From assembly GCA_017459985.1 (NCBI GenBank), contig JAFUBX010000024.1:1-40513 (forward strand): a stretch of DNA of 40,513 bases, given 5' to 3'. This document shows positions 1 through 40,513 of the stretch, piece by piece (position 1 is the stretch's first letter; each line of letters begins with the position of its first letter). Source of the stretch: Parasporobacterium sp. (lineage in GTDB: Bacteria; Bacillota; Clostridia; Lachnospirales; Lachnospiraceae). Both the position numbers and the translations under genes were made by a program. The notes beneath the pieces are model-generated. The model saw only the letters and a program-made list of their open reading frames with translations. It ran no database searches and was not told where the DNA came from.

Positions 1-735
1 AGAAGATCCTGGATACAGAAGGGCTGAGCAGTGCGGCCATCGAGATCATCAAAAAGAGTGATGCTTAGTCTGTAACCGGGGCCCAGTACACTGTGTATAC
101 CGACGCGAAGTGCACCCAAAAGTATGGCTCTGAGGTGTTGACCATTACAGCTGCAGAGAGTGCCGACGGCAACGGGATGAGCGGCAGCTCCAACATTATT
201 AAAAACGTGCCTCTGGGGACCTACTACCTGAAAGAGACCAAAGCGGGCAAGAACCTGAAGATGGATTCTACCGTCTATTCCGTCACCATCAGCGTGGATA
301 ATTACGGCACCACACAGAAGCCATCCGCAAAGTCCAAGGACGCTCCGGTGCTGGGGTCCCTGCAGATCGAGAAGATCCTGGATACAGAAGGCCTGAGCAG
401 CGCGGCCATCGAGATCATCAAAAAGAGCGATGCCTACTCTGTGGCGGGAGCCCAATATACGGTGTATACGGATGCAAAGTGCACCCGGAAGTATGGTTCC
501 GAGGTACTGACTATTACGGCTGCAGATAACACCGGTGGCAACACAGAGGGCAGCGGGATGAGCGGCAGCTCCAACGTGATCCGGAACGTGCCTTTGGGGA
601 CCTACTATCTGAAAGAGACCAAGGCGGGCAAGAACCTGAAGATGGATACCACGGTCTATTCCGTCACCATCAGCGCGGAGAATTACAGCACTACCCAGAA
701 ACCGGCAGCGAGATCCAAGGACGCTCCGGTGCTGG
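1..735 (+). repeat. Tandem duplication of a CnaB-domain coding unit (369-bp period)
   Basis: Bases from 1 realign with bases from 370 over almost the whole domain. The encoded units share the segments KYGSEVLTITAA, PLGTYYLKETKAGKNLKMD and SKDAPVLG. The second copy has a 12-bp in-frame insertion in the acidic and glycine-rich loop near 527-560. High DNA identity points to recent duplication or continuing recombination between copies. Confidence 0.85.
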
Positions 736-3700
736 GGGAAGTAAAACTGATCAAAAAGTCCCTGCTTCCGGAGATCACAGACGGACATCCCTGCTATTCT
801 CTGGAAGGCGGTGTTTATGGCATCTATACGGACGCTGCCTGCACAAAGGAGTACACCAGGGCAACGACAAACGCCGGAGGGGAGTTCCTGGTCAGAAAGG
901 TTCCTTTCGGAACCTATTATATCAGGGAGCTGACGGCATCTTCCGGATACGACCTGGCCGCCTGCGCGTCAGCCCGGGAAGAAGATCTGCACCGGGTGGA
1001 ATTGTCCGCGGAACAGAAAACGGGAACAGTTCAGTGTGAGGAACCGGTCCAGGCAGCTCCGATCCGGATCCTTCTGCAAAAGGTCGATAAAGAAACCGGA
1101 AAACCATTTCCCGTTGCAGGGGCTGGTTTCGCAGGCGCGGAATACACCTTGAACTATTATACAAATTATGATTATTCCGGGACTCCGGCCAGAACCTGGG
1201 TCTTCGTGACTGACCAGACCGGGAAGGCCTCTCTTTCTGCAGAATCTCTGAAAAAAGGGAGCGACATGCTTTATTTTGACCGGAACCATCTGGCTGTCAT
1301 TCCGCTGGGATCCTTTACTCTTCAGGAGACCAGACCGCCTGCCGGATATTTGCCGGATCCTACGGTTTACCAGTATCAGGTGAATGGGCCCGGGGTGGAG
1401 CAGACAGATCCGGAAAGCGGCATTTACGCCATTCGGACAACTCCGTCCGTGGACTACGGGAAAGGAACGATCAGTCCGGAACAGGTGGCCAGAGGGAACT
1501 TTGCATTCCGGAAAACCAATGGCGGAGCAGAGCCTATCGCAAACTGTCTGTTTGAAGTGAAGAATACCGTAACGGGAGAAACCCATTATCTGGTGACAGA
1601 TCCCAACGGAAACTATGACTCCTCCAGGTTTGACAAAAATAACGGAAATGACGCAGCTGTCACTAAGCTGGAGGACGGATCCTATTCTGTGGATGAGAGT
1701 CTTCTGTCCTGCCGGAACAATGTGTGGTTTTCCATGGACAGTGAAGGAAATGTATCCGAAGCCGATCCGGATCTGGCCTCCTTCCCTTATGGAACTTACC
1801 TTTTCCGGGAAATTGAAACCTCGGCAAACGAAGGCCTGTACATGATCTCCTTTACCGGAACGGTTTATCAGGAGGATACTTTCCGCAATCAGGAGGATCG
1901 GACTGATCTGGGAACAAAGGATGATTCCACGGAGGGGCAGCCCCACATCCGGACTGTGGCCTGGGATGCAGAAGAACTGGATAAAACCGTGGATGCACAG
2001 GACGATGAGATCCTGCTGGTTGACAAGGTGTCTTTTTCTGATTGCCGGAAAGGCGAGACCTATACATTGACCGGAAAAATCTGGGACAAGACCAATGGCG
2101 GATTTTACAAAGAGAAAAACGGAAAGGAACTGATCGTTACCACTACCTTTACCGCAAAGACGGCAAATGGATACACCGAAGTCCGGTTCCGCCTGTCCGG
2201 AGAGATTCTCCGGGAGACCAAAAGCCAGTCTCTGGTAGTATTTGAATGGCTGAAACTGGGGGATCAGATTCTGGATGCCCACACGGATCCGGAGGATCCG
2301 GATCAGATGATCCTGGTCACACAGCCGCCGCTGATCCGGACCGTTTTAAAGAATCCGGAAGACGGAAGTCATGAAGCAGAAGCTTCCAAAGGGATGAATC
2401 TGGTTGATACTGTGGAGTATGAAAACCTGAAAGCCGGGCGGACCTATCTTCTTCAGGGAGTCCTGATGGACCGGCAAACCGGCCGGGAAGCTCTGGATGA
2501 CGAGGGGAACCGGATCACGGCAGAACTGCAGTTTTCTCCCGGGTCTTTGGAGGGAGTTGAGGAACTGACGTTCCAGTTTGACGGTGAACAGCTGAAAGGC
2601 CATTCCCTGGTTGCATTTGAGACACTCTACTGGAAACAGACAGAGCAGGCATCTCATAAGAATCTCTCCGATGAAAACCAGACCGTTTCCCTTCCGGGCA
2701 TAGAGACCTCCCTGAAAGATGATGCGGACCGGGAACCGGATGCATTTGCTTCAGAGGAGATCGTTCTTACGGATATCGTGAATTATCAGAATCTGACTCC
2801 CGGAAATTGCTACAGGATCCTCGGAATTCTGATGAATAAGAAAACGGGCGAACCGGTACTGGATGATAATGGGGAGGAGATTCGCTCTGAGATCTCGTTC
2901 ACGGCGGAGTCGGCGGAAGGAACAGCAGAGCTTTCCTTTACCTTCCCGGGGGTCTGCCTGGCGGGCGAGCGGGTCGTGGCATTCGAACGGCTTTACAGCA
3001 ATGACAAAGAGCTGGCAGTGCATGCAGATCTGGAGGACGCAGATCAGACTGTGGTGATCCCGAAAATCACTACTTCCCTGAAAGACGGTTCCGGCGTCGG
3101 GGGCCAAACAAGCACCGGTGGCGTCTCTCCGGACGGTTCCGGGGACGCTTTGGATGGCGGCTCCGACGCAATGGCATCGGAACAGATCATTCTGGTGGAT
3201 ACTGTAAATTACCAGAATCTGATCGCCGGCCGCAGGTACATCCTGCAGGGAATCCTGATGGATCGGGAAACGGGGAATCCGGCTCTGGATGATGAGGGAA
3301 AGGAAATCACGGCCACAGCTGCTTTTACTGCAGAAACTTCCGACGGATCCGAGGAGATGACGTTCCGGTTCCGGGGAACAATGCTGGCCGGCCACGCTGT
3401 GGTTGCCTTTGAATCTCTTTTCCGGGATCAGAGGAAGATCGCAGCTCATGAGGATCTTCTGGATGCAGAGCAGACTGTTGCATTTCCGGAGATCAGGACA
3501 ACTTTGAAAGATACGACCGATGGAGAGCCGGATGTACAGGTCCGGGACGCACAGGCGCTGCAGGAGATCACCCTGGCGGACACGGTGGTTTACAGAAATC
3601 TGACGGCCGGGCAGGAATATTCGGTGAGAGGGACCCTCATGGACCAGGAGACCGGAGAACCGGCCGTGGATGGCCAGGGAGAGGAGATCCGCTCCGAAAC

Positions 3701-6029
3701 CGTATTTACTCCGCAGACAGAGGCTGGATCTGTGGAACTTGTTTTTACCTTCTCCGGACTCACTCTGGCCGGACGTTCTGTCGTTGCCTTTGAAGAGCTG
3801 TACCGGGAAAACAAGAGAGTGGCGGTCCATGCCGATCTTCAGGATGCGAGCCAGACGGTTGATTTTCCAGGGATCGAAACAACTCTGAAGGATTCATTTG
3901 ACGAGGGACATGATGCACTGGCAGCAAAGGAGCTCTGCCTGGCAGACACTGTTTTCTTCCATAATCTGACGGTCGGGCAGGAATACACGGTAAAAGGGAT
4001 TCTCATGGATCGGGATACTCAGGCGCCGGCCATAGATGATCAGGGCGAAGAGATCCTCTCAGAACTGGTGTTTACGGCACAGGAGCAGGAGGGTTCGGTG
4101 GAACTTGTGTTTACTTTCCCCGGAACTATTCTGGCCGGACATCATCTCGTGGCATTTGAACGATTGTACCGTGGAGAGAAGGAACTTGCCGTTCATGCAG
4201 ATCTGGAGGATGAGGCCCAGACAGTGGATCTTCCCGCCATAAGGACTTCCCTGAAGGAGACCCTCAGCGAAGAGAAGGACGCAGCCGCAGGGGAAGGGAT
4301 CACACTGACCGATACCGTACTATACCGGAATCTGATCCCAGGCAGCAGATACCATGTGTTGGGAGTTCTGATGGATCCGGAGACGGGCGATCCCGCAGTT
4401 GATGACCGGAATAAAGAAATCTCAGCACAGGCGACCTTTATTCCGGAGGAGAAGGATGGATCCGTTGCTTTGACATTTCATTTTGACGGAGCATCTCTGA
4501 CGGGGCATACTCTGGTTGCATTTGAGCGCCTTTACAGGGAGGATAAACTGCTGGCACTTCACTGCGACCTGGAGGATTTCGATCAGACTCTGTGGATTCC
4601 ATGTATCCGCACCAGTCTGAAGGATTCTGCTGATCAGCAGCCGGATGTCTTTGCCTGTGACAGGATCAAACTGACAGACCAGGTCTTTTACCGGAACCTG
4701 ATCCCGGGGAAAGAGTATCGCATCATGGGAACGCTGCATGACAAAGAAAGCGGAAAACCGGTGCGGGATGACCGGGGAAGGGAGATTCGGGCAAAGGCTG
4801 TTTTTACCCCGGAACAAAGGGATGGATCTGCAGAGATTGTATTTGAATTTTCGGGAACCACGCTGGCCGGAAGGTCGGTGGTTGCCTTTGAAGAACTGTA
4901 TCAGAACAACCGGAATGTGGCTGTCCATGCAGATCTCAGCGATCAGGACCAGACCGTTCATCTTCCCGGAATAAAGACGATACTGACAGCAGAAGGTTTG
5001 GACCTTCATTTTGCCCTGTCGGAAAAGAAGGTCGTCCTGACGGATACTGTGGTGTATCAGAACCTTCAGCCCGGATCCAAATATGTGATAAGAGGGGAAC
5101 TGAAAGAAAAAGCAACCGGGAAATCTCTGCTGTCTGCGGATGGCAAAGCGATCAGCGCTGAGGCATTTTTCACGGCGGAAGAGTCTTCCGGAACAGTCCT
5201 TCTCCGATTCGCACCGGACAGGATACCCGCGGAAGGAGTCACTCTCGTGGCATTTGAAAAACTGTTCCGCATAGAGGGGACGGTCCAGAAACAGCTTGCA
5301 GAGCACTGCGATCTGGCGGATCCTTCCCAGACCGTATATATTCCTGCGATCCGCACAGTACTAAGCGCGGAAAAGGGACGGAAGACTCTGTCCGTGACGC
5401 GGAATCAGATCGTATTATATGACAATGTTGCTTATGAGAATCTGTGCCCGGATACGGAGTATTCCATCCGGGGAACGCTGGTCGACCCTGCCACAGGTGA
5501 GATCCTTCAGGATGCTTCCGGGGCGGAGGTGACCGCGGAAGAAACGTTTATCGCCAAAAAGGCATCCGGGTCAGTCAGGATTGCATTTACATTTTCCGCT
5601 CCGGAAACACTTCCCATGCGGATTGTAGCATTTGAAAAACTGCTTCGGGACGGAACCGTAATCGCGCTACATGAGGATCTCGAAGATGCGGACCAGACCG
5701 TACATGTTTCGCAGCCGGAACCGCCTACGGAGCCTCCGACGGAGCCTCCAACGGAGCCTCCGACACAGCCCCCGACGCAGCCGCCGACGCAACCGGAGAC
5801 GCCGACTCCTGCTCCGCAGCCGCCTGCCAATCCGGAACCCCCGAAACCACAGACTCCGGAGCCTCCGTCAAAAAGGCCGTTTGCAGAGGATGCACCGAAG
5901 ACCGGGGATTTGAATCGTCCAGGTCTGTACCTCGGTCTTGGAATTGCGGCGGTGATTTTGATTGCCGGAACGATTCTTGTTCTTATGAGAAGAGGTCGTC
6001 ACAGCGGCAGATCCGGACGGATCCGGTGA
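1..6029 (+). CDS. VaFE-repeat, CnaB-repeat sortase-anchored surface protein (5'-truncated, amber-interrupted)
   Basis: This is the 3' part of a very large cell-wall adhesin; the gene begins before the window. The frame is open from base 3 but has a TAG at 66-68. The uninterrupted remainder encodes about 1,985 residues. In order it holds CnaB/SpaA-like domains (two near-identical ones up to about 735, then more divergent ones to about 1950), then ten VaFE repeats (about 2000-5715), each of about 120-130 residues. Each repeat has an L-x-D-T-V-type first strand, a VAFE or VVFE core and a D-x-x-QTV end, the pattern of Thr-Gln ester-bond domains. A Pro-Thr-Glu/Gln-rich stretch (about 5716-5870) probably spans the wall. 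The C-terminus has a sorting signal, A-P-K-T-G-D at 5892-5909, then about 21 hydrophobic residues and an Arg-rich tail. No signal peptide is visible. A GTG at 93 is only the first possible start after the stop and lies inside a CnaB domain, so it is not a credible natural start. Family assignment is confident; whether the gene is functional is not. Confidence 0.85.
66..68 (+). other. In-frame amber (TAG) codon in the surface-protein gene
   Basis: The second copy of this domain, 369 bp downstream, reads Asp-Ala-Tyr-Ser-Val at this point, with a TAC codon. The first copy reads Asp-Ala-TAG-Ser-Val. The flanking frame is intact on both sides, so a single C-to-G change in the third codon position explains it. 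TAG is used as an ordinary stop by other genes here, for example the acetyltransferase ending at 24150 and the reductase ending at 26327, so reassignment is unlikely. It could be a real nonsense mutation or a sequencing error. Confidence 0.85.
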
Positions 6030-6082
6030 CAGGGGGAGTCATATTGCAATCTTTGAGGATATAGTAATCAGATAGGAACGAA

Positions 6083-6138
6083 GAGCGGAAGGCAAGGAAT
6101 CAGGAATCAAAATTCCTGACGCAGACCTTCCGCTTCTC
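6083..6138 (+). terminator. Long stem-loop after the surface-protein gene
   Basis: An outer inverted repeat (GAGCGGAAGG at 6083 pairing with CCTTCCGCTTCTC ending at 6138) encloses an inner one (CAGGAAT/ATTCCTG). It lies 54 bp after the stop codon. No U-tract follows, so it may be a terminator-like or RNA-stabilising hairpin rather than a standard intrinsic terminator. Confidence 0.45.
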
Positions 6139-6146
6139 GATCTACC

Positions 6147-6329
6147 GCAATGCTGTATTTTTTCGGCAGCTGCTGTCGAAAAACTCACGCATTGCTGCAA
6201 TTTTTCGTCAATAGGCCTCTTAGAGGACGATTTCTGTCAAAAAACTCACGCATTGCTGCAATTTTTCGGCAAAAGTCAGGCCGGCTAGGGCAGTCTGCCG
6301 AAAATCTCACGCATTGCTGCAATTTTTCG
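6147..6329 (+). repeat. 61-bp-period hairpin repeat upstream of cysK
   Basis: A 24-bp core starting CTCACGCATTGC and ending TTTTTCG occurs at 6184, 6245 and 6306, exactly 61 bp apart. A degenerate copy lies near 6147, and GAGCATTGC fragments follow at about 6350, 6446 and 6489. Each core is flanked by complementary arms; in the third copy CTGCCGAAAA and TTTTCGGCAG pair over 10 bp. The period is not a multiple of three, so a 127-codon open frame across it reads the repeat in three different frames and is not credible as a gene. No other gene is seen in 6030-6653. Confidence 0.7.
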
Positions 6330-6543
6330 GCAGCCATTGTCAGAAACGTCGAGCATTGCGGTCAATGTCATGCAGATTTTGAAAATCCCAAAAAACGCAT
6401 GACTACGTATAGAGTGAAGCGCGGCGAATTCCGAAAATGGACATTGAGCATTGCAAGAAAGAATACTGCGTATCACGGTAGTGAACCGCGGAGCATTGCG
6501 GAATCTCCGGTAAAGAGTATTCAGCACAAATGATATAAAACGG

Positions 6544-6572
6544 TTGACAAGACATGAATGAAGTGATATAAA
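6544..6572 (+). promoter_or_regulatory. cysK promoter
   Basis: TTGACA at 6544-6549 and TATAAA at 6567-6572 are separated by 17 bp, a near-consensus vegetative sigma-factor promoter. It lies about 80 bp before the cysK start. Confidence 0.75.
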
Positions 6573-6580
6573 CCTACTAA

Positions 6581-6612
6581 ACTTATAGGAAATGTATGAT
6601 TTCTATGAAATC
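6581..6612 (+). promoter_or_regulatory. Possible CymR-type operator between promoter and cysK
   Basis: ACTTATAGGAAATGTATGAT follows the -10 box directly. Its ATAGGAA core resembles the motif bound by CymR in Bacillus and Staphylococcus. It is followed by the inverted repeat GATTTC-TAT-GAAATC (6598-6612). The position overlapping the start of transcription suits repression by the Rrf2 protein encoded just downstream. The match is from memory of the motif and is not proven. Confidence 0.4.
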
Positions 6613-6653
6613 TATATCAGAAAACAGCGATATGAACATCGCGAGGAGGAGAA

Positions 6654-7583
6654 ATGAACGTATACGAGAGAATTACTGACCTGATCGGCGGAACCCCGCT
6701 TCTGAAGCTGACAAACTATATCGCGGATCATGAGCTGGAGGCAGAGATCTACGGAAAACTGGAATATTTCAATCCGGCCGGCAGTGTTAAAGACAGAATT
6801 GCCAAAGCCATGCTGGATGATGCAGAGGAAAAAGGCGTACTGAAACCGGATTCCGTGATCATCGAGCCTACCAGCGGAAATACAGGAATCGGTCTGTCGG
6901 CGGTTGCCGCTGCCAGAGGATACAAGATCATCCTGACCATGCCGGAGACCATGAGCATTGAAAGAAGGAATCTTCTGAAAGCCTATGGTGCGGAGCTGGT
7001 TCTGACAGAAGGCGCAAAGGGGATGAAAGGGGCAATTGAGAAGGCCAGCGAACTTGCGGCCCAGATTCAGAACAGTTTCATTCCGAGCCAGTTTACGAAC
7101 AGCGCAAACCCTGCGATCCACCGCAGCACCACAGGCCCAGAGATCTGGAAAGATACGGATGGAAAAGTGGATATTTTTGTCGCAGGCGTGGGGACCGGCG
7201 GAACTGTTTCCGGAACCGGCGAATATCTGAAACAGCAGAACCCCAATGTAAAGGTTGTTGCAGTCGAACCTGCCGGATCACCGGTTCTTTCCAAAGGAAC
7301 ACCGGGCCCGCACAAGATTCAGGGCATCGGAGCCGGATTTGTGCCGGATACTCTGAATACGGAAATCTATGATGAGATCATTGCAGTCGAAAATGAAGAT
7401 GCGTTTGAGACAGGAAGAGTCCTGGCAAGAAAAGAGGGACTTCTGGTGGGAATTTCATCCGGAGCAGCCGTATATGCGGCGTCTGTACTGGCAAAACGTC
7501 CGGAGAACAAGGGCAAGATCATCGTCGCTCTGCTGCCGGATACAGGGGAACGGTATCTGTCGACCCCGATGTTTGCTGACTGA
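6654..7583 (+). CDS. cysK: Cysteine synthase A (O-acetylserine sulfhydrylase)
   Basis: This PLP enzyme makes L-cysteine from O-acetylserine and sulfide in the cytoplasm. The product is 309 residues, the usual length for CysK. The PLP lysine is K46 in the PAGSVKDR motif, the substrate-binding TSGNTG loop is at 73-78, and a glycine-rich phosphate-binding loop ([10 protein letters not shown]) lies near residue 180. The start is set by GAGGAGGAG about 8 bp upstream. It stands alone behind its own strong promoter and converges on a CymR-like repressor. In Bacillus and Staphylococcus CymR works as a complex with CysK, so the pairing suggests feedback control of cysteine supply. Nothing looks damaged. 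Closely related cystathionine beta-synthase-type enzymes are possible but less likely at this length. Confidence 0.93.
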
Positions 7584-7613
7584 CAAGGTCCTGTGCGGCA
7601 GCCGCCTGATATG

Positions 7614-7630
7614 ATAAGATCGGATCTTAT
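7614..7630. other. Palindrome between convergent cysK and Rrf2 gene
   Basis: ATAAGATC and GATCTTAT form an 8-bp inverted repeat around one central G. It sits within a GC-rich stretch between the two convergent stop codons. It may help end transcription in both directions, but no clear U-tract is present on either strand. Confidence 0.3.
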
Positions 7631-7675
7631 GCTGCAGCCGGCTGCGGCATTGCCGGCCGGATCTGTAGCATCTGA

Positions 7676-8113
7676 TCAGATCATATAATTATTCATATAG
7701 TGATCCTGTAGCTGATCAAGAATATCCTGGAGGGTAATGCCGTCCAGGTATTCTTTTATTACCCGGGAAAGCCCCTGCCAGATCGGGAGCATGGCAAGAT
7801 CCGTATCCTGTCCGCAGTCAGTCGGATCGGGATCTGCATCCGGTGCCAGGGAGAGAGAGCCTTCTGTTAACTGGAGAATATCTCCCACGGTATATTTCTC
7901 CGGAAGCATGGCAAGCATATAACCGCCCTTCGGCCCCCGGTTTGCTTTCAGCATGCCGGAATTATGAAACAAAGGGACGATCTGTTCCAGATATTTCTTC
8001 GAGATGTTCTGCCTGGCGGCAATCTCTTTCAGTGAAATGTATCCGGCATTCTGATGCTCCGCCAGATCGATCAGCATGCGCAAAGCATACCTTCCTTTTG
8101 TGGAAATGTTCAT
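7676..8113 (-). CDS. Rrf2-family transcriptional regulator, CymR-like
   Basis: The product is 145 residues with the Rrf2 opening MNISTKGRYALRML and a winged helix-turn-helix (about residues 20-60, with KEIAARQNISKKYLEQI and RGPKGGY). The ATG at 8113 is preferred because GGAAAGGG lies 9 bp upstream and the family starts here; an ATG three codons earlier overlaps that site. Only one cysteine is visible in the segment where IscR and NsrR carry their three Fe-S cysteines, so it is unlikely to hold a cluster and is more like CymR. CymR represses cysteine and sulfur genes and senses O-acetylserine through CysK. The convergent cysK neighbour fits that role. Function is inferred from family and position. 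Confidence 0.85.
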   Translation of the reverse strand: MNISTKGRYALRMLIDLAEHQNAGYISLKEIAARQNISKKYLEQIVPLFHNSGMLKANRGPKGGYMLAMLPEKYTVGDILQLTEGSLSLAPDADPDPTDCGQDTDLAMLPIWQGLSRVIKEYLDGITLQDILDQLQDHYMNNYMI

Positions 8114-8137
8114 ATTTATCATCCCTTTCCGGCTGTT

Positions 8138-8178
8138 GTGATCCGGGGTTTATCTTAACACAAACCCGGGCGGATCAC
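8138..8178. promoter_or_regulatory. Inverted repeat upstream of the Rrf2 gene
   Basis: GTGATCC (8138-8144) and GGATCAC (8172-8178) form the outer arms, with GGGTTT/AAACCC inside. It lies 25-65 bp ahead of the Rrf2 start codon, where an autoregulatory operator or leader hairpin would be expected. Nothing more specific can be said. Confidence 0.35.
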
Positions 8179-8208
8179 AATCGTTGTTCCGCTCCGCTGC
8201 CCGCAGCT

Positions 8209-8264
8209 GGGGTCTCAACAGGAGTCTCAACAGGAGTCTCAGCGGGAGTCTCAGCGGGAGCCTC
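8209..8264. repeat. 12-bp tandem repeat, about 4.7 copies
   Basis: Units GGAGTCTCAACA and GGAGTCTCAGCG repeat with a 12-bp period; the first unit begins GGGG and the last is cut short. It lies between the Rrf2 regulator's upstream region and the terminator of the liv operon. Plus-strand frames through it read Ser/Thr-Gly-Val repeats but no gene is supported. Confidence 0.75.
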
Positions 8265-8265
8265 T

Positions 8266-8304
8266 TATAAAAAGACTGCGTACTCCCCGGAAAGAAGAGT
8301 ACGC
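8266..8304 (-). terminator. Intrinsic terminator of the liv-cyclase operon
   Basis: On the minus strand GCGTACTC, an 11-nt loop and GAGTACGC are followed by AGTCTTTTTATAA. The hairpin with U-tract lies about 70 bp past the stop of the cyclase gene, in the right orientation to end the long minus-strand operon. Confidence 0.8.
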
Positions 8305-8375
8305 AATCCTGAAAAACATCAAAGTCTATGACTGGAAACCATTTTATAATCAGAAATGATTCCTTCGGTCAGAGA

Positions 8376-9134
8376 TTATTCTGTGATTGCCCAGACTCTG
8401 GCCGGAAGTCCGGTGGCCTGTTCGATCCTCGGGTAGGAAACAATGATCACAGCGCCTGCGGGCTGTACCTTGTCCAGATTCCGGAGCGCTTCTACCTGGA
8501 GCTTCTCCTGATCCAGAACATAACGTTCGCAGATCAGGTCGCCGGCTTCGGCGGCTACGGTAGAGGCGTCCGTATCCAGCGTCTCATGACCGTTTGCTGC
8601 AGCGTTGCGGGTCTCATAAATGTATTTAAGAGCTTCCAGAGACCAGCCCGGGAAATTCTCAGATCCGTCTTCTCCGGTTCCGGAGAGAGCATCCATATCC
8701 GGCCAGTTCTTATACCAGTCGGTGCGCAGTGCTACAAAAGCGCCGTCCGGGATCGGGCCGTACTGAGCCTCATAGTTCTTGATATCCTCTACGGTGACTG
8801 CATAGTGGACATCCTTCTTCACCTGCTCGGTAATATCAATGACAACCAGCGGGAAGATCAGGTCATGGACATCGTACTGTTCCGACATCTGCTTGCCCTG
8901 GATAAAATGTCCGGGGAAATCAATATGGGTTCCGAACTGTCCCGGGAACTTGAAGGACTGGATCAGGCATTCAAGCTCCGGTTTTCCCCAGTCCCAGAGG
9001 GTCTTCGATAATTCCACGGATCCGGCCGGAATCCCGGACCAGTAGGGACTGTCGTTGTTCAGCGGGTGGGAAAGCTCTACCCACTGATACTTTCTGGCTG
9101 CTTCCAGCGCATTCCAAAGTTTATATTCTGCCAT
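8376..9134 (-). CDS. Cyclase-family metal-dependent hydrolase (kynurenine formamidase/isatin hydrolase superfamily)
   Basis: The product is 252 residues, the family's usual size. The metal-binding signature GTHIDFPGH lies at 68-76 with H70, D72 and H76, and GHETLDTD in the second half is typical of one clade. Members hydrolyse N-formylkynurenine, isatin, or related cyclic or acyl amides with a divalent metal; the exact substrate cannot be read from the sequence. GGAGGATTCTC sets the start. It is the last gene of the liv transporter operon, 12 bp after the binding-protein gene, so its substrate is probably what the transporter brings in. The tryptophan operon divergent to this unit lacks anthranilate synthase, which makes an anthranilate-yielding reaction attractive. 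That link is inference only. Confidence 0.85.
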   Translation of the reverse strand: MAEYKLWNALEAARKYQWVELSHPLNNDSPYWSGIPAGSVELSKTLWDWGKPELECLIQSFKFPGQFGTHIDFPGHFIQGKQMSEQYDVHDLIFPLVVIDITEQVKKDVHYAVTVEDIKNYEAQYGPIPDGAFVALRTDWYKNWPDMDALSGTGEDGSENFPGWSLEALKYIYETRNAAANGHETLDTDASTVAAEAGDLICERYVLDQEKLQVEALRNLDKVQPAGAVIIVSYPRIEQATGLPARVWAITE

Positions 9135-9146
9135 GAGAATCCTCCT

Positions 9147-10334
9147 TTATTCACCCTCTGTGAAGGTCGGTACAATGGCGGTGATGTTCAGGCTTTCGCC
9201 GTCCTTGAATTCGTTAATGAACACGGTCTTGTTCGGAACATTGCCATCTGCATAGCTGATAGTACCTGTCAGTCCTTCGAAGTCTGTGACCTGTGCGATC
9301 GCATTGCGGATGGACTGGGGAGAATAATCCCCGTTTGCATAGTTTTCAATGGCGTATTTCAGCAAATAGCCTGCATCGTAAGCCAGTGCAGCAAATGCAT
9401 TCTGCGGATCCTCATTGTATTTTGCCTGATAAGCAGCGATGAAGTCATCGGTAATCGGATCTGCATAATTGACATGGGTGCTGAAGTAGGTGTTGTTGGA
9501 AGCGGCACCTGCAATCTGAGCAACGGAAAGGTCATCCAGTCCGTCACCGGACAGGCAGATGACATCCAGACCTGCTTCGCGGATCTGCTTCAGCTGGATC
9601 GGGCCTTCATCGGTAAAGCATCCCAGGAAGATGGCATCCGGCTGTTCATCCAGTGCCAGGATCTGGTTGATGATGGGGGAGAAGTCTGTACTGGTGTTGT
9701 CGTCGTATTCACTTCCGAATTCGCCCTCGGATACGATGGTGCCGCCCAGAGCTGTGAAATGGGACTGGAAGTATTTGGACAGAGCCAGTGTGTATTCGTC
9801 AGTATTGTTGGTGATTACGTATGCGGTCCGGACACCCAGTTCGTTGTAAGCATATTCGGACATGGCAGCGGCCTGAATGTTGTCACCGTAAGGAACCAGG
9901 AATGCGGTATCGCCGACACGCTCCTGGGTATAGGGCAGTGTGGAAACGGTTGCGATCGTCGGAACGCCGTACTCCTGCGCGATAGTTCCGCAGGCAATAT
10001 CGGTGTTGGGGTCGCCCATGCCGATCAGGACATCACATCCGTCCTGTTCGATCATACGTGTGGTCAGAGCGGTTGCAGTGGCCAGATCAGAGGTCGTATC
10101 ATAGGTTACGTATTCCACCTGGATTCCGTCGATTCCGCCTGCGGCATTGATTTCATCCAATGCCAGCTCCAGGCCTTTGGAACCTGCGACATCATAGCTG
10201 TCGAACCAGCCGGTCTGTGCCCACAGTCCGCCGACTTTGATGGAATTTTCCCCTGCGAAGGCAATTCCTGCTGTTAACGTTGCTGCCAGGGCACTGATGA
10301 GTACAGTGCTGAGAATTTTGTGTTTTGCTTTCAT
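9147..10334 (-). CDS. livK: Branched-chain-amino-acid-type ABC transporter, substrate-binding protein
   Basis: The product is 395 residues with a signal peptide (basic MKAKHK, hydrophobic core, cleavage near AFA-GE at about 27-28) and a type I periplasmic-binding fold beginning IKVGGLWAQTGW. The family binds Leu/Ile/Val but also amides, urea, aromatic acids and short peptides, so the ligand is open. There is no lipobox cysteine, which is odd for a Gram-positive binding protein that must stay on the cell surface. The start overlaps the stop of livM as ATGA, with GGAG upstream, so the two are translationally coupled. It is followed closely by the cyclase-family hydrolase. Confidence 0.9.
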   Translation of the reverse strand: MKAKHKILSTVLISALAATLTAGIAFAGENSIKVGGLWAQTGWFDSYDVAGSKGLELALDEINAAGGIDGIQVEYVTYDTTSDLATATALTTRMIEQDGCDVLIGMGDPNTDIACGTIAQEYGVPTIATVSTLPYTQERVGDTAFLVPYGDNIQAAAMSEYAYNELGVRTAYVITNNTDEYTLALSKYFQSHFTALGGTIVSEGEFGSEYDDNTSTDFSPIINQILALDEQPDAIFLGCFTDEGPIQLKQIREAGLDVICLSGDGLDDLSVAQIAGAASNNTYFSTHVNYADPITDDFIAAYQAKYNEDPQNAFAALAYDAGYLLKYAIENYANGDYSPQSIRNAIAQVTDFEGLTGTISYADGNVPNKTVFINEFKDGESLNITAIVPTFTEGE

Positions 10335-11464
10335 TGTGGTTCTCCTTTGTTTTTTTCAGATCTATTCTTTCGCGTAAAAGCATGTGCGAAATCAAGGTAA
10401 GTCTGTTTGCGGAACAGGCCGGTATAGGTGGAACTGCTGAACAACGTTCCGACCAGATATTCGCTGCTCCCGGTGATGCCCTCTTTCCGGAAAATGATCA
10501 TGATGATGAACAGCACGCTGGTAACAATGTTGGTCAGTCCGTTTATCTGCGGAACATGGATCCCGAAGATCGTGAAACCGGTGCTGAAATTTGCCAGCAG
10601 CTGGGGAAGGAAGGTCAGTACAGCGGCTCCGGGGATCGCTCCGGACAGACTGGCCATACCGCCCAGAACCGACATTTCCAGAATCGTGAAGGTCTCGTCA
10701 AAGTAAAACAGTGACGGGGCGATCGTCCTCTGCAGGTGGGCCCACAGGCATCCGCCCACAGCGGCAAAGAAGGCGCTGATCATGAAGGACATCAGACGGA
10801 TGGTGCGGTGATTGATGCCCAGGGATGCGGCGGCGTCCTCATCTTCCCGGAGCGCGATCATGGACCGCCCATAGGCGCTGGTGCGGAACCGGTATAAAAT
10901 AAACAGAGAGATCAGCGCAGTAATGATTACCACGGGGAGTGTGGAGTATTTGGTCATACCGCTGATGCCCCGGGAACCGTTGGTGAGGCTGGACGCATTG
11001 TCCAGCACACTCTTGATCACGATGACCATTCCCAGGGTGATCACCGCCAGGTAATGCCCCTTGGCCCGGAGGATCGCAAATCCGATGATCCCCGCAATGA
11101 TCATGGTCACACAGGCTGCAACAATCAGGGCTGCCCAGAAGGGGAGCTGGAACTGCTTCAGCCATTGGGGCATTTTGGAAACCATAGTGTCCTTGGTGGA
11201 CTCAGAGAGCGTCAGGATTGATCCGATGTAAGCGCCCAGGGCCATGAAGCCTGCCTGTCCCAATGAAAAGATACCGGTGATCCCGTTGGTCAGATTCAGG
11301 CTTGCAGCCAGGATCAGATTGATAAAGAACAGGATCAGGATGGATTCATAATAATTGCCGGCCTTAAAATGGACCAAAAGGATGATCGCCAGCGGAACAA
11401 GGATCACCATGAGAAACCGGAACAGGGAATTGTCTGTGAATCTTTGTGTCTTCATCATTGTCAA
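10331..11464 (-). CDS. livM: Branched-chain-amino-acid-type ABC transporter permease LivM
   Basis: The product is 377 residues, strongly hydrophobic with about ten membrane segments. It has the LivM-type motif IFSLGQAGFMALGAYIG and a cytoplasmic coupling loop (ALREDEDAAASLGI) that contacts the ATPase subunits. It forms the membrane channel with LivH. The start overlaps the end of livH by 4 bp and its end overlaps livK by 4 bp (both ATGA), typical of one coupled operon. The last 40 or so residues are polar and charged and longer than in the E. coli protein core. Confidence 0.92.
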   Translation of the reverse strand: MTMMKTQRFTDNSLFRFLMVILVPLAIILLVHFKAGNYYESILILFFINLILAASLNLTNGITGIFSLGQAGFMALGAYIGSILTLSESTKDTMVSKMPQWLKQFQLPFWAALIVAACVTMIIAGIIGFAILRAKGHYLAVITLGMVIVIKSVLDNASSLTNGSRGISGMTKYSTLPVVIITALISLFILYRFRTSAYGRSMIALREDEDAAASLGINHRTIRLMSFMISAFFAAVGGCLWAHLQRTIAPSLFYFDETFTILEMSVLGGMASLSGAIPGAAVLTFLPQLLANFSTGFTIFGIHVPQINGLTNIVTSVLFIIMIIFRKEGITGSSEYLVGTLFSSSTYTGLFRKQTYLDFAHAFTRKNRSEKNKGEPQ

Positions 11465-12348
11465 CTCCTTTTCCAGTTATTGCTGCCGAACAGTCCGTTG
11501 GGCCGGACCAGAAGCACCAGGATCAGTACCAGGAACGTAAAGGTGGTCTGGAAGGACGCGGTGCCCTGGGGCAGATATCCGCTGAAGAACACCTCCAGGA
11601 CAGCCATAATGTAGCCGCCGGCAACCGCTCCCGTGAGACTGCCCAGACCGCCCAGTACGGCTGCGATAAACGCCTTGACGCCCAGCATAAATCCCATATC
11701 GTTGCTGAAGGATGTATATTTGCCGGAGTAGAGGATCCCGGCAAATGCTGCCAGCACGGAGCCGATAATAAAGGCAACGGTGATGACCTTGTTCTTGTCG
11801 ATACCCACCAGATCCGAAGCCTCCGGATTGTCGGAGACTGCCCGCATGGCTTTGCCGATCCGGGTCTTCTGCAGGATCAGCACCACGACGATGGTGAGGA
11901 TCACGGTGGAAGCAAAGGTGACCACATCAATGACCGACACCGTAGCTCCGTAGATTTTGAAGGTCCGGGAGAAAAACTCGGGGATGATCAGAGCCTTGCT
12001 GCTGGAATTGAAGATCGCCTGGCAGACCGCCTCCAAAAAAATGGAGACAGCCAGAGACGTGATAATCTGGGTGGATTCGCCGGCTTTGCGGATCGGACGG
12101 TAGGCAACCCGTTCGATCAGGACACCGAACAGAACCGTGATCAGGATGGACAGGATGACTGCCAGGCCGAAGGACAGGCCGGCGTTCAGCAAAGACCACA
12201 AAGCAAAAGTGGCGATCATCAGCAGTTCCCCATGGGCGAAATTGATCATTCCCATGATGCTGTATACGATGGAATAGCCAATGGCAACCAGAGCATAGAT
12301 GCTGCCCAGCTTTATGGCACTGATTAATTGTGCAACGAAGAAACCCAT
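11461..12348 (-). CDS. livH: Branched-chain-amino-acid-type ABC transporter permease LivH
   Basis: The product is 295 residues with about eight membrane helices. The LivH signature INFAHGELLMIATF lies near residues 36-49 and the coupling-loop motif MRAVSDNPEASDLVGI is in the middle. GGGAGG sits about 9 bp before the start. The gene begins 25 bp inside the 3' end of livF, in another frame, and overlaps livM by 4 bp. It pairs with LivM as the transmembrane domains. Confidence 0.92.
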   Translation of the reverse strand: MGFFVAQLISAIKLGSIYALVAIGYSIVYSIMGMINFAHGELLMIATFALWSLLNAGLSFGLAVILSILITVLFGVLIERVAYRPIRKAGESTQIITSLAVSIFLEAVCQAIFNSSSKALIIPEFFSRTFKIYGATVSVIDVVTFASTVILTIVVVLILQKTRIGKAMRAVSDNPEASDLVGIDKNKVITVAFIIGSVLAAFAGILYSGKYTSFSNDMGFMLGVKAFIAAVLGGLGSLTGAVAGGYIMAVLEVFFSGYLPQGTASFQTTFTFLVLILVLLVRPNGLFGSNNWKRS

Positions 12349-13058
12349 GTTTCCTTACCTCCCAGATATATCCTCCGGATATCCTCATTTTCCGCCACTT
12401 CCTGACCGGTTCCGGAAAGGACGATCTCCCCGCTTTCCATAATATAAGCCCGGTCACAGATCTGGAGGGCGTCCCAGGCATTCTGCTCCACCAGAAGGAT
12501 CGTCATCCCATTGTTCCGCAGTGTCTGAATGACTTCAAATACCTGCTCCACAATGATCGGAGCCAGTCCCAGGGAAGGCTCATCCAGAAGAAGCAGCCGG
12601 GATCCGGTGACCCGGGCGCGGCCGATGGCCAGCATCTGCTGCTCGCCTCCGGAAAGGGAACCGGCCTTCTGATGGATCCGCTCCTTCAGGATCGGAAAGA
12701 GATCAAACACATAATCCATCCGTTCCTGCCGGATCTTCTTGTTCCTGGTCAGATATCCGCCAAGTTCCAGATTCTCGCCGACGCTGAGTTTGCTGAAGAC
12801 CTGCCGCCCCTCCGGAACATGGACGATCCCCGCGGATACGATCTGAGCCGGACTGGCCCCGATCAGTTCCTTTCCTTCGTAGAGGATTGATCCGGATTTG
12901 GCTTTGATCAGGCCGGAAATCGTTCTCATGGTGGAGGTCTTGCCGGCTCCGTTGGATCCGATCAGGGAGACGATCTCGCCCTCCCGGACTTCAAAGGAAA
13001 TGTTCCGGACGGCATTGATTTTTTTATAACTGATACTGAGATTCGTGACTTTTAACAT
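12324..13058 (-). CDS. livF: Branched-chain-amino-acid-type ABC transporter ATPase LivF
   Basis: The product is 244 residues. Walker A is GSNGAGKTS (about 34-42), the signature motif LSGGEQQMLAIGRA is intact, and Walker B is LLLLDEPSLGLAP with the catalytic Glu. LivF-type proteins energise the LivHM channel together with LivG. A GGAG about 12 bp ahead of the ATG overlaps the livG stop region; only 8 bp separate the two genes. Confidence 0.93.
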   Translation of the reverse strand: MLKVTNLSISYKKINAVRNISFEVREGEIVSLIGSNGAGKTSTMRTISGLIKAKSGSILYEGKELIGASPAQIVSAGIVHVPEGRQVFSKLSVGENLELGGYLTRNKKIRQERMDYVFDLFPILKERIHQKAGSLSGGEQQMLAIGRARVTGSRLLLLDEPSLGLAPIIVEQVFEVIQTLRNNGMTILLVEQNAWDALQICDRAYIMESGEIVLSGTGQEVAENEDIRRIYLGGKETWVSSLHN

Positions 13059-13066
13059 AGTGTTTC

Positions 13067-13870
13067 TTATTCTCCGGCGGTCTGCTTCCCGATGCGGTGG
13101 GCCGAGCCGCCCAGATATACGGAGATGACTTCCTCGGATTCATAGATCTGCCGGGGAGTCCCTTCCGCGATCATCCGTCCCGATGCCATAACATAGATAT
13201 ATTCGCAAAGATTCATAACGACCTTCATATCATGCTCAATGAGGAGAATCGTCATCTCCGGATGAACCTGATGGATCTTCCGGATGTCTTCGACCAGCTG
13301 CAGACTTTCCTGAGGATTCATACCGGCTGCCGGCTCATCCAGCAGAAGGAGCTTCGGACGGATGGCGAGACATCTGGCGATCTCAAGCCGCCGCTGAAAC
13401 GCGTAGGCGAGACTGTCCGCCTGATAGGAAGCATACTGTTCGATCCCCATGGTCTGAAGGGCCTGCAGGGACCGTGCGGCAAATTCCTTTTCTTCCCGCC
13501 GGTACCTGGGCATATACGTCAGCATTTCAAACAGGGTATAGGTCCGGGTGATCTGGCTGGCGGTGATCACATTATCCAGAACGGTCTGATCCTCAAACAG
13601 CCGGAGGTTCTGGAAGGTTCGGGCGATCCCGGCCCTGGCCCGCTGCGCGGCGGGAACATGGGTGATCGGCTTGTCCTCATAAAGGATCTGTCCCTCCGTC
13701 GGGAACAGATTCCCGGAGATCATATTGATCACGGTGCTTTTTCCGGCGCCGTTGGTCCCGATCAGCCCGTAGATCTTCCCTGTTTCCAGATCCATATTGA
13801 TATGGTCAACAGCAAGAACACCCTTAAATTGTTGTGTCAGCTCCTGCACCCGGAGCAATACTTCTGACAT
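13067..13870 (-). CDS. livG: Branched-chain-amino-acid-type ABC transporter ATPase LivG
   Basis: The product is 267 residues. Walker A is GTNGAGKST, Walker B is LLLLDEPAAGMN, and the LivG-specific helix YTLFEMLTYMPRYRREE is in the middle. The signature region reads SLAYAFQRRLEIAR, where family members usually have a PYGQQ-like segment, so the glycine of the ABC signature is replaced. This may be tolerated in one of two ATPase subunits. It is the first gene of the operon; AGAGGAG lies just before the ATG and a promoter is predicted about 65 bp upstream. Confidence 0.92.
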   Translation of the reverse strand: MSEVLLRVQELTQQFKGVLAVDHINMDLETGKIYGLIGTNGAGKSTVINMISGNLFPTEGQILYEDKPITHVPAAQRARAGIARTFQNLRLFEDQTVLDNVITASQITRTYTLFEMLTYMPRYRREEKEFAARSLQALQTMGIEQYASYQADSLAYAFQRRLEIARCLAIRPKLLLLDEPAAGMNPQESLQLVEDIRKIHQVHPEMTILLIEHDMKVVMNLCEYIYVMASGRMIAEGTPRQIYESEEVISVYLGGSAHRIGKQTAGE

Positions 13871-13934
13871 ATGACTCCTCTTTCCGGAAACCTGTAAAAA
13901 AAACAGATTTTTTGAATATAAGCTTAATGTGACT

Positions 13935-13964
13935 AATATAAAAGAAATAAGGCATTTTTACCAA
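13935..13964 (-). promoter_or_regulatory. Predicted promoter of the liv-cyclase operon
   Basis: On the minus strand TTGGTA (13964-13959) and TATATT (13940-13935) are 18 bp apart, giving a transcript leader of roughly 60 nt before livG. The leader is too short for a T-box. The stretch 13871-14050 is AT-rich and holds no gene. Confidence 0.5.
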
Positions 13965-14056
13965 TACTATTTACAGATATTTGGTTATAGTTTTTTCCAA
14001 TAACTAAGATGCGGATTTATAATTAACGCACGGATTACGGGATGAAAAAGTTTAAC

Positions 14057-14074
14057 ACACTGCCACAGCAGTGT
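14057..14074. promoter_or_regulatory. Inverted repeat between divergent liv and trp promoters
   Basis: ACACTGC and GCAGTGT are separated by CACA, a perfect 7-bp inverted repeat about 15 bp upstream of the predicted trp -35 box. It could be an operator shared by the divergent units, or a hairpin with no regulatory role. Confidence 0.35.
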
Positions 14075-14088
14075 ACTAAAAAATATAC

Positions 14089-14117
14089 TTGCGCAATCGA
14101 TTCAGCTGTGATAGACT
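14089..14117 (+). promoter_or_regulatory. Predicted trp operon promoter
   Basis: TTGCGC at 14089-14094 and TAGACT at 14112-14117 are 17 bp apart, placing the start of transcription near 14124, just ahead of T-box stem I. A second -10-like TATACT at 14084-14089 is an alternative. Confidence 0.5.
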
Positions 14118-14123
14118 GTGCGA

Positions 14124-14388
14124 AACCGTTGAGGGAGAGTGAGTAGATCCTGTTAAGGTTCGTAAGTGAGAGCCGCGGGCGGAGTGATCGCGGCATGAAG
14201 GGCAGGATTGAATGGACTTCCGAGGGCGATCAGAACGGCGTACAGCCCAGTATGTGAGACGGAGATGGCGCTCCGTGATCAAAGGCCGGCGTATGATGGT
14301 ACGCATCGAGAGGGTACAATAGTACCAAGCCGGGTGGCACCGCAGGATTATATCCTGTCCCAGCATTTTTTCTGGGACAGGTTTTTTT
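14124..14388 (+). promoter_or_regulatory. T-box leader specific for tRNA-Trp
   Basis: This leader couples trp operon transcription to uncharged tRNA-Trp. The T-box sequence GGGTGGCACCGC is at 14332-14343. Stem I pairs ATCCTG (14147-14152) with CAGGAT (14203-14208); an AGTAG loop-E-type strand lies on the 5' side. On the 3' side GAA-TGG-A puts the specifier at 14213-14215, UGG for tryptophan. The apical stem pairs GCCGCG with CGCGGC. The variable base after UGG in the T-box bulge is C, which would pair with G73, the discriminator of bacterial tRNA-Trp. The terminator at 14354-14388 competes with the antiterminator. Confidence 0.93.
14354..14388 (+). terminator. T-box-controlled terminator ahead of trpD
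   Basis: CCTGTCCCAG and CTGGGACAGG form a perfect 10-bp stem with an 8-nt loop and are followed by seven T residues. Read-through needs uncharged tRNA-Trp to stabilise the antiterminator. The stretch from here to the trpD start (14389-14513) holds only an 8-bp hairpin, TGCTGCAG/CTGCAGCA, at 14426-14448. Confidence 0.93.
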
Positions 14389-14513
14389 ATTTGCTGAAAA
14401 TTCCTGATCCCATTCCTATCACATCTGCTGCAGCCATTTTCTGCAGCAAACGTTACACACAACCGCCGAAGGCGCAAAACAGCCGGAAGGCACAGGCAGG
14501 AAAGGAGCCAGAC

Positions 14514-15539
14514 ATGTATAAGGATATTTTAGGCAAACTGACAAACGGAACGGATCTGAACGAGCAGGAAGTTCTGGAAATCATCTCGGACATCCGGGAG
14601 GACAAGCTCACCGAAGGACAGATTTCGGGATTTCTGGTTGCACTGGTGATGAAGGGGACGACCCTGGAGGAGACCGCATACATTGCCAAAGCCATGCGGG
14701 AGAATTGCATTCCGATCCGTCCCCGTGTGGAAAGCGAACTGATGGATACCTGCGGAACCGGAGGCGGGCTTTCTACATATAACATTTCTACGGCCACAGC
14801 GTTGATCTCGGCAGCAGCGGGGATCCCGGTGGCAAAACACGGCAGCCGGTCCATTTCCAGTCTGTCCGGCAGCGCGGATGTTCTGGAGGCTCTCGGTGTC
14901 AATATTGAACTGACGCCGGAGCAGGCGGCCCAGCTGATCGAAGAAATCAATATCGCCTTTATTTATGCCCCATTGTTCCATCCGGTGATGGGAAAGGTCC
15001 TGCAGCCGGAGGCCGCTCTGGGGATCAAAACCATTTTCTATACCATTATCGGACCTTTGATCAATCCGGCCTTTGCTCCAAGACATCTGCTGGGAGTTTA
15101 TAAACCGGAACTTCTGGAGCAGGTGGCAACCGTCGCCCGGGAGATCGGGTATACCAGAGCCATGTTTGTGCATGGACTGGACGGACTGGATGAGATCTCT
15201 CTGCTGGGAAAGACAAAGATCATTGAATTGAAAGACGGGGAATTCCAAAGCTATGAGATCGCTCCGGAAGATTTCGGATTATCCCGCTGTACACTGGAAG
15301 AGATCCGGACCGGTACTCCGCAGGAGAATGCGGCGACGATCCGGGGAGTATTTAACGGAAGTATCCGGGACGCCCGCAGGGATGCGGTGCTTCTCAATGC
15401 GGCCGGGGCGCTGGTCGTAGGAGACAAGGCGGCAGATTTTGCGGACGGCATCCGCAAAGTGGCTGCGATCATCGATGAAGGCCGGGCGGAAGAGACGTTG
15501 AATCAGCTGATCGAAAGATCCGGAGCATTTCGGAAATGA
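14514..15539 (+). CDS. trpD: Anthranilate phosphoribosyltransferase
   Basis: The enzyme joins anthranilate to PRPP, the second committed step to tryptophan. The product is 341 residues, close to the family norm. The anthranilate/PRPP loop CGTGGG starts at residue 80 and KHGSRSISSLSGSADVLE follows near residue 110. The frame stays open upstream into the T-box leader, but the ATG at 14514 is chosen because AAAGGAG lies 7 bp before it and the family N-terminus begins here. It is the first gene of the operon, directly behind the T-box; no trpE or trpG precedes it. Its stop overlaps the next start as ATGA. Confidence 0.95.
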   Translation: MYKDILGKLTNGTDLNEQEVLEIISDIREDKLTEGQISGFLVALVMKGTTLEETAYIAKAMRENCIPIRPRVESELMDTCGTGGGLSTYNISTATALISAAAGIPVAKHGSRSISSLSGSADVLEALGVNIELTPEQAAQLIEEINIAFIYAPLFHPVMGKVLQPEAALGIKTIFYTIIGPLINPAFAPRHLLGVYKPELLEQVATVAREIGYTRAMFVHGLDGLDEISLLGKTKIIELKDGEFQSYEIAPEDFGLSRCTLEEIRTGTPQENAATIRGVFNGSIRDARRDAVLLNAAGALVVGDKAADFADGIRKVAAIIDEGRAEETLNQLIERSGAFRK

Positions 15540-16945
15540 AATTTCTTGAAGCGTTAAACAATAGAAAAGCACAGGGCATGGTCCCTCTGATACCGGATAT
15601 CAAATGTTTTTCCCCAAAGGACGGAGAGCTGCTGAAGGGCAGAGACCCTGCGGAGCTGGCGATGCAGCTGGTGAAGGCAGGGGCTCCCGCTCTCTCCGTT
15701 GTGACAGAACAGAAGGAATTTCACGGAAGCATGGAGATTCTTTCTGCGGTCTGCAGGAGTGTATCTGTCCCTGTTCTCCGGAAGGATTTCATTACCTGTG
15801 AGAAGGATCTGGAGGAAACCCGCAGTGCCGGGGCACAGGCCATCCTTCTGATGGTATCCTGTCTCGGAGAAGAACGGCTGACGCAGCTTTATCATGCGGC
15901 TCGGCGCCTGGGCCTGACTCCATTCGTAGAGACTCACACCCTCCGGGAGCTGGAATTTGCCAAAGGATTGAAAGCTCCGCTGATCGGGATCAATAACCGG
16001 GATATCCTGGTACTGGAACGGGACGACGGAACAGTGACGCATGCCGGCAGACTGCTTCGGGAAGCGAAGGAAGAGGGAAGCTTCTATGTGGTGGAAAGCG
16101 CGCTGAAGGACGGAGATGACGTGCGCAGGGCGCTGAAGAGCGGCGCGGATGGAGTTCTCGTGGGGACCGCGATCCTGAATGCGCCGGATCCGGTCCGCCG
16201 GTACCGGACGATGACCCGCCGTTGCGCAGTGAAGATCTGCGGACTGATGAGCAGGGCGGATGTGGACGCCTGCCTGGTTCAGGATACGGATTTTCATGGA
16301 TTTGTGGTGGAATATCCTGTGCCGGTGCGATGGAATCTGGATAGAAATAAAGCCGGAGAATTGCTGTCTTATCTGAAAAAAACAGATGGGTCCGCAAAAA
16401 CCTGCATCGTGACCGGAGGGGAGCCGGACCGGATCCTGGCTCTTGCCCGTGCATTAAGACCGGAGTATCTGCAGTTGCATTACCGGGAATCTCTGGAAGA
16501 TACGGCAAGGATCGCTGAATGTCTGGATTCGGAAGGTATTCGCGTCATCCGCAGTATTCCCCAGGATCCTCAGGCGAGACAGGAAATGTTCGGAACCGGA
16601 TCCCTGGAGCAGATCGTACAGAAACTGTCGGACACGCAGGTATCCGGCGTCCTTCTGGACAGCCGGGAAGCATCCAATGCGGCCTTTGGAGGCGGAAGCC
16701 TTCTGCAGACACTGGAAGGCGGGGAAGAATCCGCGGCGCAGATCAGGCGGATCCGGAAACTTCTGGCAGATTCGGAAAAGCTTCTGATCGTCGGAGGAGG
16801 GATCCTTCCGGAGACAGCGGGTGAAGTGATCAGCAAACTGCAGCCGGACTGGATCGATGTCATGACAGGAGCAGAAGATTCTGCCGGACGCAAATCACAG
16901 TTACGGATCGCTCAGCTGACAGAAGCGGTAAGACAGAAATTATAA
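15536..16945 (+). CDS. trpCF: Fused indole-3-glycerol-phosphate synthase / phosphoribosylanthranilate isomerase
   Basis: The product is 469 residues. Residues 1 to about 228 are a TrpC (beta/alpha) barrel with the motifs DIKCFSPK, LRKDFI and GINNRD. Residues from about 229 are a TrpF-like barrel starting VKICGL, with LLDS and a C-terminal VGGGILPE phosphate loop. They catalyse the isomerase and ring-closing steps between TrpD and TrpA. The order is the same as in the E. coli fusion. Several residues are unusual: the catalytic Glu of the usual E-x-K-x-x-SPS motif is Asp21, the N-terminal helix is short, and the TrpF part is divergent around its usual SPR motif (VRWNL). Gene order and complete length argue that it works. 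The start overlaps trpD by 4 bp. Confidence 0.9.
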   Translation: MKFLEALNNRKAQGMVPLIPDIKCFSPKDGELLKGRDPAELAMQLVKAGAPALSVVTEQKEFHGSMEILSAVCRSVSVPVLRKDFITCEKDLEETRSAGAQAILLMVSCLGEERLTQLYHAARRLGLTPFVETHTLRELEFAKGLKAPLIGINNRDILVLERDDGTVTHAGRLLREAKEEGSFYVVESALKDGDDVRRALKSGADGVLVGTAILNAPDPVRRYRTMTRRCAVKICGLMSRADVDACLVQDTDFHGFVVEYPVPVRWNLDRNKAGELLSYLKKTDGSAKTCIVTGGEPDRILALARALRPEYLQLHYRESLEDTARIAECLDSEGIRVIRSIPQDPQARQEMFGTGSLEQIVQKLSDTQVSGVLLDSREASNAAFGGGSLLQTLEGGEESAAQIRRIRKLLADSEKLLIVGGGILPETAGEVISKLQPDWIDVMTGAEDSAGRKSQLRIAQLTEAVRQKL

Positions 16946-16957
16946 AAGGAGCGGCAT

Positions 16958-18148
16958 ATGACCAATCAAAAAGGACGGTTCGGGATCCATGGCGGCCAGT
17001 ATATTCCGGAAACGCTGATGAATGCGGTGATCGAGCTGGAACAGGCCTACAATTATTATAAGGAAGATCCTTCCTTTCAGCAGGAACTGACAGAGCTGTT
17101 CAATGAGTACGCAGGGCGGCCGAGCCGGCTGTACAAAGCCGAAAAGATGACGAGGGATCTGGGCGGTGCGAAGATCTATCTGAAGCGGGAGGACCTGAAT
17201 CATACCGGAGCCCATAAGATCAACAATGTTCTTGGTCAGGCCCTGCTGGCGAAAAAAATGGGCAAGACCCGTCTGATTGCGGAGACCGGGGCGGGGCAGC
17301 ACGGAGTGGCGACTGCGACGGCGGCAGCGCTCCTTGGCATGGAGTGTGTGGTATTCATGGGAGAAGAGGATACCAGACGGCAGGCCCTGAATGTCTACCG
17401 GATGAAACTGTTAGGGTCTGAGGTTATTCCGGTCCGCACCGGGACAGCCACGCTGAAGGATGCGGTTTCTGAAGCCATGAGAGAATGGACTTCCCGGATC
17501 AGCGATACCCATTACTGTCTGGGATCGGTCATGGGACCGCACCCGTTTCCCACGATCGTAAGGGATTTTCAGGCGGTGATCTCCAGGGAGATCAGATCCC
17601 AGATCCTGGAGAAGGAAGGAAGGCTTCCGGACGCCGTGATCGCCTGTGTCGGAGGCGGCAGCAACGCCATCGGTTCCTTTTATCATTTTATCGATGATCC
17701 GCAGGTGCAGCTGATCGGCTGTGAAGCGGCAGGCCGGGGAATTGACAGTTTCGAGACCGCAGCGACCATTAACACCGGCCGTGTAGGGATCTTTCACGGA
17801 ATGAAAAGTTATTTCTGTCAGGATGCCTATGGGCAGATCGCTCCGGTGTATTCGATCTCGGCGGGACTGGATTATCCCGGAATCGGACCGGAGCATGCAT
17901 GGCTTCATGATATCGGCCGGGCTGTCTACGTAGGGATCACGGATGAAGAGGCGGTACAGGCGTTTGAATATCTGGCCCGCACAGAAGGGATCATTCCGGC
18001 GATCGAATCTGCCCATGCGGTTGCCTATGCGAGGAAGCTGGCGCCAACCATGGATAAGGATCAGTTGATCGTGATTACGATCTCCGGCCGGGGAGATAAG
18101 GACTGCGCCGCCATTGCCCGGTATCGGGGAGAAGACATCAGTGAATGA
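16958..18148 (+). CDS. trpB: Tryptophan synthase beta chain
   Basis: The product makes tryptophan from indole and serine and is 396 residues, the standard length. The PLP lysine is K87 in HTGAHKINN, the same position as in E. coli. The [10 protein letters not shown] loop and the GGGSNAIG phosphate-binding loop are intact. AAAGGAG 8 bp before the ATG sets the start. It would form the alpha-2-beta-2 complex with the TrpA encoded 16 bp downstream. Confidence 0.97.
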
Positions 18149-18164
18149 ACAAGGAGAATACCAG

Positions 18165-18983
18165 ATGAGAACGATAGCATATGCTTTTCGGAATGGAAAA
18201 GCGTTTATTCCTTTTATTACCTGCGGGGATCCGGATCTTTCGGTGACTGCACAGCTCATTCAGACAATGGCGGACAACGGGGCCGACCTGATCGAACTCG
18301 GCATTCCCTTCTCGGACCCGACAGCGGAAGGACCGGTGATCCAGGCGGCCAATCTCCGGGCGCTGACAGCCGGAACGACAACGGATAAGATTTTTGAAAT
18401 GGTGCGAAAGGTCCGCAGAAGGGTTCTTGTCCCTCTGGTCTTTATGACCTATGCCAATGTGGTCTTCTCTTATGGAGCAGAGCGGTTTCTTTCCACCAGC
18501 AAAGAGATCGGCATGGACGGTCTGATCCTCCCGGATCTTCCTTATGAAGAAAAGGAGGAATTTCTTCCCTTGTGCAGAAAATACGGAATCAGTCTGATCA
18601 GCCTGATTGCGCCGACCTCGGAAAACCGGATCGCCATGATTGCCCGGGAGGCGGAAGGATTTCTGTATCTTGTCTCCAGTCTCGGGGTAACCGGTACCAG
18701 GAGTGAGATCACCACCGATCTTCCGTCCATTGTCCGGGTCGTGAGGGAACATACCGATCTTCCCTGCGCGGTGGGGTTCGGGATCTCGACTCCGGAACAG
18801 GCAGTTGCCATGGCGCAGGTTTCTGATGGCGCGATCGTCGGTTCCGCAATCGTAAAACTGATCGCAAAATACGGAAAAGACAGCATCGCGCCGGTAGGCG
18901 CATTTGTCCGGGCCATGAAGGATGCAGTTAAATCCGGTGTTTCTTCCGGTAATCCTTCGGCAGGACCTTATAATACTCTTTGA
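18165..18983 (+). CDS. trpA: Tryptophan synthase alpha chain
   Basis: The product cleaves indole-3-glycerol phosphate to indole and is 272 residues. The ATG at 18165 is chosen because AAGGAG lies 8 bp before it; an in-frame ATG at 18114 falls inside trpB. Catalytic Glu is E44 in ELGIPFSD. The usual second catalytic residue, Asp60 in E. coli, is Glu here (E55 in PTAEGP), a conservative change. The TrpB contact and phosphate loops (GVTGTR, GFGIS) are present. The last 56 bp overlap the 3' end of the convergent regulator gene. No terminator was found after it. Confidence 0.95.
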   Translation: MRTIAYAFRNGKAFIPFITCGDPDLSVTAQLIQTMADNGADLIELGIPFSDPTAEGPVIQAANLRALTAGTTTDKIFEMVRKVRRRVLVPLVFMTYANVVFSYGAERFLSTSKEIGMDGLILPDLPYEEKEEFLPLCRKYGISLISLIAPTSENRIAMIAREAEGFLYLVSSLGVTGTRSEITTDLPSIVRVVREHTDLPCAVGFGISTPEQAVAMAQVSDGAIVGSAIVKLIAKYGKDSIAPVGAFVRAMKDAVKSGVSSGNPSAGPYNTL

Positions 18984-19734
18984 AGGCTGCCGTAAATTTG
19001 CTCTGGGAACTGTAACCCACTTCTCCGGCGATGGAACCGAGACTCTGATCAGTGGTCCTCAGCAGCTCGGCTGCTTTTTCCATGCGGTGCTCCCGGATAT
19101 GGGCAGCAATGGAATTGCCGTATTCTTTTTTGAACAGGTCCTTCAGGGTTGTCGGATTCATCAGAAACATCCTGGCCAGGGTCTCCACGCTCCAGCGCTG
19201 ATCCATATGAACGGTAAGCAGATCATGGATCTGATGGATCGTTTCCAGCTGATCATCCTGATAAACCGTCCGAAGGGCATGCTCCTGACAGGCATCTGCC
19301 GGATGGACGGGATTCTGACAGGCGTCTTCCGGATGGGCATGATCCAGCTTTGATGTGAGCTGGTCCAGTTCCGGGCAGGTGATCTCCATGACCTGCTCGA
19401 TCATCTGATGGAGCAGCTGACTGCGGGAGTCTTCACCGGTCCGGTAGTAGACCTCCCGTCCGACCCTTCTGCTTCCGATAAGACCAGCTTCTTTCAGGCA
19501 TTTCAGATGATGGGATACGGCAGGACCGGACATCTTAAGCAGCGCCGCCAGATTGGCTCCGCATTCTTCATAATGGCAGAGAAGCCAGAAGATCCGTACC
19601 CGGTTGGGATCGCCCAGCGTCCGGAACTCCTCTGAGATGGTCCGGAAACTGTCCATATCCTGCAGGATCTCTCCGGCCAGGGAGAGGTTCTGATGATGTC
19701 CATGGTCATGGGGCAGGCTGATTTCTTTTCTCAT
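18928..19734 (-). CDS. ArsR/SmtB-family metalloregulator fused to an AraC-type DNA-binding domain
   Basis: The product is 268 residues. After a His-rich start (HDHGHH), residues about 30-105 form an ArsR winged helix with LGDPNRVRIFWLL, MSGPAVSHHLKCLKEAGLI and GREVYYR. A linker rich in His and Cys (HAHPEDACQNPVHPADACQEH) follows. Residues about 165-268 are an AraC-type double helix-turn-helix with LARMFLMNPTTLKDLFKK and IAGEVGYSSQSKFTAAFKEYY. Such proteins sense a metal and control an efflux ATPase. Candidate ligands are the Cys pair in CHYEEC and the His/Cys linker. It is divergent from an HMA protein and a P1B ATPase, its likely targets. The start has AAGGA about 10 bp upstream. Its 3' end overlaps trpA by 56 bp in antisense. 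Confidence 0.88.
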   Translation of the reverse strand: MRKEISLPHDHGHHQNLSLAGEILQDMDSFRTISEEFRTLGDPNRVRIFWLLCHYEECGANLAALLKMSGPAVSHHLKCLKEAGLIGSRRVGREVYYRTGEDSRSQLLHQMIEQVMEITCPELDQLTSKLDHAHPEDACQNPVHPADACQEHALRTVYQDDQLETIHQIHDLLTVHMDQRWSVETLARMFLMNPTTLKDLFKKEYGNSIAAHIREHRMEKAAELLRTTDQSLGSIAGEVGYSSQSKFTAAFKEYYKVLPKDYRKKHRI

Positions 19735-19754
19735 TTTCTTTTATCCTTTTCTGA

Positions 19755-19846
19755 TTTAGTCCGTTTGGTAATTATTTTAGTCCGGAAGGACATGAATCCT
19801 TCAGGGCTATTGACTTGTGTCTTCAAAGGAATTATAGTCCCTTCAG
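19755..19846. promoter_or_regulatory. Divergent metal-efflux promoter and candidate operators
   Basis: A plus-strand promoter has TTGACT (19810-19815), a 17-bp spacer and TATAGT (19833-19838). TTTAGTCC occurs at 19755 and 19776, 21 bp (two turns) apart, and TATAGTCC overlaps the -10 box at 19833. CCTTCAG also flanks the promoter at 19798 and 19840, 42 bp apart. These repeats are candidate binding sites for the ArsR/AraC fusion protein. Confidence 0.5.
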
Positions 19847-19892
19847 AAAGATTAAACAACTATTTAATTAAAAACGAAAGGGGATAAAATCC

Positions 19893-20111
19893 GTGAAAAA
19901 AACATACAATATCGAGGTCGACTGCGCAAACTGTGCCAATTTGATGGAGGAAGCTTCAAATAAGGTAAACGGAGTTGTGAAGGCGACGGTTAATTTCATG
20001 GCTCTGCGGATGAGCGTGGAATTTGAGGAAGGCGCAGACACCAAAGCAGTCATGAAGGAAGTGCTGAAGGCCTGCCGGAAAGCGGAGCCGGACTGTGAGA
20101 TCGAACTGTGA
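19893..20111 (+). CDS. Stand-alone heavy-metal-associated (HMA) domain protein
   Basis: The product is 72 residues, one ferredoxin-like HMA fold with the metal motif DCANCAN near residues 10-16 and a second half ending in a Cys (about residue 68). It probably hands metal to the P1B ATPase encoded 15 bp downstream, whose own N-terminus lacks this domain. AAAGGGG lies about 10 bp ahead of the ATG. It is the first gene after the regulated promoter. The CANCAN form instead of the copper-type MxCxxC fits a Zn/Cd/Pb rather than copper pathway, though this is inference. Confidence 0.88.
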   Translation: MKKTYNIEVDCANCANLMEEASNKVNGVVKATVNFMALRMSVEFEEGADTKAVMKEVLKACRKAEPDCEIEL

Positions 20112-20126
20112 TCCGGGGGAAATGTT

Positions 20127-21998
20127 ATGAAGAAGAAACAGAAGATCATCCTGATCCGAATCCTCATCACTGCCGCCATGCTGATCCTCCTCAATCTGAT
20201 CCCGGTGACCGGGATCCTGAGACTTGCGCTGTTTCTGGCGGTTTATCTGGTGATCGGATATGATATCCTGAAAAAGGCGGGACGGGGGATCCTGAACCGG
20301 AAAGTTTTCGACGAGAATTTTCTGATGGCAGTCGCCACGATCGGAGCCTTCGCCCTGGCGATTTATGACAGAAGCGGTGATTATAACGAGGCAATTGCCG
20401 TGATGTTGTTCTATCAGATCGGAGAACTGTTTCAGAGTCTGGCGGTACAGAAGAGCCGCAGAAATATCAGTGAACTGATGGATCTGCGTCCTGATTACGC
20501 CAATCTGGAGACGGACGGAACACTGGTAAAGACGGATCCGGAGGAAGTCGCTGTGGGAAGTACGATCGTGGTCCAGCCGGGAGAACGGATTCCCATTGAC
20601 GGAGTGATCCTGGAAGGAACTTCCGCCCTCAACACCAGTGCCCTGACGGGAGAGAGTCTTCCCCGGGATGTTCATGAAGGAATGGAGGCTGTCAGCGGTT
20701 GTATTAATCTGACGGGTGTGCTGAAAATCCGGACAACGAAGGAATTCGGAGAATCCACTGTCTCCAGAATCCTGGAACTGGTACAGGATTCCGGTTCCCG
20801 CAAATCCCGCTCCGAGCAGTTTATCTCCCGGTTCGCCAGAGTCTACACGCCGGCGGTCTGTATCGGAGCCCTGGCACTGGCAGTACTGCCTTCGTTGATC
20901 CGTCTGATCGCAGGCCTGCCGGCACAATGGGATGTCTGGATTTACCGGGCTCTGACCTTCCTGGTAATCAGCTGCCCCTGCGCTCTGGTGATCAGTATTC
21001 CGCTGAGTTTCTTTGCAGGCATTGGCGGTGCCGGCCGGGAAGGGATCCTGGTAAAAGGATCCAATTATCTGGAGATGCTGTCGAAGGTCAAAACGGTGGT
21101 ATTCGATAAAACCGGGACCCTGACGAAGGGCGTCTTTCAGGTGACCAATATCCATCATGGCACGCTTCCGGATGCGCAGCTGATCGAGTACGCGGCGCTG
21201 GCGGAATGCGCGTCCTCCCATCCGGTCAGCCTCAGTCTGAAGCGGGCCTACGGGAAGGAGCCGGACCGGACCAGAGTGGACCGGATCCGGGAGTACAGCG
21301 GCAAAGGCGTTGTGGCTGTCGTGGACGGGAAGGAGATCGCCGCAGGAAATTTCCGCCTGATGGAAGATCTGGGAATCGCCTACCAGGAGTGTCACAGCCA
21401 GGGTACGATCGTCCATTTGTCGATTGACCGGGAGTATGCGGGGCATATCGTGATCTCGGACGTGGTAAAACCGGATTCTGCCAAGGCAATTAAGGAACTT
21501 CGGGAGCTGGGGATACACAAGATTGTCATGCTGACCGGGGATAATCTGAAGACGGCAGAGCAGGTTGCCCGGGAACTGAGGGTGGATCAGGTATACAGTG
21601 ATCTGCTGCCTGCCGATAAGGTTGAGAAAATGGAGCAGCTGATCGGAGAAGGGACGCTGGCCTTCGCAGGAGACGGAATCAATGATGCGCCGGTTCTGAC
21701 CCGGGCGGATATCGGAATCGCCATGGGGGCCATGGGCAGCGATGCCGCAATCGAAGCGGCGGATGTGGTTCTGATGGATGATGATCCCGTCAAGCTCCCC
21801 AGGGCGATCCGCATTTCCCGCAAGTGCATGCGGATCGTATATCAGAATATCGTCTTTGCGCTGCTGATCAAAGTCCTTTGCCTGGCTCTGAGTGCCTTCG
21901 GAGTTGCGGATATGTGGTATGCGATCTTCGCGGATGTGGGCGTCATGGTGCTGGCTGTCCTGAATGCCATCCGTGCACTCCGGGTGCGGGGGCTTTGA
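20127..21998 (+). CDS. P1B-2 type heavy-metal (Zn/Cd/Pb) translocating ATPase
   Basis: The product is 623 residues. The order is two early membrane segments, the actuator domain with LTGES, the CPC metal-site helix (SCPCALVIS, near residue 282), the phosphorylation motif DKTGTLTKG (Asp near 326), the SSHPVS nucleotide-site His-Pro, GDGINDAPVL, and two last membrane segments. The Lys in helix 7 (LLIKVL) and the Asp in helix 8 (FADVGV) are the P1B-2 hallmarks of Zn, Cd or Pb exporters. The usual N-terminal HMA domain is absent and is supplied by the small gene upstream. A dispersed repeat copy begins 2 bp after the stop codon. A zntA/cadA-like role is likely, but the metal cannot be fixed from sequence. 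Confidence 0.93.
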   Translation: MKKKQKIILIRILITAAMLILLNLIPVTGILRLALFLAVYLVIGYDILKKAGRGILNRKVFDENFLMAVATIGAFALAIYDRSGDYNEAIAVMLFYQIGELFQSLAVQKSRRNISELMDLRPDYANLETDGTLVKTDPEEVAVGSTIVVQPGERIPIDGVILEGTSALNTSALTGESLPRDVHEGMEAVSGCINLTGVLKIRTTKEFGESTVSRILELVQDSGSRKSRSEQFISRFARVYTPAVCIGALALAVLPSLIRLIAGLPAQWDVWIYRALTFLVISCPCALVISIPLSFFAGIGGAGREGILVKGSNYLEMLSKVKTVVFDKTGTLTKGVFQVTNIHHGTLPDAQLIEYAALAECASSHPVSLSLKRAYGKEPDRTRVDRIREYSGKGVVAVVDGKEIAAGNFRLMEDLGIAYQECHSQGTIVHLSIDREYAGHIVISDVVKPDSAKAIKELRELGIHKIVMLTGDNLKTAEQVARELRVDQVYSDLLPADKVEKMEQLIGEGTLAFAGDGINDAPVLTRADIGIAMGAMGSDAAIEAADVVLMDDDPVKLPRAIRISRKCMRIVYQNIVFALLIKVLCLALSAFGVADMWYAIFADVGVMVLAVLNAIRALRVRGL

Positions 21999-21999
21999 T

Positions 22000-22149
22000 G
22001 TACGGTATAAGCATCGTTTCCATACAAACACAAACTCACTTTTCCATCGATGCCTTACAGCAGCTAACATAAAAAATAGAAAAAATAACTGAATAAGAAA
22101 CAGAACTAATGAAGAAGACCTTGCGTCGGACGACTCCGACTCAGGGTCT
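22000..22149 (+). repeat. Solo copy of the dispersed hairpin repeat (type A)
   Basis: This matches the three A units at 27193, 27744 and 28261. It has a first stem-loop (GCATCG paired with CGATGC), a variable loop, an AT-rich link containing TAACTGAATAA, then the second hairpin AAGACC-...-GTCGGA-...-TCCGAC-...-GGGTCT. The T-tract seen in the other copies is replaced by A residues, so it would not terminate here. It starts 2 bp after the P1B ATPase gene. The remaining stretch to 22270 shows nothing recognisable. Confidence 0.8.
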
Positions 22150-22272
22150 AAAAAAAGAAACGAGTAGCCCGCCTGAGCCATAAGACTGTACGGTAAAAAC
22201 CCATTTCTCCTGGCATTATAATAAAATGTTTCGAACCGTTTGTCTAGATTTATATCAGACGTCGTTCAACGC

Positions 22273-22323
22273 TTGAATAACCAGGCACATGCAATTATAA
22301 TGTCTTTGTAAGCAGATTACAAA
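22273..22323 (+). promoter_or_regulatory. Promoter and palindromic operator of the UPF0175/DUF3368 module
   Basis: TTGAAT (22273-22278), a 17-bp spacer and TATAAT (22296-22301) make a strong promoter. The inverted repeat TTTGTAA-GCAGA-TTACAAA (22305-22323) covers the expected start of transcription. A palindrome here suits autorepression by the antitoxin or the toxin-antitoxin complex. Confidence 0.6.
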
Positions 22324-22363
22324 ATAACCTGGCTCAATATTATAACATAAGGGGGTGACGGGT

Positions 22364-22618
22364 ATGTGTACTGTTGGACTTTCTATTCCAAACGAAGTGC
22401 TATTTGATACTAAAATGAATGAAAAACAGACAAATGAATTTGCAAGAAAAGCGGTTGCGTTGTGCTACTATACTCAGGCTGGCGTTTCGCTTGGTTATTG
22501 CGCCCAGATAGCAGGCATGAGCAAAGGTGAATTTATCAAGTACCTTGGCTCTAATCATATTTCTATTTTTTCTTTCGATGATAAAGAAGAATTGCTTGAG
22601 GAAGTAAACAATGCGTAA
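22364..22618 (+). CDS. UPF0175-family protein, probable antitoxin
   Basis: The product is 84 residues if read from the ATG at 22364. That ATG is preferred over the GTG three codons earlier because AAGGGGGTG lies 6 bp upstream. Residues such as EFARKAVALCYYTQAGVSLGYCAQIAGM and the helix-turn-helix-like SKGEFIKYLG are typical of UPF0175 proteins, small DNA-binding antitoxins usually paired with a DUF3368 PIN-like toxin. The next gene overlaps it by 8 bp, as expected. Its promoter carries a palindrome suited to autoregulation. Confidence 0.8.
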   Translation: MCTVGLSIPNEVLFDTKMNEKQTNEFARKAVALCYYTQAGVSLGYCAQIAGMSKGEFIKYLGSNHISIFSFDDKEELLEEVNNA

Positions 22619-23087
22619 AGTAGTTGTCAACACAACGCCGATTATTGCTTTATCAGATATCGGGTATCTACATCTGCTCAAGAAACTTTATGGTGAAATC
22701 ATCATTCCGCAGGCAGTATATGATGAGATTCTTTCAGAACCGGCTTTATCAGATGTGAAGATGAACCGGGACTGGATTCGGGTTGAGAAAATACAGGACA
22801 CTTCACAGAAGAAGATGTATAAAGCCAGGCTTCATGCGGGGGAAGTGGAAGTCATGATTCTTGCGCAGGAAAAGAATGCAGACTTAGTTATTATTGATGA
22901 TAATACTGCGAAAAAGACCGCAAAGTATCTGGGACTTACGGTAACTGGGACTTTGGGTGTCTTATTGAAATGCAAGAGCAGTGGGTATATTGAAGAAGTA
23001 AAGCCGGTTTTGGAAAAACTGGAAGATAATGGGCTTTATATCAGTTCTTCTGTAAAAGAGTATGTTCTGGAATTAGCAGCTGAGTAA
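22611..23087 (+). CDS. DUF3368 PIN-like nuclease, probable toxin
   Basis: The product is 158 residues. It opens VVNTTPIIALSDIGYLHLLKKLYG, the usual DUF3368 N-terminus, with Asn in the place of the first PIN aspartate. A conserved HAGEVEVMILA and DLVIIDDNTAKKTAK supply acidic residues for a PIN-type metal site. It overlaps the UPF0175 gene by 8 bp, the classical antitoxin-toxin order. An intrinsic terminator follows. The RNA target is unknown; assignment rests on family and gene pair. Confidence 0.83.
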   Translation: MRKVVVNTTPIIALSDIGYLHLLKKLYGEIIIPQAVYDEILSEPALSDVKMNRDWIRVEKIQDTSQKKMYKARLHAGEVEVMILAQEKNADLVIIDDNTAKKTAKYLGLTVTGTLGVLLKCKSSGYIEEVKPVLEKLEDNGLYISSSVKEYVLELAAE

Positions 23088-23095
23088 GATTATTT

Positions 23096-23126
23096 AGGGA
23101 CAGCAAATTGCTGCCCCTATTTTTTT
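23096..23126 (+). terminator. Terminator after the UPF0175/DUF3368 module
   Basis: GGGACAGC and GCTGCCCC pair around AAATT, with one mismatch in the stem, and seven T residues follow. It starts about 10 bp after the toxin stop codon. Confidence 0.75.
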
Positions 23127-23217
23127 ACTATTATTTGGAAAAGACTGTTATAATCCATGAAGGATTTTTATTTTTCTCAGTTGTACACCTTTTGTGATAA
23201 ATAAGAGATATGAAAAG

Positions 23218-23367
23218 ATGAAGAAAAACAGAGAAAACCAGCCGGACTTTCTGGAATGTGAAGAATGCGGTGAAATCTTTGTCATCGATGAACCGTTCTG
23301 TCCTTGCTGTGGGAAACCCACAGAAGAAATTATTAAAGCGCTGGAAAAGAAGCAGAAGAACAAATAG
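23218..23367 (+). CDS. Small zinc-ribbon-like protein
   Basis: A 49-residue frame encodes a highly charged peptide with two Cys pairs, CEEC at about residues 14-17 and CPCC at about 29-32. This is the pattern of a one-zinc rubredoxin-like knuckle, and a Lys-rich tail follows. It begins at the second ATG of an ATG-AAA-AGA-TGA-AG stretch. The ribosome site is weak, so expression is uncertain. It ends 6 bp before the acetyltransferase start and may be translated with it. It may also be the tail of a longer lost protein. Confidence 0.5.
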   Translation: MKKNRENQPDFLECEECGEIFVIDEPFCPCCGKPTEEIIKALEKKQKNK

Positions 23368-23373
23368 ATTGTT

Positions 23374-24150
23374 ATGAACAGACCAATTACAACATTACAT
23401 AGCTGGCACAATACCTTATATCAGCAGTTGGCAATCGACTTTTGCTGTAAGCCCGAAAATGTGGCAGACAGCCAGAATTATTTTACAGTGCACCAGTTCC
23501 TGAAAGGCAGACGGACTTATCATGAGAAGGAAGAATGCTATCTGAAGATTGCAGTGATTAATGGAAAACTCCTTTTTTCAGGCAGACCGGATATTCTTGC
23601 CTGGTGTGAAGAACAGCATCTTGATACCGGCGGTGAATGGTTCTTTGAGGCAAAGAATATGCACAGATTGAATGAAAGGTTTTCCCAGGACGGATACCAG
23701 ATAGCATTTGCCCATCCATTTTTCATTCCTGAAAACACAGATGAGATAGACGGCGGTGATTATGAAATCTGCTGGTATGATGTAGATACAATTGGACAGT
23801 TCCGTGGCGACAGCCGTTATAAGAATGCCTATGGGTTTTGTGAAAAAGCACCTGATGTCCTCGGTGTCGCGGCAATCAGGAATGGAAATATCTTAGGCAT
23901 GGCAGGTGCCAGCTGTGACAGCCCTACGATGTGGCAGATAGGAATTGATGTTGACCCAGTTGCAAGGCGTCAGGGAGTCGGGAAAATGCTGGTCTCAATG
24001 CTAAAGAATGAAATCCTGGGAAGGGGGATACTGCCGTTTTACGGAACAGGCATGTCTCATTTCGCGTCACAGAATGTTGCTTTGGGTGCCGGGTTCAAGA
24101 CTGAATGGGCAGAACTCGTGACTTCAAAAGTGTCAGAACAGGAAAATTAG
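23374..24150 (+). CDS. GNAT-family N-acetyltransferase
   Basis: The product is 258 residues. The C-terminal half carries the acetyl-CoA-binding motif A (QIGIDVDPVARRQGVGKMLV, about residues 188-207). The N-terminal half resembles the extra domain of the GNAT_acetyltran group, so the substrate is unknown. The first nine codons (MNRPITTLH) match, at DNA level, the lost 5' end of the reductase gene at 25.65 kb. That suggests this N-terminus was acquired by recombination. No clear ribosome site precedes the ATG; it lies 6 bp after the small zinc-ribbon ORF. Two bases separate its stop from the next acetyltransferase. Confidence 0.82.
   Translation: MNRPITTLHSWHNTLYQQLAIDFCCKPENVADSQNYFTVHQFLKGRRTYHEKEECYLKIAVINGKLLFSGRPDILAWCEEQHLDTGGEWFFEAKNMHRLNERFSQDGYQIAFAHPFFIPENTDEIDGGDYEICWYDVDTIGQFRGDSRYKNAYGFCEKAPDVLGVAAIRNGNILGMAGASCDSPTMWQIGIDVDPVARRQGVGKMLVSMLKNEILGRGILPFYGTGMSHFASQNVALGAGFKTEWAELVTSKVSEQEN
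23380..23393 (+). repeat. Left 14-bp direct repeat flanking a 2.3-kb cassette
   Basis: AGACCAATTACAAC lies in codons 3-7 of the acetyltransferase. The identical 14-mer at 25656-25669 precedes the reductase frame, 2,276 bp away. Similarity extends about 6 bp on each side with some mismatches. Confidence 0.7.
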
Positions 24151-24152
24151 AA

Positions 24153-24704
24153 ATGGTTGTTGAACAGGTTGCTTTCACAATAAAAGATGGCAGGGAAGCA
24201 TTGCTGCGGAATCCGAGGGAAGAAGATATCCCGGAAATCCTGGATTACCTGAAAGCGTCTTCCGGTGAAACAGAGTTCCTGATTCGATATCCGGAAGAAA
24301 TCCACTATACCTATGAAGACGAGAAGGAATTGCTGAACCGGGTGAATACTTCTGAAAATCAGGTGATGCTGGTCTGTCTGGTAGAAGGAAGGATTGCCGG
24401 CATGTGCTAGATTACCTTCGAAACTTCAATTAAGACATGGCACCGGGCATCTGTAGCGATTGCCCTGCTGAAAGAATTCTGGGGACTTGGAATCGGTACA
24501 AGGATTTTCGAAGAATTGATATCCATCGCAGAGTCCAAACCGGATGTTTTGCAGATGGAACTGGATTATATCGAAGGCAATGACAGGGCCAGACGGCTCT
24601 ATGAAAAGATGGGCTTCTGTGTTGCCGGAGTTCATCCGGATGCAATCCGGTTAAAGGACGGAACATTACTGAATGAATATTTGATGATAAAGAAAATTCG
24701 ATGA
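24153..24704 (+). pseudogene. GNAT acetyltransferase broken by an amber codon
   Basis: One frame of 184 codons, a normal GNAT length, runs from the ATG at 24153 to 24704 but holds TAG at 24408-24410. Upstream it encodes the N-terminal strands (LLRNPREEDIPEILDYL). Downstream it continues ITFETSIKTWHRASVAI, FWGLGIGTRIFEELI (motif A) and the C-terminal GNDRARRLYEKMGF. Family members usually have Gln after the Cys at this place, so CAG-to-TAG is the likely change. An internal ATG at 24516 could start only a C-terminal fragment. The product cannot be made whole unless the stop is read through. Confidence 0.8.
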
Positions 24705-24720
24705 TGTTGGGTGAAGGTGC

Positions 24721-25014
24721 ATGAATTATTACGATTATCAAAGCGAATTATATCCAATTATTCTTGATACAGATGGCTTTGACTGGTTCAAATCCATTCT
24801 TCTTAACCTGCCCACAGATAAATTGGAAGAAGAATACAGGAATAGAGTAGAAACGCTGGAAACACTGCGGCAAGCAGAACCGGCAAAAAAACGTGGTCAA
24901 AAGCAAAAATATCGTTTCTGGATTCAGACTACCCATGATTACAGGGACGAACTGAATAATATCGCAGCGGAGTTGCGGAGAAGAAAAACAACTCGAACCG
25001 AAGCAGAACCATGA
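24721..25014 (+). CDS. Hypothetical protein, 97 residues
   Basis: I do not recognise this protein. It is polar, with an aromatic-rich N-terminus (MNYYDYQSELY) and Lys/Arg-rich helical segments (EPAKKRGQKQKYRFW, ELRRRKTTR). GAAGG lies a few bases before the ATG. It overlaps the next frame as ATGA, so the two are probably translated together. It lies inside the segment bounded by the 14-bp direct repeats. Confidence 0.6.
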   Translation: MNYYDYQSELYPIILDTDGFDWFKSILLNLPTDKLEEEYRNRVETLETLRQAEPAKKRGQKQKYRFWIQTTHDYRDELNNIAAELRRRKTTRTEAEP

Positions 25015-25331
25015 TTAAATATGGAAGGCCGAATGAATTAGAAGACACATATATCTTTGTAATAAAAAGATGGTATATAATGATGAAAACACCAGAAGGG
25101 GTAAAAAACGATTATATTAATTGCTTAGAGCGGTGTCTTCACAAGATGAAGTTCCATGATGACGGCAGAATGGAAGCTGACTATCGTTTTTTATATCAAT
25201 ATATATTCACTACCATATTAACAATGAATACACTGGATTCAGTGTGTTCTATTGAGTATTACAAGAAAAGAATGTACCAAGACGAGATTAAACAATTAAT
25301 GTCTAAGTTCCATATAGATATTTCTAAATGA
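25011..25331 (+). CDS. Hypothetical protein, up to 106 residues
   Basis: No family is recognised. The frame is AT-rich and encodes an aromatic and Lys-rich, probably helical protein (KNDYINCLERCLHKMKF, EYYKKRMYQDEIKQLMSKF). The start at 25011 overlaps the preceding stop. An internal ATG-ATG near 25080 is an alternative that would give about 83 residues. The stop overlaps the following start as ATGA. Codon use is unlike the GC-rich housekeeping genes, which suggests later arrival. Confidence 0.55.
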   Translation: MIKYGRPNELEDTYIFVIKRWYIMMKTPEGVKNDYINCLERCLHKMKFHDDGRMEADYRFLYQYIFTTILTMNTLDSVCSIEYYKKRMYQDEIKQLMSKFHIDISK

Positions 25332-25657
25332 AATATGTTAGGAAGCATATACAAAGCATAAAGAAAATGGTTCATTCATTAGATTTTATCCTAATAGCAA
25401 GGCGTAATAAAGATGAAAGGGACAGACTTCTAACTTGCCTTTCAAGTGATTCTGATTGTGAAACTGTTATTGGCAGAAATAAGCTGATATTTAATCATGT
25501 ATCACAAGAAGTAATTGTAACAAAGAAAGCAGATAAAGACCTTTTTTCAAGTAAAATATTAGACTGCAGAATGTCATTTGATGACTTGCGCAGATTGTTA
25601 GATGGTAATTATGATGATATTAAAAGCTTTGAATGGCTAAGAGTAATAGACGAATAG
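25328..25657 (+). CDS. Hypothetical protein, 109 residues
   Basis: No family is recognised. It is a charged, AT-rich frame with a basic N-terminus (MKYVRKHIQSIKK) and an acidic C-terminus (DDLRRLLDGNYDDIKSFEW). It overlaps the preceding gene by 4 bp. Its last bases coincide with the right 14-bp direct repeat, which marks the edge of the inserted segment. A small two-protein orphan module with the gene before it is possible. Confidence 0.55.
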   Translation: MKYVRKHIQSIKKMVHSLDFILIARRNKDERDRLLTCLSSDSDCETVIGRNKLIFNHVSQEVIVTKKADKDLFSSKILDCRMSFDDLRRLLDGNYDDIKSFEWLRVIDE

Positions 25658-25669
25658 ACCAATTACAAC
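25656..25669 (+). repeat. Right 14-bp direct repeat flanking a 2.3-kb cassette
   Basis: AGACCAATTACAAC is identical to 23380-23393. In the reductase frame it lies in the expected N-terminal codons NRPITTLF, but the preceding codon is ACG rather than ATG and a stop lies just before it. Confidence 0.7.
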
Positions 25670-25676
25670 CTTATTT

Positions 25677-26327
25677 ATGCTGATGTCCGTGGATGGAAAA
25701 ATCAGTACAGGCGCTACAGATGACCGGGATGTGGATAAGGATTTCCCTGCTATCACCGGCCTGAAAGAAGGACTGCATCATTATTATGAAATAGAGCAGA
25801 CTACGGACCTGTGGTCGTTCAATACTGGACGGGTCCAGGCAAAAGTAGGCGTGAACGAAAAAACGATGCCGAACAGGACGCCTGTCTCTTTTGTGATTCT
25901 GGATAACACGCATCTGACAGAGCATGGGGTCAGATATCTGTGCGCATTGTCAAAGCAGTTTGTTCTGATAACTACCAATGCTTCGCATCCGGCATTTTCT
26001 GCTCATGATGATAATCTTGAAATCATTTATCAGGATACATTGTCCCTGAAAGATGCCTTGAAATGTCTGAAAAACAGGTATGGGTGCGACAGGTTGACCG
26101 TTCAATCCGGCGGGACGGTAAACAGTCTGTTTCTCCGGGAAAAGTTGTTCGATTACGTAGATATTGTTGTGGCACCGGTATTGATAGGTGGAAAGGACAC
26201 ATCAACGCTTATTGACGGGCAGGCAGTCACAACAGAAAAAGACCTTGAAAAACTGGGAATACTGGAATTGATAGAATGCTGCCCACTCAAGAACTCCTAT
26301 ATCAGGCTTAGATACAGGGTAATATAG
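25677..26327 (+). CDS. RibD C-terminal/dihydrofolate-reductase-like protein with displaced start
   Basis: The product is 216 residues from the ATG at 25677. It has MSVDGKIS at its start, a central TVQSGGTVNSLFL, and VDIVVAPVLIGGKDTSTL, all typical of the RibD-C NADPH-dependent reductase fold. Family members normally begin some ten residues earlier, and the in-frame codons before this ATG do read NRPITTLF, preceded by ACG instead of ATG. So the natural start seems lost, and a new internal ATG, without a clear ribosome site, would remove the first strand. It may be inactive. It is followed 11 bp later by a methyltransferase. Confidence 0.75.
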   Translation: MLMSVDGKISTGATDDRDVDKDFPAITGLKEGLHHYYEIEQTTDLWSFNTGRVQAKVGVNEKTMPNRTPVSFVILDNTHLTEHGVRYLCALSKQFVLITTNASHPAFSAHDDNLEIIYQDTLSLKDALKCLKNRYGCDRLTVQSGGTVNSLFLREKLFDYVDIVVAPVLIGGKDTSTLIDGQAVTTEKDLEKLGILELIECCPLKNSYIRLRYRVI

Positions 26328-26338
26328 AGAAGGTTGAT

Positions 26339-27091
26339 ATGTATACATTAAAGAAATTTGACGGACGTGCAGAAGACTATACCACCGGCAGACCAGGCTA
26401 CGCACAGGAATTAATCGAATATCTGTATACCCGGTTTGGAATTTCAGATGAATCCGTCATCGCGGATATCGGTTCGGGAACGGGAAAGTTTGCCAGATAT
26501 CTGCTTGACCGGGGCAGTGAAGTGTACTGTGTAGAACCCAATCCGGATATGCGTCATGTGGCAGAACGGGAACTGAACGGATATACGAATTTCCATTCTG
26601 TCATCGGGACAGCAGAAAATACAATGTTGGAAACCGGCTCTGTGGATTATATTACCGTTGCCCAGGCATTTCACTGGTTCGATGTGGCATCATTCCGGCA
26701 GGAATGCCGGAGAATCATGAAAAAACAGGGGACAGTATTTCTGGTGTGGAACGCAAGAATACCGGAGGACGCTTTTAATCAGGAAGTGCAGAAACTGAAT
26801 ACGATATACTGTCCGAATTTTAAAGGATTCAACGGCGGGATTAAAAAAGATGACCAGCGAATCAGGGAATTCTTTTGCGGTGATTATGATTATCGGACAT
26901 TTGATAATCCTTTGTTTTTAGACCGGGGGAAATTCATTGCCAGGTGTCTGTCCAGTTCGTATTCCCTGAAAGAAGGAGATGCCGGGTATGAACAATACCT
27001 GAAGGCAATGAACGAAGTATTTGACCAATATGAAAAGAACGGGATTGTATCCATAGCAAATCAGTCTGTCGTGTACATTGGAAAAGTATAA
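26339..27091 (+). CDS. Class I SAM-dependent methyltransferase
   Basis: The product is 250 residues. The SAM-binding glycine loop is ADIGSGTGKF (about residues 42-51), followed by an acidic strand end YCVEPNPDM and a motif IV-like VDYITVAQAFHWFD. This is a Methyltransf_11-type enzyme of unknown substrate. GAAGG lies about 6 bp before the ATG. The N-terminus FDGRAEDYTTGRPGY is typical of the group. It follows the reductase closely and may share its transcript. Confidence 0.85.
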   Translation: MYTLKKFDGRAEDYTTGRPGYAQELIEYLYTRFGISDESVIADIGSGTGKFARYLLDRGSEVYCVEPNPDMRHVAERELNGYTNFHSVIGTAENTMLETGSVDYITVAQAFHWFDVASFRQECRRIMKKQGTVFLVWNARIPEDAFNQEVQKLNTIYCPNFKGFNGGIKKDDQRIREFFCGDYDYRTFDNPLFLDRGKFIARCLSSSYSLKEGDAGYEQYLKAMNEVFDQYEKNGIVSIANQSVVYIGKV

Positions 27092-27124
27092 AACAGGACA
27101 AAGGAATTCTCTCTTTTTTGGTAA

Positions 27125-27160
27125 ATACTGCAGATTGCTGCAGACTGAAATCTGCAGTAT
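27125..27160. other. Perfect 12-bp inverted repeat after the methyltransferase gene
   Basis: ATACTGCAGATT (27125-27136) and AATCTGCAGTAT (27149-27160) enclose a 12-nt loop that itself holds CTGCAG. No T-tract follows on either strand. It stands just before the composite repeat region. Confidence 0.5.
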
Positions 27161-27300
27161 ACTCCGCTCGCAAGGTCTTAAGAATCATACTATGTAGCCT
27201 GTAAAGCATCGTTTCCATACGAATCTAAATTCAAAATTCCATCGATGCCATACACAGACGATAGAAAAAATAACTGAATAAACACCCGAAAAAACCAATG

Positions 27301-27340
27301 AAGACCTTGCGTCGGACGACTCCGACCAGGGTCTTTTTTT
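27301..27340 (+). terminator. Terminator hairpin in repeat unit A (first tandem copy)
   Basis: AAGACC/GGTCTT and GTCGGA/TCCGAC form a two-part stem followed by seven T residues. It could end transcripts of the methyltransferase region. Confidence 0.65.
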
Positions 27341-27850
27341 GACCCTGAAGAAAAAAGAGGCTGGATAAGTAAAGCAACGAACCATACGCCATCATACCCG
27401 TCAAACAACGAACCATACGATGCCTTACATACCCCAAAAACGTTGATTTTCCAATGTTTAACGCACATCCAACAAAGAGAGAAGAAGGGAAGGAAAAGGC
27501 AAAAGACCGGGCAGAACGAAGTGAAACGGAGCGAGAATGTAGGGGGATGTAAGGCGTCGGGGCTGTACAGGACGGTGGTGTAAGGCGTCGATGATTTACG
27601 AAGCAGGTGAGGTAGGGCGTCGATGCTTTACGAAGCTGGAGAGGTAGGATGACGATGCTTTACGTGGCCTTGCAGTCGGAGGACGAAATGGAAGAGAAAA
27701 ATTGAATCGGGATGGAAAAGCGGAGTGTAAAGGCACATTTGATTGTAGCCTGTAAAGCATCGTTTCCATACGAATCTAAATTCAAAATTCCATCGATGCC
27801 TTACACAAAAACATAGAAAATAACTGAATAAGACACAGAAAAAAATGAAG

Positions 27851-27890
27851 AAGACCTTGCGTCGGACGACTCCGACTCAGGGTCTTTTTT
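27851..27890 (+). terminator. Terminator hairpin in repeat unit A (second tandem copy)
   Basis: This has the same stem as the copy at 27301 and a run of six T residues. Confidence 0.65.
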
Positions 27891-28377
27891 ATTTTCCTGA
27901 ATGAAGAAGACCTTGGACAAGTAAAGCATCGAACCATACGTCGCCAGACCAGTCAAGCAACGAACCATACGATGCCTTACAATCCCCAAAAACGTTGATT
28001 TTCCAATGCTTAACGCACATCCAACGATGAGAAAAGAAGGGAAGGAAAAGGTACCGGACCGGACGGACCGTAGTGGAACGGAGCGAGAATGTAGGGGATG
28101 TAAGGCGTCGGGGCTGTACATGATGGTGGTGTAAGGTGTCGATACTTTACGTGACGGAAAGGTATGGTAACGGTGCTTTACGGGACCTTGCAGTCGGAGG
28201 ATGGGATGGAAAAGATATTTTGAATATTGATGGAAAAGGGGAGTGTGAAGGCACATTGATTGTAGCCTGTAAAGCATCGTTTCCATACGTTCACACTCCA
28301 ACTTTTCCATCGATGCCTTACAACCGTTAATATAAAAACAGAAAAAATAACTGAATAAACACCCGAAAAAACCAAAG

Positions 28378-28417
28378 AAGACCTTGCGTCGGACGATTCC
28401 GACCAGGGTCTTTTTTT
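28378..28417 (+). terminator. Terminator hairpin in repeat unit A (third copy)
   Basis: This has the same stem with one loop-side change (GATTCC for GACTCC) and seven T residues. It faces the 3' end of the convergent DUF1848 gene. Confidence 0.65.
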
Positions 28418-28512
28418 GTTTCTTGAAGTAAGAAAAAATAGTTTCCAGGAGAACGCCAATCAAGTATATAATCGATGAAGCTGCAGGAAATCAGAAATGA
28501 TGAACCTGCTGT

Positions 28513-29457
28513 TTATTTATCTGCCAGTAGAAAATCAAATCTCATCTGCGGATCAATCCAGCTGACCTGCTTTGCCTGATGGATAACATCGTCTTTATAC
28601 AGATGTCCTACCAGAAGCGGCGAGGCCGGGTCGTGATGTTTCATATTCTCCCGGACGACGTTTGGCCTTGTATTGGCGTAACAATATCTGCATAGATGCC
28701 CACAGGTATCGTATTGCCCGATGTCCCCGGTCAGGTAGCAGGCACATTCTTTGCGATTGTTCGGATTGGCCGGGACTGATAGGTTCCTGCCAATGGCTTT
28801 CTCGAAAGTCTGCACTGTCATGCATCCGCTGCAGTCAGCCCCGGTTTCTGCGAGTGACGGATTCTCCCCGCAAGGTTTGAGTACCATCCCGTAATGCATC
28901 GCTATAGTTACAAACTCTTTTGTCAGTCTGACCTGGTCTTCCCACGCAACCGCCTTTGCTTCCGGGTAATTGGTTCTGACTTTCTGATACAGGTCCAGAA
29001 AGCTGATGACGCAGGTATCGGTATACCCGGATAGGGTTTGGCACATATCCGCAAAGGTTTCGATATGCTTCTCCACCGTCCAGACGTCATTAATGATAAT
29101 CGGATCGTATCGCCATCCGATGGAAGGAAGACCGGCCATCTCCGATAACCGGCAGAATGAGTCCATTATCTGTTCTTTTGGCGGGACAGTTGGTTCCATA
29201 TCGAAGCCATACGGGGTGATAGTCACGAACCAATATTGGCCATAGGGTTTAAGCAGGTGCATATATGGAAACATCGGTGCCGGATTTTTCGTACAAAAGC
29301 TGATCATATCAACCACACCCGGATTCAGTTCATATCGGGTGACCGATGTGGGATTGTAAGGGTTCCGGACAAGGACATATCCCTCCAGCAGGCGGTTCGC
29401 AAACCATCTGGAGTAAAAAGCCGGTATATCTGTCCGCATGCCTGTCTGGATAATCAT
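28513..29457 (-). CDS. DUF1848 domain-containing protein
   Basis: The product is 314 residues. It opens with the DUF1848 pattern TDIPAFYSRWFANRLLEGYVLVRNPYNP and continues with FCTKNPAPM and WFVTITPYG. Its C-terminal third is Cys-rich: ADCSGCM, ECACYL and CGHLCRYCYAN. The last resembles a radical-SAM-like CxxxCxxC cluster motif placed at the C-terminus, so an Fe-S cluster is likely. The reaction is not known. It stands alone on the minus strand, with no overlapping neighbours. Confidence 0.85.
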   Translation of the reverse strand: MIIQTGMRTDIPAFYSRWFANRLLEGYVLVRNPYNPTSVTRYELNPGVVDMISFCTKNPAPMFPYMHLLKPYGQYWFVTITPYGFDMEPTVPPKEQIMDSFCRLSEMAGLPSIGWRYDPIIINDVWTVEKHIETFADMCQTLSGYTDTCVISFLDLYQKVRTNYPEAKAVAWEDQVRLTKEFVTIAMHYGMVLKPCGENPSLAETGADCSGCMTVQTFEKAIGRNLSVPANPNNRKECACYLTGDIGQYDTCGHLCRYCYANTRPNVVRENMKHHDPASPLLVGHLYKDDVIHQAKQVSWIDPQMRFDFLLADK

Positions 29458-29595
29458 CGGAAATCCCCTTTAATGCCTGCATTTTTGTATCAGATTATGT
29501 CCGTATCATATCATAAACCCATCAGTCTGTCAGTGATGCAATAAATCTATAAAAAACAAAAGAAATATATCAGCTATTATTCAAATATGTATTCC

Positions 29596-29624
29596 TTGAC
29601 TTGATTCTGGGAGGTATTTACAAT
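29596..29624 (+). promoter_or_regulatory. Promoter ahead of the DUF4250/chimeric-kinase genes
   Basis: TTGACT (29596-29601), a 17-bp spacer and TACAAT (29619-29624) form a good vegetative promoter. The genes at 29754 and 29952 lie downstream with no terminator between. Confidence 0.6.
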
Positions 29625-29671
29625 AAGATTTACACTTCATAATTGTTGCTAAGATGCAAGAGGAGAAAACG

Positions 29672-29731
29672 ATGGTACTTCCAGTCAGACACCCCTGGCT
29701 GAAAGTGGATGAAGATTTTCGGGGCTGTTGA
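29672..29731 (+). CDS. Possible 19-residue leader or remnant peptide
   Basis: AGAGGAG lies 7 bp ahead of an ATG that opens a 19-codon frame (MVLPVRHPWLKVDEDFRGC). The good ribosome site and position just after a promoter suggest it is translated. It may be a leader peptide or the remaining 5' end of a deleted gene. I do not recognise the sequence. Confidence 0.3.
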   Translation: MVLPVRHPWLKVDEDFRGC

Positions 29732-29753
29732 TTAATCATGAGGGCGTGAACAT

Positions 29754-29933
29754 ATGACGAATATTCCACAGGATCCAATTATTTTATATAGTTATCTGAA
29801 TACAATGCTGCGTGATCGTTATCCGTCCCTTGCGGATCTATGTGAAGCAAATGGATTGGATCTCGAGGATATTGTAGAACGACTGAAATCTGCCGGATTT
29901 GAGTATAATGAAAATACTAACCAGTTTCGGTAA
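29754..29933 (+). CDS. DUF4250 domain-containing small protein
   Basis: The product is 59 residues (NIPQDPIILYSYLNTMLRD, PSLADLCEANGLD, then FEYNENTNQF), which matches the whole length of the DUF4250 family as I know it. The function is unknown. AGGGCG lies upstream of the ATG. The next gene starts 18 bp later, so the two are probably one transcript. Confidence 0.72.
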   Translation: MTNIPQDPIILYSYLNTMLRDRYPSLADLCEANGLDLEDIVERLKSAGFEYNENTNQFR

Positions 29934-29951
29934 TATAGGTGGTGGACAGCG

Positions 29952-30701
29952 ATGAACGAAAGAAAAACACAGGAAGAACGTTTGAATATGACACATGAAG
30001 AACAACGTATATGGCTGATCAGGGAGCAGCAGAAAGAAGAAACAGAGCTCAGTCATTATTCCATACCGAAAGATGAGCAGGGCCAGAAGGATCTGCTCCG
30101 TGGACTCATGAATATCTGGGCGCCGAAGACACTTGGCGAGGAGTTCTTAAGAATTCAGGATGAGTATCTGACAGAAGAAAACAGGCTGAAAGGCATTACA
30201 AAACTTGCGGATCTGCCGCGAAAGATTCTGGTTATCGGCAGCCCGGGAGCCGGGAAAAGTACCTTTTCGAGAAAACTCCGGGATAAGACCGGTCTTCCTC
30301 TTTACTATCTGGATATGATCTTCCATAATCCGGATCGGACCACAGTTAGCCGGGGTGACTTTGATGGAAAGCTCTCCGAGATTCTGAATACAAACGAGTG
30401 GATTATCGATGGGAATTATCAGAGGACACTACCACTGCGATTTAAAAATTGCACGGAAGTTTTCTTCTTTGATCTTCCGGTGGATGAGTGTCTGCGAGGA
30501 GCAGAAGCCCGAATAGGTCAGAAGCGTGAAGATATGCCGTGGATCGAGGAAGAATTCGATTCAGAATTCAGGCAGTATATCCTGGATTTTTCAAAGGATC
30601 AGCTTCCGAGGATCTATCAGCTGATAGAACTGTATGCTGATACTAAGAAGATCGTGGTTTTTTATTCCAGACAGGAAGCAGATGCGTGGTTGGAAATCTG
30701 A
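29952..30701 (+). CDS. Chimeric protein: macrodomain-hydrolase N-terminal extension fused to an adenylate-kinase-like P-loop kinase
   Basis: The product is 249 residues. Residues 1 to about 88 match the N-terminal helical extension of zinc-type macrodomain ADP-ribosyl hydrolases (IPKDEQGQKDLLRGLMNI, EEFLRIQDEYLTEE, KGITKLADLP). At about residue 89 this passes directly into KILVIGSPGAGKST, the Walker A start of a small nucleotide-kinase-like family (related to adenylate kinase and FlaR-type topology proteins). It has EWIIDGNYQRTLPLR and a C-terminal helix, and lacks only the kinase start Met. The macrodomain itself is missing; a remnant of its C-terminal half lies at 31708-31947. The kinase part looks complete. 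Whether the fused protein is functional is unknown. Confidence 0.78.
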   Translation: MNERKTQEERLNMTHEEQRIWLIREQQKEETELSHYSIPKDEQGQKDLLRGLMNIWAPKTLGEEFLRIQDEYLTEENRLKGITKLADLPRKILVIGSPGAGKSTFSRKLRDKTGLPLYYLDMIFHNPDRTTVSRGDFDGKLSEILNTNEWIIDGNYQRTLPLRFKNCTEVFFFDLPVDECLRGAEARIGQKREDMPWIEEEFDSEFRQYILDFSKDQLPRIYQLIELYADTKKIVVFYSRQEADAWLEI

Positions 30702-30796
30702 AGAATCTTTGGCTATTAGTATCGAATAAGTAGAGAAAATGCTCATGTAGACTGTTTGAACAAAAGCAAACCGGGTTGTTCCATCTGTTTATCACT

Positions 30797-30830
30797 CTTT
30801 CGATTCGTACTTATTGATTTTTGAAAATAT
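30797..30830 (+). repeat. Imperfect direct repeat, left copy
   Basis: CTTTCGATTCG (30797-30807) and TTTTGAAAATAT (30819-30830) recur at 32037-32047 and 32058-32069 with nearly the same spacing. The pair bounds a 1.24-kb segment with the PIN module and the macrodomain remnant. Confidence 0.45.
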
Positions 30831-30832
30831 TC

Positions 30833-31252
30833 CTATAGGTCAGATTCCTCTAAGATAATATCCAGCATTTGTCTTGGGGTAACCACATAGGGTTTTTCCG
30901 GAAAATGTTTTATATTCCCGGTAACCAGCCAGGCGTCTTCTTCTTTGCGTTCCTCCATAACAACTTCATAAAAGACTCTGTCTTTGGGATCCGGGAGAGG
31001 AATATCAAGCGGCTCCGCATCAACATAAAGGCCATTCTGGCGGAACGCATTTATGATATCTTCTATCAAATCTTCCGGCAGATGAAACTTCGGTCTGGAG
31101 AGGACATCTCGATATTCTGCCTCAATCGCTTCATTCAGAACCGGCGTAATCGGACCATCGAACGCCAGGTCGATAATGCTGCCCGGTACAGAGTGATGCT
31201 TCAGCATTGCTGAAACGAGGACATTGGTATCAATTACTGCGTAGTACTTCAT
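30833..31252 (-). CDS. PIN-domain toxin of a toxin-antitoxin pair
   Basis: The product is 139 residues. It begins YAVIDTNVLVSAML, with the first PIN aspartate, has a conserved Glu in EAEYRDVLSRPKF, and ends with DAWLVTGNIKHFP and VTPRQML, the pattern of the COG1569 putative PIN toxins. These cut RNA with a divalent metal. It lies 6 bp after a RelB-like antitoxin gene, in the usual antitoxin-toxin order, and shares its promoter. Nothing is damaged. Confidence 0.85.
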   Translation of the reverse strand: MKYYAVIDTNVLVSAMLKHHSVPGSIIDLAFDGPITPVLNEAIEAEYRDVLSRPKFHLPEDLIEDIINAFRQNGLYVDAEPLDIPLPDPKDRVFYEVVMEERKEEDAWLVTGNIKHFPEKPYVVTPRQMLDIILEESDL

Positions 31253-31258
31253 AGGCCT

Positions 31259-31537
31259 TTACTTCCTTGCTTCAGCGATTTCAGCATTGATCTCATCCAG
31301 CGACATATCGGAAATACCATACTCCTCGGCAATTCGGCTTGCCCTCTGCAGAGCACGAATACCGGGGTTCTTTTCTTCTTCCAACTTCATGCTGAAAGGA
31401 ATTCCGTTTTCCTGATTCAGTCTGGACATGCACATTCTCAGATATGCAGGAAGTGACATCCCCAGTTTATTAAGGATCTGAACCGATTTGAGTTTTTCAG
31501 TGTCTTCTGTTCTGAATTGAACTAAAGTACTTGCCAT
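31259..31537 (-). CDS. RelB/DinJ-like antitoxin
   Basis: The product is 92 residues, beginning MASTLVQFRTEDTEKLK with a ribbon-helix-helix-like core (LNKLGMSLPAYLRMCM) and an acidic, flexible C-terminus that would wrap the PIN toxin. The ATG at 31537 is chosen because GGAGGT lies 7 bp before it; an ATG five codons earlier would put that ribosome site inside the gene. It has a palindromic operator across its own promoter. Confidence 0.82.
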   Translation of the reverse strand: MASTLVQFRTEDTEKLKSVQILNKLGMSLPAYLRMCMSRLNQENGIPFSMKLEEEKNPGIRALQRASRIAEEYGISDMSLDEINAEIAEARK

Positions 31538-31580
31538 GTCTATTACCTCCAATCAGATGTCAATCTATTTTTTCACTTTT

Positions 31581-31626
31581 ACTATAGCACATAAGCGAAT
31601 CAAATGCAATCATATGATTACATTTG
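31581..31626 (-). promoter_or_regulatory. Promoter with overlapping palindromic operator of the PIN module
   Basis: On the minus strand TTGCAT (31609-31604), a 17-bp spacer and TATAGT (31586-31581) form the promoter. A 26-bp palindrome at 31601-31626 (CAAATG and CATTTG outer arms, ATCATATGAT centre at 31609-31618) covers the -35 box. This suits autorepression by the antitoxin or its complex. Confidence 0.7.
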
Positions 31627-31707
31627 ATGACAAATCCTGATCGGCAACATTGTAGAGCGTGTCTATGTAACCAGAGACGGCAAGAACGAGATCTGCCACA
31701 TTGCAGA

Positions 31708-31947
31708 AACTATCAGGAGCCGACAGGTCATGCCATGATCACGCCGGGTTATAATCTACCCTGTAAATACATTATTCACCCTGTTGGTCCTATCGTACAG
31801 GGATGGCTCACGAAAGAACACGAACGTCTGCTGGCGTCCTGTTACACTTCCTGCCTGAATCTGGCAGCGGAGATCGCGGTGGAAACCGTTCGGAACTGGA
31901 TTGACGAAACAGGAGAAGGCATGAAGCCCAGCTCCAGTTCTCTATAA
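31708..31947 (+). pseudogene. Remnant of a macrodomain ADP-ribosyl hydrolase gene (C-terminal half, internally deleted)
   Basis: The frame encodes NYQEPTGHAMITPGYNLP, then CKYIIHPVGPIVQG, LLASCYTSCLNLAAE and IAVETVRNWIDE. These match the second half of zinc-type macrodomain hydrolases. The family has a block of some 20 or more residues between the LAAE-type helix and the last IAVETVRNW helix. Here they are joined directly, which suggests a deletion between two similar AAE codon runs. The protein's N-terminal extension is found fused to a kinase at 29952. The sequence 31620-31707 before it is not recognised. Confidence 0.72.
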
Positions 31948-32036
31948 TTCATGCTCTTCTGCCGAAAAGTATAGGGATTACGATATCTCTGTTCAATAGT
32001 TTAAGTGAAATGCCGGATCGTGAGTATTCATATATT

Positions 32037-32069
32037 CTTTCGATTCGGCTTTTTTACTTTTGAAAATAT
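32037..32069 (+). repeat. Imperfect direct repeat, right copy
   Basis: This has the same two blocks as 30797-30830. Here the TTGAAA of the second block forms the -35 box of the kinase promoter. Confidence 0.45.
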
Positions 32070-32088
32070 CCTGATATTCGGATATATT
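32060..32088 (+). promoter_or_regulatory. Promoter of the two-component/fumarate-reductase region
   Basis: TTGAAA (32060-32065), a 17-bp spacer and TATATT (32083-32088) lie about 85 bp before the chosen start of the kinase gene. Confidence 0.55.
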
Positions 32089-32172
32089 ATAACGTGTATT
32101 ATTGTATATTTTCGTTCAGCGGAGGATCGTTGTGAAAGGCTATATGTCAGTGACAGAGGGGGATATGCGCCT

Positions 32173-33441
32173 ATGCTCTTGGATATGATAACATTAGCAT
32201 TGCTGGTTCCCTTGCTGTTTTTGATAATTGGCTTGGCCATTACTGTTGCCATCGACCCATATATCAGCAGGGAACACAGCCGGACCATGATGCTCATTAT
32301 TATACTCAGTGTGTCTCTGATCGTTCAGAACATCTGGGAAGACTATATAGCTGCCGGTCCGCCTCATTGGTTTCTCAGAACGACGCTGGCCATCTATGGA
32401 TATATGATCCGGCCGATATTTATGGTCCTGTTTCTCTATATCGTCAGGCCCGGGAAAAAGTATTGGGGCTGGGCGCTGATCGTTCTCAATGGGCTGCTGC
32501 ACCTGACTGCCTACTTTTCGCCGCTTGTTTTCCACATTGATGAGGTAAATCACTATCACGGCGGGCATCTGCACAGTTTGAGCTATGTCATCTGTATGAT
32601 TCTGCTCGTACACTTGATATATCAGAGTTTCAACATTAATAGAAGTTCCCCCAAAAAGGGGCTTTTGATTCCTCTTTTTGTGAGTTTGATGGTTGTTGTG
32701 TCTATTATTCTGGATAAACGGGTAGGGACCATAATACAGCCTATCACCTTCCTGACATTTGCTATCGTCATCAGCAGTGTATTTTACTACATCTGGTTGC
32801 ATCTAAAGTTTGTGCAGGACCATGAAGACGACCTGAAAGCCAGAGGACGAATGCAGATCATGCTCAGTCAGATACAGCCGCACTTTCTATATAATACGCT
32901 GTCCGCGATCCAGTACCTTTGTGAACATGATCCCAAGGCTGCAGGAGATACTACTGCAAAGTTTTCCCGCTATCTCCAGGGAAGTATGAGCGCACTGAAG
33001 GATGATGGAGAGATCCCCTTTATACAGGAGCTGGAGCATACCAGGATCTATCTGGAAATTGAGCAGGTGCGTTATGAAGATGCACTAAAGGTCGAATATG
33101 ACATTACGTGTACAGATTTCAGGCTGCCGACGCTTACCCTGCAGCCGATCGCGGAAAATGCAGTTCGCCATGGTGTGAGGGGCAAAAACGGTACGGGAAC
33201 CGTAACAATTGCCACTCGGGAATATCCGGACCATTATGAGATCACTGCGGCGGATGACGGTTCGGGCTTCGACCCCGAAGCTCCTGTGCTGGCTGACGAT
33301 GGGCGTGAGCACATAGGCATTGACAATGTACGGGAACGGTTAACGAAGCTTTGCGGCGGAACCCTCCGCATCCACTCTGAACCTGGTAAAGGAACGTTGG
33401 TCACGATTGAAATACCGAAAAAACAGGTAAATGCGATATGA
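32173..33441 (+). CDS. LytS-type sensor histidine kinase
   Basis: The product is 422 residues from the ATG at 32173, which opens directly into a membrane helix and has GAGGGGG about 10 bp upstream; the frame is open further 5' to 32005 but without a good start. About six to seven hydrophobic segments fill residues 1-215. The His_kinase motif QIQPHFLYNTLSAIQYL (His near 240) and a HATPase domain with LQPIAENAVRHG, DDGSGF and GIDNVRERL follow. It would phosphorylate the response regulator overlapping its 3' end. The signal is not evident; no known ligand domain is seen. It probably controls itself or the downstream reductase genes. Confidence 0.88.
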   Translation: MLLDMITLALLVPLLFLIIGLAITVAIDPYISREHSRTMMLIIILSVSLIVQNIWEDYIAAGPPHWFLRTTLAIYGYMIRPIFMVLFLYIVRPGKKYWGWALIVLNGLLHLTAYFSPLVFHIDEVNHYHGGHLHSLSYVICMILLVHLIYQSFNINRSSPKKGLLIPLFVSLMVVVSIILDKRVGTIIQPITFLTFAIVISSVFYYIWLHLKFVQDHEDDLKARGRMQIMLSQIQPHFLYNTLSAIQYLCEHDPKAAGDTTAKFSRYLQGSMSALKDDGEIPFIQELEHTRIYLEIEQVRYEDALKVEYDITCTDFRLPTLTLQPIAENAVRHGVRGKNGTGTVTIATREYPDHYEITAADDGSGFDPEAPVLADDGREHIGIDNVRERLTKLCGGTLRIHSEPGKGTLVTIEIPKKQVNAI

Positions 33442-34235
33442 TGATACTTGCCATAGATGATGAGCCAAAAGCCCTGCATCTTCTTCATGATGCCATAGCA
33501 GCGGCAGAGCCAGAGGCAGAAATTCTGGATTTTACCGATAGCGAAGCGGCACTATGTGCTATACGGGAACAAAACCTTACACCAGATGTAGTCTTTTCTG
33601 ATATTGAGATGCCTGGAATGAACGGGCTTTCATTCGCTGCTGAGCTTAAGAAGACAGTGGCTTGGACAAATATCGTCTTTGTCACCGGCTTCCCCAAGTA
33701 TGCCACGGATGCCTTTATGCTCCATGTGAACGGCTATATCATTAAGCCAGTCTATGCCGACCGTGTACGGGAAGAACTGGATTTCCTGAAGCTGCCTCCG
33801 GCGGAACCGGCACAGGACAAGCTGCAGGTGCAATGCTTCGGACATTTTGAAGTGTTCATGCACGGGAAGCCCGTCATCTTCCAACGAAAACAGAGTAAGG
33901 AACTGCTTGCCTTCCTGATTGACCGCGAAGGCCGCGCCTGCACCGCCGAGGAGATTGCCACTGCGCTATGGGAGGATGATGTTGATATGCAGACGGAAAA
34001 AGCACGTATCCGTTTGATCCTGCACGACCTTCGCTGTACTCTTCGGGAAATTGGGATGGAAGACGTTCTGATACGGGAACACAGGCAGCTGGCCATTCGA
34101 AAGGATATGGTAGATTGTGACTATTACCGGATGTTAGCGGGAGACATGAAAGCTGTAAATGCATTTGGCGGGACATACATGGAGGAGTATAGCTGGGCAG
34201 AGCTGACGACAGCGAGGCTGTTGTTTCAAAAATAA
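33438..34235 (+). CDS. Response regulator with SARP-like output domain
   Basis: The product is 265 residues. The receiver occupies about 1-120: acidic pocket DDE (7-9), phosphoacceptor D55 in FSDIEMPGMNG, then VTGFPKYA and YIIKPV. Residues about 128-265 hold an OmpR/SARP-type winged helix (FGHFEVFMHGKPV, QSKELLAFLIDREG, ALWEDD), rather than the LytTR domain usually paired with LytS kinases. It overlaps the kinase gene as ATGA. A hairpin with a short U-tract follows its stop. Targets are likely nearby. Confidence 0.88.
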   Translation: MMILAIDDEPKALHLLHDAIAAAEPEAEILDFTDSEAALCAIREQNLTPDVVFSDIEMPGMNGLSFAAELKKTVAWTNIVFVTGFPKYATDAFMLHVNGYIIKPVYADRVREELDFLKLPPAEPAQDKLQVQCFGHFEVFMHGKPVIFQRKQSKELLAFLIDREGRACTAEEIATALWEDDVDMQTEKARIRLILHDLRCTLREIGMEDVLIREHRQLAIRKDMVDCDYYRMLAGDMKAVNAFGGTYMEEYSWAELTTARLLFQK

Positions 34236-34260
34236 TACGAATAGAACGAAAGTAAGGTGA

Positions 34261-34294
34261 AAATGCCGGGGTGCTTGTGTGCCTCGGCATTTTT
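34261..34294 (+). terminator. Terminator or attenuator after the response regulator
   Basis: AAATGCCGGGG and CCTCGGCATTTTT form a stem of about 10 bp with one bulge and a 10-nt loop, with a U-tract of five. It lies between the two-component genes and the frd-type genes. It may end the first transcript or set a lower level for the genes after it. An open frame starting at 34257 crosses it, so the small gene after it is given a later start. Confidence 0.6.
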
Positions 34295-34322
34295 GCGCGA
34301 ATGGCTGAAGACATATGCTTTC

Positions 34323-34535
34323 ATGAAAAAAGAGGAAACACCGGATTCTGTAACGGTTGTGAACGATATGTATTATATACTTTCGTATCGAGAATATGTT
34401 TATGCGTCATTCTCCGAGAAGGAACCAGAGAAGGCGGCAGCAGAATGGGAGTATGCATGCGATGTGGTTCAGATGATGTGCGTTCTGTATATCAACAAAT
34501 ATTATCAGAAAGAGGCGGATGAAGTAAAAGTATGA
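34323..34535 (+). CDS. Small hypothetical protein, 70 residues
   Basis: I do not recognise this protein. It is acidic and aromatic-rich (NDMYYILSYREYVYASF, AEWEYACDVVQMMCVLY). The ATG at 34323 is chosen because an earlier GTG start would lie in the hairpin at 34261. The stop overlaps the next start as ATGA, so it is coupled to the YwaF-like membrane protein. Confidence 0.5.
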   Translation: MKKEETPDSVTVVNDMYYILSYREYVYASFSEKEPEKAAAEWEYACDVVQMMCVLYINKYYQKEADEVKV

Positions 34536-35293
34536 GTGGTGAATATACATATTACAGCGACGGTTTTTTCGGATTTGGACCTCCGGGAACCTTCCACCCC
34601 TATGGATGGATGCACTTCGCTCCTCTCCTTGTGTGCGTGGGGCTACTGTTTCTCGTATGGCTAAAAAGGGATCGGCTGCGAAACTGGACGGGCGAGATAC
34701 ATCTCCGCTATGTGCTGTCGTTTCTCATGTTTCTCTTTTTGCTCGGTTACTATATGCGGCTTCTCTACGTCGGCGACAGCAGTGGCCGCTATGTCATGAT
34801 GGCAAAGCTGCCGCTGCATGTATGCGATCTTGGTCTGATCGCCAATATGTACATGGTGACGAGCAAAAACCGCAGTCTGTTCGGAATAAATTTCTTTGTG
34901 ACCCTGTTTGGAGCTACGCTTGCATGTATTATCCCTCAAACGGTGCTGGTTGAGGCGGGGCCAACCTATTTCCGCTATTATCAGTATTTCGGGATACACC
35001 TGATCCCCTTATTCTGTACGGTTTATATGATCGTCATCCACAGGATGCGCCCCCGTTACTGTGATATTTGGATTGCCGTCGCTGCGCTTGCCGCTATGCT
35101 AATCCCCAGTATATGGATGAACGAAAAGTATCCTGCTTCCGACTATATGTTTTTACGGCTTGATATCCCGTTGTTTCCGGAAAACCAATATCTTCGGGCT
35201 GGGATCTATACGGTATTGATCATTATCGTGTTCCATTTGATGTGGCTGATTTGGGGACGGTTCCTTCGCAGCCTGGAAGGAGAACAAAAATGA
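34532..35293 (+). CDS. YwaF/TIGR02206-like integral membrane protein
   Basis: The product is 253 residues with six to seven membrane helices. It begins GFFGFGPPGTFHPYGWMHF and has LPLHVCDLGLI, the most typical segment of the TIGR02206 family. Function is unknown. It sits between a small ORF and the cytochrome b-like subunit with 4-bp overlaps at both ends, so it is part of the reductase operon and may help assembly or quinone handling. That last point is a guess from position. Confidence 0.75.
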   Translation: MSGEYTYYSDGFFGFGPPGTFHPYGWMHFAPLLVCVGLLFLVWLKRDRLRNWTGEIHLRYVLSFLMFLFLLGYYMRLLYVGDSSGRYVMMAKLPLHVCDLGLIANMYMVTSKNRSLFGINFFVTLFGATLACIIPQTVLVEAGPTYFRYYQYFGIHLIPLFCTVYMIVIHRMRPRYCDIWIAVAALAAMLIPSIWMNEKYPASDYMFLRLDIPLFPENQYLRAGIYTVLIIIVFHLMWLIWGRFLRSLEGEQK

Positions 35294-35865
35294 AGCTGAA
35301 GAAGATTAACGCAACCCTGGGTCTTTTATCCATTGCCGCCATTTTGGTGCACATGGGATATACTGTTTTTGCGTATCTGACGTTTTATTACAATCCGACG
35401 CTCAAGATTCTGACGGCGATTCCCTTTATGGTGCTGGTATGCCTGCATGCTGTTTGCGGTATGTTGACAGTATTCCTCCAGGCGGATGGAACACGTCTTG
35501 ATCTGTATCCCAAACAGAACCTGCGGACCATCCTGCAGCGGGTCTCCGCCACCTTGATACTTCCATTGCTGATCCTGCACATCAATACATTCAGCCTGCT
35601 TCAATCTACATCCGGAGCGGGACAGTGGTTATGGTTTGCTCTGTTGATGTTTAGCCAGCCATTGTTCTATGGCGTTACACTTACCCACATTGCGGGGTCC
35701 ATAACGCGCGGACTAATCACGCTGGGACTGCTGTCCTCGAACGAAAAACAGAAACGCCTTGACTTGATTATCTATATCATCTGTGCAGCGGTGTTCGTAG
35801 TCGCGACCTTTGTAGTATGGAGGACGGAGCTTGCCATGTTTCTGCCCGGAGGAAGGAACGTATGA
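35290..35865 (+). CDS. frdC: Fumarate reductase/succinate dehydrogenase cytochrome b-like membrane subunit
   Basis: The product is 191 residues with five membrane helices. Histidines H21, H53, H97 and H133 fall in four separate helices, the arrangement expected for a two-haem b cytochrome of the Wolinella FrdC type. It would anchor the flavoprotein and Fe-S subunits and exchange electrons with menaquinone. The ATG at 35290 overlaps the preceding stop (ATGA) and is preferred to an earlier in-frame start inside the previous gene. It overlaps frdA by 4 bp. Confidence 0.75.
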   Translation: MKLKKINATLGLLSIAAILVHMGYTVFAYLTFYYNPTLKILTAIPFMVLVCLHAVCGMLTVFLQADGTRLDLYPKQNLRTILQRVSATLILPLLILHINTFSLLQSTSGAGQWLWFALLMFSQPLFYGVTLTHIAGSITRGLITLGLLSSNEKQKRLDLIIYIICAAVFVVATFVVWRTELAMFLPGGRNV

Positions 35866-37496
35866 AGCATGTACTGATTATCGGCAGCGGGATCTCAGGA
35901 ATGGTATGTGCATTGCGCTGCGCGGAACACGGTATTCAGGTGACTTTAGTGTCTCATGTTCCTTCGGAACGATCTCAGTCTGTGATGGCCGCAGGCGGAA
36001 TCAACGCTGTTCTGCCCGACGATGAGACAGGCGATTCCATAGCCAGTCATGTTGAGGATACACTAAAAGGCGGCTGCGGGCTGGGCGGCAAGAAGGCTGT
36101 GGAAGGTTTGTGCACATACGGCGGAGAAATCCTGCAATGGCTCGAACGCATTGGCACGGTGTTTTCGGTGGACGATAAGGGTCGCCCGCTGAGCCGCGCC
36201 TTCGGTGGACAAAGCCATAAGCGGACGTATTATTGCGGCGCGTCCACAGGAAAACAGATTGTGTCTGCGCTGGTCATGGAGACACGACGATTTGAATCGG
36301 CGGGACTAATACGGCGAAGACTGTGGTGCTGCTTTCACTCAGCGCTGATTAAGGATGGCGCCTGTTATGGCGCGATACTGTTTGACGAGGCTCGCAGAAG
36401 GCTGGAAGCGGTCTACGCCGACGCTGTAGTCATTGCTACCGGCGGACAGAACGCTCTTTTCGGCAAGACGACCGGCTCCACCCAGTGCGACGGCTATGCG
36501 GCAGGAAAACTGTTTATGCAAGGCGCGGAGCTCAAAAATCTGGAGTTCATTCAGTATCATCCTACCACGATGGAAACCCCGCAAAAGCGCATGCTGATTT
36601 CCGAAGCAGCGCGCGGTGAGGGAGGTAGGCTGTTTTACAGGCGCAATGGCCGAAATATATACTTTATGGAGGACAAATACGGCTCTGGCGGAAATCTGAT
36701 GACACGAGATGTGGTGTCGAGAGAAATCGATGCGCTGGATGAAAAAATCTATCTGGATATATCCTTTCTGGGCAAATCAGTCATTGATGATCGCTTGCCA
36801 GAAATACGGGATCTATGTGCGAGGTATGGTGGGATTGATGTGACCCGGGAGCCGATACCGGTACAGCCTTCAGTGCATTTCTTCATGGGTGGTCTGGCAG
36901 TGCATTTGAATCACGAAACGAACATCCGCAGCCTTTTCGCAATCGGCGAATGTGCGTCCATGTATCACGGAGCGAATCGGTTGGGCGGCAATTCATTGTT
37001 GGCAGCGATTTACAGCGGCAATGTCGCGGCGGATGAGATAGCAGGGCGAAACGACGGTGGACTTCATCCGGATTTTCGCAGCGCTCTGGAGCATGAGAGT
37101 AAGTTGCTTACCCGGAACATGAACACGCAGAGCACATACCCCGTCATGTACATGCGCGATATGCTTGCAGAAACGATGCGCACTCGTTTGGGGATCGTAC
37201 GCAGCGAAGACAATCTTAAGACAGGGCTTACGGACATCGACTTTTATCTCTCGATTGCAGAGCGTATCTGTTATGATTCAAGCGTCATGCCTTATTTCAA
37301 CTACAGTCTGACAGCGATCCTGACGCTTGCCCGGGCGACTATGATATGTGCTATGGCACGTCAGGAAAGCCGTGGCGCACACTGGCGGAGCGATTTTCCG
37401 AAAACGGATGAGGCGTATGGATCCGCAAGCATTATTGCTTATGACGGCGGGAATTACAGCGTACGGCTGGATAAGGAGCGCAGATATGAGAGTTAA
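35862..37496 (+). CDS. frdA: Fumarate reductase/succinate dehydrogenase-type flavoprotein subunit
   Basis: The product is 544 residues. It has the FAD-binding loop GSGISG (8-13), EFIQYHPTTM, the active-site Arg in EAARGEGG, HFFMGGLAV and the C-terminal FAD motif NRLGGNSLL. In E. coli FrdA the FAD is covalently linked to a His in RSHTVAAEGG; here the same segment reads RSQSVMAAGG, with Gln39 in that place, so the flavin should be non-covalent. In E. coli, loss of that His leaves fumarate reduction but hampers succinate oxidation, which argues for reduction as the main direction. Similar proteins include L-aspartate oxidase, but the Fe-S and membrane partners make a quinol-linked reductase far more likely. 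Confidence 0.85.
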   Translation: MKHVLIIGSGISGMVCALRCAEHGIQVTLVSHVPSERSQSVMAAGGINAVLPDDETGDSIASHVEDTLKGGCGLGGKKAVEGLCTYGGEILQWLERIGTVFSVDDKGRPLSRAFGGQSHKRTYYCGASTGKQIVSALVMETRRFESAGLIRRRLWCCFHSALIKDGACYGAILFDEARRRLEAVYADAVVIATGGQNALFGKTTGSTQCDGYAAGKLFMQGAELKNLEFIQYHPTTMETPQKRMLISEAARGEGGRLFYRRNGRNIYFMEDKYGSGGNLMTRDVVSREIDALDEKIYLDISFLGKSVIDDRLPEIRDLCARYGGIDVTREPIPVQPSVHFFMGGLAVHLNHETNIRSLFAIGECASMYHGANRLGGNSLLAAIYSGNVAADEIAGRNDGGLHPDFRSALEHESKLLTRNMNTQSTYPVMYMRDMLAETMRTRLGIVRSEDNLKTGLTDIDFYLSIAERICYDSSVMPYFNYSLTAILTLARATMICAMARQESRGAHWRSDFPKTDEAYGSASIIAYDGGNYSVRLDKERRYES

Positions 37497-38166
37497 AGTA
37501 TTGCGGCAGCAGTCGCTCATCAGCGCACCCTATTGGGAGACCTTCGAGTACGACGGTCCTGCAGACAATTCCGTAGCCGGGGTGCTGGACTATATCAATT
37601 ATCATGATGATATCATAAATGCTGAGGGCAGGAAAACAACGCGTATCGGTTGGGAATGCTCCTGCCTTCAGGGCGTCTGTGGTGCGTGCGCCGTGGTAAT
37701 CAACGGTACCCCAGCGCTTGCCTGTGAAACTTTCGTACGGGATTTGAAGGGACGGGACATGGAGATTCGGCCTTTGCGAAAATTCCCAGTCATCCACGAC
37801 TTGAAGGTGGACAGATCTTCCATTCATGAGAATCTTAAGCAGGCCGACGTGTATATTGGAGAATATCAACCAACACAGGACGGGAATCATGCACATCAGT
37901 ACGCTGCAGCCAAATGCCTGAAATGCGGGCTTTGTCTGGAGGTATGTCCAAATTACGTGAACGGCAGGACGTTTTTTGGAGCGGCTTTTGCTAACGATTG
38001 CTATCTGGTAGCTTCGAGGAATCGCACCAAGGGCGGGAGAGCCAGAGCGGTCTACGCGGAACACTTTGGGAAGACCTGTTCCAAATCGCTGTCCTGCATG
38101 GAGGTCTGTCCCATGAAAATACCGACACTGGCGTCTATGGCAAAAATGAACAGAAAAGGGAAATAA
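37486..38166 (+). CDS. frdB: Fumarate reductase/succinate dehydrogenase iron-sulfur subunit
   Basis: The product is 226 residues from the ATG at 37486, chosen because AAGGAG lies upstream and the family N-terminus starts here; it overlaps frdA by 11 bp. The N-terminal plant-ferredoxin domain binds [2Fe-2S] through C60, C65, C68 and C80. The C-terminal domain has CLKCGLCLEVCP (C144, C147, C150, C154) and SCMEVCP with C198, C204 and C208, which fit [4Fe-4S] and [3Fe-4S] clusters. It passes electrons between the haem subunit and FAD. Confidence 0.9.
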   Translation: MRVKVLRQQSLISAPYWETFEYDGPADNSVAGVLDYINYHDDIINAEGRKTTRIGWECSCLQGVCGACAVVINGTPALACETFVRDLKGRDMEIRPLRKFPVIHDLKVDRSSIHENLKQADVYIGEYQPTQDGNHAHQYAAAKCLKCGLCLEVCPNYVNGRTFFGAAFANDCYLVASRNRTKGGRARAVYAEHFGKTCSKSLSCMEVCPMKIPTLASMAKMNRKGK

Positions 38167-38193
38167 TACGATATCCAGATCACCTGTTAGATA

Positions 38194-38622
38194 TTGAAAA
38201 GGAAGCAGACTGTGCGCTGCTGCTTTTATGGAAAAGCATCAGGAGATGAAAATGAGGACAGCATGTTCTATGAGCTGACGCCTACGGACGAACTGGTGAT
38301 TGCAGGTGAACTGTTCATCAAGAACCAGAAGACAAATAAGGCGGCGGTCATTCAACAAGAGATCGGAAAGATGCCCGTGCTGGCATTTGGAAATTCCACC
38401 GGCGATTTTTCCATGGCGACCTACACTCTCCAGAATATAAAGTACGGCGGCAGGGCCTACATGCTCCTGTGCGACGACACCGAGCGAGATTACGGTGACC
38501 TGGAGACTGCCGCAGCTTTCAAGAAAAAGTGTGACGAAAACGGCTTTTACACGATCTCCGAAAGAGAAGAGTTTTTGGTTTTATACCCCGACGGTGTTAC
38601 CAAAGGGAACGGAAGTCCGTGA
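38194..38622 (+). pseudogene. C-terminal fragment of a HAD-superfamily phosphatase
   Basis: Residues from about the ATG at 38263 (MFYELTPTDELVIAGE, then IGKMPVLAFGNSTGDFSM, YMLLCDDTERDYG) match the C-terminal half of a HAD hydrolase. GNSTGD is motif IV-like. The N-terminal half with the nucleophile motif DxDxT is absent, and the upstream bases to the frdB stop encode nothing of the family. So this is probably a leftover after deletion. Protein from the longer frame (142 residues) would be inactive as a phosphatase. Confidence 0.65.
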
Positions 38623-38672
38623 AATCAATGAGAAGGTCGACAATCGTGTTCTAGCCCCGGAGGATGTTAGAT

Positions 38673-40513
38673 TTGAACAGAAGCAAAAACAAACTGAAAG
38701 GATCGGCGATCGTCTGCCTTCTTGCGCTTGCGATGTGCCTGCTGGCAGGCTGCGGCGTTAAAGATAACACGGAAATCACATCGCTGGACCAGCTTAACGG
38801 GCCGGGCACGAAGATCGGCGTACCGGGCGATATGCTGGAGTATGAAATGCTACAGCGGGATTATCCCGAGGCGGAGGTTTTGGTCTATGACAACTATACC
38901 ATGGCCTATGACGACGTGGCCAAGGGCAGGCTCGGCGCCTATGTGTATGCCCGTCGGGAAATGGAGTTTGCCATAGAAAACGGAACGGCGGGTGTTCGCC
39001 TTCTGGACGAGAACTATAGTAAAAACACCGTCGCGGTCGGGCTGTCTCCTGTTTCGCCCATCCCGAATTTTCAGGGAAAGATCAATACTTTTATCTCGGA
39101 GCTGGACGCGGACGGGACGCTGGATGATATGTATATGCGCTGGGTGATCCTAGCCGATGATACCATGCCGGAAATCGTCCTACCTGAACATCCGGCATAC
39201 CACCTGCGCGTGGGCACGACTGGAACCGTGATGCCCTATTCCTATTATGTAGGGACAGCGCTACGCGGTTACGACATTGAGCTTGCGTACCGCTTTGCGG
39301 CCTGGCTCGGCGCGGACATCGAGTTTAAGATCTACGATTTTGGTGGCATCATTGCCGCGGCTGCCGTAGGAGACATTGACTGCATCATGTCAAACCTCTA
39401 TGTCTCGCCGGAAAAGGAAGACGCGATCCCGTTTTCCGATCCCCTGTTCGACGTGGAGATCACGGCTATGGTGCGCTCTACCGACACAAGGTCGGAAACA
39501 ACGGACAGCGATGTTCGCTGGCAGGATTATAACAGCAAGAGAATCGGCGTCCTTGTTGGCCCGCTGATGGAGGATGCGGCGGCGGAGTTCTTCCCCGACA
39601 GCGAGTACTTATACTTTGACAGCTATCCGGACTGTGCAACCGCCCTGCTCACAGGCAAGATTGACGGCTTTCTCGGCGACGAGCCGGGAATGATCTCCAT
39701 GCACGCGGAGCAGCCGGAGATCGACTATATCCATGAGCCTTTGACAGAGAACAACTATGCCTTTGCTTTCCGGAAGGACGATCCTGAAAGTGCTGCATTG
39801 TGCGAGGAGCTGGACGAGTTCCTTTCGTGCGCCTGGGAAGACGGCACCATGGACGAGATCGCGGAGATCTGGCTTGGTGTGGATGAGGCACGAAAGGTTG
39901 TGGACATGTCCGACCTGACAGGCGAAAATGGAACGATCCGGGTCGCGACCACTTCCACGGATATGCCCTGGTCGTATATCAAAGACGGGAAGAATGTTGG
40001 CTATGATATCGACCTCGTGGTGCGCTTCTGCCGTGACAGAGGCTATGGGCTGGAGATTGGAGATATGGACTTTGCCGGACGAATCCCGGCGGTCCAATCT
40101 GGAAAATACGACTTCACAACTGACATGAACGTGACGCCGGAGCGCGAGGAGCAGGTGTTGTTCTCGGATCCGACGAGCCAGGGCGGGATCGTGCTGGCCG
40201 TCCGCGCGGCTGATCTCGATGCGCCGGGCTCAGAAGATGACGCGGGTGTACCGACGCTTGCTGATATGGAGCACGCCTCCATCGCTGTGCTGTCGGGAAC
40301 GACCTTACCAGAGGTTGTGGAACGACGTCTGCCTGATGCAGAGATCCTGTATTACAATTCGACGGCCGACGTGGTAAACGCCCTTAAGAGCGGGAAAGCG
40401 GATGCAGTCGCGATCGATGAGCCTGTTGCGCGCAATATGATGGCGGAAGATGACTCGCTTTCCATGGTATCCGAGAAGATCGACACCATCGATTACGCCT
40501 TTGCATTCGGAAA
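38673..40513 (+). CDS. Multi-domain amino-acid-type (SBP_bac_3) solute-binding lipoprotein, 3'-truncated by the window
   Basis: At least 613 codons. A lipoprotein signal is clear: basic start, hydrophobic core and lipobox LAGC with C27. The TTG at 38673 is preferred because GGAGG lies 9 bp upstream; an in-frame ATG at 38664 sits directly against that site. Residues about 28-165 look like one lobe of a binding domain. Complete SBP_bac_3-like domains begin near 175 (RVGTTGTVMPYSYYVG, GYDIELAYRFAAWLG) and near 420 (IRVATTSTDMPWSYI, GYDIDLVVRFCRDRG). Proteins with repeated binding domains often continue into a permease or a signalling output, which would lie beyond the window. The ligand is probably polar, such as an amino acid. 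It is not clearly in the frd operon. Confidence 0.85.
   Translation, partial: MNRSKNKLKGSAIVCLLALAMCLLAGCGVKDNTEITSLDQLNGPGTKIGVPGDMLEYEMLQRDYPEAEVLVYDNYTMAYDDVAKGRLGAYVYARREMEFAIENGTAGVRLLDENYSKNTVAVGLSPVSPIPNFQGKINTFISELDADGTLDDMYMRWVILADDTMPEIVLPEHPAYHLRVGTTGTVMPYSYYVGTALRGYDIELAYRFAAWLGADIEFKIYDFGGIIAAAAVGDIDCIMSNLYVSPEKEDAIPFSDPLFDVEITAMVRSTDTRSETTDSDVRWQDYNSKRIGVLVGPLMEDAAAEFFPDSEYLYFDSYPDCATALLTGKIDGFLGDEPGMISMHAEQPEIDYIHEPLTENNYAFAFRKDDPESAALCEELDEFLSCAWEDGTMDEIAEIWLGVDEARKVVDMSDLTGENGTIRVATTSTDMPWSYIKDGKNVGYDIDLVVRFCRDRGYGLEIGDMDFAGRIPAVQSGKYDFTTDMNVTPEREEQVLFSDPTSQGGIVLAVRAADLDAPGSEDDAGVPTLADMEHASIAVLSGTTLPEVVERRLPDAEILYYNSTADVVNALKSGKADAVAIDEPVARNMMAEDDSLSMVSEKIDTIDYAFAFG

Follow-up and report, generated by a model that had tools for sequence, protein, structure and literature searches.

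A divergent tryptophan operon in Parasporobacterium sp. is best read as a second route to indole-glycerol phosphate (IGP), switched on by starvation, that would start from an arylamine without an ortho-carboxylate, and we lean somewhat more towards this reading than away from it. The route taught for microbes runs from chorismate through anthranilate and IGP to tryptophan. In the window, by which we mean the whole stretch of 40,513 nucleotides that was analysed, the enzymes that would be expected to take anthranilate to IGP carry, judging from alignments, concerted changes at their substrate sites while their catalytic residues are retained. We refer to these divergent proteins as star TrpD, star TrpC and star TrpF, and to the loci and genomes that contain them as star loci and star genomes.

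The operon lies on the forward strand. Star trpD (14514..15539) encodes a divergent phosphoribosyltransferase of the TrpD family, altered at its anthranilate site, which scores 373 bits against TIGR01245 (cut-off 199), and is followed by star trpCF (15536..16945), a fused IGPS-like and PRAI-like enzyme (PF00218, 176 bits; PF00697, 36.7 bits) that reaches the cut-off of none of the listed NCBIfam models for TrpC and TrpF. The next gene, trpB (16958..18148), encodes an ordinary tryptophan synthase beta chain (TIGR00263, 643 bits, cut-off 392) that is 84% identical to that of an ordinary trpEG-bearing locus (L176) and retains the HKINN lysine motif. The last, trpA (about 18141..18983), encodes an alpha chain (TIGR00262, 281 bits, cut-off 102) that aligns with solved TrpA chains and retains the IELGIPFSDP segment; we place its start at a GTG at 18141, the listed open reading frame beginning at 18114. 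Both synthase chains look ordinary. Upstream, on the same strand, RF00230 detects a T-box leader (14120..14365) at 68 bits (E 2.3e-14 when 1.1 kb was searched), which is below the Rfam gathering score of 93, and a search of the window at that score missed it. The T-box structure carries a UGG specifier, the specifier loop reading GAATGG with the tryptophan codon TGG at 14213-14215, and a terminator-like inverted repeat with a T-run, read by eye, occupies about 14353-14387. Neither trpE nor trpG adjoins the operon, and its layout is as the original prediction described it. A second contig (C41) repeats positions 11448-17958 of the window with one mismatch.

The case for a changed substrate begins with TrpD. 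Anthranilate phosphoribosyltransferase (AnPRT) from M. tuberculosis holds the anthranilate carboxylate with R193 and N138, and replacing the residues given in that paper as N139 and R193 makes catalysis poorer and Km higher (PMC9835598). Window star TrpD has S111 for Asn, E166 for Arg, T177 for Asn and T266 for Gly, together with an extra Y176 and loss of the Asp of the GTGGD motif. The carboxylate-Arg position is Glu in all 11 star TrpD proteins, the partner Asn is Ser, the GTGGD Asp is lost and an Asn is replaced by Thr next to an extra Tyr, whereas 54 of 54 ordinary rows have the Arg, the partner Asn and the GTGGD Asp and differ from the star proteins at the Thr-Tyr site as well. Of these 54 rows 52 are distinct (G141 and G142 duplicate others); partial or broken TrpD at loci L052 and L053 were left out, and cobalamin-cluster-type TrpD (G000:C126, G006 and G012) were excluded. 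The three cobalamin-cluster-type proteins all retain the Arg and the GTGGD Asp, read Asp, Asn and Asn at the Asn111 position and in two cases have Gln for His109.

K108 (the Lys of KHG), D226 and E227 are retained in all four, and then in all eight, of the star TrpD rows that were aligned, and we take this Lys and the Asp-Glu pair to form the PRPP and Mg side of the site. The GTGGD change is on the donor side and makes PRPP a less certain donor for star TrpD. Measured against what marks an AnPRT, the window protein passes TIGR01245 and lacks both the carboxylate Arg/Asn pair and GTGGD; its score, far above the TrpD cut-off, counts against the arylamine reading. The star TrpD proteins form a separate clade in the tree (support 100/99). 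YbiB-type TrpD paralogues and nucleoside phosphorylases II belong to the same protein family, but star TrpD scores only 57 bits against the YbiB model and sits in trp operons. Star trpD is under purifying selection, with dN/dS of 0.050-0.067 in three pairs, the value of 0.067 being that of the window against G265, where synonymous change is near saturation; star trpCF gives 0.25 for the same pair. Decay of the window operon was rejected in view of its intact frames and these ratios.

The fused enzyme has changed too. In the window the N-terminal lid segment of TrpC is missing, D21 stands at the Glu51 position and W266 stands at the Arg36 position of TrpF. The Glu51 position is Asp in 10 of 10 star TrpC and Glu in 44 of 44 ordinary ones, and is preceded by 17-24 residues versus a median of 55, although we chose the starts ourselves in G725, G606, G586 and G819, where longer open reading frames overlapping star trpD are possible. 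(G521 is outside the TrpC and TrpF counts, and G602 enters the latter with its ordinary-looking TrpF.) Lys53, Lys110, Glu159 and Asn180, whose roles are described in PMC7681013, are retained in 10 of 10 star TrpC. Retention of Lys53 counts against the arylamine reading, as does that of a loop-6 Arg which can touch both carboxylate and phosphate and is kept in seven of the ten (Lys in three). In TrpF the Arg36 position is Trp in nine of ten star proteins and Arg in 33 of 33 ordinary ones; the exception, G602, has a separate, ordinary-looking TrpF and yet reads Gln there. Glu184 and the Cys7-Asp126 acid-base pair are retained throughout (10 of 10). According to PMC9088769, Arg36 is paired with Glu184, which it reportedly screens from the carboxylate of PRA, while simulations find that Arg36 hardly contacts PRA itself, which counts against our reading; a literature search for Arg36 together with the anthranilate carboxylate gave no match.

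The source of the first substrate was then considered at the level of the genome. PF00425, which covers TrpE, PabB and MenF, has no match in the window's own assembly (94.75% complete, 4.98% contaminated), in any genome of its genus (14, counting its own) or in G265, whose operon has the same layout, and the same search was positive in 14 of 14 control genomes. Since this genome-wide check for trpE and pabB found no anthranilate synthase, the operon must draw its first substrate from another source, as had been predicted. With Glu at the anthranilate-carboxylate Arg of TrpD and Arg36 of TrpF lost, however, that substrate is probably something other than anthranilate.

Star TrpD with TrpC and TrpF partners was found in 11 genomes from six families. 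The three enzymes that would span the segment from anthranilate to IGP stand together in ten of the 11 loci, the exception being G521, which is clearly decayed (star trpD truncated at its start, star trpC only a piece), as no other locus clearly is. A T-box was found at nine of the 11, with the same specifier reading as in the window, TGG, in all nine and a score above gathering in six; none was found at G602, nor at G521, which was searched at the gathering score only, and these two gaps, like the low score in the window, count against the arylamine reading. PF00425 is absent from five of nine star genomes tested. The other four keep both trpE and an ordinary trpD, whose product retains the Arg in each case, so the star set probably does more than stand in for the ordinary one. 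Some star genomes may be incomplete (G166 86%, G818 89%), a further reservation about the arylamine reading. PF00425 is also absent from 34 of 61 genomes in the search of relatives, and among these a star TrpD occurs only in G000; carrying the star set does not go hand in hand with lacking TrpE, which counts against the arylamine reading. No star TrpD was found in the viral collection. The carriers are gut-associated bacteria from families within the window's class.

These distributions bear on two other explanations. One is that the rebuilt enzymes salvage anthranilate supplied by neighbours, binding it in another way, or use an anthranilate conjugate. An outside supply would make sense for the five genomes without TrpE, and the grouping of all three enzymes, the passing TIGR01245 score and the retained Lys53 and loop-6 Arg of TrpC all suit it. 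It is nevertheless unlikely, given that the carboxylate-holding residues are changed in every star TrpD, that Arg36 is lost in parallel, even from the G602 protein with its look of the ordinary lineage, and that a second path from anthranilate would be redundant in the four genomes that keep trpE and ordinary TrpD. The other explanation is that the star enzymes make a different product, such as a C- or N-ribosylated aromatic, which the T-box just ties to tryptophan status. It draws on G166 and G227, where trpBA is absent from the star locus, a gene for a PsuG-like C-glycosidase follows the star genes and TrpE and ordinary TrpD are encoded elsewhere in the genome. We consider it slightly less likely still, because eight of 11 loci have trpB and trpA next to the star genes, because in G606 and G586 trpBA was found in the star operon and is missing from the trpE-G-D-C-F loci read, and because the window's own TrpA and TrpB have nothing unusual about them. 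The PsuG-like protein retains the catalytic Lys, but the loop with the sequence ESTIISHG in E. coli PsuG is changed. It was also considered as a general partner, but two of the 11 star genomes have it in the operon, and G000 and G265 gave no match. A gene for a URO-D/MtaA-like protein between the star genes and trpBA of G602 was considered as a substrate maker, but is a single case.

The prediction had proposed a supplier within the window itself. Divergent from the operon, on the reverse strand, livG (13067-13870), livF (12324-13058), livH (11461-12348), livM (10331-11464) and livK (9147-10334) make up a branched-chain/amide-type ABC importer (9147..13870; one match to PF13458, two to PF02653 and two to PF00005), which is below the cut-offs of the NCBIfam liv and urt models listed. 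Beside it on the same strand is a gene for a cyclase-family hydrolase (8376-9134; PF04199, 125 bits), in which GTHIDFPGH fits the family motif GTHxDxPxH and which no NCBIfam model matches. This much is laid out as claimed. The further proposal, that importer and hydrolase bring in and cut formyl-anthranilate, formyl-kynurenine or an isatin-type compound to feed TrpD, we now regard as very improbable. The genes are divergent neighbours, and the best solved relatives of the hydrolase are isatin hydrolase 5nmp (1e-25) and the cyclase-family chain 8f9x, with kynurenine formamidase at only 1e-5; in its C-terminal part, however, the hydrolase has CE where 5nmp has CH, the His of which is presumably catalytic. 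All five liv genes stand beside four of the best 80 of at least 567 hydrolase relatives in other genomes (72-87% identity), so the pairing itself recurs, but trp genes stand beside none of the 80, many of these loci being cut by contig ends. A sister genome, G006, has the same cassette with no trp genes within the 19 kb read, and none of the ten other star loci (12-20 kb each) contains it. TrpD, moreover, lacks the Arg for the anthranilate carboxylate. A kynureninase elsewhere in the genome, which the kynurenine route would need, was likewise not found: TIGR01814 has no match in the window's genome and none over the cut-off in 13 genomes, the sole match below it being one of 21.5 bits in G166. 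Both the cassette as part of the star pathway and a supply through kynureninase were therefore rejected, and the cassette's place beside the trp operon looks incidental.

In the arylamine route that we favour, a shortage of charged tRNA-Trp would lead the T-box to permit production of star TrpD, the star TrpC-TrpF fusion, TrpB and TrpA. Star TrpD would then phosphoribosylate the amino group of an arylamine other than anthranilate, either without an ortho-carboxylate or with an ortho group that is neutral or positively charged. Star TrpF would carry out the Amadori rearrangement, star TrpC would close the indole ring with loss of a proton or another ortho group rather than CO2, and ordinary TrpA and TrpB would convert IGP to tryptophan. 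Here we infer sequential action by the star enzymes, PRPP as donor and a substrate without the carboxylate. Aniline is the simplest candidate substrate, and a tentative one; no natural source from which these bacteria could obtain it is known to us. Kynurenine-like ortho-acyl anilines come next, as a rather remote suggestion.

The proposed route shares features with several known systems. With the ordinary trpEGDCFBA operon it shares the D-C-F-B-A order, a tryptophan T-box, homologous enzymes and ordinary TrpB and TrpA; it differs in having no trpEG, in the changed substrate-site residues of TrpD, TrpC and TrpF and in being able to coexist with the ordinary set. Some Chlamydia recycle kynurenine with trp genes that lack trpEG and are accompanied by kynU, their TrpD acting on anthranilate. 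Like these, the window has trpD to trpA without anthranilate synthase, but kynureninase is missing over cut-off from the 13 genomes and the anthranilate site of TrpD is altered. In chemistry it resembles an in-vitro decarboxylated route in which AnPRT, a mutant HisA and IGPS act on aniline (PMC7681013), with aniline phosphoribosylation, an Amadori step and ring closure to IGP without loss of CO2. As a precedent, an AnPRT from Acinetobacter accepts aniline, and IGPS can form IGP from the decarboxylated substrate, at a rate about 1000-fold lower (PMC7681013). That route relies on promiscuous activity, at about 1/1000 of the rate, in enzymes that are ordinary or engineered, whereas the star set is a natural, conserved operon whose enzymes are changed at carboxylate positions. 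A literature search found no report of such a route in nature.

Extended to the class, the proposal is that at least six families may possess a second natural tryptophan pathway from a non-anthranilate arylamine, be it aniline or, like kynurenine, an aniline with a neutral or cationic ortho group, with a dedicated, T-box-controlled set of TrpD, TrpC and TrpF, some members having only this route and others having it beside the classical one; to us this wider claim is evenly poised. To test an arylamine start, a handful of soluble enzymes and commercially available arylamines would suffice. Organisms whose genomes lack trpE are classed as auxotrophs or as scavengers of anthranilate. If the proposal is true, such calls would be wrong for part of these anaerobes, nature would contain an enzyme able to close the indole ring with no decarboxylation, and a new metabolite, either exchanged or made by the star bacteria, would await discovery.

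The trp genes of the window follow a T-box at 14120-14365 with a tryptophan specifier (TGG). This T-box scored 68 bits, with an E-value of 2.3e-14 when 1.1 kb was searched, and is below the Rfam gathering score of 93. The order is trpD (14514-15539), a trpC-trpF fusion (15536-16945), trpB (16958-18148) and trpA (about 18141-18983), bearing out the original prediction of a tryptophan T-box operon without adjoining trpE or trpG. A genome-wide search for trpE and pabB agreed with this: PF00425, which comprises TrpE, PabB and MenF, has no member in the assembly (94.75% complete), while 14 of 14 control genomes were positive, and all 14 members of the genus that were searched, this one included, lack it. 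Downstream of trpA, 19956-22181 on the minus strand encodes a 741-aa protein without a match in a Pfam search. Elsewhere in the window, 93-6029 encodes a protein of 1978 aa that resembles a long surface stalk, with SpaA-type domains and ten matches to T-Q ester-bond domains. A second, 6.5-kb contig of the genome (C41) copies window positions 11448-17958 with one mismatch, and reflects either contig duplication or a genuine second copy.

The livGFHMK importer and its terminal Cyclase-family hydrolase (8376-13870, on the opposite strand to the trp operon) had been proposed to supply the missing anthranilate, but are probably bystanders. Hydrolase relatives number at least 567 in public genomes. 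In the best 80 of these, which share 72-87% identity and include many Lachnospiraceae, five Faecalibacterium and one Treponemataceae, trp genes adjoin the hydrolase in none and all five liv genes adjoin it in four, many loci being cut by contig ends. The sister genome G006 carries the same cassette at 77-88% identity, and the 19 kb that were read there contain no trp genes. A kynureninase, needed for the suggested kynurenine route, exceeded the cut-off in none of 13 genomes. The hydrolase itself (8376-9134; relatives at loci L063-L142) is strikingly conserved across many bacteria of the gut, and no neighbour is constant among the best 80 of at least 567 loci.

The window TrpD belongs to a divergent lineage, which we call star TrpD and which is distinct from the published YbiB-type "TrpD2". 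Among 250 family genomes, three relatives reach 77-83% identity to it and all others are at 47% or less. Under a strict threshold, star TrpD was found in 4 of 397 family genomes. The class added five new ones (6 of 391, counting the window's own) and the order of genome G725 two more (3 of 33), giving 11 genomes from six families. A 65-row tree places these 11 in a single group with a long branch (support 100/99, recovered in 100% of the 200 bootstrap replicates); the program warned that a long ordinary row, L049, meets the star branch.

The accompanying TrpC and TrpF are also mostly of star type, and the operons take several forms. The window and G265 share the order T-box-trpD-trpCF-trpB-trpA, of which G521 has a decayed version where no T-box was found. 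In G725, G606, G586, G818 and G819 the order is T-box-trpB-trpA-trpD-trpC-trpF, and in G602 trpF-trpB-trpA precede trpD-trpC, with a URO-D/MtaA-like family gene (L188:3026-4141) between trpA and trpD. In G166 and G227 the T-box, trpD and trpCF are followed by psuG-like genes (L174:11373-12296 and L175:13724-14656), the only PsuG-like matches in eight genomes searched. Their products retain a Lys that is Ala in solved mutant chains, and the E. coli PsuG loop ESTIISHG is replaced by ESAGTFEA or ETAGTFEG. T-boxes occur at 9 of the 11 loci, all nine with a TGG specifier and six exceeding the gathering score. Neither trpE nor trpG was found by tblastn at nine star stretches (L174, L175, L186-L190, L195, L196). 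The liv-hydrolase cassette was at none of the ten other star operons, within 12-20 kb each, where liv-like matches were only generic ABC ATPases resembling livF or livG.

Judged from substitution rates, the function of the star enzymes is under selection. The dN/dS of trpD is 0.050, 0.053 and 0.067 in three pairs, the last near saturation. Values are higher for trpC and trpF (0.15 and 0.19 between G818 and G819) and for trpCF (0.25 between the window and G265), so star TrpC and TrpF evolve faster than star TrpD.

To compare substrate sites, residue numbers were mapped by alignment, with part of the numbering following Sulfolobus and Thermotoga. All 11 star TrpD lack the Asp of the GTGGD motif and have Ser at position 111, Glu at 166, Thr plus an extra Tyr at 177 and Thr or Ser at 266, where all 54 ordinary rows (52 different) keep the Asp and have Asn, Arg, Asn and Gly respectively. 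Positions 166 and 111 correspond to Arg193 and Asn138 of M. tuberculosis AnPRT, described in PMC9835598 as holding the anthranilate carboxylate; substitutions there (given in print as N139 and R193) weaken catalysis and increase Km. The Arg36 position of TrpF is Trp in 9 of 9 star enzymes, Gln in the otherwise ordinary TrpF of G602 and Arg in 33 of 33 ordinary enzymes, while Cys7, Asp126 and the Glu184 position are retained in all ten TrpF of star genomes. A simulation study describes Arg36 as a partner of Glu184 that screens it from the substrate carboxylate, with little direct contact (PMC9088769). Without Arg36 but with Glu184, this site would be expected to tolerate a carboxylate poorly. 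In TrpC the Glu51 position is Asp in 10 of 10 star enzymes and Glu in 44 of 44 ordinary ones, and is preceded by 17-24 residues versus a median of 55. Lys53, Lys110, Glu159 and Asn180 are retained in all ten; the loop-6 Arg, which can touch both carboxylate and phosphate, is Arg in seven and Lys in three (lid and catalytic roles as outlined in PMC7681013).

Loss of TrpE does not by itself call for the star set, since 34 of 61 genomes in a search of relatives lack PF00425 (27 have it) and, of those 34, only that of the window has star TrpD. Nine of the 11 star genomes were tested for PF00425, which is missing in five (that of the window, G265 throughout its whole genome, G521, G725 and G602) and present in G166, G227, G606 and G586. 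These four also encode an ordinary TrpD elsewhere, which keeps every one of the ordinary residues. The trpE-G-D-C-F loci read in G606 and G586 lack trpB and trpA, which are found in the star operon instead. The presence of two D-C-F sets per cell speaks for two substrates.

In the window's genome, a cluster of cobalamin genes (CobU, CobT, CbiA, aminotransferase, CbiB and CbiJ families) has another TrpD paralogue as its last gene (L054:9513-10532, contig C126), and the same type occurs in G006 (L055:9400-10419) and G012 (L056:5909-6714), where clusters were judged by ORF sizes. All three genomes are without PF00425. This paralogue retains the anthranilate Arg, with other changes such as Gln for His in two of three, and might act on a cobamide-related base.

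We found no report of a trpE-less operon of this type, anthranilate-independent synthesis, phosphoribosylaniline or psuG with trp genes, which is weak evidence of absence as subscription journals were mostly outside the scope. Chemical precedent comes from PMC7681013, where IGPS converts the decarboxylated substrate to indole-glycerol phosphate approximately 1000 times more slowly than its usual one, and an Acinetobacter AnPRT takes aniline. The star enzymes retain the residues required for phosphoribosyl transfer, Amadori rearrangement and ring closure but have lost those that greet an ortho-carboxylate. The expected substrate is therefore an aniline with an ortho position that is either bare or occupied by a neutral or cationic group that would leave on ring closure. 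The window TrpA and TrpB look ordinary by sequence, TrpA being alignable with solved chains and TrpB sharing 84% identity with its counterpart in a trpEG-bearing locus and retaining its lysine motif; the star enzymes should therefore deliver unsubstituted indole-3-glycerol phosphate, which TrpA and TrpB would then use.
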